Positions 1 to 64,000 of a stretch of DNA of 64,000 bases are shown one piece after another. Positions within the stretch are counted from its first letter, which is position 1; each line of letters opens with the position of its first letter. The notes under the pieces are model-generated. The model saw only the letters and a program-made list of their open reading frames with translations. It ran no database searches and was not told the DNA's origin. Both the position numbers and the translations under genes were made by a program. Source of the stretch: Gemmatimonadaceae bacterium (GTDB lineage Bacteria > Gemmatimonadota > Gemmatimonadetes > Gemmatimonadales > Gemmatimonadaceae); the NCBI GenBank assembly GCA_019752115.1, contig JAIEMN010000024.1, forward strand, positions 62,001 through 126,000, in the 5' to 3' direction.

Positions 1-395
1 TGCACGCGGTCGCGCTCCTTCTCCGTCAGCGCGTCCATCCCGACAAGCTGAATACCGCGCGCCGCGAGCGCAGGCATCAGCTCCTTGCGGAGCGCCTTGC
101 GGCGGCGATCCAGCAGTTCCCGGACGCGAACCTGAATGGCTTCGAGCTGCTCCGACGGCTGCAGCGGATCGGGGGCGTACTGCGGCGCGCCCCCGTGCAC
201 CTTGCGACGCAGCCCGGCCACCCGGACCATGTAGAACTCGTCCAGATTCGTGCTGAAGATCGCCAGGAACTTGAGGCGCTCCAGCAGTGGGACCCGCTCG
301 TCGAGCGCCTCCTCCAGCACGCGCGCATTGAAATCGAGCCACGAGAGCTCGCGGTTCAGATACGGCAGGGCCAGCGACGTCGACGAGCCAACCAT
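1..395 (-). CDS. ppk1: Polyphosphate kinase, N-terminal part (cut by window edge)
   Basis: PPK1 polymerises ATP gamma-phosphate into polyphosphate in the cytoplasm. Only the first 131 codons are inside the window; the gene continues beyond position 1. Reading from ATG 395 gives the PPK1 N-terminal signature: a [15 protein letters not shown] stretch near residue 12, then [16 protein letters not shown] and YMVRVAGL. These belong to the helical N domain; the catalytic histidine lies outside. The start lies 10 bases past the pit stop, so ppk is probably the third gene of a DUF47-pit-ppk operon. That links phosphate uptake to storage. The assignment is strong because the N-domain motif is highly characteristic. 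Confidence 0.93.
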
Positions 396-405
396 CAGGC
401 GCCCA

Positions 406-1443
406 TCACAGCGGATTGGTGACGGCGAGGAGCTTGTACGTCAGCGCCGCCATCAGCGCACTCGCCGGAATCGTGATCACCCAGGCCCAGACGATCCGAC
501 TGGCGAGCCCCCAGCGCACCGCCGAGAGGCGATTGGTCGCGCCGACACCAACAATGGCACCGGTGATCGTGTGTGTGGTGGACACCGGGATGCCGACGCG
601 CGTCGCCAGCAGAATGACCATCGCGCCACCCGTCTCGGCGCAGAAGCCACCCACCGGGCGCAGCTTGGTGATGCGCGTGCCCATCGTGTGCACGATGCGC
701 CAGCCGCCGAACAGCGTGCCCAGCGAGATCATCGTGTAGGCGCTCAACTCCACCCACACGGGGATCGAGTCGAGTGAGGTGACGTGCAGATGCGAGAGCA
801 GCCCCGTCTGCGAGGCGAACGCCGACTGCGATGCCACCAGCAGGCCCACGATGATGCCCATGGTCTTCTGGGCGTCATTCCCGCCGTGCGCCAGCGAGAG
901 CAACGCCGAACTGGTGAGCTGCGCCACCCGGAAGAACCGTTCGGCCTTCGGGTTCGCGACCTTGTTGAAGATGTTGAGCACCAGGATCATGAGCACAAAG
1001 CCCATGAAGGCGCCGAGCGCCGGCGAGACCACGATGGCGGACAGCGTCTCGATCCACTTCTTGCCCCACAGCAGCGCCCCAAAGCCGGCCTTGGCCACGG
1101 CGGCCCCGGCGTAGCCGCCGATGAGCGCATGCGAGGAACTGGACGGGATCCCGAACCACCAGGTGATCAGGTTCCAGATGATCGCGCCGAGGAGTCCGCC
1201 AAAGATGACGTTGGCGTCGACGACGTTGAGGCTCACGAAACCGGACGCCACCGACTTCGCGACCCCCGATCCCACGAAGAAGAGGGCCGAAAAGTTGAAG
1301 ACGGCAGCCCAGATGACGGCCGCCAGCGGATTCAGGACGCGCGTCCCGACGATGGTCGCGATCGAATTCGCCGAGTCGTGAAACCCGTTGATGAAATCGA
1401 AGACCAGCGCAGTGACGATGATGAAAACGACGAAGGTGACCAC
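406..1443 (-). CDS. pit: Inorganic phosphate transporter, PiT family
   Basis: This is a 345-residue integral membrane protein of the PiT family, which takes up metal-phosphate complexes by cation symport. Two inverted family signatures are visible: [12 protein letters not shown] near residue 19 in the N-half and [12 protein letters not shown] near residue 185 in the C-half. Around ten hydrophobic segments are present. It sits between a DUF47/PhoU-like gene 18 bases upstream and ppk 10 bases downstream. The DUF47-PiT pairing is common in bacteria, where the DUF47 protein is thought to modulate the transporter. The length is short compared with E. coli PitA (about 500) but normal for the compact bacterial and archaeal PiT group. 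Confidence 0.93.
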
Positions 1444-1461
1444 AGTGTCGAAGGCGAGGCG

Positions 1462-2073
1462 TCAGCTGTTCTTGAGCGCGATGCTTTCGAGCACGTTGGA
1501 CACATCCTCGCACTCGTCGATGGCGTGTTCGAGCGCGTCGAAGATCTCCTTCCACTTGAGCACTTCGATCGCCGGCTCGTCATGTTCGAACAGGGCGCCC
1601 ACCGCCTGCGCGTAGAGCACGTCGCCCTCTTCCTCGAGCGCCTTCATCGTCTTGCTGTGCTCCATCATCTTGGCGCGCTTGGTCACGTCGCCCACCGACG
1701 CCTGAATTTCATGCGCCGCGCGCACGATCACGTCGGCCATCGCCACCCCACCCTGCCGCGGCGACGTCACGCGGAACATCAGGACCCGGCGCGACGCGCC
1801 GTTGATGAGGTCGATCACGTTGTCGAGCCGCTTCGCGAGCAGGTGAATGTCTTCGCGGTCCAGCGGCGTCACGAAGCTCGTGTCGATGCGCTGATTGATG
1901 GCCACGACGATGGCATCGCCATCAGTCTCGACCTTCTTGATCTGCGGTACGATGCGGGGCGCATCGGCGGGGTTCTCAAAGAGCGTACGCAGCAGACGCG
2001 CGGCCTCGCCGATATGCGTGGCGAGCTGACGGAACGCGTCGAAAAAGGACTCGTCTTTGGCGAAGAGCTTCAC
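1462..2073 (-). CDS. DUF47 / PhoU-like phosphate transport regulator
   Basis: This 203-residue, mostly helical protein belongs to the DUF47 (TIGR00153, PhoU-like) family that accompanies PiT transporters. Repeated acidic helices such as HAIDECEDVSNVLE near the C-terminus and AKRLDNVIDLING in the middle match the metal-binding three-helix-bundle repeats of the family. The start is GTG at 2073; an in-frame stop lies a few codons upstream, so no longer start is possible. It is the first gene of the DUF47-pit-ppk operon. The role as a regulator of Pit activity is known from the family, not shown here. Confidence 0.85.
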   Translation of the reverse strand: MKLFAKDESFFDAFRQLATHIGEAARLLRTLFENPADAPRIVPQIKKVETDGDAIVVAINQRIDTSFVTPLDREDIHLLAKRLDNVIDLINGASRRVLMFRVTSPRQGGVAMADVIVRAAHEIQASVGDVTKRAKMMEHSKTMKALEEEGDVLYAQAVGALFEHDEPAIEVLKWKEIFDALEHAIDECEDVSNVLESIALKNS

Positions 2074-2243
2074 AAAGGGTTCAGCGAGGGGTCACAAAGG
2101 GTCCGGACGGCACCCATCGTCGCTCTATGAAAGCAGGCGAACGCGGAAGTCCGATACCGTGAGCACTGTAACGATCGCGTCACCGGGCGGTGAACGCCAT
2201 CCGCGCGGCGGTTCGTTACACAGGGCCCCGCGCTGTGAACAGT

Positions 2244-3014
2244 TCAGCCCCAAACCATTTTCGCGTCGCCCAGCGTCTTGCGCCGCCGCACCAGCTCGGT
2301 GTTCTCGAACAGCTTGGCCAGCAGCACGCCGGCCACGAAGCCGCCCACGTGCGCCCAGACGGCCACCCCACCCGAAATCTCCCGCCGCAGGGGCGAGAGC
2401 TCGGGGAGCCCCGACACCACCTGGCTGCCGAACCAGAAGATCAGCACACTCCACGCCGGGAGCCGGAAGAGGAAGATCGGCGGGATGTACGTCCGCACAT
2501 GCACCCGCGGATACATCACCAGGTACGCCCCCATGATCCCCGAGATGGCCCCCGAGGCCCCCACCGTCGGCACCGGGGAGCCCGGATCCACCGCCAGATG
2601 CGCCATCGCCGCCAGCACACCGGTGAGCAGGTAGAAGCCAAGGAAACGCCCCCGCCCCATGCTGTCTTCGACGTTGTTGCCGAAGACCCAGAGGTAGAGC
2701 GAGTTCCCGATCAGGTGCGTCCAGCTGCCGTGCAGAAAGATCGAAATGATCGGGGTGAACCAGTTGATCGTCTGGTTGTCCACCACGCACGCCAGCGGCT
2801 GGCCGTCGATCACCCCCAGCGGCACCCCCAGTCCGAGCGGGGCCTGCCGGCTCACCTCCCCCGGCACGAACCCGAGGTCGCAGACGCTCACCGCCAGACG
2901 GAACGGGTCGCCGGCCCCCTGGACCAGGAGCCAGACGGCCCAGGTGACCACCAGTATGGCCACCGTCATGACCGGCGTCCGCAGCGTTGGATTGTCGTCG
3001 GAGACAGGAAACAT
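2244..3014 (-). CDS. Rhomboid family intramembrane serine protease
   Basis: A 256-residue polytopic membrane protein that would cleave transmembrane substrates within the bilayer. The catalytic Ser is S154 in GASGAISG and the catalytic His is H222 in AHVGGF. The family [10 protein letters not shown] motif at about residues 95-104 supplies the oxyanion-hole His and Asn. Six or more hydrophobic segments are visible. An insert of about 50 residues (40-85) between the first two membrane segments forms an extracytoplasmic loop with two Cys. The gene is divergent from dnaK and has no obvious operon partner. The substrate is unknown. Confidence 0.9.
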
Positions 3015-3205
3015 GGCACTCGCCTTGGGTCAAAATGGCAGTCTGCCGGTTGGGCAGGCTGATCACCCCTGCATTCCCTACCATCTACGCCGGAGCGGCA
3101 GGGGAAGTTCGGCCCGTCCCTTGCCTTTTCCACTCACGAGTAACCCCGCGGCGGCGTCCGGCCGTCCGCGCTCCTTACCCGCAGGACCTCCCACACGAGA
3201 TCCCC

Positions 3206-5146
<1,941 letters not shown>

Positions 5147-5165
5147 GGCCTCTGGACACACGCCG

Positions 5166-5195
5166 AGCCCCGCCGGAAACTCCTGGCGGGGCTTT
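5166..5195 (+). terminator. Rho-independent-type terminator after dnaK
   Basis: A perfect 9-bp GC-rich stem (AGCCCCGCC at 5166-5174 with GGCGGGGCT at 5185-5193) with a 10-base loop is followed by a short TT. It lies 20 bases after the dnaK stop and before htrA. It probably ends the dnaK transcript and separates the two genes. Confidence 0.7.
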
Positions 5196-5248
5196 GGTGT
5201 CTGACTGTGGCGCAGGACGGGTCCCGACACATCAACGAGTCACGAACC

Positions 5249-6778
5249 ATGGCTGCTCGATTCTCTCGCTTCCGTTTTGCCTCTGCCGCCGTCCTTTGCT
5301 TCGGCGCAGGCGTGTTGTTCGCGTCCGGCATGGACTGGACGAAGATCAGCTGGGCGCAGAGCCCCACCTCGCCGCGCGCGAATGTCATTGGTCGCGGGCC
5401 GGCTGGGCCGGAGGGGAACGCCTCCTTTGCCGACATCGCCGAGCGCGTGACGCCGGCGGTCGTCGCCGTGAACACCACCAAGTCCTACAAGCCCCGCGCG
5501 CAGATCCGCGGCCGCGTCCCGCAGGGGATGGAGGACTTCCTCGACCAGTTCGGCGGCCAGCAGCCGCGCCAGTCGCGTGGCGAAGGCTCCGGCTTCATCC
5601 TCTCGGCTGACGGCTACATCGTCACCAACAATCACGTGGTGGCCGATGCCGACCAGGTTTCGATCACCCTGAGCGACGGCCGCACCTTCCGCGCGAAGGT
5701 CATCGGCACCGACTCCACGACCGACGTGGCCGTGGTGAAGATCGACGCCAAGGGGCTCCCGACGCTGACGACCGGCGACGACGAGCGCACGCGCATCGGT
5801 GAGTGGGTTCTCGCCGTGGGCAACCCGCTCGGCCTCGACTTCACGGTCACCGCCGGCATCATCTCGGCCAAGGGCCGCGGCTCGGAGATTCAGCTGCCGA
5901 ACGCCGGCAACTTCACGATCTCCGACTTCATCCAGACCGACGCCGTGATCAACCCGGGGAACTCGGGTGGCCCGCTGATCAACCTGCGCGGTGAAGTGAT
6001 CGGCCTGAACAGCGCGATCATGTCGCAGACCGGCTTCTACTCGGGCTACGGCTTCGCGATTCCGATCACGCTGGTGAAGAGCGTGGCCGATGACCTGATC
6101 AAGGAAGGGCGCGTGCGCATCCCGGTGATCGGCGTCTCGGTCGGGCGCATCGATCCGGAAGATGCCGGCATCAACGGTCTCTCGAAGGTGGCCGGTGTGA
6201 AGGTCGGCGGCTTCAATCCGCCCGATGGCGGCCCGGCGAAGGCGGCGGGCATCGAAGTCGGCGACGTGATCATCTCCGTGGACAACAAGCCGATCGATCG
6301 CGTCAGCGCGCTGCAGCGCATCGTGCGCTCGCACAAGGTGGGCGAGATCGTGCCGGTCGAGGTGATGCGCTTCGGCACCAAGAAGAGCTTCAAGGTGAAG
6401 CTCGCCGAGGCCGATCCGACCGGTGTGGTGGCGGCGGTCAATCCGAACGTCGATCGCCCGGGCACGGCCCCGGCGGCCGGCAAGCTCGGGTTGTCGGTGG
6501 AGCCGCTCCCCGCGGAGGTCGCGGATCGCCTCAAGACGGGCGGCCGCGGCGTGCGGGTAGCCGAGGTGAACGAAGACGGCCCAGCGCGCGACAAGATCGC
6601 CGCCGGGAGCGACGTGATCCTCGAGCTGCGCTACCCCACCCGCAAGGACATCCGCAGCGTGGGCGACCTGCAGGCCGCGCTGAGCGGGCTCAAGGAAGGC
6701 GACTACGTGAGCCTGCTGGTGCAGAGCATGGACCCGCGGCTGGGGCAGCGGATTGTGAACCTGCGAATCGGCGGCTAA
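5249..6778 (+). CDS. Periplasmic trypsin-like serine protease, HtrA/DegP family
   Basis: Envelope quality-control protease of 509 residues. A single N-terminal hydrophobic segment (about residues 10-27) acts as signal or anchor. The protease domain carries the triad H129 (TNNHVV), D159 (TTDVAVV) and S239 (GNSGGP). Two PDZ domains follow, at roughly 290-390 and 415-505, as in DegP/DegQ. ATG 5249 is preferred to the in-frame GTG at 5207 because it gives a compact signal sequence. The gene lies between the dnaK terminator and a 74-bp palindrome. Together with dnaK it makes a stress-protein neighbourhood. I do not choose between degP, degQ and degS. Confidence 0.93.
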   Translation: MAARFSRFRFASAAVLCFGAGVLFASGMDWTKISWAQSPTSPRANVIGRGPAGPEGNASFADIAERVTPAVVAVNTTKSYKPRAQIRGRVPQGMEDFLDQFGGQQPRQSRGEGSGFILSADGYIVTNNHVVADADQVSITLSDGRTFRAKVIGTDSTTDVAVVKIDAKGLPTLTTGDDERTRIGEWVLAVGNPLGLDFTVTAGIISAKGRGSEIQLPNAGNFTISDFIQTDAVINPGNSGGPLINLRGEVIGLNSAIMSQTGFYSGYGFAIPITLVKSVADDLIKEGRVRIPVIGVSVGRIDPEDAGINGLSKVAGVKVGGFNPPDGGPAKAAGIEVGDVIISVDNKPIDRVSALQRIVRSHKVGEIVPVEVMRFGTKKSFKVKLAEADPTGVVAAVNPNVDRPGTAPAAGKLGLSVEPLPAEVADRLKTGGRGVRVAEVNEDGPARDKIAAGSDVILELRYPTRKDIRSVGDLQAALSGLKEGDYVSLLVQSMDPRLGQRIVNLRIGG

Positions 6779-6790
6779 CCCGCCTATTCA

Positions 6791-6864
6791 CTCGAAACCC
6801 CATCCCGGTACCCAAACCCCGAACCGATCGGTTCGGGGTTTGGGTACCGGGATGGGGTTTCGAG
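6791..6864. terminator. 74-bp perfect palindrome between convergent genes (bidirectional terminator)
   Basis: Bases 6791-6827 are the exact reverse complement of 6828-6864, giving 37-bp arms with no spacer and the centre at CCGATCGG. The palindrome starts 12 bases after the htrA stop and ends 2 bases before the stop codon of the facing outer-membrane protein gene. Its placement fits a shared terminator for both strands, but it is far longer than a usual terminator stem. Each arm also contains GGTACC. Confidence 0.75.
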
Positions 6865-6866
6865 CT

Positions 6867-7439
6867 TTAGCGGCCGAGTGGGTAGATACTTACCCCCACA
6901 TTCACCCGCGTCTGCGTGCTGGTGTACGTCCCCGCGGGCGCGTTGGTGCTGAGCTGGTTGGCCCGCGTCAGGTTGCCGTAGGTCCAGAGCGCGGTGCCAT
7001 TCAGCGCGATATGCGGCGTGACAAAGAGCTGCACGCCGGCACCGCCGGTGGGGGCGATGCTCTTGAAGTCGGTGCCCTTGGAGGCCGAGCGGCCGGTGGC
7101 GCCTCCGGTGGCGTAGAGCTGGAAGGGCGACCCGCTGCCCAGCAGGGTGAGGCGTGCGAGCGCGTCGTACTGGGTGAGGGTGACATCGGCGGCATCGCGG
7201 GTGAGCACACTGCGATCGAAGTTCGCCAGCACCGCCCAGCGGGATCCGGCCAGCCCGGCGTGCAGGCCAAAGCCGCTGCCGAACTTGAGGTCATTGGCGG
7301 CGTCCTTCACGCTCACCGAGCTGCCGGAATACTGAATGCCCACGAAGGGCCCGGCCTGCGCCTGGGCCACGGGCGCTCCGGCCACCGAGAGCGCCAGGCC
7401 GACCGCAAGCCGGCTCCACGTCGGGTGTGTTCGCTGCAT
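6867..7439 (-). CDS. Small outer-membrane beta-barrel protein
   Basis: A 190-residue exported protein with a clear signal peptide ending at AQAQA (about residue 28). The mature part alternates hydrophobic and polar residues in short strands separated by Gly/Asn/Ser turns, and it ends in strands of the type TRVNVGVSIYPLGR. This is typical of the eight-stranded OmpA/OmpX/OmpW-like barrels. There is no peptidoglycan-binding domain. It is convergent with htrA across the 74-bp palindrome and divergent from the PhoX-like gene. No specific ligand or function can be assigned. Confidence 0.7.
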   Translation of the reverse strand: MQRTHPTWSRLAVGLALSVAGAPVAQAQAGPFVGIQYSGSSVSVKDAANDLKFGSGFGLHAGLAGSRWAVLANFDRSVLTRDAADVTLTQYDALARLTLLGSGSPFQLYATGGATGRSASKGTDFKSIAPTGGAGVQLFVTPHIALNGTALWTYGNLTRANQLSTNAPAGTYTSTQTRVNVGVSIYPLGR

Positions 7440-7658
7440 CGCGCTGCTCCTTGGTCAAAGTGGTGGGCTCTTATACCCGCGCGGGTTCCATCGGACGCCG
7501 CGCCCCTGTGTCGGGGGTCACGGATCGCGTGTCATGCGTTCGTGTCTCGGGCGTGACCAGCCAGTGACCGGCGCGTCGCCGTTCAACAACAATCGGGAGC
7601 GTTTTTCTCGCGTTCGGTGCGGTGTCCCGCATCGACGCGAACCTCAAATCCGCCCCTC

Positions 7659-9119
7659 ATGCGTATCCCTGCTCTCCGTCTCGCCCTGCTGCCGCTCGGC
7701 ATCAGTGCGGCCCTGCTCGCCGGTTGCGGCTCCGACGATGCGACCGCCGTCACGCCCGTGCCGGCGACCCCGCTCACGAACCAGTCCGTCACGCCCGCCC
7801 TGCTCACCCCGCTCGTGTCGGGCGTGGATGTCTACAGCCTCATCAGCAGCGACGACGTGATCGCGGGCTCCCCGGGCTTCGTGTTCGGCGGATCCGCCGA
7901 CGGCGCGGGTTTCCTCCGGAATACGGATGGCACCTTCACGCTCCTCACCAATCACGAGGACAACTTCGCCGTGTCGCGCGTGAAGTTCGATGCGTCGCTC
8001 AAACCCATCGCCGGCGACTACCTGATCAACTCCACGTTCGGCAAGTATCGCCTCTGCTCGGCCACGCTTGTGACGCCGGAAGTCCATGGGTTCGGGCCGC
8101 TTTACCTCACGAACGGCGAAAGCAGCGAAGAGTCGGAAATCCTCGCCATTTCGCCGACTGCGACGGCCAACACGCCCAAGTACGTGTCGGCGTTCGGTCG
8201 CTTCAACACCGAAAACTCGGTGCCGCTGACCAAGGATGCCTTCCCGGGCAAGACGGTCGTGATGATCGGCGACGACGATTCCGGCGCCGAAGGTGGCCAG
8301 GTGGCCATGTACCTCACGAACACCGTGGGCGATCTCGACAATGGCAGTCTCTATGTCCTCGCGCGCACCGACAACAACGTGCGTGAGCGCGACATGGTCG
8401 TCGGCCAGAGCTACCCGGTCGAGTTCCGCCAGATCCAGAACCAGAAGTCCCTCACCGGTCGCCAGATCAATCTGGCCGGCGCGACGCTGAACGCGATGCG
8501 CTTCGGTCGCGTCGAGGATATCGACTATCGCAAGGGATCGGCAGCGAACAATCGCGAGATCTACTTCAACGTGACCGGCCAGAACAACGCCGGCGTGAAC
8601 GCCGATTACAGCCGCACCAAGTACGGCCGCACCTATCGCGTGACGCTCAACGCCAATGACCCGCTCAAGGGGACACTGGAAGTCATCGCCGACGGGGATG
8701 ATCGCAACGGCCCGGCCAAGCTCTTCCAGAACCCCGACAACATCTTCGTGGGCGAGAACTACGTCTACATCCAGGAAGACGACAACGGCTACGACGACGA
8801 GACGCACGACGGCTACATCTACCAGTACAACATCGCCACCAAGGAGATCCGACCGGTGTTGGTCCTCGACCACCGTCGGGACAAGTCCGATGCCGCGCTC
8901 TACAACGCCGTTGGCGCTCGGCCGGCCGGCAAGGCGGGGTGGGAGTATGGCGCCATGATCGACGTGTCGGCCCAGCTCGGTCAGACGAATACGTTCATCA
9001 TCTCGCTCCAGCCGCACTCGTGGCAGGGCGCGAAGTATCGTGGGGTGGATGGCGGTACGGTGCGCCCCAGCGAACAGCAGGCCAGCATGATGGTGGTCGT
9101 CAAGGGGCTGCCACGTTGA
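7659..9119 (+). CDS. PhoX-like DUF839 lipoprotein (putative phosphatase)
   Basis: A 486-residue lipoprotein: the signal peptide ends in a lipobox LLAGC with C23. The mature protein is a predicted beta-propeller of the PhoX/DUF839 family, which includes calcium- and iron-dependent alkaline phosphatases. Family-like stretches include LLTNHEDN near residue 97, GRVEDIDY and QNPDNIFVGENYVYIQED. The start ATG 7659 is set by the lipoprotein signal. Its stop overlaps the next gene's start by one base (TGATG), so it is translationally coupled to a di-heme peroxidase. Phosphatase activity is inferred from the family; many DUF839 proteins are uncharacterised. Confidence 0.72.
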   Translation: MRIPALRLALLPLGISAALLAGCGSDDATAVTPVPATPLTNQSVTPALLTPLVSGVDVYSLISSDDVIAGSPGFVFGGSADGAGFLRNTDGTFTLLTNHEDNFAVSRVKFDASLKPIAGDYLINSTFGKYRLCSATLVTPEVHGFGPLYLTNGESSEESEILAISPTATANTPKYVSAFGRFNTENSVPLTKDAFPGKTVVMIGDDDSGAEGGQVAMYLTNTVGDLDNGSLYVLARTDNNVRERDMVVGQSYPVEFRQIQNQKSLTGRQINLAGATLNAMRFGRVEDIDYRKGSAANNREIYFNVTGQNNAGVNADYSRTKYGRTYRVTLNANDPLKGTLEVIADGDDRNGPAKLFQNPDNIFVGENYVYIQEDDNGYDDETHDGYIYQYNIATKEIRPVLVLDHRRDKSDAALYNAVGARPAGKAGWEYGAMIDVSAQLGQTNTFIISLQPHSWQGAKYRGVDGGTVRPSEQQASMMVVVKGLPR

Positions 9120-10978
9120 TGCCTTGGCGTGTGACCACCGTCGCGGCCTGTTGTGCCGCGGCGGTGGTGGTGGGAGCGTGCGGCGGTCGGGCGACGCGTG
9201 AGGACACGGAGCGCCCAGCCTCCGGTGGGGCCGCGGCGCGCACGCTCGCGGTGTGGCGCGCGGAGGTTGATACCCTCACCATGGACGTCGCGCGGCTCGA
9301 TTCGCTGATCGGGGCGCTTCGCCACGAGTCCGAGCTCGCGGTGGTCCAGCAGGCGTTCCGCGACGCGCGCCTCCGCTTCAAGCGCGCGGAAGTCGTGCTC
9401 GAGTACTACGCGCCAACCACGACCCGCTCGATCAATGGCCCCCCGGTGCCTGAGGTCGAGGAAACGGAAGGCCCGGAGGTGGTACTGGCCCCGTCAGGGT
9501 TACAGGTCATCGGCGCCCTGCTGTTCGGCGAGCACGCCGTGGCGGACCAGGCGACACTCGCGTCTGAAGTCGCCACGCTGCGTGCGCATCTCGCACGCGC
9601 CCGCACCATGCTCGCGGCGCAGGAGACCACCGATGCGCACGTGTGGGACGCGGCGCGTCTGGAGCTCTCGCGTCTCCTCACGCTGGGGCTCGCTGGTTTT
9701 GACGCGGCCACACCGGAAGACGCCCTCCCCGAGACGCGCGCGGCACTCGATGGCATCGCCCGCACGCTCGCGCCGTATCAGGTCGCCGATGCGCCGTGGC
9801 TTCGACTGACCCGTGCGTTGGCCACCGCCGATTCGACGCTCGCGACGGGCGAACCCACGACCGCGTTCAACCATCTTGCCTTCATCAGCACCGCCGGACG
9901 CACGCTGGCGCAGGCGCTGGTAAGCACCCGAGCGGCGCTGCACATCGGCACGCCGGCCGAACGCCGGGCATTCCGCATGACGGCCGCCTCGGTCTTCGAC
10001 GCCGATGCCGTCGATCCCGATGGCTTTGCGCCACTCGGGCTCGATCACGCGCCACCGGCGCGGGTGTCACTTGGACGGACGCTCTTTGCCGATGGTCGCC
10101 TGAGCGCCGGCGGCGCGCGCTCGTGTATCAGCTGCCACAATCCAGCCACCGCGTTCACCGATGGCGTGCCGACGCCCACCGCGCTCGATGGTGCACGGCT
10201 GGCGCGCAACACGCCGACGGTGCTCAACGCCGGCCTGCAGGTTGGGCAATTCGCGGATCTGCGGACGACGTACCTGGAAGATCAGGTGACCGAGGTGGTG
10301 CAGAACCCACAGGAAATGCACGGGAGTCTGGAGGGCGCGGCCGCCCTGCTCCGGCGTGACACCGCCATGGTCGCGCAGTTCCGTGCGGCATTCCCCTCGG
10401 CGCCGGCAGCCGATTCGGTCATTTCACCGCTTCGCATCCGTCAGGCGGTGGCGGCGTACATCAGAAGTCTCTCTCGCCTGAACGCCCCGGCGGACCAGGC
10501 CCTGCGTGGGGACACCTTGGCGCTCACCGCGAACGAACGGGCCGGCTTCAACCTGTTCATGGGCAAGGCCCGCTGCGCGACCTGCCACTTTGTGCCGCTC
10601 ACCAATGGAACGGTGCCGCCGATGTACCAGCGAAGCGAGCTCGAAGTGCTGGGCGTACCCGCGCGCGATCTGCCGCGTGGCGCGCGTATCGACCCGGACC
10701 GTGGTCGCCACGCGCTGTCCCGCGCCGAACCGCACCGCTACGCGTTTCGCACCCCCACACTGCGCAATGTGGCGCTGACCGCGCCGTACATGCACAACGG
10801 CGCGTTCCGTACGCTCGATGCGGTCATCGACTTCTACAATCGCGGCGGCGGCGCCGGTGTGGGCATTGCCTTGCCCAATCAGACGCTGCCAGCTACGCCG
10901 CTCCATCTCAGCCTGAGGGAGCGCGCGCAGCTCAAGGCGTTTCTCGGGGCGCTGACCGATACCACCGGGCTGCGCTGA
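9119..10978 (+). CDS. Di-heme cytochrome c peroxidase / MauG-like lipoprotein with N-terminal helical extension
   Basis: A 619-residue lipoprotein (lipobox VVGAC, C21). Residues from about 310 form a bacterial di-heme cytochrome c peroxidase/MauG domain with two c-heme sites, CISCH (C336, C339, H340) and CATCH (C486, C489, H490). The late RTPTLRNVALTAPYMHNG motif is also typical. Residues of about 40-290 are a helical, Ala/Leu-rich extension absent from classic peroxidases of about 350 residues; it recalls helical domains such as imelysin, but this is weak. It starts within the stop of the PhoX-like gene. The physiological electron donor and substrate are unknown. Confidence 0.85.
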   Translation: MPWRVTTVAACCAAAVVVGACGGRATREDTERPASGGAAARTLAVWRAEVDTLTMDVARLDSLIGALRHESELAVVQQAFRDARLRFKRAEVVLEYYAPTTTRSINGPPVPEVEETEGPEVVLAPSGLQVIGALLFGEHAVADQATLASEVATLRAHLARARTMLAAQETTDAHVWDAARLELSRLLTLGLAGFDAATPEDALPETRAALDGIARTLAPYQVADAPWLRLTRALATADSTLATGEPTTAFNHLAFISTAGRTLAQALVSTRAALHIGTPAERRAFRMTAASVFDADAVDPDGFAPLGLDHAPPARVSLGRTLFADGRLSAGGARSCISCHNPATAFTDGVPTPTALDGARLARNTPTVLNAGLQVGQFADLRTTYLEDQVTEVVQNPQEMHGSLEGAAALLRRDTAMVAQFRAAFPSAPAADSVISPLRIRQAVAAYIRSLSRLNAPADQALRGDTLALTANERAGFNLFMGKARCATCHFVPLTNGTVPPMYQRSELEVLGVPARDLPRGARIDPDRGRHALSRAEPHRYAFRTPTLRNVALTAPYMHNGAFRTLDAVIDFYNRGGGAGVGIALPNQTLPATPLHLSLRERAQLKAFLGALTDTTGLR

Positions 10979-10996
10979 CGTCGGTCAGCGCAGCCC
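10967..10996. terminator. Palindromic terminator containing both stop codons of convergent genes
   Basis: A perfect 13-bp stem (10967-10979 with 10984-10996) has a 4-base loop. It covers the last codons and stop of the peroxidase gene (+) and of the facing glycosyltransferase gene (-). Because the arms are complementary, both proteins end in Gly-Leu-Arg followed by TGA. There is no T-run, so its strength as an intrinsic terminator is uncertain. Confidence 0.65.
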
Positions 10997-12190
10997 CTGC
11001 ACGGCGCGATAGGCTGTGAAGAGCTTGGCCCACACCGCGTCCCAATCGCGCGTGGCGGCGGCCACCAACGCCTCTTCCCGCGCACGTTGCACCAGGGCCC
11101 GGTCGTCGATCAGTCGGACCAGCAGCGCGGCAAAGGCCGCGGCGCGACCGGGCGGCACGAGCCATCCACCGCCCTGCGCCAGCACCTCGCGCGTTGGGCC
11201 CACGTCTGCACCAAGGACCGGAAGCCCGGAGGCCATGGCTTCGAGCATCACATTGCCGAACGTATCGGTGGTGCTCGGAAAGAGAAACACATCTCCCGCC
11301 GCATAGGCCTCCTGCAACGGCTGCCCTTCGAGCCGCCCCGCGAAGTGCACGCAGTCGGGCGCCATTGCCCGCGCATCGGCTTCACCCGGTCCGTCTCCCA
11401 CCACGAGCATGCGGATCTGGGCCGGCCGCTGTTCGGCGGCGAGACGCACCGCATCGAGCGCTACGTCCAATCCCTTCTCGGCGGCAAGCCGACCGACATA
11501 CGTGACGAGCAGGGTGTCGTCCCACGCGCCCGCACGCGCCCGCCACACCGGTTTGCGATGCCGGGGCGAGAAGCGCTGACTGTCCACGCCGCGCGACCAC
11601 ACCGCACAGCGCGTGAATCCATGCGCCTGCAGGTCATCCACCGACGCCTGCGTCGGACAGAACGTCCCCATCGCCGCGGCGTGGAACCACCGCAGGTACT
11701 GCCAGCCCGGTCGCGAGAGGGCGCCCAAGCGATAGTGCTTGGCGTACGCCGTAAAGTTCGTGTGATAGCTCGACACGATCGGCACGCCGAGCGCACGGGC
11801 GGCCTTCCGGCCCGCGAGCCCCATGCCGAATTCGGTCGCGAGATGCACCAACGTCGGCTTGAAGTCCGCGAGCGCGCTGCTGGTGGCGTTGGCCGAGGGC
11901 CACGCCAGCCGAAGCTGCGGATAGGCCCAGAACGCACGCGACGGGAATCGTGTGACGCCGGGCTCGGCCACCGCCGCCGGATCGTCCGCCGTGAACACGC
12001 GCGCCGTTCCGCCGTGGGCCTCGAGCGCCTGCACCAACCGATCAAGGGTGCGGGCCACCCCGTTGACCTGCGGCCGGAACGTCTCGGTAAAGATCGCGAG
12101 CCGCACGTCGGACATATCGGGCACCGTGTAGGCCAGATCGCCGGACCCCTGGCGTCGGCGTCCCACGTCTCGGAGCGGAAGACTCGTCAT
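10985..12190 (-). CDS. GT4 family glycosyltransferase
   Basis: A 401-residue GT-B glycosyltransferase. The region LAIFTETFRPQVNGVART near residue 30 is the hallmark of GT4 enzymes related to mannosyltransferase MgtA and sulfolipid synthase SqdX. The C-domain has a nucleotide-sugar site DTFGNVMLEAMASG, an EX7E motif with Asp in place of the first Glu. ATG 12190 is chosen because GAGGTG lies a few bases upstream and the start overlaps the previous stop as ATGA; ATG 12115 would begin at MSDVRLAIF. It is the last gene of the PAP2-GT4-DUF2334-GT4 operon. The donor and acceptor are unknown; a glycolipid role is likely. Confidence 0.85.
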   Translation of the reverse strand: MTSLPLRDVGRRRQGSGDLAYTVPDMSDVRLAIFTETFRPQVNGVARTLDRLVQALEAHGGTARVFTADDPAAVAEPGVTRFPSRAFWAYPQLRLAWPSANATSSALADFKPTLVHLATEFGMGLAGRKAARALGVPIVSSYHTNFTAYAKHYRLGALSRPGWQYLRWFHAAAMGTFCPTQASVDDLQAHGFTRCAVWSRGVDSQRFSPRHRKPVWRARAGAWDDTLLVTYVGRLAAEKGLDVALDAVRLAAEQRPAQIRMLVVGDGPGEADARAMAPDCVHFAGRLEGQPLQEAYAAGDVFLFPSTTDTFGNVMLEAMASGLPVLGADVGPTREVLAQGGGWLVPPGRAAAFAALLVRLIDDRALVQRAREEALVAAATRDWDAVWAKLFTAYRAVQGLR

Positions 12191-12933
12191 GCACGCACCT
12201 CGGCATATTGCGACGGCGCGCCGGCCTCGCCCCACCGCGCGATGCTGGTGAGTGCGGACCGGGCGGTGATGGGATGTGAAAGGTCCTGCGGATGCAGTGC
12301 CAGTCGCACGAGCGGGGTGCGCGAGGCATTGAGCCAGTGCCAGCCCACCGCCACGCGCGACAGATGCGCACGCACCGTGGTGCGACCGCTCCAGCGCACG
12401 GCCGGCGCGGCCAGCGCCACCGAGCGATCGCCATCGTGCACATAGACGTGCCCCGCGTCTTCGCTGAAGGCCAGCCCCGTCTCGCGGACGACCTCGTGCG
12501 TCCCCTCGTGCGCCAGCCAGGCTGGTGGCACGAAGCCCACCGGACGCAGCCCAAGCGCCCAGAGATACAGCACCCCGCGTCGAATGCGCGTGCGCGCGGA
12601 CCATCGGTCGAGCGTCAGGAACTCGCCCTCGGCGGCCGTGCGCCCGACGGCGCGGAAGTGATCGCGAAGGCCGCGAGGCGATCCGACTTCATCGTGCCGC
12701 TCGCCGTGCAAGAACACCTCGGCGCCGTCAGCGGCCCGTTCACGGATCCACTCGACAAAGGCGTCGGCCTGCGCGAGTGGCCACTGGCCGTGCCAGTTCG
12801 GCACGACAAACAGCGCCGGGATGAACCCCGCGTCGCGACAGGCGCTCCACAGCCGCTGGACGGCCAGCGCATGCGGCGGCGCCACGTCGTGGATGGACGC
12901 CAGCACCCGCGGTTCCTGGCGAGCCGCCTTCAT
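12187..12933 (-). CDS. DUF2334 polysaccharide deacetylase-like protein
   Basis: A 248-residue protein of the DUF2334 group within the NodB-like carbohydrate deacetylase superfamily. The family start ASIHDVAPPH at about residue 12 supplies a probable metal Asp. FLHGERHDE near residue 75 supplies the metal-binding His pair. There is no signal peptide, so it is probably cytoplasmic. It is coupled by 4-base ATGA overlaps to glycosyltransferases on both sides, which suggests that it trims an N-acetyl or similar group on the sugar lipid made by the operon. That substrate is inference only. Confidence 0.78.
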   Translation of the reverse strand: MKAARQEPRVLASIHDVAPPHALAVQRLWSACRDAGFIPALFVVPNWHGQWPLAQADAFVEWIRERAADGAEVFLHGERHDEVGSPRGLRDHFRAVGRTAAEGEFLTLDRWSARTRIRRGVLYLWALGLRPVGFVPPAWLAHEGTHEVVRETGLAFSEDAGHVYVHDGDRSVALAAPAVRWSGRTTVRAHLSRVAVGWHWLNASRTPLVRLALHPQDLSHPITARSALTSIARWGEAGAPSQYAEVRA

Positions 12934-14132
12934 GTGCGGACCACGTCGCGATAGACGGTAAACAGCCGATCCAGCACGATTGGCCAGGCGTGGTGGCGTT
13001 CGGCGAAGATGCGCCCACGCGCCGCGAGTACGGCATGGTCCTGCCCCAAAAGCGCAATGGCGGCCGCGATGAGCGCGTCCACGCGCTCAGACTCGAACGC
13101 GAGCCCCGCGCCGCTGGCCTGCACCTGTTCGGCGACACCGCCACGATCGGCCGTGAGCACCGGGGTCCCACAGGCCAGCGCCTCGAGCGCGGCCAGACCG
13201 AAGGTCTCCACCGGGCTCGGCGCAACCATGACATCCAGCGCGGCCACCAGTCGCGCCACCTGCGCGCGGTCGGTTTGGAATGGCAGAAAGTGGACGCGCG
13301 AGGCGTAGGGATGCGCGCGCAGCTGCTCTTCTTCCGGACCGGTGCCGATCAGGACCAGACGCGCGCCGCTGACACGCTCCACCTCGGCCCAGGCATCGAG
13401 CACGAGCGACAGCGACTTTTCGGCGGCGAAACGGCCGAGGTAGCCGACCAGCGGTGCATCGGGAAGCTTCCACTGTCGACGGATATCCGAGGCGTTGGCG
13501 CGCAAGGTCGGCGTAAAGCGTTCGGTGTCCACGCCAAGCGGAATATCGACGATCCGCGTGACACCGGCCGCCTCGAGTTCACCACGCGCCGAGCGCGAGG
13601 CGACAATGGTGATGGCCGCGAGATCATTGAGGCGACGCAGATAGGCGCGCGTCGCCCGCCCGGCGAACCCACCGATGCGCGGCGCCCCGTGCAGCGTGCG
13701 ATCGATCAGGCCGCTGACGTTCGTGTGGTGAAAACACACGATGGGCACGTCCATGCGGCGCGAGACCGGCGCGATGATCCAGGGGACGACGAACGGACTG
13801 CCGACTTCAATGACGTCGGGACGCTCGTGGCGCACGATGTGGGCGAGTGAGCGCGTGGCCAGCATGAAGCGGTACGGGCGATGCCGCGGAATACGCGGCC
13901 CCCGAAGCCGATACCGACGAACGCCCGGCTCATCGTCCACGGCGTCGCGCTCGCCGGGCACGACGACGACATGGCGCAGCTCGTCGCGCGCGGAGACGTA
14001 CGCCGCCTTCTCATCGAGATAGGTGCGAATACCGCCGCTAGTCTCCCCGTACCACTCGGTGACATCGAGTACGCCAAGCGCTGCCTCGCCGCGAATGCGC
14101 GGGGGTAGCGCTCTCAGGTCAAAGCCGGTCAT
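12930..14132 (-). CDS. GT4 family glycosyltransferase
   Basis: A 400-residue GT-B enzyme. The N-domain contains YGETSGGIRTYL near residue 28, the glycine loop of GT4 enzymes. The C-domain has GYLGRFAAEKS and the full EX7E motif in SPVETFGLAALEALACG, which binds the nucleotide-sugar. The stop overlaps the next gene's start (ATGA). The start lies 10 bases after the PAP2 stop. It resembles alpha-mannosyltransferases and diacylglycerol glycosyltransferases; the exact sugar cannot be read from sequence. With the other GT4 and PAP2 it likely assembles a di-glycosylated lipid or cell-surface glycan. Confidence 0.85.
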   Translation of the reverse strand: MTGFDLRALPPRIRGEAALGVLDVTEWYGETSGGIRTYLDEKAAYVSARDELRHVVVVPGERDAVDDEPGVRRYRLRGPRIPRHRPYRFMLATRSLAHIVRHERPDVIEVGSPFVVPWIIAPVSRRMDVPIVCFHHTNVSGLIDRTLHGAPRIGGFAGRATRAYLRRLNDLAAITIVASRSARGELEAAGVTRIVDIPLGVDTERFTPTLRANASDIRRQWKLPDAPLVGYLGRFAAEKSLSLVLDAWAEVERVSGARLVLIGTGPEEEQLRAHPYASRVHFLPFQTDRAQVARLVAALDVMVAPSPVETFGLAALEALACGTPVLTADRGGVAEQVQASGAGLAFESERVDALIAAAIALLGQDHAVLAARGRIFAERHHAWPIVLDRLFTVYRDVVRT

Positions 14133-14142
14133 TCCACCGCGC

Positions 14143-14658
14143 TCATCCGAGCAGCGGATAGGCCGTCAGCAATGCGATGGCCTGCCCCACCAGCACGTCG
14201 CCGGGGTAGTGGACGCCGAGGACCACCCGCGAGAAGCCCACCAGCCAGGCCGCGAGCAGCAGGGGCATCGAAAGCGCGGGGAAGGCTGATGCGAAGCCCA
14301 CAGCGACGGCCATCGCCGCGCAGGCGTGTCCGCTCGGGAACGAAAAACGGTCCGGGACCTCGACGAGGCTCGGGAACGCCTCCCCGTCCACCGGACGCGG
14401 GCGCCCGACGGTGCGCTTCACGATCTGTACGACCGCGTGGGACACCCCGAGGAGCAGCAAGGCCCGCCAGGCCACCAGGAGCGAGACGGAGGGCCAGGCC
14501 ACCGAGCCGAGACACAAGCCGATACTCGCGCGGGCGCCTCCGGCATGGGTGATGGCGCGCCAGAAGACTCGAGCCGCGACGCTCCCTGAGGGACGCAGCG
14601 TGCACCGGGAGAACAGCGCGCGATCGCGCGCATCCAGACGACGGAGCCAGGTAGTCAT
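14143..14658 (-). CDS. PAP2 family membrane phosphatase
   Basis: A 171-residue membrane protein with the three PAP2 phosphatase motifs: KRTVGRPRP at 81-89, PSGH at 108-111 and SRVVLGVHYPGD with H150. The enzymes remove phosphate from phosphatidate, undecaprenyl diphosphate or related lipids. ATG 14658 (MTTWLRR) is chosen because a GGGAG lies upstream and a longer start would run into the divergent gene. It is the first gene of the glycosyltransferase operon. The context suggests it makes diacylglycerol, the acceptor for glycolipids, but undecaprenyl recycling is equally possible. Confidence 0.85.
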   Translation of the reverse strand: MTTWLRRLDARDRALFSRCTLRPSGSVAARVFWRAITHAGGARASIGLCLGSVAWPSVSLLVAWRALLLLGVSHAVVQIVKRTVGRPRPVDGEAFPSLVEVPDRFSFPSGHACAAMAVAVGFASAFPALSMPLLLAAWLVGFSRVVLGVHYPGDVLVGQAIALLTAYPLLG

Positions 14659-14749
14659 GGACAGCAAAGCTCCCCCATTCCGGTGACGAACCGATGGCGA
14701 AACGGCGACGGGGAGGTCACGGAGCGGTTTCGGATTGATAGAATTGTCC

Positions 14750-16174
14750 ATGCCCTCCCCCCTCCAACTCTCCCGGGCCGAGATGCAGGCCCTTGGTGAC
14801 CGCGCGCTGCAGATGGTCATGGACCGTCATGAGCAGGTGCGCACGATGCACACCACCCAGAGCATCACCCGGGCCGAGGCCGAGCGGCTGCTGCATGCGC
14901 CGCTCAACGAGGCGCCGGAGCCGGTGGAGTCGCTCCTGGCAACGCTCGCGCGCGATGTCTTCCCGAACAGCTTCAAGGCCGATCATCCGCGCTTCTACGC
15001 GTTCGTGCCCAGTCCGTCGAACTTCGTGAGCGCCGTGGGCGACTTCCTCATGAGCGGCCACAACGTGTTCAGTGGTCATTGGCTCGCGTCGAGTGCGGCC
15101 TCGCAGATCGAGCTCACCGTGCTCGACTGGCTGCGGGGCGCCTGCGGCCTCCCCGCCGAGGCGAGCGGCATTTTTCTGAGCGGTGGCTCGATGGCCAACC
15201 TGTCGGCCATCGTGGTCGCGCGAGAAACCCGGCTCGGGGGGCATGACCCGAACGCCGTGGTGTACTACTCCGACCAGACGCATTCGTCGATGTCGAAGGG
15301 GCTGCGGGTACTCGGGTTCGCCAAGCATCAGCGGCGGGCCGTCGCGACCGACACCTCGTACCGACTCGATCTCCCGACGCTCGCCGCCGCAGTCGCCGAG
15401 GACCGTGCAAACGGCCGGCGCCCGTTCTGCGTCGTGGCCAATGCCGGCACCACCAACACTGGGGCGATCGATCCGCTGCCGGCACTCGCCGACTTCTGTG
15501 CCCGAGAATCGCTGTGGCTGCACGTGGACGGGGCGTACGGCGCGGCCGCCGTCCTGCATCCGCGCGGCGCCGAGGCCCTCCGCGGGCTGGACCGCGCCGA
15601 CTCGATCACACTCGATCCGCACAAGTGGCTCTTCCAGCCGTTCGAGATCGGTTGCCTGCTGGTGCGCGATGCCCGCCTCATGCAGCAGACGTTTCGCGTG
15701 GAGGAGGACGATCATGCCGACTATCTCGCCGACGTCTCGCGCCACATTCAGCACGATGTGAACTTCTTCGAGCGCGGCATTCAGCTCACGCGCTCGTTCA
15801 AAGCGCTCAAGCTGTGGCTGTCGATGCGCACCTTTGGCCTGGCGGCGTTCCGCGACGCCATTCAGGTGGGCTTTGATCTGGCCGACTTCGCGCAGGAATG
15901 GCTCATCGCGAGCGGGCACTGGGAGATCGTCACACCGTCGCAAATGGGGATCGTCACGTTCCGCTGGAAACAGCCGGGGTTGAGTGATGCGGAGACCGAT
16001 GCGCTCACGGCGCGTACCGTGGACCGCCTGCGTGAGGATGGCTACGCCACGGTCATGAGTACGGTGCTGCGCGGACGCCCCGCCCTGCGACTCTGCCCCA
16101 TTCATCCGGCGGCCACGACGTCGGAGATGGCGGCCACCCTCGAACGACTGACGCGCTTCGCCCAGCAAGGCTGA
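14750..16174 (+). CDS. PLP-dependent group II amino-acid decarboxylase-like enzyme
   Basis: A 474-residue fold-type I PLP enzyme of the aromatic-amino-acid/glutamate decarboxylase group (PF00282). The cofactor lysine is K292 in LDPHKWLFQP, preceded by the Asp of LHVDGAYGAAA that pairs with the pyridine nitrogen. FLSGGSMANLSA binds the phosphate. The N-terminal HPRFYAFVPSPSN stretch is typical of the aromatic decarboxylase branch. ATG 14750 is used; an in-frame TTG 15 bases upstream is possible. It is divergent from the PAP2 operon with 91 bases between. Substrate candidates are tryptophan, tyrosine, DOPA or 2,4-diaminobutyrate. Confidence 0.87.
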   Translation: MPSPLQLSRAEMQALGDRALQMVMDRHEQVRTMHTTQSITRAEAERLLHAPLNEAPEPVESLLATLARDVFPNSFKADHPRFYAFVPSPSNFVSAVGDFLMSGHNVFSGHWLASSAASQIELTVLDWLRGACGLPAEASGIFLSGGSMANLSAIVVARETRLGGHDPNAVVYYSDQTHSSMSKGLRVLGFAKHQRRAVATDTSYRLDLPTLAAAVAEDRANGRRPFCVVANAGTTNTGAIDPLPALADFCARESLWLHVDGAYGAAAVLHPRGAEALRGLDRADSITLDPHKWLFQPFEIGCLLVRDARLMQQTFRVEEDDHADYLADVSRHIQHDVNFFERGIQLTRSFKALKLWLSMRTFGLAAFRDAIQVGFDLADFAQEWLIASGHWEIVTPSQMGIVTFRWKQPGLSDAETDALTARTVDRLREDGYATVMSTVLRGRPALRLCPIHPAATTSEMAATLERLTRFAQQG

Positions 16175-16185
16175 GCGAAGCGCGT
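16151..16185. terminator. Palindromic hairpin at convergent 3' ends
   Basis: A perfect 11-bp stem (16151-16161 with 16175-16185) and 13-base loop overlap the stop of the decarboxylase-like gene and lie 35 bases from the facing metallophosphoesterase stop. There is no strong T-run. It probably acts as a terminator or 3'-end stabiliser. Confidence 0.5.
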
Positions 16186-16220
16186 CGGGCGCATCAGGTC
16201 TCGGACCCCTTTCGGGCCCT

Positions 16221-17354
16221 TTACGGCACGAAGACCTGCTTCCAGCTGAACACCGTCGGCGACGTCGGATCGATCGTCAGCTTGAGCCAATCAATGTCGG
16301 CTTCGATGCTGCGGTCCACCGTGAGCTGCGTGATGTTCGGAACCGGCGTGAGCCCGTAGAGCGAGAACCAGGGCACCCCGACATCCACCCGGAAGTCGTG
16401 ACTATCGCCGCAGACGATGAGCACGGGCTTCCCGAAGCGCGTGGCCAGCGCGGCGAGGCGAGTCAGGAAAGCGAGGTGGGCGTCGAACTTGGCGCCACCG
16501 GCGCGATCGCTCGGATGCCACATGTCCGCCTGCAGGAAGAGGACCACGCCCTTCGCCCGCTCCTCCTGCGCCTCGTCAAACAGGCGATCGAGCCATTTGA
16601 TGTTGGCCGCGTTCCGCGCGAGGTACTCGGCCTCACGCGAGGCACCCTCCGCCGCGGTCTCGGGCTTGGGCACGGTGACGAGCGGATTCAGCGACGTGGT
16701 ATCCTTGCGGTCGCCGAACCACGGATCACGCCCATTGTTCGAGCCGATCACATGGAAGGTGGCAAGGACCACCTGCGCCGCCTCCCAGGTCACGTTCTCC
16801 GGATAACCCCTCTGGGCCTTCACGCGCACCGGATTGGCCCCAAGCGTGCGCCTCGGCTCCGCAAAGAACAGCTGGCGAACCTTGGCGAGCCGGTTGAGCG
16901 GATTATAGCCACCGTTGTTGGCGCGGTGACAATCGGTCCACTCGTTGTCGCCGGGTGTGTAGATCAGCGGATCGGTGAAGGTGGCAAAGCTTGCCGCGAT
17001 CTGCTGGAACCATGTGTCGGAGCAGAGCGTGCTGCCGGACTTGATGTCGCCGATGTGTACGGCCCGACGCACGTCGGGGTCGGCGTTGATGGAGTTGATG
17101 AGAGTGGGAAACACCGACAACGCGGAGGGCGTCCGCGGCTCGTACGGGACGTCGCCGATCACGGCGTACGACACCGGTGCGTTCTCGGCGTCATCCTGAT
17201 CGTCACGGTCGGCAGAGCTCCGATCGGCCGAGGCCGTCGATGGGAGGACGCTCGCCGGCGACGCCTGGGTCGGGCTCAGGGTGTCGGGCATGCAGCTGGC
17301 ACCGAACACGCACAGCGCGACGGTGAGCCACGAGCGGGTGGAGAGTCGGGTCAT
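16221..17354 (-). CDS. Exported metallophosphoesterase (calcineurin-like), lipoprotein
   Basis: A 377-residue protein with a signal sequence and probable lipobox FGASC (about residue 21), followed by a low-complexity Ser/Asp linker. The catalytic domain shows the calcineurin-like metal motifs AVIGDVPY, VHIGDIKSG, TPGDNEWTDC and CGDSHDF in order, which provide the two-metal site. ATG 17354 is preferred over ATG 17378 because it gives a cleaner signal peptide. It is a stand-alone gene, convergent with the decarboxylase-like gene. The substrate could be a nucleotide, phosphodiester or phosphoprotein. A phospholipase-type role would suit the neighbouring lipid genes but is unproven. Confidence 0.75.
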   Translation of the reverse strand: MTRLSTRSWLTVALCVFGASCMPDTLSPTQASPASVLPSTASADRSSADRDDQDDAENAPVSYAVIGDVPYEPRTPSALSVFPTLINSINADPDVRRAVHIGDIKSGSTLCSDTWFQQIAASFATFTDPLIYTPGDNEWTDCHRANNGGYNPLNRLAKVRQLFFAEPRRTLGANPVRVKAQRGYPENVTWEAAQVVLATFHVIGSNNGRDPWFGDRKDTTSLNPLVTVPKPETAAEGASREAEYLARNAANIKWLDRLFDEAQEERAKGVVLFLQADMWHPSDRAGGAKFDAHLAFLTRLAALATRFGKPVLIVCGDSHDFRVDVGVPWFSLYGLTPVPNITQLTVDRSIEADIDWLKLTIDPTSPTVFSWKQVFVP

Positions 17355-17593
17355 GGGCTGGACTGGGAGAGAGGGCAAGGGCGGGACCCCATACCTTCAC
17401 TCGTTCGGCAACAGCGGTGTCACGGCGCGGTGTCGAATGGGCATCGAGTGACGACACGTCGTCGTGCGTCCCAGTCGGTTACCGTCTCGTTTCACGGTGT
17501 ACACCGCGCCGCGACCGAATCATCAAACGATTGTCGCGGAGTCAGGTGAGCCTTCCGCATCGCGCGTTCCCCGACTCCGACTCGAGGTGCGGC

Positions 17594-18442
17594 ATGCCGG
17601 CAACCGTGTTCTCTCATCAGGCGCTGGTGGTTCCGCTCAAGATGCGATGGCCGCATCGCTTCTCCGGGCTGGCGCTGTGCATCGGCAGCATGGCCCCGGA
17701 TCTGGCGTTCCTCGGGACCATGTCCGACGACAGCATCTTCAGTCATACGTTGAGCGCGCAGCTGTGGTTCACGCCGGCGCTGACCGCGCTGCTCGTCTGG
17801 CTGCTGACCGTGATCATGCTGCCGGCGCTCCTGCCGTATGTGCGCGAGCACGGATGGTGGCGCGTGCATGATCTCGCGGCCATCGATGCGCCGACGGGAT
17901 GGCGCGGGTGGGCACGCGTCGCCACCTCAGCGAGCCTGGGGGGCATCTCGCACGTGCTGGTCGATGGCATCACGCATGGCAATCACTCCGGATGGCTGGT
18001 GCCCTCCCTGCCCTTCCTGCGCACCATGGTGCCGCACATTGGTGGGCCCGTTCCGCTGCACGATGCCCTGCAGTGCTGGTTCACGATTCTCTTCGGGCTG
18101 GCCACCGCGTGGATGTGGCGCGACATCGCCCGCCGTCGGTTGCTGTGGGCCTGGCGTGGCAAACACGTGATGGGTGCCCTCCGAATGCCGCGGGCGGCCG
18201 GCAACCGCCTGCTCGCCCTCTGCGGTATCGCCGCAGCGCTTGGCGCGTCGGTCGGATGGTACCTGAGGCGTCATGAACCCGCGAAGCTGCTCGCGGCGGG
18301 CATCGGCTTTGGCATCATCGACTTTGTGTTTGTGGCGCTGCTGATCGCGGCGCTCGTCCAGCAGTGGCGGACACGCTGGCGGGCCATGTGGATCGCCTCC
18401 GGAGCGCCCGTGCTGCCGGTCGCCGCCAACCCTACGCCGTGA
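17594..18442 (+). CDS. DUF4184 family membrane protein
   Basis: A 282-residue integral membrane protein with about six hydrophobic segments. Its N-terminus, with ATVFSHQALVVPLK and GSMAPDLAFL, is typical of DUF4184; the conserved His and Asp residues (SHTL, HVLVDGITHGNHSG) could bind metal. The start ATG 17594 has a GAGGTG ribosome-binding site 4 bases upstream, which rules out the longer open frame from 17417. Its stop overlaps the next gene's GTG start (GTGA), so the two are coupled. The function of DUF4184 is not known. The partner is a lipid-type glycosyltransferase. Confidence 0.75.
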   Translation: MPATVFSHQALVVPLKMRWPHRFSGLALCIGSMAPDLAFLGTMSDDSIFSHTLSAQLWFTPALTALLVWLLTVIMLPALLPYVREHGWWRVHDLAAIDAPTGWRGWARVATSASLGGISHVLVDGITHGNHSGWLVPSLPFLRTMVPHIGGPVPLHDALQCWFTILFGLATAWMWRDIARRRLLWAWRGKHVMGALRMPRAAGNRLLALCGIAAALGASVGWYLRRHEPAKLLAAGIGFGIIDFVFVALLIAALVQQWRTRWRAMWIASGAPVLPVAANPTP

Positions 18443-19617
18443 GCGCACCACCGCTGGAGTCGCCGCTCCGCATTCTGATCGCCTTCAGTGACACGGGGGG
18501 CGGGCATCGTGCCGCCGCCCGCCATCTGCAGGCCGCCTTCGAGCGGATCGGGACGCCGGTCTCGATCGAGTTGGTCGATCCCTACGCCATGAGCGGTCGC
18601 TGGCCCTTCAACCGACTGCAGGCGGCGTATCCCAAGGTGGTCGGTGGCGCCGCGTGGCTCTGGCGCACCGGCTTTCGTCTGACCAATTCGCGCCTGGTGA
18701 CCGCCACGGCGCAGCTCATGGCGTGGCCGGTCCTGCGCCGCACCTTTCGTGGCCTGCGCGAGGACCGCTCGCCCGACGTGATCGTGTCCACGCACCCGTT
18801 GCTGACCTCCCCGCTGCGCCGCGCGTTTCGGGAGACGCCCATCGCCGTGGTGGTGACTGATCTCGTGAGCGGGCATGTCTCGTGGTATCACCGCCTCGCC
18901 GACCTGATCGTGACGCCAACGCGCGCCGCCTCTGCGCAGGCGATGGCCGGTGGCGTACCGCGTGAGCGCGTGCGCGAACTGGGGCTGCCGGTGGATCCGT
19001 CGTTTGCCGCGCGACCCCACGATCGGCCCATCCTCTCGGCGCCGCTCGGGTGGAGCACGGAGCGCCCGACCGTCCTGCTCATCGGCGGAGGTGACGGCGT
19101 CGGGCCCATCGAACAGCTGGCCGAGGCCATCGACCGCGCCGGGCTACCCTGCGATCTCGCCGTGGTGACCGGGCGCAACGCCGCGCTGGCCGACCGGCTC
19201 CGTGTACGCGCATGGCGCGGCACGGTGCACGTGTACGGTTTTGTGCATGAGCTGGGGGCGATGATGCGCGCGGCCCACACAGTGGTTACCAAGGCCGGCC
19301 CGGGCACCATCTGCGAAGCCTTCGCGGCCGGGTGCCCGGTCGTGCTGTTCGGTGCGATTCCCGGTCAGGAAACCGGCAACGTGGACTTCGTGGTGAACGC
19401 CGGCGCCGGCGTGTGGGCGCCGCGCGTCGATCAGGTCGTGCAAACCCTCACGCACTGGATGATCGGCGAGGACGGACGCGGCGCGTGGGCGCGCGCATCG
19501 GCCGCCGCGCTCGCCGCCGCCCGTCCGCAGGCGGCGGATGCCATCGCGGCGGAAGTCCTGTCGCTCGCTACCGCTGCTCCACCAGCAGCACGAGCCCCTT
19601 CTTCCCGGGCACGGTGA
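18439..19617 (+). CDS. MGDG-synthase-like (diacylglycerol) glycosyltransferase
   Basis: A 392-residue GT-B glycosyltransferase of the GT28/MGDG synthase group, which adds galactose or glucose to diacylglycerol at the cytoplasmic membrane. The N-terminal motif FSDTGGGHRAAARHL is characteristic; the C-domain has LLIGGGDGVGP and KAGPGTICEAFAAGCP. The GTG start at 18439 overlaps the upstream stop (GTGA). The last 50 bases overlap tail-to-tail with the facing giant gene, so the final 16 residues are encoded in sequence shared by both strands. The preferred sugar cannot be decided. Confidence 0.85.
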   Translation: MSAPPLESPLRILIAFSDTGGGHRAAARHLQAAFERIGTPVSIELVDPYAMSGRWPFNRLQAAYPKVVGGAAWLWRTGFRLTNSRLVTATAQLMAWPVLRRTFRGLREDRSPDVIVSTHPLLTSPLRRAFRETPIAVVVTDLVSGHVSWYHRLADLIVTPTRAASAQAMAGGVPRERVRELGLPVDPSFAARPHDRPILSAPLGWSTERPTVLLIGGGDGVGPIEQLAEAIDRAGLPCDLAVVTGRNAALADRLRVRAWRGTVHVYGFVHELGAMMRAAHTVVTKAGPGTICEAFAAGCPVVLFGAIPGQETGNVDFVVNAGAGVWAPRVDQVVQTLTHWMIGEDGRGAWARASAAALAAARPQAADAIAAEVLSLATAAPPAARAPSSRAR

Positions 19618-22600
19618 TCGTAGAACCCGGCGCGTAGCTCGCCGCGTCCTGAAACGCCTCGACCGCCGGCGCGCGGAGCCGCACGCGCGCTCTGTCGAGC
19701 CCCATGGCCGCCCAATCGATCGTCAGCGTGACGGGCGCGTCAGTCTCGTGCCAGTTCCCCAAGGCGATCATCGCCTTCACCGGCCCGTCAGCGTTCGGCT
19801 TGGTCCACGTGGTGGCGAGAATCTCCGCGTCGCTGGTACGCACCGGATCACGCCCCGACCACCACCCGTGCATTGTGCTCTGCTGAATGCCGAACTGGTC
19901 CCACAGCGTCCAGATCGGCGCCGGATCGCCGCTCCAGGGGAGTCGCGCCGTCATGCCCATGGTAAGGCCGCGCCACGGATTGCCGCCCTTCTCGAGCATC
20001 TCGCCCATGAGCCCGAACGGAATGCCGCTGATCTCCACCAGCCAGTAGTCGGGCTTCGAGTCGTAGTCGAAGTACTCGCCGAACCAGAGCCGGTTGATGT
20101 ACGGGAAGTGCTCCAGGTAGAGATTGGCACTCGACGCGAAGCCATCGCGCGGGTTGTACTGATTGGCCGAGTGCAGATCGAGCAGGGCGCCGGGGTTCCC
20201 GCGGTCGAGCGTCTTGCGAATGCGCTTCATGGTCAGGCGATCGAACGCCACGTCATCCAGATAGAGGCCGTCGATGCCCTCATGCTTCACCAGCCAGTCG
20301 AGGCCTTCGATGTAAAAGTTGTGCCAGCGCGACACGCCACTGTTCACCACGGCGGCATCCTTGATGGCCGGCACATGCCAGGCCGCGATATAGTCGCTCC
20401 CCAGGTGCTCCTGCAGCCACGAGTAGCCGCCGCCGGGGCCGTGCGACAGCACCTCGTCGCCAAGGGAACGCAGCGCAAACAGCTCGGGCGAGTGGTTCGT
20501 GAGCTCCCGGACGGTGTAGTAGATCTTGGTCTTGAGCCCCTTCGCGTGCGCAGAGTCGATGTACGCCTTCATCTGGGCCGTTTCGATGAAGGGGTAATTG
20601 ATCCACGGGTTCACACGATTGGCGTGATGCACGTTGAGCGTGTTGGCGCCGCGCTTGGCCGCCGAGTCCACCGGCACGAAGGCGTGAAAGAAGCGGGTCG
20701 CCCACTGCCCCTGCACATCGAGCGGCTTGAAGGGCGTGACCATCAGGCGGAAGTCGAAGCGCAGCGAATCGCCGGCCGCCAGTGTGTGTGCGCCGCTGTA
20801 GCAGCGCACGAGCACCTGCCCCGCCCCGCTCGGCCCGATGTCACACCCGCCCTTGCCACCATTGGCCCAGGAGCGCGGCTCGATGAGCGGCTTGGAGAGA
20901 TAGAAGTTCGTGTTGAGCGGGCGAACGTAGTGCTCGTCCTTGAGCGTGAACTGCAAGCCAGCGTTCACATCGCCAATCCACGCGGCATCCTGATTCTTCT
21001 TGGCCACATCCCACGTCCAGTGGAACGTCGCCGGGCGATACCCACCCTTCTGGCCGAGCCCCATCATGTAGCGGGCGGCGGTCTCCTGCATGGGGATCTC
21101 GAGCGCCGCGTTCATGAGCGTCGTGGCGGTGGTCGCGCGGAGCGTCACCACGTATTCGGCGGTGCCATCGAACTCGAGCTGAGCGCGGGTATCGAGCGAG
21201 AGTGCGCCCGCTGTCCGCTTGGCACGCCACGCCACCGCGCCTGGCGCCTGCTTCGTGACGACCGGTGCGCTGCCACTCCACGTCACGGGCTTCCCGGCCG
21301 CATCCTGCATGGCAAGACGCACCGGCGCCGCCAGAATCTCGCGAGGGGCGGTGCCAATGCTGGTGTTGTTCGGACTGAAGTACGAACGGATCTGCGCCGG
21401 CAGTCCGTCCGCGCCAAAGGTGAAGTCGCGCCCAAGGAGCGACACCGTGCTCCCCTTGAGGGCCAGCGCGGTATAGGGCTTCGCCACGCTGTCATCGGCA
21501 GCCAGCTGCGAGTTGAGCCAGCGAAGCCGCGTCAGATCGGCCGGCTCGTCGTCGCCGTGCGCCACGGCCAGCGCGTTCGACACCTCGAGCGCGATGGGCA
21601 CAGTACGGGCGCCCTGCTTCGACGCAATGGTGACCTGCCCCTCGTAGCGCCCCGGCGCGGCCTTCGCCGGCACATCCACACCAAACCAGAGCGCCTGCAC
21701 CTTCCCCGCGGGGACGCGCAGGGTGCGCGTGAAGCGCTGCCCCGACCAATCGGTGCCTTCCAGATTGAACGCGGTGATGGCACTCGCCGGGATGACCTGC
21801 CCGGCCTTGGTCCGGAGCGGCGTGACGGTGTACCGCACCGAGTCCACCACGCCTCGCGCGGCCCAGAGACCGATCTGGAAGGGATAGAACCCCCCGCGCT
21901 TGGCCGTGCCCCGGAACGGCTGGAACGCGCCGCGCTCGGCCCACCGCTGGGGAATGTCATCGGCCATCCGAATCGAGAACGCCCGATCCTCGGCGAACAG
22001 CAGATACGGCGCCCCGGTGTGCTTCGCGAGCAGCGCGTCGGTCTCGGCGCGCGTCGCGATGTACTCCATGGCCGTGAACGCCGTGAAGGTGTTGATGGCA
22101 TCGAAACCGGTCACCGTGGCGACCGGCAACGACGCCACGGCACCGATACGTGACAACCAGAGCGGATCCGCCGTTTCCTCCACGGTGCGATAGGTGATCT
22201 TGGGATAGTTCGACTTGAACGTGCCCGTGTACGGCAGGTAGTAGGCGTAGTACGTGCCGGCCGTTGGCGCCTGGAACACGAGCTCGCCCACTTCGCGGGT
22301 GATGGCGACGCGCTTCACGTTGCTGATGCGCCGGGCGGCGGCGCCCTCGCCGGTCATGATCACCACGTTCACCTGCTCCGGCGTCTGATCGCGGCGCCGC
22401 CACGGGATGCGCACCACCACGGCGTCGTGCGGCGCATCGACCCGCAGCACCGCGCGATGATTGCCCAACGAATCGGCTTCCCAGCTCCCCGTGCCGTAGC
22501 GGAGCGAGTCGGCCGTCGCCGCCGTCGGCGCCGCTGGGCGGGGCGGTGCCGGCCGCCGGGCGATGACAGCGGCGAGCGAGTCTTCGAGCGATTCATCCAC

Positions 22601-25381
22601 ATCCGCGGCGTACGGCTTACCGGCCCCGAGCCGCTCCGGCCACTCGCGGGCGTTGGCCACCGCCTTGCTCGCGTCTTCCCAACGCGCCTGCGCGATGGCC
22701 TCGCGCGCCAGCCCGATCTGTGCGTCGTGGTACACCCCGCGGGCATCCTTCGCGCCTTCGGCGGGGAGGATCACCAGCGTATCGAGAATGCGCGCCGCCG
22801 CTGCAAACTGCCCAGCCGCGACGTGGGCCTTCGCGCGCAGCAGCGCCAGCGTTTCGTTGCGCGGGAAGCGGGCGGTGGCCCGTTCGCCGAGCGACACGGC
22901 CGAAAGGGCATCCCCCTCGGCGAGCGCGCGCTCGAGGAGCAGCCGTGCGTAGCGCCACTCGGCGCTGTCGAGCTGCGCGGCGCGTGTGAGGTCCAGGCGC
23001 GCCTGCCACGCCGGCCGGTTGGGGAGCGCCGCCCGCGCCGCATAAAACGGCGCAAAATCCGGCGTATTGCCAAGCGCGGTGAAAAGCGAGTCGGCCTGTC
23101 GCGGCCGCCCGAGCGCCCACTGCGTGAGCGCCAGGTAGTACGCGGGCTTCCAGGAGCCACCGCGCCTGGCCGCGGCTTGTAGCGCCGGCACCAGATCGGC
23201 CCGGAAAGGGAACACGCGCACCGGCGACAGGCCATTCGCGCGGCTCGTGAGCGTCGCGGCATCGCCCGGTTGCAGCGCGCTCAGCCAATACAGCGCCTCG
23301 GGCTGATCGCCGATCGCCCGCAGCACGCGCGTGCCGGCGGCGAGGTCGCCGGCCGCGAGGTACCAGCCCGCCAACTCGAGCAGCGTCTGCTCGGGAAGTT
23401 CGCTGCGCACACCCTTCACCAACTGTGCGTCGGCGTCGGGGGCCTGCAGCGCCAGCGCATGTTCAAAGCGTGCAGAGTGACTGAGCGGGTCTGTCCGATC
23501 GAGCCGCGCGAGATAGGCGTCGCGCGCGGCCGCGTCACCAGCGCGGCGGGCGAGCGCCACACCGAGCGCCAACGCGTCGGCATGGGCGGCGTCTCCCGTC
23601 AGGACCTTCTCGACATACTCACGAGCCGACCGCAGCGCGCCGGTGGTGGCGTGCAACCGCGCTAGTGCCAACCACGCGGCAGCCTTGTACTCCGCACTCT
23701 GCGACGCCACTTCGAAGCCATCGCGCGCATCGGCGGTGCGACCGAGCGCCTGGCTGGCGAGGCCGTACCCATAGTTGGCAACGGGATCGTAGGTGTCCAC
23801 CGCCAGGGCGCGCTTGGCAAAGCCGATCGCCTCGGCATACTCCCCGCTGCGCACGGCCAGCTGCGCGCGATCGGCGAGCGCCGGCAGGTACGTGGCGTCG
23901 AGCACCAGGGCACTGTCCAGCTGCGCGCGCGCATTCGCGTACTCCCGCTGGCGCATCCACTCCTTGCCTTGCAGCCAGTGACCGTAGGCGCTGCCCCAGT
24001 TGAAGGGCGGGCTGTCGAGCGGGCGCGCGAGATCGTCGGCGCTGGCGTTCGCGCGCCAGGTGAGCAGATCGTCGCCCAGCGTGATCACCACGCTGTCCCC
24101 TGCCGCGCCCTTAAGCGCGATGGTGTCTACCGCCAGGGCCAGCGGCGCGCGCTGCACGAAGCGTGTGGCCACGCGGCGGCCGTTGGCCGTCACACGCAGC
24201 GTATCGGCGACCGCCACGACCGGCTGCAGTGTGACCACGAGGCGGTCGCCGAGCGGCGTCACGTTAAGCGCGCCCACGCGACTGGCGCTCACGACGCCCT
24301 TGGTGCCGACCACCGGAAACCATGTCTCCGTCCACCGGTCCACGGTGCCGGGGGCGAAGCCGCGATGCTTGAACGGGGTAAACGTGCTCGCTTCCGCGCT
24401 CTGATTGAACAGCCGCCCGCTCTGCACCTCGGCGTACTGCCCGTCGCTATCGGTGAGCAACTGCTCCCAGATCATCCCCTGCCGCGAGAGCCCCCAGATC
24501 CAGAGCTTCTTCCCCAGCTTTTCGTCGCGCGCCGACGCGCGGATCATGCCGAAGTCGAGGTCGTGCCAATAGGCGCCGAAGTACTCGCTTCCGCGCCCGA
24601 ACACATGGTACGACTTGTAGCCGCCAAAGTTGTTGTGGTCGTACCAGGAGATGTCGCGCCCCTGCGCATTGATGGGCCACGGGCCGTGTTCACCAGCATG
24701 CCCCAGATAGCTCGTGCCCGGATAGAGAAACTGGAGCTTCCCCTGCACCGGCACGGCGGCGTTCATCCACGAGTAGTACGGCTGCTCGAGGGGCGAACTG
24801 TTCACCCAGGTGCTGCTGGTCGTGAAGGCCGCATCGTTCGCGCCCAGGCGCACTTCAAGGCGCCACGGGGTGCGCGTCAGCAGATCGAGCGCGCCAATGA
24901 TGCAGGACACGCTGCCGTCGGCATTCGTGCGGGTCACGTAATCCACCGGCGTGGACACGTTGGGCGTGTGCCCGATGATGCCGTAGTTGGCCTCGATGCC
25001 ACCACTCGTCCACGGCCCGCGCATGGCGATGTCGCGGAATTTCACCACGCGGTTGTTGTAGATGAACGAGCGCCCCGTGCGCTTCTCCACCGCGCTCCAG
25101 ATCTTGCCACCGATCTCGGGGAGGATCTCCACCCGCAGATACGCGTTCTCGAGCGTCACCACATTCCAGTCCCGCGGCGTGCTCGCCTTGGCAAAGCCGT
25201 CGAACCGGAAGTAGGGATAGATGCGCCCCACGACCGGAATCGGATTGGGGTCGCTGAACGGATACGTGGGAAAGGGGCGGCGCGCTTCGCGGACGGTGGC
25301 CGCGGGCGGGAGGGCGCTGGCGGCGGTCGAGACGGCCAGCAAGAGCGCGGCCGGCAGCAGGGCGAATCGGGTGGCAGGCAT
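19568..25381 (-). CDS. Giant exported DUF5107-TPR-glycoside-hydrolase-like protein
   Basis: A single uninterrupted 1937-residue frame with a signal peptide (about 1-24). Residues of about 40-420 match DUF5107: PFPTYPFSDPNP, LPEIGGKIWSAVEK and HTPNVSTPVDYVT. Residues of about 480-900 are Ala/Leu-rich TPR repeats such as YLPALADRAQLAVRSGEYAEA. Residues of about 1000-1937 form beta-sandwich and TIM-barrel-like regions resembling the GH123/DUF6067-type glycosidase-like proteins; EGIDGLYLDD (D1709, D1710) and LDLHSANQYN are candidate active-site stretches. It probably acts on a glycan in the periplasm or outside the cell. No sugar-uptake genes adjoin it. The enzyme activity is inferred. Confidence 0.78.
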   Translation of the reverse strand: MPATRFALLPAALLLAVSTAASALPPAATVREARRPFPTYPFSDPNPIPVVGRIYPYFRFDGFAKASTPRDWNVVTLENAYLRVEILPEIGGKIWSAVEKRTGRSFIYNNRVVKFRDIAMRGPWTSGGIEANYGIIGHTPNVSTPVDYVTRTNADGSVSCIIGALDLLTRTPWRLEVRLGANDAAFTTSSTWVNSSPLEQPYYSWMNAAVPVQGKLQFLYPGTSYLGHAGEHGPWPINAQGRDISWYDHNNFGGYKSYHVFGRGSEYFGAYWHDLDFGMIRASARDEKLGKKLWIWGLSRQGMIWEQLLTDSDGQYAEVQSGRLFNQSAEASTFTPFKHRGFAPGTVDRWTETWFPVVGTKGVVSASRVGALNVTPLGDRLVVTLQPVVAVADTLRVTANGRRVATRFVQRAPLALAVDTIALKGAAGDSVVITLGDDLLTWRANASADDLARPLDSPPFNWGSAYGHWLQGKEWMRQREYANARAQLDSALVLDATYLPALADRAQLAVRSGEYAEAIGFAKRALAVDTYDPVANYGYGLASQALGRTADARDGFEVASQSAEYKAAAWLALARLHATTGALRSAREYVEKVLTGDAAHADALALGVALARRAGDAAARDAYLARLDRTDPLSHSARFEHALALQAPDADAQLVKGVRSELPEQTLLELAGWYLAAGDLAAGTRVLRAIGDQPEALYWLSALQPGDAATLTSRANGLSPVRVFPFRADLVPALQAAARRGGSWKPAYYLALTQWALGRPRQADSLFTALGNTPDFAPFYAARAALPNRPAWQARLDLTRAAQLDSAEWRYARLLLERALAEGDALSAVSLGERATARFPRNETLALLRAKAHVAAGQFAAAARILDTLVILPAEGAKDARGVYHDAQIGLAREAIAQARWEDASKAVANAREWPERLGAGKPYAADVDESLEDSLAAVIARRPAPPRPAAPTAATADSLRYGTGSWEADSLGNHRAVLRVDAPHDAVVVRIPWRRRDQTPEQVNVVIMTGEGAAARRISNVKRVAITREVGELVFQAPTAGTYYAYYLPYTGTFKSNYPKITYRTVEETADPLWLSRIGAVASLPVATVTGFDAINTFTAFTAMEYIATRAETDALLAKHTGAPYLLFAEDRAFSIRMADDIPQRWAERGAFQPFRGTAKRGGFYPFQIGLWAARGVVDSVRYTVTPLRTKAGQVIPASAITAFNLEGTDWSGQRFTRTLRVPAGKVQALWFGVDVPAKAAPGRYEGQVTIASKQGARTVPIALEVSNALAVAHGDDEPADLTRLRWLNSQLAADDSVAKPYTALALKGSTVSLLGRDFTFGADGLPAQIRSYFSPNNTSIGTAPREILAAPVRLAMQDAAGKPVTWSGSAPVVTKQAPGAVAWRAKRTAGALSLDTRAQLEFDGTAEYVVTLRATTATTLMNAALEIPMQETAARYMMGLGQKGGYRPATFHWTWDVAKKNQDAAWIGDVNAGLQFTLKDEHYVRPLNTNFYLSKPLIEPRSWANGGKGGCDIGPSGAGQVLVRCYSGAHTLAAGDSLRFDFRLMVTPFKPLDVQGQWATRFFHAFVPVDSAAKRGANTLNVHHANRVNPWINYPFIETAQMKAYIDSAHAKGLKTKIYYTVRELTNHSPELFALRSLGDEVLSHGPGGGYSWLQEHLGSDYIAAWHVPAIKDAAVVNSGVSRWHNFYIEGLDWLVKHEGIDGLYLDDVAFDRLTMKRIRKTLDRGNPGALLDLHSANQYNPRDGFASSANLYLEHFPYINRLWFGEYFDYDSKPDYWLVEISGIPFGLMGEMLEKGGNPWRGLTMGMTARLPWSGDPAPIWTLWDQFGIQQSTMHGWWSGRDPVRTSDAEILATTWTKPNADGPVKAMIALGNWHETDAPVTLTIDWAAMGLDRARVRLRAPAVEAFQDAASYAPGSTITVPGKKGLVLLVEQR

Positions 25382-25434
25382 GGGGAAACGTTACGTCCCA
25401 ACCCGCCCCGCTGCACGGCGGCGCGCCACGCGCG

Positions 25435-25947
25435 CTACATCTTGGGCGCGATGTCCGTGTTGTTGATGTCGCGGACGATCTTCCAGCTGCCGTCGGCCTG
25501 CTTCTTCCAGACGGTCAGGTACTTCACCGTGTCGGTCGCCAGCGTGCCGCCCTTCGGGCCGCTGTCATAGGTCATCGTGCCCGTCTCAACGGCCATGTCG
25601 CCGCTCACCATCACGTCGGTCGTCGCGGCGTTGAAGTTCTTCATGTCCATGGCGCCGAACATGCCCTTCATCCCGGCCTCGATTTCGGCCTTGCCCTTCA
25701 TGGCCTTCATCCCGGGCATCATCACGATCGCATCATCGGCGTAATTCACAACCATGCCGTCGGGCTTGCCGGCGTTGAACGACTCCATCCCCTGCTTGTT
25801 GGCGGCGTCGATGGCCGCTCGGACCGCGCCCGGATCGGTGGCAGCCGGGGGCGGGGCCGCCGTGCTCTCGCCTCCGCTCTTCGCTTCGCCGCCCGCGCAG
25901 GCGGTCAGCATGGCCACTGCACTGATCAATCGCAGCTGTCGGATCAT
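25435..25947 (-). CDS. SnoaL/DUF4440-like lipoprotein
   Basis: A 170-residue lipoprotein (lipobox LTAC, C17) with a Gly/Ala/Pro linker to about residue 45. One NTF2-like domain follows. The ending LTVWKKQADGSWKIVRDINN is a typical SnoaL/DUF4440 terminal strand pair. ATG 25947 is chosen because GGAG sits nine bases upstream; ATG 25962 lacks a site. It is the same strand as the giant downstream gene, with a 53-base gap. The ligand or activity is unknown; proteins of this group are often annotated as ketosteroid-isomerase-like. Confidence 0.78.
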   Translation of the reverse strand: MIRQLRLISAVAMLTACAGGEAKSGGESTAAPPPAATDPGAVRAAIDAANKQGMESFNAGKPDGMVVNYADDAIVMMPGMKAMKGKAEIEAGMKGMFGAMDMKNFNAATTDVMVSGDMAVETGTMTYDSGPKGGTLATDTVKYLTVWKKQADGSWKIVRDINNTDIAPKM

Positions 25948-26094
25948 GAACACGTGCTCCATGGGAGGGTGAGACGGGGGGACCGCCCCGCCGCGGGAAG
26001 GACCAACCCGGGAGACGCTACGTCCCGCGCCGACAAACGGCTACCAAGCTGGGCGATGGCTCGCGGCGGCCTCTCCAGACCGCGCGGTTCCGCG

Positions 26095-26100
26095 TATAGA
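26095..26100 (+). promoter_or_regulatory. Candidate -10 box of tRNA-Leu
   Basis: TATAGA lies 11 bases before the first base of the mature tRNA, and the surrounding bases are locally AT-rich in an otherwise GC-rich region. No convincing -35 hexamer is seen at 17 bp spacing. Confidence 0.35.
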
Positions 26101-26111
26101 TTTTCCGGTCT

Positions 26112-26193
26112 GCGGACGTGGCGAAATTGGTAGACGCACCAGCCTTAGGAGCTGGCGGGGCAACCCATCCCGGTTCGAGTCCGGGCGTTCGCA
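26112..26193 (+). tRNA. tRNA-Leu (anticodon TAG)
   Basis: An 82-base class II tRNA. The acceptor GCGGACG pairs with CGTTCGC (one G-T wobble), and the discriminator is A26193. The D-loop contains AAATTGGTAGACGCA. The anticodon stem CCAGC/GCTGG encloses loop CTTAGGA with anticodon TAG at 26146-26148, which reads CTA and other CTN leucine codons. A long variable arm precedes the T-arm with GGTTCGAGTCC. CCA is not encoded. It ends 8 bases before the stop of the convergent acyltransferase gene. Confidence 0.95.
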
Positions 26194-26201
26194 TTGCAGC
26201 G

Positions 26202-26939
26202 CTACCGACCGCCGTGCCCCGTGGCGAGCACGGACAGCGACGGAGCACCGGTCGGGTCCAGCGTGCCCGGTCGCTCGCCGCGAAGGGCGCTGCCGCCGGT
26301 CATGCTGGCGATGGCCTGACGCGCGCGGTGGGTCAGCAGCTTCCGACAGGGACCCACGGCCAACGGCGTGCCGACGTGAATCGTCACCCGCGCGTCCCGC
26401 AACGCGACCACCCGCGGGACATTGGCCAGCAACGTCTCCTCGCCAATCCAGCAGAGGGCACCGGCATCGGTGGAGCGCGTCCGCCCGGTCACGGCGATCG
26501 GCACCACCGGCACCCGCGCCTGCACCGCCGCCTCGACCAGCGCCGACTTGAAGGGCAGCAGTGCGGTGCCATCACCGGTGGTGCCTTCGGGAAAGAGCAG
26601 CACGCGACGCCCCGCACGGAGCGCGGCGGTCACCGCGGGAATCGCGCGCAGCAGATCGCGCTTCCGGGTGCGATCGATGAAGATCACGCCTACGCGCCGA
26701 GCCGCCCAGCCGATGATCGGCCACCCGGCCACCTCTCGCTTGGCGATGAACGCACAATCCACGTGCGCCAGCAGCGACACGATATCGATCCAACCGAAGT
26801 GATTGGCGATCAGCAGCCCCGCCGGCACCGGCCCGGCCGCGCGAACGCCAGTGCGCACGCCAACCGCGCGCAACACCACGCGGCAGCTCGCCCGGACGAG
26901 CATCCGGGAGAGTGACGCCGTCGAGGGTCCCGTGGCCAT
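26202..26939 (-). CDS. 1-acyl-glycerol-3-phosphate / lyso-ornithine lipid acyltransferase (PlsC/OlsA-like)
   Basis: A 245-residue PlsC-family acyltransferase. The catalytic HX4D motif appears as NHFGWID near residue 46 and the glycerophosphate-type motif as FPEGTTGDG near residue 117. ATG 26939 lies 7 bases after the stop of an OlsB-like N-acyltransferase. That pairing is the classic olsB-olsA arrangement, where OlsB makes lyso-ornithine lipid and OlsA adds the second acyl chain. By motif alone the protein could equally be a PlsC that makes phosphatidate; the neighbour favours OlsA. It is convergent with tRNA-Leu. Confidence 0.8.
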   Translation of the reverse strand: MATGPSTASLSRMLVRASCRVVLRAVGVRTGVRAAGPVPAGLLIANHFGWIDIVSLLAHVDCAFIAKREVAGWPIIGWAARRVGVIFIDRTRKRDLLRAIPAVTAALRAGRRVLLFPEGTTGDGTALLPFKSALVEAAVQARVPVVPIAVTGRTRSTDAGALCWIGEETLLANVPRVVALRDARVTIHVGTPLAVGPCRKLLTHRARQAIASMTGGSALRGERPGTLDPTGAPSLSVLATGHGGR

Positions 26940-26946
26940 GGCGACG

Positions 26947-27828
26947 TTACCCGAACAAGGTCTTGGCCGCCCGCGCCGGCATCTCGTCGATATCCAGCAA
27001 CACGAGGAAATCGGTCGTGCCGAACTCCCGATCGAAGGCCGGCGCGCCACACACGCGTGCGCCGAGCGAGAGATAGCCGTCGAACAGCGACGGCAGGGAC
27101 GCCGTGAGCGCGGTGGCGTCGATCAGCGGACGGGTGCGTCCATCGTCCGCCAGCGCACGCACCGCCGGTCGCGGCCGCACCAGAATACGATCGTGCAGCA
27201 CCTGCCGCGCATGCAGCACGCGCCACGTGTCCTGCGCCACCCGATCATCGACACCCTGAATGGAGCAGCAGCCAAACAGGAAGCGCTTGGAGTTCCAGCT
27301 CAGGTATCGGGCCAGTCCACGCCACAGCAGATGCAGCACGCGCCCCGACCGATGCTGCGGATCCACCGCGGCGCGACCGATCTCCACGGCCTGCTGCAGC
27401 ACCGACGCCGGCATGGCGCCCAGTTCGAACAAGGTGGCGCTGTAGAAGCCAAAGCGCGTGGCTGCCATGACGGCCGTCTGCAGGCGATACGTCCCGACCA
27501 CGGCGCCCGACTCACGATGCACGATCATCAGGTGGTGGAACCACGGATCACGGGCGTCCTCGTCGCGCCGCTCCCCGGGTTCATCGACCGACGCCGACGT
27601 CCCGTTCCCGAGCTCCTCCGTGAACACCCGATACCGCAGGCGCTGCACCGCATGCAGATCGGCGCGGGTCCAGGCATACCGCAGGTCGTACGAGCCGGCC
27701 TGCACCACACCCGGGGGAATGCGGTCGGGGTGATGCGGAAACACCTCGGCATCGACCGCCGCGGCAGTGCTCGCGGCAGGCGCCGGCAGGAACGGGGTGT
27801 TGGACTCATCAAATGATCGAGCGAGCAT
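26947..27828 (-). CDS. GNAT/hemolysin-like N-acyltransferase, putative ornithine lipid synthase OlsB
   Basis: A 293-residue acyltransferase of the OlsB/hemolysin-like family, which moves a 3-hydroxyacyl group from ACP to the alpha-amino group of ornithine. The core begins at LRYAWTRADLHAVQRLRYRVF (in two parts near residues 65-85) and includes GAVVGTYRL and EIGRAAVDPQHRSGRVL, a typical acyl-donor loop. ATG 27828 is strongly supported by AGGAG six bases upstream; the open frame continues upstream but without a site. With the downstream PlsC-like gene it forms a likely ornithine-lipid operon. Confidence 0.78.
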   Translation of the reverse strand: MLARSFDESNTPFLPAPAASTAAAVDAEVFPHHPDRIPPGVVQAGSYDLRYAWTRADLHAVQRLRYRVFTEELGNGTSASVDEPGERRDEDARDPWFHHLMIVHRESGAVVGTYRLQTAVMAATRFGFYSATLFELGAMPASVLQQAVEIGRAAVDPQHRSGRVLHLLWRGLARYLSWNSKRFLFGCCSIQGVDDRVAQDTWRVLHARQVLHDRILVRPRPAVRALADDGRTRPLIDATALTASLPSLFDGYLSLGARVCGAPAFDREFGTTDFLVLLDIDEMPARAAKTLFG

Positions 27829-28044
27829 GGCGATCTCCTGAACAGTCGGGTGACGCCCGGTGGCTCTTCCGGACGGCAGATGCTCGCTCGCGCCAGTGAC
27901 GATTGCATTGCAACCACGTATCGGCGCGGTCACCATTGCGCTGTCACGCAACTGTGGCAATCCCGTCGCCGGCCTGCGACCGGATCATCGGCGTCTCGTC
28001 ACCGGCCGGGCCGACCGTACGCGATGCGAATGCCTCCACACGGC

Positions 28045-28060
28045 GCGACCGCGGGGTCGC
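28045..28060 (+). promoter_or_regulatory. Small hairpin directly before the ugd start
   Basis: GCGACC at 28045-28050 pairs with GGTCGC at 28055-28060, one base before ATG 28062. It covers the place where a ribosome-binding site should be, and no Shine-Dalgarno sequence is visible. It might dampen translation. The 233-base divergent region also has TTGCATTGCAA at 27903-27913, a short interrupted palindrome that could be an operator. Confidence 0.3.
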
Positions 28061-28061
28061 C

Positions 28062-29366
28062 ATGAAGATCGCCATGATTGGCACCGGCTATGTCGGCCTC
28101 GTCTCCGGTGCCTGCTTCGCCGAGTTCGGCGTACACGTCACCTGCGTCGATGTGGACCAGGAGAAGATCGCGCGTCTCGATCGGGGCGAGATCCCGATCT
28201 ATGAACCCGGCCTGGAGGCGCTCGTGGCCCGTGGCACCAAGGCCGGGCGACTGCGCTTCACCACCGATCTGCCGTCTGCCGTGGCCGGCGCCGATGCCGT
28301 CTTTCTTGCGGTCGGCACACCGAGTCGGCGCGGCGACGGGCATGCCGACCTGCGATTCGTCGAAGCCGCCGCCGAAGCCGTCGCGCGCGCCGTGACGGAC
28401 TACACCGTGGTGGTGAACAAGAGCACGGTGCCGGTGGGCACCGCACGGCGCGTTGCCGAGTTGCTCGCCGCCACCAATCCCGCCGCGTCCTTCGACGTGG
28501 CGTCGAATCCGGAGTTCCTGCGCGAGGGATCGGCAATCGGCGACTTCATGCGACCGGATCGCGTGATCATCGGATGTGAATCCGAGCGGGCACGCGCCGT
28601 GCTGCGTGAACTGTACCGACCGTTGTACCTGCTCGAGACCCCCATCGTGATGACCTCGCTGGAAACGGCGGAGCTGACGAAGTACGCCGCCAACGCCTTT
28701 CTCGCGACCAAGATCACGTTCATCAACGAGATCGCCGATCTGTGCGAGAAGCTCGGCGCCGACGTGCAGGATGTCGCGACGGGGATGGGGCTCGACGGAC
28801 GCATCGGCAAGAAGTTTCTCCACGCCGGTCCCGGGTATGGCGGGTCCTGCTTCCCCAAGGACACCCTCGCGCTCGCCCGCACCGCGCAGGATGCAGGGTC
28901 GCCCGTACGGCTCGTCGAAACGGTCGTCCAGATCAATGAACGACGGAAGGGCGCCATGGCCGGGCGGGTGATCGCCGCCTGCGGCGGATCCGTCCGCGGC
29001 AAGACCATTGGCGTCCTGGGGGTGACGTTCAAGCCGAACACCGACGACACCCGCGACGCGCCCAGCCTGTCGCTGATCCCGGCGCTCCAGGACGCTGGGG
29101 CGACCGTTCAGGCGTACGACCCGGTGGCGCAGCACGAGGCGATCCGTGTCCTCCCGGACGTCCGGTGGTGCCCGAGTCCGTACGAGGCCGCGAGGGGCGC
29201 GTCGTGCGTGGTGCTCGTGACGGAATGGAACGAGTTTCGCGCGCTCGACCTGCAGGCGTTGGGCGACGCCATGGTGCAGCGCGTGTTCCTGGACCTGCGG
29301 AACGTCTACACGCCGGACACGGTCCGCGCGCATGGTTTCCGCTACGCCAGCATCGGTCGCCCGTAG
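28062..29366 (+). CDS. ugd: UDP-glucose 6-dehydrogenase
   Basis: A 434-residue NAD-dependent enzyme that oxidises UDP-glucose to UDP-glucuronate in the cytoplasm. It has the N-terminal Rossmann motif GTGYVGLVSGA, KSTVPVGT near residue 125, the NPEFLREG stretch, and the catalytic cysteine C263 in GPGYGGSCFPKD. The C-terminal domain has GVTFKPNTDDTRDAPS. All family residues are intact. ATG 28062 is chosen because MKIAMIGTGYVG is the standard start. UDP-glucuronate could feed surface glycans or glucuronosyl-diacylglycerol made by one of the glycosyltransferases at 10985-19617; this link is inference. Confidence 0.96.
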   Translation: MKIAMIGTGYVGLVSGACFAEFGVHVTCVDVDQEKIARLDRGEIPIYEPGLEALVARGTKAGRLRFTTDLPSAVAGADAVFLAVGTPSRRGDGHADLRFVEAAAEAVARAVTDYTVVVNKSTVPVGTARRVAELLAATNPAASFDVASNPEFLREGSAIGDFMRPDRVIIGCESERARAVLRELYRPLYLLETPIVMTSLETAELTKYAANAFLATKITFINEIADLCEKLGADVQDVATGMGLDGRIGKKFLHAGPGYGGSCFPKDTLALARTAQDAGSPVRLVETVVQINERRKGAMAGRVIAACGGSVRGKTIGVLGVTFKPNTDDTRDAPSLSLIPALQDAGATVQAYDPVAQHEAIRVLPDVRWCPSPYEAARGASCVVLVTEWNEFRALDLQALGDAMVQRVFLDLRNVYTPDTVRAHGFRYASIGRP

Positions 29367-29440
29367 CGAGGCGCGACTGGCCGCCACGATGGTCGGGGGG
29401 TAGCGTAGGGAGACTCGGAACGCCTCCCCGCGACTCGCCC

Positions 29441-29938
29441 ATGACCGCCGACTACCTCCGCACGCTCGTCGATTATCACTACTGGGCCCGTGATCGCGTC
29501 CTCGACGCGGTCGTGGGGCTCAGCGCCGACGACTACGCACGCGACCTGGGGAGCTCCTTCCCCTCCGTGCGCGCCACGCTGCAGCACACGTTTGGCGCCG
29601 AGGTGGTCTGGTTGCGACGCTGGCAGGGGGTGAGCCCCACGACCTTCCCGGGGGCCATGCCGGCGGACCTCTCGGGGCTCCGTGCGCTCTGGCTCGAACA
29701 CGAGCAGCAGCTCCGCGCCTTCATCGATTCGCTCGACGACCAGAGCGTGCACGAGGTGGTCTACTATCGCCTCTTCTCGGGCGCCGAAGGCGAATCGTCG
29801 ATCTGGCAGATGGTCGCGCACGTGGTGAACCACGCGACGTACCATCGCGGGCAGGTCACCACCATGCTGCGCCAGCTCGGGGCCGAGCCCGCAAAGCGCA
29901 TGGACATGATCGCGTACTTCCGCGAACGGCGCGCATGA
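29441..29938 (+). CDS. DinB family protein
   Basis: A 165-residue four-helix-bundle protein of the DinB/YfiT superfamily. LVDYHYWARDRVLDAV at the start, TFGAEVVWLRRWQG near residue 50 and HVVNHATYHRGQVTTMLR near residue 130 supply the three metal-binding His residues. Members include thiol transferases and uncharacterised stress proteins. Its stop overlaps the next gene's start (ATGA), placing it first in an operon with an exported PLP enzyme and a D-aminoacylase-like protein. The reaction is unknown. Confidence 0.87.
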   Translation: MTADYLRTLVDYHYWARDRVLDAVVGLSADDYARDLGSSFPSVRATLQHTFGAEVVWLRRWQGVSPTTFPGAMPADLSGLRALWLEHEQQLRAFIDSLDDQSVHEVVYYRLFSGAEGESSIWQMVAHVVNHATYHRGQVTTMLRQLGAEPAKRMDMIAYFRERRA

Positions 29939-31167
29939 CCTCGCGCCGCACCTTTCTGGGGGCGCTCGGGGCATCGGCCGCTGTCGGCGCCCTGCCCTCA
30001 CCTCTGTGTGCTTCCCCTGCCGCGTGGAGCGCTGGCGCCCGCGGCCTCGCCGACGCCGGGGACTTCGCCTTCGAGCCCGGCCTTGTGTACGTGCAGACCG
30101 GCTCACTGGGCCCGTCACCGCGCCCCGTGCGCGAGGCGGCCCACCGCGCGTGGGAAGAGCTGCAGCGCAACCCGACCGCGTACGGCTACGGCGCCCATGA
30201 GCAGAACCTCGACGTGGTGCGCGCACAGGCCGCGCAGTTCATCGGGGCGGAGACACGCGAGGTCTCCCTCACCACGTCCACCACCGATGGGTTGAACCGG
30301 GTCGTCAGCGCGATGGCCAGCGCCTTCGAGCGCGGCGATCGCGTGCTGACCACCGATCAGGAACACCCGGGCGGACGCAGTTGCTGGGAGTGGCTGGCCA
30401 AGACGCGCGGCATCGTGATCGACGAAATCGTCATCCCCCCCGGACCGGTGGACGCCGCGGCGTTCGTGGCGCAGGTCCAATCGCGCCTCACCCCACGCAC
30501 CCGGGTGCTTTCGATGGCGCACGTGCTCCCCTCGACCGGCGTGCGCATGCCCGTGACGGAGGTGTGTGCGGCCGTTCGCGAACGCGGCGTGCTGGCCATC
30601 ATCGACGGCGCCCAAGCCGTGGGTGGCATTGGCGTGGACGTGCACGCGCTGGGGTGCGATGTCTACGCCACGAGCGGGCACAAGTGGCTGCTCGGCCCAC
30701 CAGGCACGGGGCTGCTCTACGTGCGCGCCGACCTGTCAGAGCGCATTCCGCTGATCACGCGGCAGCAGGGGGAAGCGGCGTATACCGGTTCGACCGGCGT
30801 CACCAACCTGCCGGGAATGTACGGCCTGGGCGCTGCGCTCACCTACCACACCACACGCGGCGTGGCCGCCACCGAAGCGCACAACCTCGCGCTGCGCGAT
30901 GCCATGCGCGCCGAGTTGCGCACCATTCGCGGGCTCGAGGTGGTCACCGATGATACCGCCGGCCATCGCTCCCCCATGGTGAGCTACCGACTCCCGGCCG
31001 CGACGCCCGCGGGCGCGCTGCAGCAACGGCTGCACCAGCGGCATCAGGTCTACGTGAAGGTGGTCCCCGGTAACTGGTTCAACGGGCATCGCCTCTCCTT
31101 CCATCTCTTCAACGAGGTCGCCGACGTGCAGGCGGTCGCGCGGGCACTCCGGGCCGAGCTGAGCTGA
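29935..31167 (+). CDS. Tat-exported class V aminotransferase-fold PLP enzyme (isopenicillin-N-epimerase-like)
   Basis: A 410-residue PLP enzyme of the class V aminotransferase fold, close to the isopenicillin N epimerase/cysteine desulfurase group. The N-terminus SRRTFLGALG is a twin-arginine signal, so the protein would be folded with cofactor and exported. The PLP lysine is K250 in SGHKWLLGPPGTG, with the Asp in IIDGAQAVGG. No desulfurase-type active Cys loop is seen. It is coupled to dinB (ATGA) and lies one base before the D-aminoacylase-like gene. An amino-acid racemase/epimerase or lyase role is more likely than a transaminase role. Confidence 0.83.
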   Translation: MTSRRTFLGALGASAAVGALPSPLCASPAAWSAGARGLADAGDFAFEPGLVYVQTGSLGPSPRPVREAAHRAWEELQRNPTAYGYGAHEQNLDVVRAQAAQFIGAETREVSLTTSTTDGLNRVVSAMASAFERGDRVLTTDQEHPGGRSCWEWLAKTRGIVIDEIVIPPGPVDAAAFVAQVQSRLTPRTRVLSMAHVLPSTGVRMPVTEVCAAVRERGVLAIIDGAQAVGGIGVDVHALGCDVYATSGHKWLLGPPGTGLLYVRADLSERIPLITRQQGEAAYTGSTGVTNLPGMYGLGAALTYHTTRGVAATEAHNLALRDAMRAELRTIRGLEVVTDDTAGHRSPMVSYRLPAATPAGALQQRLHQRHQVYVKVVPGNWFNGHRLSFHLFNEVADVQAVARALRAELS

Positions 31168-31168
31168 C

Positions 31169-32761
31169 ATGCGCCTGACCCTTCGCGCCATCCTGCTGAC
31201 GCTGGGTTCGGCGCTGGCTCCGTCCGTGGCGCCTGTTGCCGCGCAGCCCACCACCGTCGCCACGCGCTACGACATCCTACTGCGGAATGGCACCGTCATC
31301 GACGGCACCGGCGCGCGTCGCCAGCGCGCCGATGTGGGGATCCGAAATGGCCGCATCGTGGCCATCGACCGCAAGCTGTTCGGGCGGGCGACCACCACGA
31401 TCGATGCGACCGGCCTGATCGTCGCGCCGGGCTTCATCGATCCCCATGCGCACATCACCACCATTGCGCAGGCGCCACTCGCCGAGAATTTCCTGCGACA
31501 GGGCGTCACCACGATCTTTAACTCGCTGCACAGCCTCGACCAACCGTATCCGCTGGGCGCCTTCCTCGACACGCTGCACGTCGCGCCCAACACGATGTGG
31601 ACCGCGGGGCACACGTGGGCGCGTAGCCGTGTGATGGGGCGCGAAAATCGCGCACCCACGGACGCCGAGCTCGATCAGATGAAGGCGCTCGTGCGCGACG
31701 CCATGCGCGACGGCGCCTTCGGCCTGGGCACCGGACTCGAATACATCCCGGCGGTCTACGCCAAGCTCCCCGAGCTGGTGCAGCTGGCCACCGCCGCGCG
31801 GGCGCCGGGCGCCCTGTACGTCACGCATCTGCGCGATGAAGGCGCCGCCCTGCTGCCGGCCATCGATGAGGCGCTGACCGTGGGCCGCGCGGCTCGGTTG
31901 CCCGTGCACATCAGCCACATCAAGAGCACCGGCGCGCTCAACTGGGGCAAGAGCACGGACGCGCTCGCGCGCATCGATAAGGCGAATGCGAGCCGCCTGC
32001 GGACCACGTTCGATGTGTATCCGTATCCGGCCTACAGCACGTACTCCGACGTGCTCTTCCCGGCGTGGGTGCTCGCCGATGGACAGGACTCGGTCACGGC
32101 GCGGCTCGCGCGACCGGACGTGCGCGCGCGCCTGCATCGCGAGATGCCCGACATCTTCAAGGCGCAAACGGCCGGCACCGCCGAGGCGATCCGCTTTCGC
32201 ACCGCACCAGACAGCGGACTCGCCGGGCGCACGCTCGCCGAGGTTCTGAAGGCCCAGGGGAAGCCGGACGATGTGGATACCGTGATCGACCGGCTCATCG
32301 ACCTGCAGGCCCGCGGCGGGTTCACGGCGGTGGTCCAGGCCATGAGCGAAGGGGATATCATCGCGTTCCTCAAGCACCCGCGCGGCATGGTCTCCACCGA
32401 TGGTGATCTGGTCACCCCCGGCAAGGGCTTTCCGCATCCGCGGAGCTACGGGGCCTTCCCGCGGGTGATCGCGCGGTACGTTGGCGAGCAGCACGTCCTC
32501 ACCCTCGAGCAGGCCATCGCCAAGATGACGAGCCTGCCGGCGCGGTCACTCGGGCTCGACAAGCGTGGACTGCTGAGAAGCGGCTACGCGGCCGACGTGG
32601 TGGTCTTCGATCCGGCGACGATGCGCGACGTGGCAACCTTCACCGATCCGCATCACTACAGCGAAGGGGTGCGACACCTCTTCGTGAACGGTGTGCCGGT
32701 GATACGCGACGGGGCCATCACCGGCGAAAAGCCCGGCGTGGCCCTGCGTCGCGGGCAGTAG
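31169..32761 (+). CDS. Exported D-aminoacylase / N-acyl-D-amino-acid deacylase-like amidohydrolase
   Basis: A 530-residue amidohydrolase with a signal peptide (cleavage near VAAQ, residue 26). The metal site begins at GFIDPHAH (H93, H95); YVTHLRDEG and HISHIKSTG provide later His residues. The overall architecture (DILLRNGTVIDGTG start, DVVVFDPATMRD end) is the D-aminoacylase branch, which hydrolyses N-acyl-D-amino acids, or D-amino-acid peptides. It follows the Tat-exported PLP enzyme by one base. Together they could process D-amino-acid-containing material in the periplasm. Exact substrate specificity is not readable. Confidence 0.87.
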   Translation: MRLTLRAILLTLGSALAPSVAPVAAQPTTVATRYDILLRNGTVIDGTGARRQRADVGIRNGRIVAIDRKLFGRATTTIDATGLIVAPGFIDPHAHITTIAQAPLAENFLRQGVTTIFNSLHSLDQPYPLGAFLDTLHVAPNTMWTAGHTWARSRVMGRENRAPTDAELDQMKALVRDAMRDGAFGLGTGLEYIPAVYAKLPELVQLATAARAPGALYVTHLRDEGAALLPAIDEALTVGRAARLPVHISHIKSTGALNWGKSTDALARIDKANASRLRTTFDVYPYPAYSTYSDVLFPAWVLADGQDSVTARLARPDVRARLHREMPDIFKAQTAGTAEAIRFRTAPDSGLAGRTLAEVLKAQGKPDDVDTVIDRLIDLQARGGFTAVVQAMSEGDIIAFLKHPRGMVSTDGDLVTPGKGFPHPRSYGAFPRVIARYVGEQHVLTLEQAIAKMTSLPARSLGLDKRGLLRSGYAADVVVFDPATMRDVATFTDPHHYSEGVRHLFVNGVPVIRDGAITGEKPGVALRRGQ

Positions 32762-32771
32762 CTAGCGCACG

Positions 32772-35700
32772 CTACCGCACCAGTACCAGCTGCGTCACGC
32801 CACCACCTGGCCCGATCTTGGTCTGCACAAGCATCGGGCCCTTTTCGTAGACGGCGCGATACAGGAACGCCCGATCGTCGCCTTCGAGTCCGCGGTCCTG
32901 CACGAGTTCGAGCCGCTGCAGCGCGCCGAGCGGCTTGAGGAGACGGCTGTAACCCGCCGCCATGCGCGGCACCACACTCGCGCGCACGAACTCAAAGTCG
33001 CTCACCACCATCGTGCCGTCGGCGGCCTTGAGCAGCAGCGTGCGAAGGGCGGCCTCCGCTTTGGGATCGCTGTTCGGCAAGGCGCCAGCGGGGAGCGGCA
33101 CGGGCGCGAGCGCCGAGTCGGCGGCCGCCGCGACCTTGTTCGCGATGGCATCGGGCGCAACGTGCCCACCGTTCGTCAGCACGACCACCGTGAGATCATG
33201 CTGCTCGAAGCGGGTGAACTGCGCGCGGAAGCCCTGCCACGACCCGCCGTGCTGATTGACCCGCTCCCCCTTGAACGTGTCGAGGAACCAGCCGAAGCCG
33301 TACGGGTGGGTGCGCCCGCTGTTGAGGCGCATGGGGGAGAGAATCAACTCCCAGCTCGCCTTGCTCAAGACCGCGCGATCGCGCACCACCCGGCTCCAGG
33401 CGATGAGGTCGTTGATGCTGATGAGCAGCGAGCCATCGGCCGTGGTGTTCAGCGTGGGCGACACCCAATCCTGATGCTCGAACTCGTTCGCGCCCGGCAG
33501 GTATCCGGAGGCGCGATGGGGGACGATGGCCTTCTCGCTGATGATGCGCACCGTGCGCATCCCCGCCGGCGTGAAGATCCGTTCGCGCAGGAACTCCCAG
33601 TACGGCTTGCCGGCCACCTTGGTGAGGATGGTCCCCAGCATGGTGTAGCCGGTATTCGAGTAGTTCCAGCGCGTCCCGGGCGCAAACTCGAGTGGCGATC
33701 CATAAGCCAGCTGCTGCAGCTGTGCATCGGTGAAGTCGCGGCGGTAGTCCAGCGTCCCAGTCGTGTAGTCGGGAATGCCGCTCGTGTGCGACAGCAAATG
33801 GCGAATCGTGATCGGCTGCCAGGTGGCCGGCGCGTCGGGGAGATAGACGCGCACCGATGAATCGAGCGCGATCTTTCCGGCCTCGACCATCGCCATGACG
33901 CCCGCCGAGGTGAACATCTTGCCGAGCGATCCCGATTCGAACATCGTGGCCGGTGAGACTTTCACCTGCTGCTCGATGTTGGCCATGCCATACCCCTTGG
34001 CCATCACCACCTCGCTGCGGCGCAGCACGGCGAGCCCCACACCGGGCACATTCTGACGGCGCATCTCCTCCGTCACCGCGCGATCCACCGCCGCCTCATC
34101 GATGCGCGCCACGCTCGAGCGCGGGACATCGGCGCGCCACCACGGCGCGGGCAGCGGCTTCACGGTGGGCGCCACCTGATCGAGCGTCTCGGCGTCGTAG
34201 AGCACGCCGCCCCGCATCACCAGGCGTATGCTGGTCGTGTTGCGAATGTCGGCCAGCGGGTCGCGATCGAGCACCAGCAGGTCGGCCAGCTTCCCCACCT
34301 CGAGGCTCCCGATGTCCTGCCCCAGGCCAATCGCCTCGGCGCCATTGCGCGTGGCGACCTGCAGCACCTCGTGATTGGTCATCCCGCCCTGCGCGAGCAG
34401 ACGCATCTCCCAGTGCACCTGCAGCCCCTGCATCTCGCCGTGACCGCCCAGCGCGACCTTTCCACCGGCGCGCAGTACGGCCGCGGCACCGGCCGCCGTC
34501 TCCTTGTCGTTGTAATCCTCGTCGGGGAACGCCAGCAGGCGGGTGGCCGTGCGCGCAAAAAGCTCACTGCGCGGGAAGAACCGCTGCAACCGCGGGTCGT
34601 CGGCCGGCCGCTCGCTGGCGTGCAGCCGGTAAATGGGGAGCGCCCCGCCAAAGCTCACCAGCAGCGTGGGCGTGTACGTGATGCCGCTCCGCGCCAGCAG
34701 CTGCACCGCGTCGTCGTACAGCGGCGCCGTGGGGAGCGCGTGTTCGTTGCCGGCAAAGCCGTCGAGCGCATGCGTCAGGTCGAGCTTGTCATCGCTGCCA
34801 CCTTCACTGGTGGGAAGCATGCCCAGCTCGCGGCTCGCCTGCACCAGCCATTCGCGCTGCTGTCGGGAGCCAATCAGGTAGTTCTTGAGCAGCCACGTGC
34901 CGTAGTCATCGCGATAGCGCTTCACGATGGCCCGCGCCTCGTCGAGGCTCTGCGGATTGAGATCGGTAAAGAGCCCGGGTCCGGTGCTGGTGATGCGGGG
35001 GCTCGGCGTGCCCGTCACCTCCACGAGGTCGCTGTAGCCGAAGATGTCGGCGAAGGTCTGCGGATCGCGGATGGTCGTGACGCCATACGCCAGATTCGCG
35101 TAGGTGCTGGGCGTTTCCGGCTCGAGCAGGTCGCGGCGGTACTGCCAGTGCGCGTGGATATCCACGATGCCCGGCATGATCGTACTGCCCGACACGTCGT
35201 GCACGGTGGCACCGGCGGGAACCGCCACGCTCCCGCGCGGACCGATGGCGGTGATGCGATCGTTGCTCACCACGATGTCGGCGTTTCGGATGATCTCGGC
35301 GCCCTTCATGGTGATGGCCGTGGCGCCGCGAAGCACGCGAACGCCGGTGCCGGTCACGCCCGGCAGCTCCACGCTGAGGCTTGCCGTTCGCTCGGCGTTG
35401 CCCCCCTCGCGCAGATGCAGATTGGCTCCACTCGTCCACGCCACCGCGCCCGTGGGTGTCCAGGTGAACGCGGTCGTGGCGCCCGCCTGCAGCAGGGTGG
35501 CGCCCGTCAACTCAACGGCCGGCGGCTCCGCCCCCGCACGCGACGGCATCGGCATCGTGTACAGTCGGTCGCCCGCCTGCACCAGCAGTCGGGTGCCATC
35601 AGGGCTCAGGCGCGCGTCGGCGCCGGGCACGCGCCCACGCGTCTCGACACGTGGGTCGGTCCCGCTGCGCGACACGCTGGTGATTCCGGCCGGCCCGCTG

Positions 35701-38102
35701 AGATATACGCGCGAGCTGTCGGCCGCGAAGTGCGGATGACGCGCGCCATTCACCGGACCGAACACGGTCACGGCGCCCGGCCCCGCACCGGCGGCGATCC
35801 GCACCAGGCGCGCATCGGTCGGTACCGTGAGCGCCTGCTGCACACGCGCACTCCCCAGCGCGCCGCGCACCGCGTAGATCGCCTGACCGTCCGGGCTCCA
35901 CACGGGATCGAGATAGAGCGCCGGCGCATCCGTGAGGCGAATCGGCACGCCACCGCTCGTCTTCACCTTCCACACCTGCCCGCCCTCAGGCGTCCAGGTG
36001 ACGAACGCGATCCACTGCCCATCGGGCGACCATGCGGGCATGAACTCCCGCGGATCCGCCGTCGTGGTCAGTCGCTTCGGCACGCCGCTCCCGGGCGTGG
36101 CGACATAGAGGCGCCCCATCATGGAGTAGGCCACGCGTCCGTCGCGCGCCACGGCGAGCTGCTGCGCCATGCGCCCTTTCACCGGCCCATCGGCCAGCCG
36201 GCGCGTGGCGTTCAGCGGCGCCGGCACGTCGGCCGTGACCGTGGCCGTAAACGGGATGACCGCATCGGCGCCGGTGGCAATCTCCACGCGATGGATCTGT
36301 CCCCCATAGCTGGCGAGGACCGCCTTGCTGTCGGGGGTGATGGCGTAGCCCGGCACCACATCGCGTGAGGCGCGCGACTCGAGCTGATTGCGCTCGATGG
36401 GATAGGCGAGCCACCGCTCGGTGGCGGCGGCCACGTCCCGCACGCGCAGCCCCGTCTTTCCACGGCTCTGCGCGGCGTACACCAGCCACTTCCCATCCGG
36501 GCTCGTGACCGGCGCCATGGCCGTGAATTCCTCGAGCGTCACCGGTTCATCGCGACCGGTTGCCGGGTCGCGACGCACCACCGCGCTCGCCGCCCCGGCG
36601 CGCACACCGTACGCCCGCGGGGTCACGCTCGTGTACCAGAGCGCACCGTCGCGCGCGACGTGCGCCGAGTACGGCCCCGGGCTCGGCGCCGACACAAGCC
36701 CCGACGGCTGCCCGTTGTTGTTGCTCACCACCTTCGTGCCGGCACCGGTGGCCACATCGAAGCGCCACAGTTCGGCAATCCGGTTGTCGATCACCGTGGC
36801 GTAGATCGCCTTCCCATCGGGTGTCCACGCCGGCGAGGCCATCACGGAGCGCGGCATCGTGCTGAGCGCCCGCGCCATGGAGCCGTCGGCGTTCGCGATC
36901 CACACATTGTCGCTGCCGCTGCCGTCGCTGATATAGGCGAGCCGGGTGCCATCGGGCGAGTAGCGCGGCTGCGACTGCCACGCCCTCCCCGTGAGGATCG
37001 GCGTCGCCAGCCCCCCCGCCATGGGGAGCGTGTACACGTCACCCAGCAGCTCGAACGCGAGCGACTGACCGTTGGGCGCGGCATCGACCGCCATCCACGT
37101 CCCTTCGCGCACCGTGAACGACTCGCGGCGCGTCGCGGGCGTGGCCGGTGCCAGCGGATCGGGCGGGACGCATCCGGCCGCCGGGCCCTCGCAGCGCATA
37201 GTGGTGTACACCTCGGCCTGCGTCCGCCAGCGGCCGGCGACATCGCGCTCCCACTTGGCGAAGTACAATCCGCTGGGGGTCGCGCGCACGCCGTTCATCG
37301 TGAGCTGGCAGGTCCAGTGCCCGCGCTCGTGTGCGAGTCCCCAGCCGTCATTCACGGTCACCGAGTCAGTCGTGCGCACGCACGTCTGATCGTTGGTCCG
37401 CCAGTCGGCGCGCGCCGCCTCCACGCCTTCGATGTGCCGGCCGCGGCCGAAGACCGCGTGAAAGTCGGGCGTATAGAGCGACACGATCGCATCGGCGTCG
37501 CCGCGCTTCATGGCGGCGTTGTACCACGCCCGTGCCGCGCGTACCGCCGCGGCCGACGAGCCGGTTGCGGCCGGGAGTGGCGTGGCCGATGCCGGCACCG
37601 CGTCCGGCTTGGCACAGGCGGTCGACTGCCCCACGCACTCGAGCGTGGTGAAGATCTCCGCCTGCAGCCGCCACGCGCCGCCCGTGTCGCGCTGCCATTT
37701 GGCGTTGTACGTGCCCGTCGCGTACCCCTCGGGCGCCCCCGCGGGGACGCCGGCGTAGCGGCAGCGCCAGTGCCCCGACTCCTGCGCCAGCCCCCACGTC
37801 GCATTGACGGCAACCGAATCTGGAGTGCGCATGCAGGTGTACAGCGAGTCCGTCGCGAAGGTCGCCTGCATGCGCGACATGGTCATGTCGGCGCCGTGGT
37901 TCTGCGTGCTCCGCCCCAGCACCATGTGGAAGGTGGGCGAGAGCACCGCGCGCATGCCGACCGGGTCGCGCTTGGCGATCGCCTCGTTGTAGGCCTGGCG
38001 TGCATCCCGGATGGCCTGTTCCGGCGCTTGTGCATGAATCGGTGATGCAGCAACCGAGAGGAGCACGATCGAGAGCAGCGACGCACGAGAGAGGAATCGC
38101 AT
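32772..38102 (-). CDS. Exported fusion: two SnoaL-like modules, beta-propeller, amidohydrolase, class C beta-lactamase fold
   Basis: One continuous 1776-residue frame. Residues 1-24 are a signal peptide ending IHAQ. Two similar SnoaL/DUF4440-like modules follow (about 25-165 and 185-315; both contain ESGHW- or ERGHW-type strands and paired Cys). A TolB/PD40 propeller spans about 330-900 (repeats like SPDGTRLAYISDG). An amidohydrolase spans about 915-1370 with metal motif H983/H985 in VDIHAHW. A serine beta-lactamase-like domain starts at about 1345 with S1392-L-G-K1395, YSNTGY and HGGSWQGF. Propeller-amidohydrolase proteins are known; the added lactamase and SnoaL modules are unusual. ATG 38102 shares a base with the upstream stop (TGATG). 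Confidence 0.88.
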   Translation of the reverse strand: MRFLSRASLLSIVLLSVAASPIHAQAPEQAIRDARQAYNEAIAKRDPVGMRAVLSPTFHMVLGRSTQNHGADMTMSRMQATFATDSLYTCMRTPDSVAVNATWGLAQESGHWRCRYAGVPAGAPEGYATGTYNAKWQRDTGGAWRLQAEIFTTLECVGQSTACAKPDAVPASATPLPAATGSSAAAVRAARAWYNAAMKRGDADAIVSLYTPDFHAVFGRGRHIEGVEAARADWRTNDQTCVRTTDSVTVNDGWGLAHERGHWTCQLTMNGVRATPSGLYFAKWERDVAGRWRTQAEVYTTMRCEGPAAGCVPPDPLAPATPATRRESFTVREGTWMAVDAAPNGQSLAFELLGDVYTLPMAGGLATPILTGRAWQSQPRYSPDGTRLAYISDGSGSDNVWIANADGSMARALSTMPRSVMASPAWTPDGKAIYATVIDNRIAELWRFDVATGAGTKVVSNNNGQPSGLVSAPSPGPYSAHVARDGALWYTSVTPRAYGVRAGAASAVVRRDPATGRDEPVTLEEFTAMAPVTSPDGKWLVYAAQSRGKTGLRVRDVAAATERWLAYPIERNQLESRASRDVVPGYAITPDSKAVLASYGGQIHRVEIATGADAVIPFTATVTADVPAPLNATRRLADGPVKGRMAQQLAVARDGRVAYSMMGRLYVATPGSGVPKRLTTTADPREFMPAWSPDGQWIAFVTWTPEGGQVWKVKTSGGVPIRLTDAPALYLDPVWSPDGQAIYAVRGALGSARVQQALTVPTDARLVRIAAGAGPGAVTVFGPVNGARHPHFAADSSRVYLSGPAGITSVSRSGTDPRVETRGRVPGADARLSPDGTRLLVQAGDRLYTMPMPSRAGAEPPAVELTGATLLQAGATTAFTWTPTGAVAWTSGANLHLREGGNAERTASLSVELPGVTGTGVRVLRGATAITMKGAEIIRNADIVVSNDRITAIGPRGSVAVPAGATVHDVSGSTIMPGIVDIHAHWQYRRDLLEPETPSTYANLAYGVTTIRDPQTFADIFGYSDLVEVTGTPSPRITSTGPGLFTDLNPQSLDEARAIVKRYRDDYGTWLLKNYLIGSRQQREWLVQASRELGMLPTSEGGSDDKLDLTHALDGFAGNEHALPTAPLYDDAVQLLARSGITYTPTLLVSFGGALPIYRLHASERPADDPRLQRFFPRSELFARTATRLLAFPDEDYNDKETAAGAAAVLRAGGKVALGGHGEMQGLQVHWEMRLLAQGGMTNHEVLQVATRNGAEAIGLGQDIGSLEVGKLADLLVLDRDPLADIRNTTSIRLVMRGGVLYDAETLDQVAPTVKPLPAPWWRADVPRSSVARIDEAAVDRAVTEEMRRQNVPGVGLAVLRRSEVVMAKGYGMANIEQQVKVSPATMFESGSLGKMFTSAGVMAMVEAGKIALDSSVRVYLPDAPATWQPITIRHLLSHTSGIPDYTTGTLDYRRDFTDAQLQQLAYGSPLEFAPGTRWNYSNTGYTMLGTILTKVAGKPYWEFLRERIFTPAGMRTVRIISEKAIVPHRASGYLPGANEFEHQDWVSPTLNTTADGSLLISINDLIAWSRVVRDRAVLSKASWELILSPMRLNSGRTHPYGFGWFLDTFKGERVNQHGGSWQGFRAQFTRFEQHDLTVVVLTNGGHVAPDAIANKVAAAADSALAPVPLPAGALPNSDPKAEAALRTLLLKAADGTMVVSDFEFVRASVVPRMAAGYSRLLKPLGALQRLELVQDRGLEGDDRAFLYRAVYEKGPMLVQTKIGPGGGVTQLVLVR

Positions 38103-39226
38103 CAGGCAAACCGGCTGAGTGAAAACAACCCGATATCGTGCGTGGTCGCGCCACGCGTCACGAGATCCGCACAGATCTCCCCGATCACACTCGCGAACTT
38201 GAACCCATGCCCCGAGCACGGGCTCACCAGCAGCACCTCCGGATGCCCGGGCGCGCGATCGATGATGAAATGCTCGTCGGGCGTGTTGGTGAAGATGCAC
38301 GCGGCCGACGAGAGCAGCGGGCCGTTGGCCTGTGGGAAGTAACGCGCCGTCGCCGCCCGCAGCGCGGCTTCGTCGGCCGGGTGACACGCGCGGTCCATCG
38401 TATCGGGGTGAATGCGTTCGAACCGGTGATGGTACTTCCCGATCTTCATGCCGGGCACGCCGTACTCGGGAAAGCCATAGTACGTCCCCTCGGCGGCCTC
38501 GAGAATGAAGACGGGAAACGCACGCGGCGCGAACGCCGGCGCATCATCGAGGCCGAACCAGCCCAGCACCTGGCGCTCCGGCACCAGCAGCGGCGCCAGC
38601 ACTGGCGCGAGGTCCGCCATCCACGGCCCCGCCGACACGACCACCTGCCCCGCCTCGAAGGTGCCGGCGTCGGTCCGCACGCGCACCCGTCCGCCGAGCG
38701 GCTCCACCGCGAGCACGCGAACGCCGGTCCGCAGCTCCGCGCCATGGGATTCGGCGACCAGCGCATGCTGCGCGATGCACCGCTCCGGCGTCACGAACCC
38801 CGCATCGGGTTGCCAGACCGCCATCAGCTCCGGGCTCGGGCGCCACCCGGGAAAGCGCCGCGCGATCTCCGTCGCGTCGAATACCTCGTGGGGCAGATCG
38901 TGCGCCAGGCAGCTCCGCCGGCTCCCCTCGAACACGACGCCCCCCACGGGCCCGACATCCAACCCACCGGTGACATGCAGCAGCGGTTCGCGGAGCCCCT
39001 GCTCCAGCTCGCGCCACAGTTCGAAGGCGCGGCGCAGCAGCGGCACGTACGACGGATCCTCGAAATAGGCGAGACGAATGATGCGCGTGAGCCCATGCGA
39101 AGAGCCGAAGGCGTGCCCCAACGCGTGCTGCTCGAGCCCCAGCACCCGCTGCCCACGCCGCGCCAGATGCGCGGCCGCAGCGCTTCCCATACCGCCCAGC
39201 CCGACCACGATCACGTCATACGCCAT
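38102..39226 (-). CDS. FAD-dependent oxidase of the sarcosine / N-methyltryptophan oxidase family
   Basis: A 374-residue flavoenzyme of the monomeric sarcosine oxidase family (N-methyl amino-acid oxidation to formaldehyde and peroxide). The dinucleotide motif is VVGLGGMGSAAA at residues 7-18. SSHGLTRIIRLAY follows, and the C-part has CIFTNTPDEHFIID, where the Cys occupies the position of covalent FAD attachment in the family. CSGHGFKF is near the end. There is no signal peptide, so it is cytoplasmic. It is coupled (TGATG) to the giant exported fusion gene. The formaldehyde or formate product would suit the formate dehydrogenase operon that starts 134 bases away on the other strand. Confidence 0.88.
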   Translation of the reverse strand: MAYDVIVVGLGGMGSAAAAHLARRGQRVLGLEQHALGHAFGSSHGLTRIIRLAYFEDPSYVPLLRRAFELWRELEQGLREPLLHVTGGLDVGPVGGVVFEGSRRSCLAHDLPHEVFDATEIARRFPGWRPSPELMAVWQPDAGFVTPERCIAQHALVAESHGAELRTGVRVLAVEPLGGRVRVRTDAGTFEAGQVVVSAGPWMADLAPVLAPLLVPERQVLGWFGLDDAPAFAPRAFPVFILEAAEGTYYGFPEYGVPGMKIGKYHHRFERIHPDTMDRACHPADEAALRAATARYFPQANGPLLSSAACIFTNTPDEHFIIDRAPGHPEVLLVSPCSGHGFKFASVIGEICADLVTRGATTHDIGLFSLSRFA

Positions 39227-39359
39227 ACGTCGTGTTCCGGTTTATGGAATATCATCCACTCTAATGTGAGCGGACTGACCGTTCCTGCTTGCTCAACAGT
39301 GGTCCCTGACACACCGTAGCTAGAGTACGCGCGACACTCCCCCACGCACCCCCAAACAA

Positions 39360-41153
39360 ATGGCAGCGACCGATGTCTCCGACCCGCAATACTACCACCG
39401 GGTCGTGGATTGCCAGTGGGCCTGTCCGGCCCACACGAACGTTCCAGGCTACATCCGCCTGATCGCCCAGGGCAGGTACACCGAGAGCTACCTGCTCAAC
39501 CGCGAATCCAACGTCTTCCCGGGCATTCTCGGTCGCGTCTGCGATCGCCCCTGCGAACCCGCCTGCCGGCGTGGGCGCGTGGAAGAGAAGCCGGTCGCCA
39601 TCTGCCGCCTCAAGCGCGTGGCCGCCGATCACCGCGACGAAATCAAGGATCGCCTCCCCAAGGCGCCGTCGGTCAAGAACGGCAAGCGGGTCGCGCTCAT
39701 CGGCGCCGGACCGGCGTCGCTCACCGTCGCCAACGATCTGCTCCCGCTGGGCTACGACGTCACGATCTTCGAGAAGAACGCGACGCCCGGTGGTCTGATG
39801 CGCATCAACATCCCGTCGTTCCGCCTGCCGGAGCAGGTGCTCGACGAGGAGTGCGATTACATCATCGACATGGGCGCGCACATGCAGTACGGCACGCCCG
39901 TCACGAGCCTCAAGGCGCTGCTCGACGACGGCTACGACGCCGTGTTCGTCGGCGCCGGCGCCCCCAAGGGCAAGGAGCTCGATATCCCCGGCCGCTGGGA
40001 CGCGCCCGATCAGGTGCACATCGGCATCGAGTTCCTCGCCAACGTGCACTTCAAGCACATCGAGTCGATCGGCCCCAAGGTCATCATCATCGGCGTCGGC
40101 AACACGGCCATGGACTGCTGCCGCACGTCCAAGCGCCTCGGCGCCACTGATGTGAAGGTCGTGGCCCGCCGTGGCCGCAAGTACTTCAAGGCCTCGCCGT
40201 GGGAACTGGAAGACGCCGAGGAAGAGCAGGTCGAGATCATCGAGAACCACGCGCCCAAGCGCATGGTCATCGAGAACGGCAAGCTCGTCGGTATGGAGTT
40301 CGAAATCCTCCAGTGGACCGAAGACGCCAACGGCAAGCAGACCAGCACGGTGATGGGCACGACCATCATCCCCTGCGACCAGGTCATCCTCGCCATCGGT
40401 CAGGACAACGCCTTCGAGTTCATCGAGCGCGACATCGGCGTCAACTTCGACAGCAAGGGGATGCCGATCGTCAGCAAGACCACGCACCAGAGCACGCACC
40501 CGAAGGTCTTCTTCGGGGGCGACGCGGCGTGGGGCCCGGAGAACATCATCTGGGCGGTGGCGCACGGTCACGCGGCGGCGATCTCCATCGATCTGCAGTG
40601 CCAGGGCAAGCACGTCGACCACGATCGCCCGCCCTACGGCATGACGCTCGTGAGCGCCAAGATGGGCATGCATTCGTGGGCGTACGACAACGACTACGAA
40701 ACGGCCAAGCGCGCCAAGATGCAGCACGAAGATCTGGTGACGCGCTTCAAGGACCTGCACACCGAAGTGGAGCTCGGCTTCACCGCGGAGCAGGTCGCCA
40801 CCGAAGTGGGGCGCTGCCTCAACTGCGACATCCAGACGCACTTCACCGCCAAGAGCTGCATCGAGTGCGATGCGTGCGTGGACATTTGCCCCACGAACTG
40901 CCTCACGATCATTCCTGAGGAGCCGGAAGAGGCGCTGCGCCCCAAGCTGTCGGCGCCGGCGCTCAACCTCTCGCAGGCGATCTACGTGTCCGAAGCGCTG
41001 CCGCAGACCAAGCGCGTCATGGTGAAGGATGAGGACGTCTGCGTGCACTGCGGCCTGTGTGCCGAACGCTGCCCCACGGCGGCGTGGGACATGCGCCTCT
41101 TCGACCTCAAGAAGCCGATCGCAGCCTTGATCCCCGGACTGGTGGGCGTATGA
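39360..41153 (+). CDS. GltD-like FAD/NAD(P) oxidoreductase with added ferredoxin domain
   Basis: A 597-residue flavo-iron-sulfur protein. Residues of about 15-100 form the Fer4_20 domain with clustered Cys (CQWACPAHT, RVCDRPCEPAC). The FAD motif GAGPASLTVAND is near residue 115 and the NAD(P) motif GVGNTAMDCC near 245. FFGGDAAWGPE ends the flavin domain. The C-terminal 110 residues carry two 4Fe-4S motifs, CIECDACVDICPTNC and CVHCGLCAERCPT. It resembles glutamate synthase small subunit and NADPH:ferredoxin oxidoreductases, not glutamate synthase itself, since no gltB is present. It overlaps korA by ATGA, suggesting electron exchange between ferredoxin or the Kor enzyme and NAD(P). Confidence 0.88.
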   Translation: MAATDVSDPQYYHRVVDCQWACPAHTNVPGYIRLIAQGRYTESYLLNRESNVFPGILGRVCDRPCEPACRRGRVEEKPVAICRLKRVAADHRDEIKDRLPKAPSVKNGKRVALIGAGPASLTVANDLLPLGYDVTIFEKNATPGGLMRINIPSFRLPEQVLDEECDYIIDMGAHMQYGTPVTSLKALLDDGYDAVFVGAGAPKGKELDIPGRWDAPDQVHIGIEFLANVHFKHIESIGPKVIIIGVGNTAMDCCRTSKRLGATDVKVVARRGRKYFKASPWELEDAEEEQVEIIENHAPKRMVIENGKLVGMEFEILQWTEDANGKQTSTVMGTTIIPCDQVILAIGQDNAFEFIERDIGVNFDSKGMPIVSKTTHQSTHPKVFFGGDAAWGPENIIWAVAHGHAAAISIDLQCQGKHVDHDRPPYGMTLVSAKMGMHSWAYDNDYETAKRAKMQHEDLVTRFKDLHTEVELGFTAEQVATEVGRCLNCDIQTHFTAKSCIECDACVDICPTNCLTIIPEEPEEALRPKLSAPALNLSQAIYVSEALPQTKRVMVKDEDVCVHCGLCAERCPTAAWDMRLFDLKKPIAALIPGLVGV

Positions 41154-42961
41154 GCGGTATCAACGATTTCTCGTTCAAGATGGGGACCGTGAACGGCACC
41201 GGCTCGGCCAGTGCCAACGGCCTCCTCATGCAGGCCATCTTCCGCATGGGCATCCCGGTCACGGGCAAGAACATCTTCCCGTCGAACATCCAGGGGCTGC
41301 CCACGTGGTACGAAATCCGCGTCAGCAAGGACGGCTACACGGCGCGTCCGAGCGAAGTGGACCTCGTGGTCGCGCTCAACCCGGCCACCTACGCCAAGGA
41401 CGTGGCCACGGTGCGCCCCGGCGGCTACCTGGTGTACGACTCCAGCTGGCCGCTCGATCCGGACCTCGTGCGCGAAGGGATCACCATTCTGGGGATCCCC
41501 TTCGGCAAGATGTGCGTGGAGAACTTCCAGGGCGATCGTGATCGCACCCTGCTCCGCAACATCGTCTACGCCGGCTCGCTGGCCGCGCTGCTCGACATCG
41601 ACATGGACGTCATCAGCAGCATGCTCGCCGAGAAGTACGGCAAGAAGCCGAAGCTGCTCGATTCCAACCACAAAGCCATTCGCCTCGGCTACGACTACGC
41701 CAAGGCGAACTTCCACTGCCCGCTGCCGTTTCGCCTCGAGAAGATGGACGCCACGAGCGGCTCCATCCTGATCGACGGCAACACGGCCTGCGCACTCGGG
41801 GCGGTGTACGCCGGCGCGACGGTGGGGGCCTGGTACCCCATCACGCCGGCCACCGCGCTGATGGAGCAGTTCAAGGGTTTCTGCGAGAAGTTCCGCGTCG
41901 AGAAGGAAACGGGCGTACACAACTACGCCATTCTCCAGGCCGAAGACGAACTCGCCGCCGCCGGGATCGTGATCGGCGCCGGCTGGGCGGGGGCGCGCGC
42001 CTTCACCAACACGTCGGGCCCCGGCATCTCGCTGATGCAGGAGTTCATCGGCCTCGCCTATTACACCGACATTCCGGCCGTCTTCTTCGATGTGCAGCGC
42101 TGCGGCCCGGCCACGGGCATGCCCACGCGCACGCAACAGGCCGACCTCATGTCGCTGGCGTATGCCTCGCACGGCGACACCAAGCACATCGTGCTCTTCC
42201 CCGCCAACCCGGGCGAAGCGTTTGAGATGGCGGTGCAGAGCTTTGACATCGCCGAGCGCTTCCAGACGCCGGTGTTCGTGGCGACCGATCTCGACATCGG
42301 CATGAACGACTGGATGGTGCCGCGGCTGAAGTGGGACGACAGCTACCGCCCCGATCGCGGCAAGGTGCTCGATGCCGCCGGGCTGGAGAAGGTCCAGAAG
42401 TTCTCGCGCTACCTCGATGTGGACGGTGATGGCATCGCCGCCCGTACGCTCCCCGGCGTGGGCGGCAAGGGCGCGTACTTCGTGCGCGGCTCCGGCCACG
42501 ACAAGCACGCCGCCTACACCGAAGACTCGGACGCCTACCTCGAGCTCGTCGATCGCATCAAGCGCAAGATCGACGGCGCGGCCAATCATGTGCCGCAGCC
42601 GGTAATCATCCGCCAGCCGGGCGCCGAGATCGGCCTCGTCACCATCGGTGGCTGCGACGCCGCCGTGCGGGAAGCGGCCGACAAGCTCAAGGCCAAGGGG
42701 ATCCTCGTGGATGTCATGCGCATCCGCGGCTTCCCCTTCAGCGCCGAAGTGAAGGCGTTCTTCGACAGCCACAGCACGAACTTCGTGATCGAACAGAACC
42801 GCGACGCGCAGCTGCGGGCGCTGCTGGCCATTGAAACCGGCCTCCCCCGCGACAGCATGACGCCCATTCTCGATTACGGCGGGATGCCCCTCACGGCCAA
42901 GACCGTGGTGGACGCCGTCTCGACCCACGTGGCGGCGCCGACCGCCGGAGCGACCGCATGA
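41150..42961 (+). CDS. korA: 2-oxoacid:ferredoxin oxidoreductase, fused gamma-alpha subunit
   Basis: A 603-residue subunit with an N-terminal gamma (catalytic accessory) domain, about 1-190, fused to the alpha domain, as in two-subunit KorAB. Residues near 225 contain AWYPITPATALMEQ, the pyrimidine-binding start, and the TRTQQADL loop near 325. The C-terminal transketolase-like domain includes RIRGFPFS. It catalyses CoA- and ferredoxin-dependent oxidation, or reductive carboxylation, of 2-oxoglutarate or another 2-oxoacid. Both neighbours are coupled by ATGA overlaps. Two-subunit enzymes of this type usually favour 2-oxoglutarate, hence korA; pyruvate or branched-chain acids are alternatives. 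Confidence 0.87.
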   Translation: MSGINDFSFKMGTVNGTGSASANGLLMQAIFRMGIPVTGKNIFPSNIQGLPTWYEIRVSKDGYTARPSEVDLVVALNPATYAKDVATVRPGGYLVYDSSWPLDPDLVREGITILGIPFGKMCVENFQGDRDRTLLRNIVYAGSLAALLDIDMDVISSMLAEKYGKKPKLLDSNHKAIRLGYDYAKANFHCPLPFRLEKMDATSGSILIDGNTACALGAVYAGATVGAWYPITPATALMEQFKGFCEKFRVEKETGVHNYAILQAEDELAAAGIVIGAGWAGARAFTNTSGPGISLMQEFIGLAYYTDIPAVFFDVQRCGPATGMPTRTQQADLMSLAYASHGDTKHIVLFPANPGEAFEMAVQSFDIAERFQTPVFVATDLDIGMNDWMVPRLKWDDSYRPDRGKVLDAAGLEKVQKFSRYLDVDGDGIAARTLPGVGGKGAYFVRGSGHDKHAAYTEDSDAYLELVDRIKRKIDGAANHVPQPVIIRQPGAEIGLVTIGGCDAAVREAADKLKAKGILVDVMRIRGFPFSAEVKAFFDSHSTNFVIEQNRDAQLRALLAIETGLPRDSMTPILDYGGMPLTAKTVVDAVSTHVAAPTAGATA

Positions 42962-44013
42962 CGAGTATTGCCAAGCCTCCTGTTCGTCACCCGAGCTCCC
43001 GCACCAACGGCCTCGGGCTGACGCTCCGTGATTACGAAGGCGCGATGTCCACGCTCTGCGCCGGCTGCGGCCACGACTCCGTGACCGCCGCCATTGTGCA
43101 GGCCGCCTGGGAGCTCGAACTGCAGCCGCATCGCGTCGGCAAGATGAGCGGCATCGGCTGCTCGTCCAAGACGACCGCGTACTTCATGAAGCAGTCGCAC
43201 GGCTTCAACTCCGTGCACGGCCGCATGCCGTCGGTCACCTCGGGCGCGGCCGCCGCGAACCGCGGCCTCACCTACATCGGCGTCTCCGGCGACGGCGACT
43301 CGCTCTCCATTGGCCTCGGCCAGCTGAGCCACGCCATCCGCCGCAACGTGAACATGCTGTACATGCTCGAGAACAACGGCGTGTACGGCCTCACGAAGGG
43401 GCAGTTCTCCGCCTCGGCCGACGTGGGCTCCATGAGCAAGAAGGGCGAGGCCAACGAACAGCAGCCGATCGATCCGGTGCTGCTCGCGCTCACGCTCGGT
43501 GCCACCTTCGTGGGCCGCTCCTTCTCGGGTGACAAGAAGCAGCTGGTGCCGATCATCAAGGCCGGCCTCGCGCACAAGGGCTTCGCCATCATCGACATCA
43601 TCTCGCCCTGCGTGTCGTTCAACGACCACGAAGGGTCCACCAAGAGCTACGCGTTCACGCGCGAGCACGAAGTGGAAGCGGTCGAGGCCGACTTCATCCC
43701 ACTGCGCCGCGAAATCACCGTACCGGAGACAGGCGAGGACGTGCGCAGCGTTCAGATGCATGACGGCGCCACGGTCCGCCTCCGTTCGACGGCGCCGGAT
43801 TACGATCCGACGAACCGCGAGTCGGCCTACGCGCATGTGCGCGCCTGCCAGTCGCGCGGGGAAATCGCCACCGGGCTGCTGTTCGTGAACGAAGATGGTC
43901 GCGAGATGCACGACTACCTCCGCACGCCGGAGACGCCGCTCGTGGACCTGCCCTACGACAAGCTCTGCCCGGGCGCCGCGGCGCTCGACAAGCTCATGGA
44001 GCGGTACCGCTGA
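42958..44013 (+). CDS. korB: 2-oxoacid:ferredoxin oxidoreductase, beta (TPP) subunit
   Basis: A 351-residue thiamine-diphosphate subunit. GVSGDGDSLSIGLGQ and ENNGVYGLTKGQ form the TPP/Mg site. Cys of CAGCGHD, GIGCSSKT and SPCVSFND supply the four ligands expected for the single 4Fe-4S cluster in two-subunit enzymes. It overlaps korA by ATGA and is followed 5 bases later by fdsG, so the 2-oxoacid oxidoreductase and the formate dehydrogenase genes appear co-transcribed. Residues past about 250 (EADFIPLRREITVP) form the C-terminal extension normal for KorB. Confidence 0.88.
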   Translation: MTSIAKPPVRHPSSRTNGLGLTLRDYEGAMSTLCAGCGHDSVTAAIVQAAWELELQPHRVGKMSGIGCSSKTTAYFMKQSHGFNSVHGRMPSVTSGAAAANRGLTYIGVSGDGDSLSIGLGQLSHAIRRNVNMLYMLENNGVYGLTKGQFSASADVGSMSKKGEANEQQPIDPVLLALTLGATFVGRSFSGDKKQLVPIIKAGLAHKGFAIIDIISPCVSFNDHEGSTKSYAFTREHEVEAVEADFIPLRREITVPETGEDVRSVQMHDGATVRLRSTAPDYDPTNRESAYAHVRACQSRGEIATGLLFVNEDGREMHDYLRTPETPLVDLPYDKLCPGAAALDKLMERYR

Positions 44014-44018
44014 GCGCC

Positions 44019-44519
44019 ATGGCGCCGGACGCGTCCGCATCGCCCGCCGTGGATGGCGAGCAGGTCGTCCTCGACGAGCTGCTCGCCACGACGCCCACGC
44101 ACCCGGAGTTTCTGCTGCCCGTGCTGCAGCAACTCCAGGCCCGCGTGGGCTTCGTGTCCACGCACGCCATCAAGTCCGTCGCCGAGGCGTTCAATCTCTC
44201 GCGGGCGGAGGTGTTCGGCGTCGTGACGTTCTATCGGGACCTGCGCGAAGCACCGGTTGGCGACACCGTCGTGCAGATCTGCATGGCCGAAGCCTGTCAG
44301 TCGGTCGGCTGTCGCGAGCTCGCGGCGCACGCCTGCCGGCAGCTCGGCGTCACGATGAACCAGACCACGGCCGACGGCCGCGTGCACCTTGAGGAAGCGT
44401 TCTGCTTCGGCAACTGCGCGCTGGGGCCGGCGGTCCGCATTGGCGACGACATCCACGGCGGTGTCACGCCCGAACGGTTCGACGAACTGCTGGCTGAGGC
44501 CGTCTCGCCGACGGTGTAG
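44019..44519 (+). CDS. fdsG: NAD-dependent formate dehydrogenase gamma subunit (NuoE-like)
   Basis: A 166-residue thioredoxin-like 2Fe-2S protein of the NuoE/FdsG family. The cluster ligands are C-x4-C (CMAEAC, near residue 88) and C-x3-C (CFGNC, near residue 128). The N-terminal LPVLQQLQARVGFVS helix pair and FYRDLREAP are typical. It passes electrons between the FdsB flavin and the FdsA clusters. It is the first gene of the fds set, with a 5-base gap after korB. A NuoE of complex I is found separately at 62661, so this copy belongs to formate dehydrogenase. Confidence 0.9.
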   Translation: MAPDASASPAVDGEQVVLDELLATTPTHPEFLLPVLQQLQARVGFVSTHAIKSVAEAFNLSRAEVFGVVTFYRDLREAPVGDTVVQICMAEACQSVGCRELAAHACRQLGVTMNQTTADGRVHLEEAFCFGNCALGPAVRIGDDIHGGVTPERFDELLAEAVSPTV

Positions 44520-44582
44520 TCTGCCCCACCCCGCGCCTCCCTCCTGCGCGGGTTGCACTCCCCCACCACCCCCCGCGCCTCG

Positions 44583-46114
<1,532 letters not shown>

Positions 46115-46118
<4 letters not shown>

Positions 46119-48832
46119 CGATCACGCTCACCATCGACGGGATGCCGGTGGCCGTACCCGCCGGCACCTCTATCATGCAGGCGGCAACTCAGGTTGGCGT
46201 GGACATCGCCAAGCTGTGCGCCACCGACTCCCTCAAGGCGTTCGGCTCCTGCCGGCTGTGTCTGGTCGAAGTCGAGGGGCGCCGTGGACTCCCTGCCAGC
46301 TGCACGACGCCCGCCGAAGACGGCATGGTGGTGCGGACGCAGACCCCCAAGGTGGCGCGCGTGCGGCGGAACGTGATGGAGCTCTATATCTCCGATCATC
46401 CGCTCGACTGTCTCACCTGCCCTGCCAACGGCAACTGCGAGTTGCAGGATATGGCCGGCGCCGTGGGGCTGCGCCAGGTGCGCTACGGCTACGAGGGCGC
46501 CAATCACCTTGTGGCCGAGAAGGACGAATCGAACCCGTACTTCACCTTCGATCCGTCCAAGTGCATCGTCTGCTCGCGCTGTGTACGGGCGTGTGATGAA
46601 ATCCAGGGGACCTTCGCGCTCAGCATCACCGATCGCGGCTTTGCCTCGAAGGTGAGTGCCGGCATGAACGAGGGCTTCCTCGCCTCGGAGTGCGTGTCGT
46701 GCGGCGCCTGTGTGGAGGCCTGTCCCACGGCCACGCTGATCGAGAAGACGGTCATCGACGCCGGGCAGCCCGACCGCGTCGTGAAGACGACCTGCGCCTA
46801 CTGCGGCGTCGGCTGTTCCTTCGAAGCGGAGCTCAAGGGAAACGACGTGGTGCGCATGGCGCCGGATCCATCGGGCGGCGCCAACGAAGGACACAGCTGT
46901 GTGAAGGGGCGCTTTGCGTGGGGGTACGCCACGCACCCGGACCGGGTGACCACCCCGCTCGTGCGCGACAGCATTCACGAGGCATGGCGCGCGGTGAGCT
47001 GGGATGAGGCCATTGCCGAAGCTGCGAAGCGGTTCCAGGCCATTCAGTCCGCCTTCGGAATTGGCGCGATTGGCGGCGTCTCCTCCAGTCGCTGCACCAA
47101 CGAAGAGGTCTACGTGGTGCAGAAGCTCATTCGCGCCGCGTTCCAGAACAACAACATCGATACCTGCGCCCGGGTGTGCCATTCGCCCACCGGATATGGT
47201 CTCAAGCAGACCTTTGGCACGTCGGCCGGCACGCAGGATTTCAAGAGCGTCGAGTATGCCGATGTGATCGTCGTGATCGGGGCCAACCCCACCGACGCGC
47301 ATCCGGTGTTCGGGGCCCGAATGAAGCGGCGGTTGCGTCAGGGCGCCAAGCTGATCGTGATTGATCCGCGGCGGATCGACCTGGTGCGGAGCCCGCACAT
47401 TCAGGCCGCGCATCACCTGCAGCTCCGCCCCGGTACCAACGTCGCCGTGATCAATGCCCTCGCCCATACGCTGGTCAGCGAAGGGCTGGTGAACGAGGCC
47501 TTCGTGGCTGCGCGGTGCGACGCGCGATCGTTCCAGCAGTGGCGCGACTTCATTGCGCAGCCGCAGAACAGCCCGGAGGCCACCGAAGCCTTCACCGGCG
47601 TTCCCGCCGCCGAGCTCCGCGCCGCGGCGCGCCTGTATGCCACGGGCGGTAACGGCGCGATCTACTACGGCCTGGGCGTGACGGAGCACAGCCAGGGGAG
47701 CACCATGGTGCTCGGCATCGCCAACCTCGCCATGGCCGCCGGTCAGGTCGGGCGCGATGGCACGGGCGTGAACCCGCTGCGCGGCCAGAACAACGTGCAG
47801 GGCTCGTGTGACATGGGCTCGTTCCCGCACGAGCTCCCCGGCTATCGCCACATCTCCGACGATGCGACGCGCGCGAGCTTTGAAGACGCGTGGGGCGTGT
47901 CGCTCGACCCCGAGCCGGGGCTGCGCATTCCCAACATGCTCGCCGGCGCCCTCGCCGGGCAGTTCCGAGGGATGTTCATCCAGGGCGAAGATCTCGCGCA
48001 GTCGGATCCCAATACCCAACACGTCACGGCGGCGCTCGCGGCCATGGACTGTGTCGTGGTACAGGACCTCTTCCTGAACGAAACGGCCAAGTACGCGCAC
48101 ATCTTTTTCCCGGGCACGGCGTTCCTTGAGAAGGACGGCACCTTCACCAACGCCGAGCGTCGCATCAATCGCGTGCGGCCCGCCATGCCATCGCGCACGG
48201 GTATTCAGGAGTGGGAAGCCGTCACGCGCCTCGCGACGGCGATGGGCTACCCCATGCACTACCGGAACGCCGCCGAGATCATGGACGAGATCGCGCGCCT
48301 CACGCCGAGCTTCGCCGGCGTGTCGTTTGCCTATCTCGATCAGGTGGGGAGCGTGCAGTGGCCCTGCTCCGCGCAGACGGCACCACGCGGGACGCGCATC
48401 ATGCACGAAGAGGGCTTTGTGCGCGGCAAGGGGCGCTTCCTCATCACGCAGTACGTGCCGACCGACGAACGCGCGAACCGCAAGTACCCGCTGCTGCTCA
48501 CGACCGGGCGCATTCTCAGCCAGTACAACGTGGGTACCGAAACACGCCGCACGGCCAACACGGTGTGGCATCCCGAAGATGTGCTGGAGATGCATCCGGC
48601 CGATGCGGAGGTGCGCGGTATCGGTGACGGCGACGGCGTCCAGCTGGCGAGTCGCAAGGGCGCGATCACGCTGCACGCCCACGTGACCGATCGCGTGCCA
48701 GCCGGGGTGGTGTACACGACGTTCCACCACCCCGACTCGGCGGCCAACATCGTCACCACCGAATACTCCGACTGGGCCACCAACTGCCCGGAGTACAAGG
48801 TCACCGCGGTGGAGGTACGGCCGGTTGACTGA
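46115..48832 (+). CDS. fdsA: NAD-dependent formate dehydrogenase, molybdenum catalytic alpha subunit
   Basis: A 905-residue molybdopterin enzyme oxidising formate to CO2 in the cytoplasm. The N-terminus carries a 2Fe-2S ferredoxin (GSCRLCLVEV), a His-ligated cluster (DHPLDCLTCPANGNC), two 4Fe-4S motifs (CIVCSRCVRAC and CVSCGACVEAC) and the proximal cluster CAYCGVGC. The metal ligand is a cysteine, C355 in ARVCHSPT, encoded by TGC, so selenocysteine is not used. The bis-MGD domains follow to the end. It overlaps fdsB by ATGA and fdhD by 8 bases. Length and order match oxygen-tolerant FdsABG enzymes. Confidence 0.95.
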
Positions 48833-49643
48833 GCCCGTCGAGGCGCTCGCCGCGCACCCACGCATGGTCGCCATTGGCGATCGCACGCAGACGTGGGGGA
48901 TCGCGCTCGAGGTCCCCGTGGAGATCACGCTCAACGGCGAACCGTGGACGGTGCTGCTGGCGTCCCCCGAGTCGCTGGAGGATCTCGCCGTGGGGCTGGC
49001 GGTCACCGAGGGCGTGTTGCGTGACGTGACCGCCGTCGAGGCGATCCACACGGCCACCTTCCTGCGCGACGTGCGGGTCGATTTGCGCATCCCGACATGG
49101 GCAATCGACGCCACGGCGAAGCGGGCACGGACGCTCGTGAGCGGGACCGCCTGCGGATTGTGCGGCATCGAATCGCTGGCGCAGCTGGAGGCCCGACGCC
49201 CAGTGCGGAGCCAGCCCCCCGTTCCCGTCGCCGATGCGGCGATCCGCGCGGCGCTCGAGGCGCTGCCGGCGCTCCAGCCACTCAATCAGGCCACGCGCTC
49301 GGTCCACGTGGCCGCGTGGTGCACGCTCGAGGGGACCATTCAGCTCGCCCGCGAGGATGTGGGTCGCCACAACGCGCTCGACAAGCTCGTGGGGGCGCTG
49401 GCCCGCATGGACCGGCTCGCTGAGCAGGGCTTCATCCTGATGAGCAGCCGCGGGAGCTACGAGCTGGTGGCCAAGGCCGCCGCCCTCAATGCCCAGCTGC
49501 TGGCCACCGTGTCGGCGCCGACGGCGCTGGCCCTGACCTGGGCCGATGCGTTGCAGTTGCCGCTCGCTTCCACGGTGCGCACCGGCGATCTTGTAGAGGT
49601 CGTCCGCTTCCCCCACTCCCCAGTGCCCCCCGATGCCGACTGA
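48825..49643 (+). CDS. fdhD: Formate dehydrogenase sulfurtransferase FdhD/FdsC
   Basis: A 272-residue FdhD-family protein that transfers sulfur to the molybdenum cofactor before it enters FdsA. The sulfur-carrying pair is C110 and C113 in ACGLCG. AREDVGRHNALDK and SSRGSYELVAKAA are family motifs. The start is taken as TTG 48825 because GGAGG lies 9 bases upstream and it overlaps the fdsA stop by 8 bases. The next methionine (48864) would remove part of the N-terminus but is possible. Placement between fdsA and fdsD matches known fds operons. Confidence 0.92.
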   Translation: MTEPVEALAAHPRMVAIGDRTQTWGIALEVPVEITLNGEPWTVLLASPESLEDLAVGLAVTEGVLRDVTAVEAIHTATFLRDVRVDLRIPTWAIDATAKRARTLVSGTACGLCGIESLAQLEARRPVRSQPPVPVADAAIRAALEALPALQPLNQATRSVHVAAWCTLEGTIQLAREDVGRHNALDKLVGALARMDRLAEQGFILMSSRGSYELVAKAAALNAQLLATVSAPTALALTWADALQLPLASTVRTGDLVEVVRFPHSPVPPDAD

Positions 49644-49863
49644 CGACCTGGTGCGCATGGCCAACCAGATCGCGCAATTCTTCGCCGTGTACCCGGACGA
49701 AGACGCGATCGACGGTGTGCGCGATCATCTCGAAAAGTTCTGGCCCCCGACGATGCGCAAGGAACTCGTTGCCATCGTGGACGGCCTGCAGCTCGCCGAG
49801 GGCGAGCTGCACCCGCTCGCGCGTCGGGCGGCCGAGCAGCTGCGCAATCCGGCGGGCGAGTGA
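49633..49863 (+). CDS. fdsD: NAD-dependent formate dehydrogenase delta subunit
   Basis: A 76-residue FdsD-family protein, typical in size. MPTDDLVRMANQIAQFF and HLEKFWPPTMRKEL match the family, including the conserved FW.P.MR stretch. It is needed for or stabilises the assembled formate dehydrogenase in known systems. It overlaps fdhD by 11 bases and mobA by 4 (GTGA). Confidence 0.92.
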   Translation: MPTDDLVRMANQIAQFFAVYPDEDAIDGVRDHLEKFWPPTMRKELVAIVDGLQLAEGELHPLARRAAEQLRNPAGE

Positions 49864-50465
49864 ATCCCACGTCGGAGTCTCGTGTGATCGACAAGGCGGC
49901 GATCACCGGTGTCATCCTCTGCGGTGGTCGCGGCCGGCGCATGGGTGGCGTGGACAAGCCCCTCGAACTGCTCAACGGCCGTCCGCTGGTGCGCCACGTG
50001 CGCGAGCGGCTCGTCCAGCAGGTCGGCCGCATTGTCATCAGCGCCAACCGGTCGCTCGACGCCTACTCGTCGTTCGGCGATGTCATCGTCACGGATATCG
50101 AAGCCGGCCTCGGGCCCCTCGAAGGCATCGTGTCGGCGCTGTCGCTGATCGAATCGAGCTGGTTCTTCTGCTGCCCCGGCGACGCCCCCAAGCTCGACCG
50201 TGGCCTCGTGGCCCGCCTCGCCGCGCACGCCGCGGGCGTCGATGCCGTGATTCCCCACGACGGCGAATCGGCACAGCCCCTCTTTCTACTCGGCCGCGCC
50301 ACGCTGCGCCCCGCCATCGAGGCCTATCTGGCGAGCGGCGAACGCGCGGTAACCGCCTTCGTGACCGGCCTGAACGTCACGGTGGTGGACTGCGCGGATA
50401 TCGCGGAGAGCTTTGCGAATGTGAATACGCAGGCGGAACTGGCGGAGATGGCGGGGCGGGAATAG
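49860..50465 (+). CDS. mobA: Molybdenum cofactor guanylyltransferase
   Basis: A 201-residue nucleotidyltransferase that converts molybdopterin to the guanine dinucleotide form required by FdsA. The signature GVILCGGRGRRMGGVDKPL near residue 17 is complete, and CPGDAPKLD near 100 corresponds to the metal-binding Asp loop. GTG 49860 overlaps the fdsD stop (GTGA). It is the last gene of the kor-fds operon, so the cofactor enzyme is made with its client. Confidence 0.93.
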   Translation: MNPTSESRVIDKAAITGVILCGGRGRRMGGVDKPLELLNGRPLVRHVRERLVQQVGRIVISANRSLDAYSSFGDVIVTDIEAGLGPLEGIVSALSLIESSWFFCCPGDAPKLDRGLVARLAAHAAGVDAVIPHDGESAQPLFLLGRATLRPAIEAYLASGERAVTAFVTGLNVTVVDCADIAESFANVNTQAELAEMAGRE

Positions 50466-50518
50466 GCCTTTGTGCCGGGGGCCAGACCTCAACCCCCGAG
50501 AGTTCAGGACGAAGAAGA

Positions 50519-50567
50519 TCAGGGGGGAGAGCTCAGGACCACCGCGGTCCTGAGCTCTCCCCCCTGA
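50519..50567. terminator. 22-bp-stem bidirectional terminator after mobA and malic enzyme
   Basis: Bases 50519-50540 are the perfect reverse complement of 50546-50567, with loop ACCGC. The feature lies between the convergent mobA and malic enzyme stops. On the plus strand it is followed by AATTTCT. Related partial copies flank it (AACCCCCGAGAGTTCAGG upstream, CTCCCCCCTGAGCTCTCAG downstream). Confidence 0.75.
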
Positions 50568-50575
50568 ATTTCTCC

Positions 50576-50593
50576 CCCCTGAGCTCTCAGGGG
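50576..50593. repeat. Second small palindrome related to the adjoining terminator
   Basis: CCCCTGAG at 50576-50583 pairs with CTCAGGGG at 50586-50593 across two bases. It shares its sequence with the right arm of the larger hairpin, so the two could form alternative structures. It lies 14 bases from the malic enzyme stop and may serve the minus strand. Confidence 0.45.
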
Positions 50594-50607
50594 TTAGCAA
50601 ACCATCC

Positions 50608-52239
50608 CTACACCAGACTGTGGTACTCCGGGACATACATCGCCTCCCGCACCGCCTCCGCGATCGACTCCGGACGCTCGCGCCGCGCCAGCCCCTGATC
50701 CCACGCCAGCGTCGCCACCGCCACCGCAATCGCCTGACTCACCTCGCGAATGCGGGAGAGGCTCGGGTAGATGCGCCCCATCGCCAGATCGTCATCGGTG
50801 CACATGTCGGCCAGCGTACGCGCCGCCACGGCGAACATCTCCTCGGTCACGCGCGTGGACTCGGCGACCACCACACCGAGCCCTACGCCCGGGAAGATGT
50901 AGGCATTGTTCCCCTGCCCCGGTACGTGGGCCTTGCCCTTGTACTCCACCGGCGCAAACGGGCTGCCGCTCGCAAAGATCGCCGCGCCGTTCGTCTCCGT
51001 ATACGCCTCACGCGCCGTGCACTCCGCCTTGGACGTCGGGTTCGAGAGCGCCATGATGATCGGCCGCGGATTGTACACCGCCATCGCGCGCAGGATCTCC
51101 GGCGTGAACTGGCTCGGCGTCCCCGAGACACCAATGATCGCGTGCGGCTTGATGCTGTGCACCGCCTCGAGCAGCGTGGCCGTGGGCGCGTGATCGTGCG
51201 CATACGGCTTCTTGTGATGCGCGAGGTCCGTGCGCGACTGCACCACCAGCCCCTTCGAGTCCACGAACCAGCAGCGCCGACGCGCCTCGGCTTCGGGCAC
51301 CCCCGCCTGCATCATCGCATTCACGACCAGGTCGCCAATGCCGATGCCCGCTTCGCCGGCGCCGTGGAACAGCAGCCGCATCTCGTGCAGCGGCACACCA
51401 GTGAGACGCGACGCCGAATAGAGACCGCCGAGCGTCACCGACGCCGTTCCCTGAATGTCGTCGTTGAAGGTGCAGATCTGGTTACGCCACTTCTCCAGCA
51501 GCACGAACGCGTTGCTGTTGCCGAAGTCCTCGAACTGCAGGCAGGCCTTGGGGAAGCGCTCCTGCACCGCCTCGATGAACTCGGTGATGAGCGCGTCGTA
51601 CGCCGGGCCGCGCAGGCGCGGGCGCCGCAGCCCCATGTACGCATGGCTTTCGCGCAGCGCCGTGTTCTCGGTGCCCACGTCGATCGTGATGGGCAGACAC
51701 TGATGCGGCGACACACCGGCGCACGCCGTGTAGAGCGTGAGCTTGCCGATCGGGATACCCATGCCGTTCGCGCCCAGATCGCCGAGGCCGAGGATGCGCT
51801 CGCCGTCGGTCACCACGATCATGCGCACGTCGTCGTGCGGCCAGTTCGCGAGGACCTCGCGCACCTTGCCCGCATCTTCAGCCGTCACGTAGAGGCCGCG
51901 CGACCGGCGGAAGATGCGCCCGAACTCCTGACACGCCTCACCGACGGTGGGCGTGTAGAGCACCGGCATCAGCTCCTCGAGGTGGTCCATCACGAGCCGG
52001 TAGAAGAGCGTGATGTTCCGGTCGTGGAGGCCGACGAGGTAGATGTACTGGTCGAGCGGTGTCGGCTTGCCGCGGACGGCGGGCACGATACGCTCGAGCT
52101 GTTCATCCTGGGTCATGATGCGCGGCGGGAGGAGGCCGCGCAGGCCGAGCGCTTCACGCTCCGCTTCAGTGAATGCCGTCCCCTTGTTGAGGACGGGATC
52201 ATTCAACAGGTCAGCCCCTCGCTTGAGTGGCGTATGCAT
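50608..52239 (-). CDS. NAD-dependent malic enzyme
   Basis: A 543-residue malic enzyme (oxidative decarboxylation of malate to pyruvate). The length and YTPTVGEACQEF near residue 95 match the large NAD-type SfcA/MaeA group. GERILGLGDLGANGMGIPIGKL (two parts near residues 150-170) is the malic enzyme signature. FHGAGEAGIGIGDL is the nucleotide-binding motif, and TFNDDIQGTASV supplies metal-binding Asp. ATG 52239 has GGAG six bases upstream; the longer open frame overlaps nuoN and is rejected. It starts 29 bases after the nuoN stop on the same strand, so it may be read from the nuo transcript. Confidence 0.94.
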   Translation of the reverse strand: MHTPLKRGADLLNDPVLNKGTAFTEAEREALGLRGLLPPRIMTQDEQLERIVPAVRGKPTPLDQYIYLVGLHDRNITLFYRLVMDHLEELMPVLYTPTVGEACQEFGRIFRRSRGLYVTAEDAGKVREVLANWPHDDVRMIVVTDGERILGLGDLGANGMGIPIGKLTLYTACAGVSPHQCLPITIDVGTENTALRESHAYMGLRRPRLRGPAYDALITEFIEAVQERFPKACLQFEDFGNSNAFVLLEKWRNQICTFNDDIQGTASVTLGGLYSASRLTGVPLHEMRLLFHGAGEAGIGIGDLVVNAMMQAGVPEAEARRRCWFVDSKGLVVQSRTDLAHHKKPYAHDHAPTATLLEAVHSIKPHAIIGVSGTPSQFTPEILRAMAVYNPRPIIMALSNPTSKAECTAREAYTETNGAAIFASGSPFAPVEYKGKAHVPGQGNNAYIFPGVGLGVVVAESTRVTEEMFAVAARTLADMCTDDDLAMGRIYPSLSRIREVSQAIAVAVATLAWDQGLARRERPESIAEAVREAMYVPEYHSLV

Positions 52240-52268
52240 ATCAGCTCCAGCTGTGCTTTGAGGCAGCG

Positions 52269-53654
52269 TTACAGCCGCGCCAGCACCCACCCGGGGAGGA
52301 TGGTGAGTGCCAGGGTGGCAGCGAGACAGAGGATGCCGGCCGCACGGGACAGCGCGGCGCCGGTCGTTGCCGGCACCACGCCACGATCGGCGCTCATGAA
52401 CATCCGCATGATCACGCGGAGATAGAAGTACAGGCCCAGGAAGCTGCCCACGAGACCCAACACGGCCCACGTGGTGAAGCCGGCGGCCAGGACCGACTTG
52501 AAGATCAGGAACTTCGCCGTGAAGCCGGGGAGCGGCGGCAAGCCAGCAAGCGAGAGCATGGCCACGGCAATGAGGGTGGCAGCCATCGGGTCGCGATGGA
52601 ACAGCCCCTCCAGCGATTCCATGGCATCGCGCTGGACATCGTTGGCGTGCGCCGGCAGCGCCGCGAACGCCAGCAGGTTGGCCGCCGAGTACGTGATGAT
52701 GTAGAACGTGATCGCCTCAAACCGCCCTTCCGGCGCGCCCAGGAACGCGTAGAAGAGATAGCCGGCGTGCGCGATGCTCGAGTACGCGATCATGCGCCGC
52801 AGCGAGTGCTGCTTCATCGCCGCGAGGTTGCCCCAGACGATGGACACCAGCGGCAATCCGGCCATGATCCCGACCATGGGCCCGGCGGGCACGGCGTTCC
52901 CGAAGAGACGCAGCGCCACCACGAGGATGGCCGCCTTGGAGAGCGTCGCCATGTAGGCCGTGACCGGCACGCTGGCGCCTTCGTAGGTATCGGGTGCCCA
53001 CGCGTGGAACGGCACCACCGCCGCCTTGATGTACAGGGCGAGCAGCACCAGCACGACCGCCGTCCGGGCCATCAGATCACCGGAAGCCAGCGCCATCGTG
53101 AACGCGCTGGTGGCCATCGAGCCCGTGGCGCCATACACCAGCGACAAGCCCATCAGCAGCGTGGCCGACGCCGCGCCACTCAACACCAGATACTTGAGCG
53201 CCGATTCCGCCGCCTGGGGGCGCTTGAACGCCAGCACGATCAGCGCATACGTGGGAATCGACAGCAGTTCGATCCCGAGGAACAGCACCAGCGCGTTCTC
53301 GGCGCTCGGCAACAGCGCCAGCCCATACAGGGAGCAGAGCAGCAGGAGCGGGAACTCCACATCCTCGAACTCGGTGCGCGACATGAGCAGCACCGGCAGC
53401 GCCAGCAGCAGCAGGGACCCCTTGGTCAGGTAGATGACCGGGTTCACGACGAGCTGCCCCAGGAACGGCTCGGTCGACACACCGAGCGACGCCAACCAGA
53501 ACGCCGCGCCACTGCTCGCCACGATCACCAGCGCCGCTACCGGCAGCGCCAGCGCCCGGGACATGCGCAACAGGGCAAGCACGATCAGCACCACCATCCC
53601 GCCGAGCAGCAGGTGCTCGGGGAGCATGGTGCGCAGCACATCACTACCGGGCAT
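52269..53654 (-). CDS. nuoN: NADH-quinone oxidoreductase subunit N
   Basis: A 461-residue antiporter-like membrane subunit of complex I, part of the proton-pumping arm. About 13-14 hydrophobic segments are present. The family lysine/proline helix is visible in YIKAAVVPFHAWAPDTYEGA near residue 210. HSLRRMIAYSSIAHAGY near residue 290 and GLPPLPGFTAKF near residue 370 are also diagnostic. It overlaps nuoM by 11 bases and is the last nuo gene. Confidence 0.95.
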   Translation of the reverse strand: MPGSDVLRTMLPEHLLLGGMVVLIVLALLRMSRALALPVAALVIVASSGAAFWLASLGVSTEPFLGQLVVNPVIYLTKGSLLLLALPVLLMSRTEFEDVEFPLLLLCSLYGLALLPSAENALVLFLGIELLSIPTYALIVLAFKRPQAAESALKYLVLSGAASATLLMGLSLVYGATGSMATSAFTMALASGDLMARTAVVLVLLALYIKAAVVPFHAWAPDTYEGASVPVTAYMATLSKAAILVVALRLFGNAVPAGPMVGIMAGLPLVSIVWGNLAAMKQHSLRRMIAYSSIAHAGYLFYAFLGAPEGRFEAITFYIITYSAANLLAFAALPAHANDVQRDAMESLEGLFHRDPMAATLIAVAMLSLAGLPPLPGFTAKFLIFKSVLAAGFTTWAVLGLVGSFLGLYFYLRVIMRMFMSADRGVVPATTGAALSRAAGILCLAATLALTILPGWVLARL

Positions 53655-55185
53655 CGGACACCATCCCGGCGGCCATTACCGCCTGCTGAAAGTGCTTCGC
53701 GGCGCGCTCGGTCTTCTGCAGCGCCCCGTTGGGGAAGAGGCCGAGCCAGAACACCGCCACCGCGAGCGTCGTGAGCAGGAACGTCTCCCGCCCGGACAGA
53801 TCACTCAGCGCTTCCCCGTGGGGCGTCTTGGTCGGCCCGAAGAGGAAGGTGAGCGCGAAGCGGAGCATATAGAGCGCCCCGAGCACCACCCCGGTGCACG
53901 CCACGACCGCCAGGATCAGCGGGCCATTGTTTCCATCGAGATGCTGCGGCCACGCCGCGGTGAACGCGCCCATCAGCGACATGAACTCGCCGGTGAAGCC
54001 GCTGGTGGTGGGAAGGCCCACCGAGGCCAGAGTGAACACCAGGAAGAACACCGCATAGCGCGGGATCTGCCGTGCGAGGCCGCCATACGCCGCGAGCTCG
54101 CGGGTGTGGCACCGCTCGTACACCATGCCCACGAGCAGGAAGAGCCCACCGGCCACCAGCCCGTGGCTCACCATCTGCACGATCGCTCCCTGAATGCCCA
54201 CGAGGTCGAGGCTCAGGAGCCCCAGCATCACGTAGCCCAGATGGCTGATGGAGGAGTAGGCGATGATCTTCTTGATGTCCGTCTGCACGAGCGCGAGGCA
54301 GGCGCCGTACACGATGCTCACGACGGAGAGCGTCATGAGCAGGGGCGTCAGCTGCCGCGTGGCATCCGGAAAGAGCGGGAAGCCCAGCTTCATGAAGCCG
54401 TACGTGCCCATCTTGAGCAGCACACCGGCCAGAATCACCGAGCCCGGCGTCGGCGCCTCGACGTGCGCATCCGGCAGCCAGGTATGGAGCGGCACCACCG
54501 GCACCTTGATCGCGAAGCTCAGCGCGAACGCACCGAGCAGCGGCATCTGCACCGCCAGCGGCAGCGTGACCTTCTGCAGATCGGCGAAGGCGAAGCTCGC
54601 CACCCCGCCCTGCGCCTGCAGCTGGATGGCCAGATAGATCAGCGCCGCCAGCATCAGGATGGAGCCGAACGCCGTGTAGAGCACGAACTTGATGGTCGCA
54701 TACGCGCGCCGTGCCCCGCCCCAGATCCCGATCATGAAGAACATCGGGATCAGCATCGCTTCCCAGAACAGATAGAACAGGAAGAGATCCTGCGCGAGGA
54801 AGGCGCCCATCATGGCGAACTGGAGCAGCAGCACCATCACGTGGAAGAGCCGCACATCCTTTTCGATGGCATGCGTGGCGCCCACGATCACCAGCGGCCC
54901 GAGGAACGCCGTGAGCAGCACCAGCAGCACATTCGCGCCATCGAGGCCGATGGCGTAGTGCACGCCCCACTCGGCGATCCACGGCACGTTGGTGGCAAAC
55001 TGCAGCCCATCGACGCCGCCATCGAAGGCGCGATACAACACCAGCGCCAGCACGAACTGGATACCCAGCAGCACGGTACTGACGGCACGCACCTCGCTGG
55101 TCTTGTCGCGCGGGATCAGCAGCAGCGCCAGCGCACCGGCCAGCGGCAGCCACAGAATCACGTTCAGCATCAGCGCCTCAGACAT
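53644..55185 (-). CDS. nuoM: NADH-quinone oxidoreductase subunit M
   Basis: A 513-residue antiporter-like subunit of complex I. The proton-path motif KVPVVPLHTWLPDAHVEAPT is near residue 220, DIKKIIAYSSISHLGYV near residue 300 and GLPTTSGFTGEF near 400. About 14 membrane segments are present. FWEAMLIPMFFMIGIWGG near residue 140 holds the conserved Glu. It overlaps nuoL by 8 bases and nuoN by 11, in the standard L-M-N order. Confidence 0.96.
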   Translation of the reverse strand: MSEALMLNVILWLPLAGALALLLIPRDKTSEVRAVSTVLLGIQFVLALVLYRAFDGGVDGLQFATNVPWIAEWGVHYAIGLDGANVLLVLLTAFLGPLVIVGATHAIEKDVRLFHVMVLLLQFAMMGAFLAQDLFLFYLFWEAMLIPMFFMIGIWGGARRAYATIKFVLYTAFGSILMLAALIYLAIQLQAQGGVASFAFADLQKVTLPLAVQMPLLGAFALSFAIKVPVVPLHTWLPDAHVEAPTPGSVILAGVLLKMGTYGFMKLGFPLFPDATRQLTPLLMTLSVVSIVYGACLALVQTDIKKIIAYSSISHLGYVMLGLLSLDLVGIQGAIVQMVSHGLVAGGLFLLVGMVYERCHTRELAAYGGLARQIPRYAVFFLVFTLASVGLPTTSGFTGEFMSLMGAFTAAWPQHLDGNNGPLILAVVACTGVVLGALYMLRFALTFLFGPTKTPHGEALSDLSGRETFLLTTLAVAVFWLGLFPNGALQKTERAAKHFQQAVMAAGMVSDAR

Positions 55186-57073
55186 AGCGCCAGCTCCAGA
55201 GCAAGGCGCCCACGAGGCCCAGCATCACGAACAGCGCGTACAGCTGCAGGCTGCCCGTTTGCAGGCGGCCCAGCAGACCGGCCGTCCATTGCGCGAAGCC
55301 TCCAAGCCCATTGAGCGTCCCGTCGAGCAGCAGCTTGTCGCCGCCACGGAAGAGGACGTTCTCGGAAATCCACGCCAGTGGCTTCACGATCACGAGCTCG
55401 TAGAGCTCGTCTACGAAGTACTTGCCGCTCAGCAACCGGTGCACCGGCGCAAAGGTTTTGGCGAGCGACTCCGCCCGAGACGCGGGGCCGCTGTATACGA
55501 CGATCGCCGCACCGACGCCAACGAACGCGATCACGATGGAGGCGTAGAGCAGCGTATGCTCCATGGGCTCGAGGGCTTCCACGACCTTTGGCAGTGGCAG
55601 CAGCGGCTCGAGGAAGTGCGGCAGCTTGATGTAGCCGCCAACCGCCGAGAGGACGGCCAGCACGCCGAGCACGCCGGTCATGCTGAGCGGCGACTCGTGC
55701 ACATGATGCTCAACCTCATGGCTCATGCGCGATGCGCCAAAGAACGTGAGCCACAGCAGGCGTGTCATGTAGAACGCCGTCATGAGCGCGGTCAGCGCCG
55801 CGAGCCCCCAGAGCCACGCCGCCCCGCCGTGCTCGCTTGAGAAGGTGTACCAGAGGATCTCGTCTTTCGAGAAGAAGCCGGCGAGCCCCGGAATCCCCGC
55901 GATGGCCGCGGTGGCAATGGCAAACGTGTAGAACGTCACCGGGATGTGCTTCCGCAGCCCGCCCATCTTCCGGATGTCCTGCTCCCCACCCAGCGCGTGG
56001 ATCACGCTGCCGGCGCCCAGGAACAGACACGCCTTGAAGAAGGCGTGGGTCACCACGTGGAAGATCGCCACGCCATACGCGCCCACGCCCAGCGCCAGAA
56101 ACATGAAGCCCAGCTGCGAGACGGTGGAGTAGGCCAGCACCTTCTTGATGTCGTTCTGCACGAGCGCGATCGTCGCCGCGAAGAACGCCGTCAGCACGCC
56201 CACGACGGCGATCACGTGGCTCGCCTCGGGGGCCATCGCATACACGCCATGCATGCGGGCCACGAGGTACACGCCCGCCGTGACCATGGTGGCCGCGTGA
56301 ATGAGCGCCGAGACGGGCGTCGGACCGGCCATGGCGTCGGGGAGCCACACATAGAGCGGGATCTGCGCCGATTTGCCGGTGGCGCCCACAAACAGCAGCA
56401 GCCCGACCAGACTCGCGCTCACCATGGTGACCGGCCCCGCCGCGAACGCCGCATTGATGGCGTCCATGTCGAGCGTGCCGAACGCGCGGTACAGCAGGAA
56501 CATGCCGAGCAGGAAGCCGGCGTCGCCGATGCGGTTCGTGATGAACGCCTTCCGGCCGGCCTTGGCGTTGGCAAGATCGTCGAACCAGAAACCGATCAGC
56601 AGATACGACGCGAGCCCGACCCCTTCCCACCCCACGAAGAGCACGAGCATCGAGCGCCCGAGCACCAGCAGGAGCATGAAGAACAGGAAGAGATTCAGGT
56701 ACGCAAAGAAGCGCCCGAAGCTCTTGTCGTCGTGCATGTAGCCCGTCGAATAGATGTGGATCACACTGCCCACACCCGTCACGATGAGCGTCATGACCGC
56801 ACTGAGGCGATCGAAGTAGAAGGCGATGTCGAAGCTCGTGCCGCCCACCGCCGCCCAGCGGTAGAAGGGCTCCACGATGGGCGTGAACCCGCTCGCCTGC
56901 AGTTGCAGGAAGGTGGCGATCGTGAGCCCGAACGCCGCCAGCGGCATCGCGCAGCCGATGAGCGCCGAGGCCGTATGGCCGAGCTTCTTGCCGCCGAATG
57001 CCGTGGCCAGGGTGCCATTGATGGCGAACCCGACCAGTGGCAGGAGTGCAATGAGGGCCAGGGGATGTGCCAT
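55178..57073 (-). CDS. nuoL: NADH-quinone oxidoreductase subunit L
   Basis: A 631-residue distal antiporter-like subunit with its long C-terminal lateral helix region. Key stretches are GWEGVGLASYLLIGFW near residue 150, SAQIPLYVWLPDAMAGPTPVSALIHAATMV (two parts near 235-265) and NDIKKVLAYSTVSQLG near residue 310. Final helices anchor the lateral element. It begins 6 bases after the nuoK stop and overlaps nuoM. The length is normal. Confidence 0.96.
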   Translation of the reverse strand: MAHPLALIALLPLVGFAINGTLATAFGGKKLGHTASALIGCAMPLAAFGLTIATFLQLQASGFTPIVEPFYRWAAVGGTSFDIAFYFDRLSAVMTLIVTGVGSVIHIYSTGYMHDDKSFGRFFAYLNLFLFFMLLLVLGRSMLVLFVGWEGVGLASYLLIGFWFDDLANAKAGRKAFITNRIGDAGFLLGMFLLYRAFGTLDMDAINAAFAAGPVTMVSASLVGLLLFVGATGKSAQIPLYVWLPDAMAGPTPVSALIHAATMVTAGVYLVARMHGVYAMAPEASHVIAVVGVLTAFFAATIALVQNDIKKVLAYSTVSQLGFMFLALGVGAYGVAIFHVVTHAFFKACLFLGAGSVIHALGGEQDIRKMGGLRKHIPVTFYTFAIATAAIAGIPGLAGFFSKDEILWYTFSSEHGGAAWLWGLAALTALMTAFYMTRLLWLTFFGASRMSHEVEHHVHESPLSMTGVLGVLAVLSAVGGYIKLPHFLEPLLPLPKVVEALEPMEHTLLYASIVIAFVGVGAAIVVYSGPASRAESLAKTFAPVHRLLSGKYFVDELYELVIVKPLAWISENVLFRGGDKLLLDGTLNGLGGFAQWTAGLLGRLQTGSLQLYALFVMLGLVGALLWSWRYV

Positions 57074-57079
57074 GCGCCC

Positions 57080-57382
57080 TTAACCCTTGAGCTGAGTGAA
57101 GCGATCGAGATCGAGCGAGCGCGCATGCCGCACGAGCAGCAGCACGATCGGGATCGCGAGAGCCACCTCGGCGGTGGCCACCACAAAGACGAGGAACACC
57201 ATGACCGCCCCGGCCGCGTCGCCGCGCGCCTGCGAGAAGGTCACGAGGCTCAAGTTCACACCGTTGAGCATGAGCTCCATGCACATCAGCATCACGAGCG
57301 CGTTGCGCCGGATCACGACCCCCAGAAAGCCCAGCACGAACAGGGCGCCGGAGAGGAAGAGCAGCGCCTGGGTCTTATCCAC
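57080..57382 (-). CDS. nuoK: NADH-quinone oxidoreductase subunit K
   Basis: A 100-residue, three-helix membrane subunit. NALVMLMCMELMLNGVNLS carries the conserved membrane Glu of the proton pathway, and FVVATAEVALAIPIV the second. The start is taken as GTG 57382 (M)DKTQALLF, because GGGAGG lies 7 bases upstream and the resulting length is exactly typical. An in-frame GTG 15 bases earlier would add five residues. It overlaps the nuoJ stop by 8 bases. Confidence 0.93.
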   Translation of the reverse strand: MDKTQALLFLSGALFVLGFLGVVIRRNALVMLMCMELMLNGVNLSLVTFSQARGDAAGAVMVFLVFVVATAEVALAIPIVLLLVRHARSLDLDRFTQLKG

Positions 57383-57911
57383 GGGTCGCCTCCCCACTGG
57401 CCGCCGGCGCGGCCGCCGCCTGCGTCCGACGGCTCACGTTGATCACCGCCAGCGCCGCCACGATCGCAGACACCAGCAGCACCGTGGTGAGTTCGAACTC
57501 GAGCCAGTACTGGCTCAGAAACGCGGAGGAAAACTGCACGAGGCCGAACGTGGACGTCCCGGTGACCGTGGTGACCGGCGCATTGCCGCTGCGCGAGACC
57601 GCCACACCGAGCACCCCGCTCAGCGCGGCGCCAACGACCACCCCCGGAATCAGCCACTTCGAGAAGCGACGTTGCCCGGCGGGTTCACGCAGCTGCAGGA
57701 GCATGATCACGTAGACCATGAACACCATCACGGCGCCGACGTAGATCAGCACCTGAAAGGCCGCAATGAAGTGCACGCCCAGGAGGCCGTAGACGGCGCC
57801 GAGCGCCGTCATCGTGGTGATCAGGGCCAGCGCGACGCGCATGGGCTCCCGCAACACCAGCATCGAGGCCGCACTCACCAGCGCCAGCGCGCCGATGAGG
57901 GCCAGGATCAC
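57375..57911 (-). CDS. nuoJ: NADH-quinone oxidoreductase subunit J
   Basis: A 178-residue membrane subunit with five hydrophobic segments. HFIAAFQVLIYVGAVMVFMVYVIMLL (two parts near residues 50-75) is the conserved third-helix region with the pi-bulge. The start is GTG 57911, which overlaps the nuoI stop as GTGA; the open frame continues upstream through nuoI but the hydrophobic start MILALIGALALV fits this codon. The C-terminal Ala-rich tail (AAAAPAASGEA) is not conserved. Confidence 0.92.
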   Translation of the reverse strand: MILALIGALALVSAASMLVLREPMRVALALITTMTALGAVYGLLGVHFIAAFQVLIYVGAVMVFMVYVIMLLQLREPAGQRRFSKWLIPGVVVGAALSGVLGVAVSRSGNAPVTTVTGTSTFGLVQFSSAFLSQYWLEFELTTVLLVSAIVAALAVINVSRRTQAAAAPAASGEATRG

Positions 57912-58606
57912 GGTTTCGATGACTGGCGCCCTCGCTGCACGTTCGCGCTCAGCGTGAGCGGAACGGGTTTGGGGGGATAGGGCTTCGCCACGTCCGACTG
58001 CGGCTTCCACGTCAGCATCTCATCCATGGTCAGCCACATGTTGTAGCGGTCTTCCGAGACGAGATCGGGGACGTCCTGCTGCATGCGGATGGCATCCTCC
58101 GGGCACGCCTCCACGCAGAGGCCGCAGAAGACGCACCGCGAGTAGTCGATCTCGAAGCGCACCGGATACTTGGGGTGCGCCGGATCGTTCGGATCAAATC
58201 CCGACTCGATCTCGATCACCTTGGCCGGACAGACCGTCGCGCACATGTTGCACGCGATACACTGCGGCGACCCGTCGGGGCGCTGTGTCAGGATATGCTT
58301 GCCGCGGTTGCGTGGCGCGAAGTCCGCCCGCTTCTCCTCGGGGTAGTACGTCGTCACCGCGCCTTTCCGGCCGGTGAGCCACTTCCCCATGTTCCGCAGG
58401 AACACGCCCGTGGTGATCGCCATGCCGCGCAGCACCTCAGGGAGATAGAGCTTCTCCCAGAGCGTCAGCGTGGGCTCGTTCCAGTACTGCTTGCGCGCAT
58501 ACCGCACGGGCGGCTTGCGCGGGCGCGTCGGCACCGAGGCCGACGGCGCAGCGGCCGGGACGGACACGTCGTCCACATCCGGGCGCATCGGTTCGATCGC
58601 GGTCAT
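57908..58606 (-). CDS. nuoI: NADH-quinone oxidoreductase subunit I (2x 4Fe-4S)
   Basis: A 232-residue ferredoxin-like subunit linking the peripheral clusters to N2. Two 4Fe-4S motifs are present, CIACNMCATVCP near residue 116 and CVFCGLCVEACPED near residue 155. An N-terminal extension of about 45 residues, rich in Pro/Ala/Val, precedes the first conserved segment (LTLWEKLYLPEVLRG). ATG 58606 has GGGAGG upstream and overlaps nuoH by ATGA. Confidence 0.95.
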   Translation of the reverse strand: MTAIEPMRPDVDDVSVPAAAPSASVPTRPRKPPVRYARKQYWNEPTLTLWEKLYLPEVLRGMAITTGVFLRNMGKWLTGRKGAVTTYYPEEKRADFAPRNRGKHILTQRPDGSPQCIACNMCATVCPAKVIEIESGFDPNDPAHPKYPVRFEIDYSRCVFCGLCVEACPEDAIRMQQDVPDLVSEDRYNMWLTMDEMLTWKPQSDVAKPYPPKPVPLTLSANVQRGRQSSKP

Positions 58607-59760
58607 GCCGCCCCTCCCGTCACATACACGCCCACCACCGTCGCCACGAGATTCGCGAGCGACAGCGGGAGCAAGAGTTTCCAACTCAGGCCGAGCATCT
58701 GGTCATACCGGAAGCGCGGCAGCGTCCAGCGAATCTGGATCTGCAGCACACACATGAAGGCGACCTTGCCCAGGAACGTCAGCAGCTGCAGCGGCACGCG
58801 AATCTGCTGGCTCAGGGCAATCACCGTCCCGCCGGGGAGCGTGAAGCCGGCGTCGGTCATGAACGGCAGGTTGTAGCCGCCCAGGAAGAGCGTCGCGAAG
58901 AGCGCGCCCACGACCGCGATCTGGATGAACTCGGAGAACATGAAGAGCCCGAGCTTCATCGCGCTGTATTCCGTGAAGTAGCCGGCGATCAGTTCCGACT
59001 CGGCTTCCGGCAGGTCGAACGGAATGCGCTTGTTCTCGGCGATCGCCGCCGTGAGGAACAGAAACGCCGCCACCGGCTGGTAGAAGATGCCCCACGCCGG
59101 CAGCACGCCGAAGAGCGTGCCCGACTGCCGCTGCACGATGGCCCCCAGATCCACCGTGCCGTACACGAGGATGAGCCCCATGATGGTCAGCCCCATCACG
59201 AGCTCATACGAAATCATCTGCGATCCCGCACGCAGGCCACCGAGCAGCGAGAACTTGTTCTCCGACGCCCAGCCAGCGAGCATCGCGCCGATGATCGTGA
59301 GCCCGCTGAAGGCGAACACCACGAGCAACCCGGCATCGAGCGTCGCGATCTGCATCGGATACGCCCGATCGCCAAACCACCCGGCCAGCGCCGGGATCAA
59401 CTGCCCCGGCACGATCGTCCCGCCGAACGGCACCACCGCGAACACCAGCAGCACCGGCGAAAACACGATGAACGGCGCGAGGAAGTAGCCGACCTTGTCG
59501 TGCGCCTTGGGCTTGAAGTTCTCCTTGAGGAGCATCTTCGCGCCGTCGGCCATGCCGTGGAACAGCCCCAGCCAGACCAGCTTGATCTTGGTGAAGGGGA
59601 TGCGGATGTAGGCCCGGTTGGCGCCGACACGATCGGCCATCACCGCACTCTGCTTGCGCTCGACCCAGGTGAGCAGGCCACCAAAGCTGAGCAGCATCAC
59701 CATCGCGTAGCCGATGAAGACCAGCGTGATGGCGAGATCGGGCCACAGACTCGGGGTCAT
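58603..59760 (-). CDS. nuoH: NADH-quinone oxidoreductase subunit H
   Basis: A 385-residue membrane subunit forming the quinone chamber with NuoB and NuoD. VERKQSAVMADRVGANRA near residue 32 is the signature. SENKFSLLGGLRAGSQMISYE and ENKRIPFDLPEAESELIAGY (near residues 165 and 245) hold the charged quinone-cavity residues. Eight or nine membrane segments are present. It is slightly longer than E. coli NuoH (325) because of loop insertions after residue 100. It overlaps nuoG and nuoI by four bases each. Confidence 0.95.
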   Translation of the reverse strand: MTPSLWPDLAITLVFIGYAMVMLLSFGGLLTWVERKQSAVMADRVGANRAYIRIPFTKIKLVWLGLFHGMADGAKMLLKENFKPKAHDKVGYFLAPFIVFSPVLLVFAVVPFGGTIVPGQLIPALAGWFGDRAYPMQIATLDAGLLVVFAFSGLTIIGAMLAGWASENKFSLLGGLRAGSQMISYELVMGLTIMGLILVYGTVDLGAIVQRQSGTLFGVLPAWGIFYQPVAAFLFLTAAIAENKRIPFDLPEAESELIAGYFTEYSAMKLGLFMFSEFIQIAVVGALFATLFLGGYNLPFMTDAGFTLPGGTVIALSQQIRVPLQLLTFLGKVAFMCVLQIQIRWTLPRFRYDQMLGLSWKLLLPLSLANLVATVVGVYVTGGAA

Positions 59761-61277
59761 GCGCCCACCCCCGCCGCCGTCGGCGCCAGCTGCGCGAACA
59801 GCGTGGCCGCATGCGCCACCGTGGGCTGCGGCTGGAAGACCGCCGTGAACGGCGACACGGTGCCCTCACAGTTGGTGTAGTGCCCGCTCCGCTCGGTCAT
59901 GATGCTGATGGGCAGGAACACATCGGCCCGCGCCAGATCGGCGTGCGCGTAGCTGTCGAGCCGGATCACGCGGGCGCCGCTCGGCAGCTGCGCCGCGTCA
60001 AACCCTTCGCCCCACACGAGCACCACATCGGCGCCCGCCAGCGCTCCAGCCACATCGGCCGGCAGCGCGGGATACAGCGCCAGCGCCGCGGTCATGTTGG
60101 GGTTCTTGTCGGCCTTGATGAGCAGTCCGTCTTCCACGACCTCGCCCGGCTGCGGCACATGGTCGGCCTTGGCATACCCGGTCAGGCGGCCGCCAAGGGC
60201 GGCGCCGATCGTGTCGCGGAACGCCGTCAGCTCCTCATTCGACGCCCAGCTCGACACCAGCGCGACCACGCGGTGGGCGCCCGCCAGCAAGGCCGCCGCC
60301 TTGGCGGTGGCCTCGGCCAGCGACGCCGGCTGACCGCCGATCATCGCCGCATCGGCGCGCGGCCGCTCGAAGATCTTCGCGAGATCGCGCCCCTTGTTGC
60401 AGATCCACGGCCCGTTCACGGCCGGGTTCTCGAGCGGCGTGACGCGCTCGATGCGCGAGTTGAGATACGGATCGAGCGCCTTGAGCGCCCATTCCGGCCG
60501 GCGGCTCCAGACGTTCACCGTGCAGCCTCGCGAGCAGCCCGGGCACACCGACGCGGTGGGCTTGGTGTACCACACCCGCGCGTGATCGAGATTCTCGCGC
60601 GACAGCAGCGCGCCCACCGGGCAGATGTCGATGACATTGTCCGAGTAGGCGTCGGTGTTGAAATTGGCGTCTTCGGCCGGGCGGATGAGCGCGTGGTCGC
60701 CGCGGTACACCGCCGCCAGCGCATGGCTCTCCGACACCTCATGCGTGAATCGGACACAGCGCGTGCACATGATGCACCGCTCGTTGTCCAGCATGATGCG
60801 ATCGCTCAACGGGTAGAACTTGGTCGCGTGCGTCTTCGCATCGCGCGACAGCGACGCCATCCCGTTGTGCTCGTAGTGATAGTCCTGCAGCAGGCACTCA
60901 CCCGACTTGTTGCAGATCCCGCAGTCCACCGGGTGGTTCAGGGTGATGAACTGCATCGTTTCGCGACGCAGCTTCTTCACCTTTTCCGATTCGGTGAGCA
61001 CGCGCATCCCGGCGGTGACCGGCATGTTGCAGCCGATATCGAACCACGGATCGCCGCTCTCCTGCTCCACCTCCACCATGCAGATGCGGCAATTGCCCGG
61101 CACCGACAAGTCGTGGTGCCAGCAGAAGTGCGGGATGTCCACGCCGGCGCGCCGCGCCGCCTGGATCACCGACTCGCCCTTGTACGCCGTGCACGGCGTG
61201 CCGTTGATGAAGAAGTCGATCGTGCTGCTGGTATCGACTGGCTCGTTGTTGCCGCGCTTGCGGGTGGCCTGGCTCAT
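59757..61277 (-). CDS. nuoG: NADH-quinone oxidoreductase subunit G, short form
   Basis: A 506-residue iron-sulfur subunit. The N-terminal 2Fe-2S domain has CWHHDLSVPGNCRICMVEVE, the His-ligated cluster is in LNHPVDCGICNKSGEC, and 4Fe-4S follows in CIMCTRCVRF with a distant Cys in DICPVGALL. CPGCSRGC near residue 245 could bind the additional N7-type cluster. It is much shorter than E. coli NuoG (about 900) because most of the molybdopterin-like C-domain is missing. It overlaps nuoF and nuoH by ATGA. It is probably functional, since all electron-transfer cysteines remain. Confidence 0.93.
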   Translation of the reverse strand: MSQATRKRGNNEPVDTSSTIDFFINGTPCTAYKGESVIQAARRAGVDIPHFCWHHDLSVPGNCRICMVEVEQESGDPWFDIGCNMPVTAGMRVLTESEKVKKLRRETMQFITLNHPVDCGICNKSGECLLQDYHYEHNGMASLSRDAKTHATKFYPLSDRIMLDNERCIMCTRCVRFTHEVSESHALAAVYRGDHALIRPAEDANFNTDAYSDNVIDICPVGALLSRENLDHARVWYTKPTASVCPGCSRGCTVNVWSRRPEWALKALDPYLNSRIERVTPLENPAVNGPWICNKGRDLAKIFERPRADAAMIGGQPASLAEATAKAAALLAGAHRVVALVSSWASNEELTAFRDTIGAALGGRLTGYAKADHVPQPGEVVEDGLLIKADKNPNMTAALALYPALPADVAGALAGADVVLVWGEGFDAAQLPSGARVIRLDSYAHADLARADVFLPISIMTERSGHYTNCEGTVSPFTAVFQPQPTVAHAATLFAQLAPTAAGVGA

Positions 61278-62668
61278 GCGCGAGCCCCCGCCAGTCGTGG
61301 CGCCATCGGCGTGGGCACCGCGCCCTCGAAGGGATCGACCACCGCGAGACGCCCGTCGTACATGGACCGCTTGTGGGTGATGAAGTACTCGAACTCCTCG
61401 CGGTAATGATCGAGGATGGCCGTAATGGCGTAGCCGGCCGAGTCGCCCAGCGAGCAGACCGTCGTGCCGTCATTGGCATCCGAAATGCCATAGAGCCGGT
61501 CGATGTCTTCCGGTCGCCCCTGCCCCTTCACGATCCGATCGAGCACGCGCTCCATCCAGCCCATCCCCTCACGGCAGGGCGTGCACTGCCCGCACGACTC
61601 ATGGTGATAGAAGCGCTGGATGTTGCGCGCCGCGCGCACCATGCACGTGCCCTCGGCAATCGCGATCATACCGCCGGAGCCGAGCTGCGAACCGGCCTTC
61701 AGCGCGGCGTTGTGATCGAGCGTCACGCCCCGCAGTTCATCGCGATTGAGAATCTTGGTGGAGACACCACCGGGGATGATGCACTTGAGGTCGCGCCCGC
61801 CCTGAATGCCGCCGCAATCCTCGAAAATGAACTGCTCCCAGGAGTACCCGTACTCGACCTCGTACACCCCGGGGCGGTTCACATGCCCGGAGATGGAGAT
61901 CATCTGCGTCCCCGGGCTCTTGGGGGTACCGACCTTGCGGAAGCCCTCGGCGCCGAGCGTCAGAATGACCGGGACGTTGGCCAGCGTTTCGACGTTGTTG
62001 ACCACCGTCGGCCGCTGATAGAGCCCCTTCACCGTGAGGCGCGGCGGACGGTTTCGCGGCCACCCCTTCTTGCCCTCGAGCGACGCAAGCATCGCCGACG
62101 CTTCGCCGCAGACGTACGAACCGGCGCCGCGATAGACGACCACATCCAGCGAGTAGTTCGTGCCCAGGATGTTCTGCCCGAGCAGGCCGGCCTCGTAGGC
62201 CTCGTCCACCGCGCCCTGGATGCGACGGTACGGCAGATCGAACTCGCCGCGAATGTAGATGAAGGCGTGGCGGCCGCCGATCGCATACGACGCGAGCATC
62301 AACCCTTCGAGCGTCAGATGCGGCGTGTGCTGCAGAATCCAGCGGTCCTTGAACGTCCCGGGCTCGCCTTCGTCCGCATTCATGCAGACGTAGTGCGGCT
62401 CGCCGTCGTTCGGCTTGATGACGCCCCACTTGCGACCGGCCGGAAACGCCGCGCCGCCGTGCCCGAGGAGGCCGGCGTTGCTCACTTCCTTGGTGACATC
62501 TGCCGGCTGCAGCGTCTTCAGCGCCTTCTCGAGCGCCTGATAGCCGCCCCGCGCCTTGTACGCGGCCAGCGTATGCGACGTCTCGGTGACCTCGTGGTTC
62601 ATGAAGAACTTCACGCCGGTCACGGAGCCGTCTTTCCCCTGCGGGGTGTAGACCACGGGCTCACTCAT
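61274..62668 (-). CDS. nuoF: NADH-quinone oxidoreductase subunit F, with altered nucleotide-site motif
   Basis: A 464-residue flavoprotein subunit, the entry point for electrons from NAD(P)H. The FMN loop reads GLLGHGGAAFPAG near residue 70 instead of the usual RGRGGAGFPTG. MNADEGEPGTFKDR is intact. The adenosine-ribose motif reads CGEASAML (C187-A190), where nearly all NuoF have CGEETAL; the second Glu is Ala. The 4Fe-4S motif SCGQCTPCREG and a later Cys are present. In E. coli NuoF this Glu (E183) binds the ribose hydroxyls and hinders NADPH. It overlaps nuoE by 8 bases. Confidence 0.94.
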   Translation of the reverse strand: MSEPVVYTPQGKDGSVTGVKFFMNHEVTETSHTLAAYKARGGYQALEKALKTLQPADVTKEVSNAGLLGHGGAAFPAGRKWGVIKPNDGEPHYVCMNADEGEPGTFKDRWILQHTPHLTLEGLMLASYAIGGRHAFIYIRGEFDLPYRRIQGAVDEAYEAGLLGQNILGTNYSLDVVVYRGAGSYVCGEASAMLASLEGKKGWPRNRPPRLTVKGLYQRPTVVNNVETLANVPVILTLGAEGFRKVGTPKSPGTQMISISGHVNRPGVYEVEYGYSWEQFIFEDCGGIQGGRDLKCIIPGGVSTKILNRDELRGVTLDHNAALKAGSQLGSGGMIAIAEGTCMVRAARNIQRFYHHESCGQCTPCREGMGWMERVLDRIVKGQGRPEDIDRLYGISDANDGTTVCSLGDSAGYAITAILDHYREEFEYFITHKRSMYDGRLAVVDPFEGAVPTPMAPRLAGARA

Positions 62669-63188
62669 GGCTCAACTGCTCCAGCAGCGCGTCCACCGCC
62701 GCCGGCGTGAGGTTCTCATGGTAGGCCTCGTTCACGCGCATCATGGGCGCCGTGCCGCAACTCGCGAGGCACTCCACGGTGCTCAGCGTGAACAGGCCGT
62801 CGGGGGTCGTTTCCCCCGGCTCGATGCCCAACTTGCCGGTGAGATAGCGGAGCAAGCCCTCCGAGCCCCGCAGCGCGCACGAAAGCGTGTGGCACACCTG
62901 CAGGTGATGCCGGCCGATGGGCTCGCGCGTGAACATCGTGTAGAACCCCAGCACCTCGTCGATCTGGGTGCGAGGCACGCCGAGATACGCCTGCAGCTCG
63001 TCCACATCGCTGTCGGCGATGTAGCCGCGCTCCTGCTGGATGCGATGCAGGCACGGGATGGTCAGCGACCCCTCGAAGCCCTCCGGGTAGCGCGCCTTCC
63101 AGCGCTCGAACTCGGGGATGAGGTGCTGAATGCTGGTCATCGATCCCGTCGCGGCCACGCGCGGGCGTTCGGACGTCTGGTCCATCAT
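62661..63188 (-). CDS. nuoE: NADH-quinone oxidoreductase subunit E
   Basis: A 175-residue thioredoxin-like 2Fe-2S subunit. Ligands are C-x4-C in CHTLSC near residue 101 and C-x3-C in CLASC near residue 142. The helical N-part includes IPCLHRIQQERGYIA, and VLGFYTMFTREP precedes the cluster. Two adjacent ATG codons (63188 and 63185) are possible starts; the first overlaps nuoD as ATGA. It is distinct from FdsG at 44019. Confidence 0.94.
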   Translation of the reverse strand: MMDQTSERPRVAATGSMTSIQHLIPEFERWKARYPEGFEGSLTIPCLHRIQQERGYIADSDVDELQAYLGVPRTQIDEVLGFYTMFTREPIGRHHLQVCHTLSCALRGSEGLLRYLTGKLGIEPGETTPDGLFTLSTVECLASCGTAPMMRVNEAYHENLTPAAVDALLEQLSHE

Positions 63189-64000
63189 CGATCACACTCA
63201 CCGCCGATCATGTTCACCGACCCGAAGGTCGTGACCACGTCGGCGAGCTGATAGCCGTTGAGCATGGTGTGGACGCCCCCCATGTGCACGAAGCTGGGGG
63301 AGCGCACATGCACCTTGTGCGGGCGCCCTTCGCCGGTACTGACGCAGTAGAACCCGAGTTCGCCGTTCGCCCCTTCGTGCGCCACGTAGATGTCACCGGC
63401 CGGCACCACCGGCCCTTCCATCACGAGCTTGAAGTGGTTGATGAGCGATTCGATCTCGGTGTAGACCAGCTGCTTCTCGGGGAAGACGCAGCGGCGGTCG
63501 TCCACCATGATCGGCCCATCCGGCACCATGTCGATGAGCTGACGAATCATGTACACCGATTCGTCCATCTCGCGCATGCGCACGTAGTAGCGATCGTAGT
63601 TGTCGCCCTTGATCCCCACCGGCACGTCAAAATCGAGCTCGCCGTAGGCGAGGTACGGCATGTCCTTGCGCAGGTCGCGGGCGGCGCCGGTGCTGCGGAG
63701 GATCGGGCCCGTGAAGCCCCAATGAATCGCGTCCTTGGTGCTGATCACGCCCACATCGCGCATGCGATCGATGAAGATGCGGTTCCGATCGACCAGCCCG
63801 TGCACGCGCTCGATGTACTCCTCGTAGTCCTTGAGGATCTCGGTCAGGCGCTCGAACCACCCGGCCGGCACATCGAAGGCCAGCCCGCCGATCCGACCGA
63901 ATGTGTAGGTCACGCGCGCGCCGGTGATCGCGGCCAGATGCTCGTACATCGAGTCGCGCACCGTGACGAGATACAGGAATGCCGTCATGGCCCCCAGCTC
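63185..64000 (-). CDS. nuoD: NADH-quinone oxidoreductase subunit D, C-terminal part (cut by window edge)
   Basis: The last 271 codons of the 49-kDa quinone-site subunit; roughly the first third is beyond position 64000. The frame is open to the edge. ELGAMTAFLYLVTVRD at the edge, FGRIGGLAFDVP and GDNYDRYYVRMREMDES are NuoD motifs. The ending FGSVNMIGGECDR is the conserved C-terminus. nuoA-C would be expected upstream of the window. Confidence 0.95.
   Translation of the reverse strand, partial: ELGAMTAFLYLVTVRDSMYEHLAAITGARVTYTFGRIGGLAFDVPAGWFERLTEILKDYEEYIERVHGLVDRNRIFIDRMRDVGVISTKDAIHWGFTGPILRSTGAARDLRKDMPYLAYGELDFDVPVGIKGDNYDRYYVRMREMDESVYMIRQLIDMVPDGPIMVDDRRCVFPEKQLVYTEIESLINHFKLVMEGPVVPAGDIYVAHEGANGELGFYCVSTGEGRPHKVHVRSPSFVHMGGVHTMLNGYQLADVVTTFGSVNMIGGECDR

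Follow-up and report, generated by a model that had tools for sequence, protein, structure and literature searches.

A perfect palindrome of 74 bp, located between htrA and a facing outer-membrane protein gene, is most probably, with a probability that we put at about 0.6, one of a set of dispersed palindromes in Gemmatimonas which resemble REPs without being REPs and which would act as bidirectional hairpins at transcript ends. The window, that is, the whole stretch of 64,000 nucleotides that was analyzed, corresponds to C24:62001-126000 of a source genome (G000) of 5.17 Mb in 83 contigs with 97.14% completeness, and its features are collected in the table. The genus would be Gemmatimonas judging from the names of HtrA relatives: HtrA of 75-81% identity is encoded at 13 named loci of the GTDB species set, all in metagenome assemblies, whose names are bacterium, Gemmatimonadetes or Gemmatimonadaceae, and Gemmatimonas in three.

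Table. Features of the window and the basis on which each was assigned.
Feature	Position	Strand	Basis
Perfect 74-bp palindrome, diverged relative (A') of family A	6791..6864		Self-complementarity; relatives in the genome
Convergent junction htrA / OMP gene, 88 bp	6779..6866		Gene calls
HtrA-like serine protease gene, Trypsin_2 + PDZ (putative start; open frame from 5207)	5252..6778	+	PF13365 1.5e-36, PF13180 3.4e-20
Outer-membrane beta-barrel gene, OMP_b-brl, facing htrA	6867..7439	-	PF13505 1.5e-9
Second long hairpin, word family C, at a convergent junction	50491..50595		50-nt arms, 86% complementary, 5-nt loop

The two arms of the palindrome (6791-6827 and 6828-6864, 37 nt each) are 100% complementary with a spacer of 0 nt, that is, the 74-mer is its own reverse complement, as the initial annotation of this DNA had claimed. 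It was also correct as to the coordinates, the 88-bp junction and the facing stop codon 2 bp away (the htrA frame reaches its stop at 6778, the OMP frame at 6867); 12 bp are left on the other side. RNA of 6779-6876 is predicted to fold with -83.1 kcal/mol, compared with -34.6 +/- 3.5 for shuffled sequences (z -13.8; 0 of 200). In a scan of the window for arms of at least 18 nt that are at most 200 nt apart, it was the sole perfect palindrome of such size, and the imperfect hairpin at 50491-50595 was the one longer pair, both among the 25 of 26 pairs listed. Rfam gave no match above the gathering score at the palindrome, the only match in the window being a tRNA at 26112-26193. The claim that such palindromes are usually unstable was too strong, as the same assembly holds longer, less perfect ones with 52-nt arms and 4 or 7 mismatches. 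In E. coli, palindromes become clearly unstable only beyond 74 bp.

How often do such hairpins occur in this genome, and where? Scored as matches minus three per mismatch, 21 hairpins reach 20 or more in 789,074 bp of the source genome (26.6 per Mb), while none did so when six genome samples of up to 200 kb were each Markov-shuffled three times. They are distributed over 10 convergent and 11 co-directional junctions, with none at divergent junctions or within genes, although 84 convergent, 425 co-directional and 90 divergent junctions were available; 8 of the 11 co-directional ones are closer to the stop than to the start. Genes were called with a simple codon-usage script, and hairpins with a finder of ungapped arms, so that bulged hairpins are missed, as one htrA locus (L021, see below) demonstrates. 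Other genomes of the genus have 7.5 per Mb (3 in 400 kb; G029), 5.0 per Mb (1 in 200 kb; G021) and 15.0 per Mb (6 in 400 kb; G028), the last of which may be high because this stretch was picked around known family-A matches. In small samples, none was seen in 100 kb of G033, of the same family, nor in 49.7 kb of G043, of the same order.

The arms of these hairpins consist of short recurring words in several word families: ACCC words around AACTGATCAGTT in family A, CACAGAG in family B, and CAGGGGGGAGAGCTCAGG in family C, which includes the second long hairpin of the window. Sorting by word motifs placed 10, 4 and 7 arms in families A, B and C, with one of the 21 arms in two lists and one unassigned. 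Over the 21 arms, self-identity is 0.46 at lag 7 (z 8.3 against composition shuffles) and 0.42 at lag 14 (z 5.3), and it rises to 0.58 at lag 7 (z 8.2) in family A alone; random intergenic 42-mers, taken as a control, reach z 3.5 at lag 7, but with an identity of only 0.30. The heptad is not dominant in family B, which peaks at lag 9 (0.46, z 5.0), or in family C, which peaks at lag 14 (0.46, z 5.9). Five arms from G028 peak at lag 13 (0.40, z 4.0), and so does the 74-mer alone (0.67, z 4.0), whose identity at lag 7 is 0.50 (z 2.0). Words of about 13 nt are found in a further hairpin (L048:15821-15921, that is, G000:C20:155821-155921), each arm of which is three copies of GCGCATACGTGG and which represents one more word family. 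Intergenic words of 7 nt arranged in series are known from the STRR heptads of cyanobacteria. Some minor observations belong here: hairpins similar to the family-C hairpin of the window occur elsewhere in the genome, L045:4605-4704 (G000:C24:204605-204704) is a family-B hairpin with CACAGAG words, and at other convergent junctions there are shorter hairpins whose GCGCGCTTCG core is similar. When the L045 hairpin was compared with 249 genomes of the phylum, the source genome and five others matched, the latter over only about 26-35 of 100 nt; this is a weak test, as at most three first-look candidates were scored per genome.

A search of the genome brought up relatives of the 74-mer. The closest, at G000:C20:255671-255763 (73% identity, E 8.6e-12), is a hairpin with 42-nt arms located 3 bp past a stop codon, and a perfect palindrome with 28-nt arms at C20:254427-254482 has centre words like those of the 74-mer, while no second copy of the full 74-mer was found in the genome. 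The 74-mer has the centre and the ACCC words in common with the 80-bp palindromes of heptad words which make up family A, and differs from them in the register of the outer arm; therefore, it is classed as a diverged subfamily, A', in which one close relative of it was found. Partial matches to the 74-mer are present in 4 of the 29 other genomes of the genus.

Family A itself is abundant. The 80-mer from C24:156153 is found in at least 43 places of the source genome (40 of 72 first-look candidates scored), and a covariance-model search added at least 7 further places among the matches listed. As a DNA query at E 0.001 it detected 12 of 30 genus genomes (the source genome included) and none of 31 others, while the model detected 17 of 25 genus genomes, with no match among those listed in the other 8, and, weakly, 2 of 16 others (best E 2.4e-4 and 3.1e-4). 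Judged by these searches, family A appears almost confined to the genus among the genomes covered. Of 20 stretches from eight other genus genomes, 14 contain a hairpin centred exactly on AACTGATCAGTT, 4 have a close variant of this centre and 2 a different one, and outside the centre the hairpins of other genomes carry different words.

Family A prefers the ends of genes. Among 36 collected copies, 27 had called genes on both sides, and these lie at 19 convergent, 8 co-directional and no divergent junctions; with intergenic length taken into account, the excess at convergent junctions has a P of about 1e-10 and the deficit at divergent ones a P of 3e-4 in these 27 copies. Six of the 8 co-directional copies are closer to a stop than to a start. 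One copy, at C24:30758, is at a divergent junction in one gene call, and it was counted among the 9 of unknown position because its locus is cut.

It is to be noted that the family-A stem has two parts. The inner stem is mismatched in 27 of 435 cells and the outer stem in 84 of 638, and in 44 of 58 arms 4-5 T follow right after the inner stem. Read from its letters, this anatomy is that of a bidirectional intrinsic terminator within a longer stem. A bidirectional terminator was also one of the possibilities raised for the 74-mer at the outset, and this idea gains from the position of hairpins at the 25 htrA junctions of the genus (see below), from the convergent excess, and from the T-run after the inner stem on both strands of family A. 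The 74-mer itself has a GC-rich stem at a convergent junction and lacks the U-tract 3' of the stem that such a terminator has on both strands: CTTTAG directly follows a palindrome arm, no clear U-tract is found on the 74-mer, and a simple terminator scan did not have 6791-6864 among its calls. For this reason, intrinsic termination on the one hand and RNA protection or Rho-assisted ending on the other are equally likely for the 74-mer.

The two arms of family-A copies change together. From 33 in-register copies four were set aside (the 74-mer, C20:254454 and L187:139, all three A'-like, and one with a shifted arm), and covariation was taken from family A and not from A' because A' has too few members. 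In the remaining 29 copies 92.5% of cells are paired, and 63 cells are changed on both sides, compared with 28.3 +/- 4.8 in letter shuffles (0 of 500), a comparison which is inflated by the shared ancestry of the copies. When the partner is slid by 1-3 columns, changes on both sides fall to 2-7. The 61 concerted changes of the real copies compare with a mean of 27.9 and a maximum of 42 in 2000 permutations of whole arms among copies, and their 1039 paired cells of 1160 with 969.6; one-sided changes, 121, are twice as many as the concerted 61.

The genus-wide comparison of the htrA junction covers 25 loci including that of the window; four other genomes have weaker paralogues only, and in one htrA is split over contigs. 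An ungapped hairpin with arms of 10 to 48 nt lies 3' of htrA at 24 of the 25 loci, and the remaining locus, L021, has a hairpin with gaps (z -7.1). At distances of up to 150 nt from the htrA stop, 23 of the 25 loci have a score of 9 or more and 14 a score of 13 or more, where 0.43 and 0.05, respectively, are expected from shuffles. The gene after htrA faces it at 18 loci, runs in the same direction at 4 and is uncalled in orientation at 3. Eight relatives have the OMP orthologue in the facing position, and two have it further downstream. Comparison of 23 junction hairpins at E 0.001 linked six of them (L009, L010, L013, L014, L017 and L022) and matched L006 to L011, while the other 15, the 74-mer included, matched no other. 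Thus, the position of the hairpin is kept and its sequence differs between lineages. Between L006 and L011, identity over 4.5 kb is 94.1% and one long hairpin is shared, which means that hairpins of this kind are inherited. By eye, their entire junction of about 220 bp resembles one nested hairpin of TGAG/CTCA words, and words like these are also present in L015 and L021; the six linked loci have a related short hairpin, most with a GGGCGGC.TCGC stem.

How might the palindrome have come to its present place, and what might it do there? Of the 84 convergent junctions of the survey, a long hairpin is present at 10, a shorter one with a score of 9-19 at 25, and none of score 9 or more at 49; the median gap of the last group is 17 bp. 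What is left besides the hairpin at the long-hairpin junctions is 5 to 173 bp, with 42 bp or less at 6 of the 10. The 14 bp left at the htrA/OMP junction resemble a hairpin-free junction and fit the arrival of a complete element in a compact junction, while 4 of the 10 leave 80-173 bp, unlike a filled compact gap. The palindrome was thus probably acquired between htrA and the OMP gene as one unit. It would now be the 3'-end hairpin of both transcripts, since RNA from either direction would form the same stem of 35 pairs with a 4-nt loop. Such a hairpin could end or pause transcription, cap the RNA against 3' exonucleases, or both, and would in this way insulate the two convergent genes from each other. 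More generally, dispersed hairpins at gene ends may mark or protect mRNA ends from both directions.

Another possibility is that we are looking at a neutral or selfish repeat, which has spread by a DNA mechanism, either a transposase or strand switching at the replication fork, and is tolerated at 3' ends without any role in transcription. Similar copies are indeed dispersed in the genome, and expansions differ between genomes, with at least 91, 78 and 92 strand matches to the family-A model in G000, G001 and G022, respectively. A hairpin is not required at convergent junctions, as seen from the 49 of 84 whose hairpin score stays below 9, and the convergent bias could also arise because insertion there harms least; such a "least worst" location has been argued for repeats of Pseudomonas fluorescens in the accessible part of PMC2718517. 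Against this stand the hairpins of mostly different sequence at the htrA junction of the genus loci examined, the covarying arms of family A, and the long hairpin common to genomes that are 94% identical.

Searches for a spreading mechanism also bear on this reading. No match to the RAYT transposase (Y1_Tnp, PF01797) was obtained in the source genome, 97.14% complete, while 5 of 14 control genomes were positive. Direct repeats of 3-8 nt in the flanks of 29 family-A copies were no better than in permuted flanks, in a test limited by uncertain element ends and by the possible loss of duplications from old copies. Three pairs of copies lie close together, and by eye the genes that they enclose resemble normal genes of the host; we take these to be SRP54-like, creatininase-like and YdeI-like. 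A transposase-borne origin was rejected on these three grounds, and, on the whole, we consider the neutral reading rather unlikely. One degenerate family-A pattern had no exact match in IMG/VR contigs, and SbcD, a palindrome nuclease, gave two matches in the source genome, both below the curated cut-off. The suggestion that the 74-mer is a small inverted-repeat element holds in so far as related palindromes lie elsewhere in the genome, and not in the sense of a repeated 74-mer, which was found here only, or of an element with a RAYT-type transposase or a target duplication.

It might also be possible that the palindrome works at the DNA level, as a cruciform or protein-binding site, or as an RNase III substrate formed by overlapping antisense transcripts. 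Family A keeps its skeleton of words beyond the needs of pairing: across 58 arms, 17 of the 40 positions never change, and the two-base slots between the words vary. In addition, mismatches of the A-C type (38) are no rarer than those of the G-T type (34; other types 49), which fits either both strands mattering or a constraint on the DNA. Part of this invariance, however, reflects the collection filter, under which copies had to contain the GATC centre with AAC/GTT neighbours; most of the six central arm positions are fixed in this way, and the remainder is not. We regard these alternatives as improbable.

A plain bidirectional intrinsic terminator, which evolved in place, is unrelated to other sites and became long and perfect by chance, would agree with the shorter hairpins at the same junction in most relatives (of the 23 with an ungapped hairpin, 20 have arms of 10 to 23 nt). 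The stem of 37 bp is far beyond the need of a terminator and has no clear U-tract, and the 74-mer has sequence relatives elsewhere in the genome, of which C20:255671 already weakens this reading; hence, we hold it to be quite improbable. Lastly, a fold-back chimera of assembly or amplification, which the fragmented assembly might bring to mind and against which the initial annotation had warned, is hardly credible, because near-perfect long hairpins, some with related words, occur in the one-contig genomes G028, G029 and G021 and so are not products of fragmented assembly, related copies are found in other parts of this genome, family copies differ in both arms together, both flanking genes are open, and the junction has a hairpin in relatives.

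The reading of the palindrome as a REP-like, non-REP hairpin at transcript ends can be set beside known systems. REPs lie 3' of genes in over 80 species, and the Gemmatimonas elements are like them, as far as the accessible part of PMC3733652 goes, in being palindromes 3' of genes, mostly at convergent or co-directional junctions, with several families per genome; family A has many copies, mostly downstream of genes. REPs are 20-40 bp long, with GTAG/CGTC tags and RAYT (in the same part of PMC3733652), whereas the element at 6791-6864 is 74 bp and those of family A are 80 bp, the tags GTAG, CTAC, CGTC and GACG are absent from the 74-mer and from all 29 family-A 80-mers, and no Y1 match was found. 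Because tags, size and transposase all differ, these elements may work like REPs without being filed as REPs. Nor do they pass for MITEs, as no target-site duplication was detected in the 29 copies, and many copies lack the core that terminal inverted repeats would enclose. The R0, R1 and R2 repeats of P. fluorescens, which the accessible part of PMC2718517 describes as dispersed and strain-specific, having a tail-repeat-tail bias and inverted repeats that reach 43 bp, and discusses as both MITE-like and terminator-like, are similar in favouring gene 3' ends; there, inverted repeats flank a core, while many Gemmatimonas palindromes are coreless and loopless with arms that are arrays of words, so the two are set apart by description. 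Stem-loops favour convergent gaps in 40 bacterial genomes, and the order of A-run, GC stem and T-run in bidirectional intrinsic terminators, together with their convergent preference, returns in family A (compared with the accessible part of PMC1590033), in which, unlike in those terminators, the unit sits in a much longer stem that is repeated in the genome; the 74-mer has no T-run. The heptanucleotides TAACTGA of Beggiatoaceae are, like the Gemmatimonas arms, intergenic 7-nt words in series, but according to the accessible part of PMC4679880 they are direct repeats located particularly upstream of starts, whereas the Gemmatimonas heptads form both arms of palindromes past stops.

In the open-access literature (open-licence PMC), we found no description of heptad-word palindromes with compensated slots, nor of the Gemmatimonas elements. 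A tentative and still doubtful proposal is that they make up a new class of interspersed elements, spacerless palindromes of heptad words in which the skeleton is near-invariant and the two-base slots vary, often with pair compensation, and which would spread and be kept symmetric without RAYT through gain or loss of units in one arm followed by strand-switch copying, and would serve as exchangeable 3' transcript ends. The findings point to Gemmatimonas as a genus where part of the gene-end hairpins derive from dispersed, word-built palindromes, and to the htrA junction as a case where the place of the hairpin is constant and its sequence depends on the lineage. By what process are long, near-perfect palindromes copied, and how do they stay symmetric, if no known transposase takes part? 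Are repeats at convergent ends terminators, or merely tolerated there? Both questions have become testable with this set. In one family-A copy, at L183:1496-1585, the outer arm ends in TAG / CTA, and by our own gene calls both facing stop codons are inside the palindrome.

Follow-up and report, generated by a model that had tools for sequence, protein, structure and literature searches.

A second complex I with a predicted NADPH-type nucleotide pocket in Gemmatimonas and Burkholderiales

The window, a 64,000-nucleotide stretch of a Gemmatimonadaceae genome (G000), encodes a variant complex I whose NuoF subunit carries an altered nucleotide pocket (Table 1). This variant is a dedicated second complex I that stands beside a canonical one. 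Judging from its residues and by analogy with characterized relatives, its pocket has probably been switched from NADH to NADPH, with NADPH as the preferred substrate; at least some use of NADPH is very likely. An earlier note on this DNA had suggested altered NADH/NADPH specificity from the loss of a single glutamate, and the suggestion is now supported by Arg210, the residue pattern of T. kivui HydB, FdsB mutants, the presence of a second complex I, and an NADP-type malic enzyme. Complex I is generally regarded as driven by NADH alone; to our knowledge, NADPH use has been seen only in engineered mutants or as a weak side activity, and we know of no natural complex I that prefers NADPH. No native NADPH complex I came up in a search of the open-access literature. 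An NADPH-driven complex I in nature would reveal how the enzyme changes its specificity, and would give NADPH a direct outlet into respiration (or a pmf-driven source).

Table 1. Features of the variant nuo operon and its neighborhood, in window coordinates
Feature	Position	Strand	Remarks
GltD/NfnB-like FAD/NAD(P)H:Fe-S oxidoreductase	39360..41153	+	Fer4_20, Pyr_redox_2, Fer4_7
KorA and KorB	41150..44013	+	2-oxoacid:ferredoxin oxidoreductase
fdsG, fdsB, fdsA, fdhD, mobA-like	44019..50465	+	formate dehydrogenase; FdsB CGEETALL, NAD-type
malic enzyme	50608..52239	-	directly after nuoN; NADP-type residues (VDSKGL...HHKKP)
nuoN	52269..53654	-	
nuoM	53644..55185	-	
nuoL	55178..57073	-	
nuoK	57080..57382	-	start inferred
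nuoJ	57375..57923	-	start inferred
nuoI	57908..58606	-	start inferred
nuoH	58603..59760	-	
nuoG	59757..61277	-	short, 506 aa; Fer2, NADH-G 4Fe-4S, Fer4_Nqo3, Molybdop_Fe4S4 domains
nuoF	61274..62668	-	464 aa; complex I 51-kDa (NAD(P)H/FMN/N3) subunit, CGEA...RPPR pocket
Arg210 codon	62039..62041	-	Thermus F205 / RcFdsB L279 position; coordinates from ORF frame
Arg207 codon	62048..62050	-	Thermus K202 / RcFdsB K276 position; coordinates from ORF frame
Ala190 codon	62099..62101	-	GCG; E. coli E183 / Thermus E185 / RcFdsB E259 position
Val83 codon	62420..62422	-	Thermus F78 position; coordinates from ORF frame
nuoE	62661..63188	-	N1a-cluster subunit
nuoD, 3' part	63185..64000	-	nuoC, nuoB, nuoA past window end (L185/L158)

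The nucleotide pocket of the variant NuoF

The variant NuoF reads C187-G188-E189-A190-S-A-M-L from the codons TGC GGC GAA GCG TCG GCG ATG CTT, and in HMMER alignments to solved NuoF chains the motif is free of gaps. The earlier reading of Ala190 in place of the second Glu of CGEE (residue 183 in E. coli K-12 NuoF and 185 in Thermus Nqo1) thus holds. The stronger half of the pocket change is Arg210, which that reading had missed: the pocket stretch, CGEASAMLASLEGKKGWPRNRPPRLTV, not only lacks the second Glu but has Arg at +17 and +20 from it. By spacing from E259 of R. capsulatus FdsB (RcFdsB), a relative of NuoF, +20 corresponds to Leu279 (Thermus Phe205, the aromatic on the adenine side) and +17 to Lys276 (Thermus Lys202). 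Two further details had been described correctly, namely a differing FMN loop, which reads GLLGHGGAAFPAGRKW and has GHGG for the canonical GRGG, and an FdsB paralogue in the window with CGEETALL (44553-46118), which reads CGEETALLESLEG. In Thermus numbering, the otherwise invariant pocket residues that have changed include R65H, R63L, F78V, E185A, and F205R.

The FMN and nicotinamide residues G64, G66, G67, K75, D94, E97, Y180, and E184 (Thermus numbering) are all present in NuoF, and K80, D99, E102, Y185, and E189 are invariant across the variant clade, as are the N3 cysteines 359/362/365/405. The protein passes the PRK13596.1 profile (437.3 bits, cut-off 389) and scores 512.8 bits against TIGR01959, under its cut-off of 558.65. 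An AlphaFold prediction on a 22-member alignment (A2) gave pLDDT below 50 at residues 70-79 and 183-221, which are the pocket loops, probably owing to the shallow alignment, and was not used.

Alignment to relatives established that the substitution is clade-wide. Ala190 is found in 52 of 52 non-identical relatives (62-100% identity), against Glu in all 26 canonical NuoFs of the same alignment. These 52 sequences all carry A/R/R/V at Thermus positions 185/205/202/78, where canonical NuoFs have E/F/K at 185/205/202 (one with R at 202) and F or L at 78; the marks of an NADH-specific NuoF, the second Glu of CGEE and an aromatic residue at +20, are both missing from every one. A compensating acidic residue, the outcome that would have undermined the earlier proposal, does not occur in the clade alignment, in which the fixed changes near the lost Glu are Ser191, Arg207, and Arg210. 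Among 100 columns conserved within both groups, of which 31 lie in pocket segments defined from Thermus numbering, we counted 16 fixed differences between variant and canonical NuoFs; 11 fall in the pocket segments, compared with about five expected (hypergeometric P = 8e-4).

Such regularity bears on the most trivial explanation, that the changes are sequencing or assembly errors or random drift in a redundant copy. The assembly behind the window is indeed a draft in 83 contigs, and drift is conceivable in a redundant complex I, but identical residues occur in the single-contig genomes G021, G028, and G029 (in the last at locus L025), and the same residues are kept in two phyla, across which the variant NuoF is under strong constraint. 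The single-contig genomes and the 52/52 alignment refute error and drift, whose probability we regard as negligible.

Both halves of the pocket change have precedents. In RcFdsB, E259 hydrogen-bonds the ribose 2'-OH; the variants E259G/Q/R/K and, separately, L279R gain an NADP+ activity that is absent in the wild type, while E259D gains none (Kumar and Leimkuhler, PMC10671435). Since the combined mutations tried in that study gave no additive gain, the two residues are not the whole specificity switch. The natural precedent is the T. kivui HydABC complex, which reduces NADP+ at 20.8 U/mg (NAD+, <0.01; PMC8578170). Its HydB subunit (PDB 8a6t) reads CGESTALTYSIEGKRGMPRVRPPRTNE and, like the variant NuoF, is without the second Glu and has Arg at +17 and +20; NAD-type HydBs retain CGEE and PPF. 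The NAD-type HydB of A. woodii shares the Arg at +17, which by itself is therefore not diagnostic. For acetogen hydrogenases, a GDEGDPG loop has been proposed as an NADP motif (PMC9431212); it does not apply to the variant NuoF, which reads ADEGEPG. From these two independent precedents, engineered FdsB and natural T. kivui HydB, we infer that the variant uses NADPH.

How exclusively it does so is a separate matter. Under relaxed dual specificity, both NADH and NADPH would be oxidised, as by the engineered E183 or E259 variants. Such behavior would suit a site whose nicotinamide half is unchanged, and single RcFdsB variants retain some NAD+ activity (PMC10671435). It appears improbable, however, given that the genomes checked already have a canonical NADH complex I, that the natural protein with both changes, T. 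kivui HydB, is strictly NADP-dependent, and that Arg210 never varies, a constancy suggestive of selection for the phosphate. The evidence points to a preference for NADP(H) over merely relaxed specificity.

Far less credible is a degenerate pocket, in which NuoF would have abandoned pyridine nucleotides and the complex would take its electrons from ferredoxin or another donor. Several residues that are otherwise invariant are indeed altered (the five listed above), and ferredoxin enzymes are encoded nearby. Yet the altered residues are themselves invariant over 52 sequences, the FMN, nicotinamide, and Fe-S residues as well as NuoE are all retained, and the pattern corresponds to that of a working NADP enzyme, T. 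kivui HydB.

A second complex I in two phyla

The variant operon is complete, with all 14 genes nuoA-N: nuoD-N lie in the window, and nuoA, nuoB, and nuoC just outside it. The genome of the window also has a canonical nuo operon on another contig, whose NuoF reads CGEETALM and is 49% identical to the variant. Likewise, 27 of 27 Burkholderiales-group genomes examined contain a second NuoF that scores like the canonical copies, with CGEE read directly in the three whose sequence was fetched. The canonical NuoF being present in all of these genomes, the variant is a dedicated second complex I and is free to specialise. The 506-residue NuoG of the variant operon is without most of the molybdopterin-oxidoreductase-like domain and keeps the Fe-S domains; the NuoG of the canonical operon is also short (527 aa). 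At three Burkholderiales loci (L159, L163, and L167), ORF translations further revealed a Na+-NQR operon (nqrA-F) adjoining the variant operon, so that those genomes encode three respiratory NAD(P)H dehydrogenases side by side.

A survey of 298 genomes from the phylum detected the variant only in one genus (g1) and in a single genome of another genus in the same family. A GTDB-wide scan placed it in Gemmatimonas and its neighbors and in Burkholderiales (Rubrivivax, Aquabacterium, Rhizobacter, and relatives), at 63-85% identity; a few loci bear other organism labels (Kuenenia, Lysobacter). Its occurrence in Burkholderiales is sporadic (2/300), and no relatives of the variant were found on viral contigs. 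The variant NuoFs form a single clade (100/100) with a Gemmatimonas branch and a Burkholderiales branch (96/98), a topology implying one origin and a transfer between the phyla, in one direction or the other.

We also searched about 800 genomes of Bacillota, Planctomycetota, and Pseudomonadota for the DNA pattern encoding CGE[AS]...PR..PPR and found no further complex I-like case. The sole Planctomycetota match was rejected, as it does not read as NuoF. In the tree, a Bacillota match with CGESSALV...HRPPR (L183 in genome G1027) falls among clostridial HydB-like proteins; this NuoF-family protein is likely an NADP-type diaphorase. The combination of CGE[AS] with PPR offers a sequence signature for finding further cases. 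The variant gene has a cultured carrier, G. groenlandica TET16, which makes the question of specificity directly testable.

Gene neighborhood and the direction of electron flow

The malic enzyme encoded after nuoN has plant malic enzymes and human ME3 among its best solved matches, and carries Ser346, Lys347, and the Lys362-type lysine, the residues on which the NADP specificity of human malic enzyme depends (PMC3183043). Nine or more further Gemmatimonas loci likewise have the gene after nuoN, and in Burkholderiales it adjoins the variant operon at three loci (L072/L163, L088/L168, and L110). Wherever the motif is readable, VDSKGL and the lysine occur in the neighboring malic enzymes of both phyla. 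No malic enzyme lies beside the operon in L055, L057, L059, L061, and L175. The earlier appeal to this gene is strengthened by its NADP-type residues but applies to some members of the clade only.

A cluster that converges on the operon of nuo and malic enzyme genes encodes, in order, GltD/NfnB-like, KorA, KorB, FdsG, FdsB, FdsA, FdhD, and MobA-like proteins (39360-50465, + strand). Genes for the GltD/NfnB-like protein and for Kor or PFOR recur by the variant operons of other Gemmatimonas and of Burkholderiales (L161, L164, L168, and L169); inspection by eye found none flanking the canonical operon of the window's genome. The locus is not all NADP-linked, since the FdsB of the window keeps NAD-type residues. 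Together, the malic enzyme and the GltD/NfnB-like and Kor neighbors would fit a module respiring NADPH that is derived from the malic enzyme and from reduced ferredoxin. Elsewhere in the window we noted a 1871-aa ORF with WD40-like repeats and amidohydrolase and beta-lactamase domains (32772-38387, - strand), a 1937-aa ORF with DUF5107, TPR, and a glycoside hydrolase 123 N-terminal domain of nearly 1000 residues (19568-25381, - strand), and an MGDG synthase-like glycosyltransferase (PF06925; 18364-19617, + strand), the genome also having photosynthetic reaction-centre genes.

In the mechanism we propose, loss of the ribose-binding Glu at Ala190 would remove a charge that repels the 2'-phosphate of NADPH, and Arg210, aided by Arg207, would offer this phosphate a positive surface. 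FMN would accept the hydride from NADPH, and the electrons would then reach the quinone pool by way of N3 and the Fe-S chain as protons are pumped; the quinones of G. groenlandica are MK-8/MK-9 (PMC7844134). NADPH would be supplied by the NADP-malic enzyme and by 2-oxoacid:ferredoxin oxidoreductase coupled to the GltD/NfnB-like NADP reductases encoded nearby. On balance, we favor the full picture of a naturally occurring complex I that pumps protons as an NADPH:quinone oxidoreductase, stands beside the NADH type in two phyla, and is coupled to an NADPH-producing malic enzyme and ferredoxin:NADP modules. If so, each of the two complexes would connect its own coenzyme pool, NADH or NADPH, to the quinone pool, and the pair would amount in effect to a quinone-linked transhydrogenase.

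The same NADP-linked complex could instead run mainly in reverse, with pmf driving electrons from quinol to NADP+, whether as a quinone-linked transhydrogenase together with the canonical complex I or as a source of NADPH, and then ferredoxin, for biosynthesis. Many members are phototrophs, reaction-centre genes (PF00124) being common in Gemmatimonas, and ferredoxin-linked 2-oxoacid oxidoreductases are neighbors of the operon. The membrane transhydrogenase subunit PntB was also not found in most of the Gemmatimonas genomes checked, including the window's genome and the single-contig G021 (carriers in which it was not found: G000, G001, G004, G005, G008, G010, G021, G025, and G032). Reverse flow nonetheless seems unlikely. 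Six Gemmatimonas members (G004, G007, G008, G019, G021, and G025) lack PF00124, as do 21 of 27 Burkholderiales genomes, and we rejected phototrophy as the explanation of the distribution; PntB is present in most Burkholderiales members, a mixed pattern that also disqualifies its absence as a general correlate of the variant. Moreover, the usual product of an NADP-malic enzyme is NADPH, in keeping with a donor. Oxidation of NADPH by the variant is thus the direction we consider more likely than its synthesis.

Comparison with known systems

With canonical NuoF/Nqo1/NDUFV1, the variant shares family, length, the FMN loop, E97, Y180, the first Glu of CGEE, the N3 cysteines, and a full nuoA-N operon. 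It differs in CGEE to CGEA, PPF to PPR, K202 to R, F78 to V, and GRGG to GHGG, and its identity to canonical copies is about 53% or less. The adjacent malic enzyme resembles the NADP-malic enzymes of plant C4 metabolism and of animals (ME1/ME3) in VDSKGL and the Lys362-type lysine; here, however, it is a bacterial gene in or beside a complex I operon.

The positions changed match those of the E. coli NuoF E183 variants, as this work on the equivalent Glu is cited in PMC10671435 and PMC6560083, and those of the RcFdsB E259 and L279R variants, in which NADP(H) activity was likewise gained. By these accounts, those proteins are laboratory mutants impaired with NAD+, whereas the variant NuoF is natural, invariant, and long-maintained.

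The closest natural counterpart in nucleotide pattern is T. kivui HydB, a NuoF-family diaphorase that uses NADP+ and not NAD+. Both proteins combine an uncharged residue for the second Glu with Arg at +20, although HydB has Ser (CGES...RPPR) where the variant NuoF has Ala (CGEA...RPPR), two substitutions that presumably arose separately. HydB is also a 630-aa component of a soluble bifurcating hydrogenase; the variant NuoF, at 464 aa within a nuo operon, has neither that length nor that context. By analogy, we predict the variant NuoF to be HydB-like in nucleotide use, yet not a HydB.
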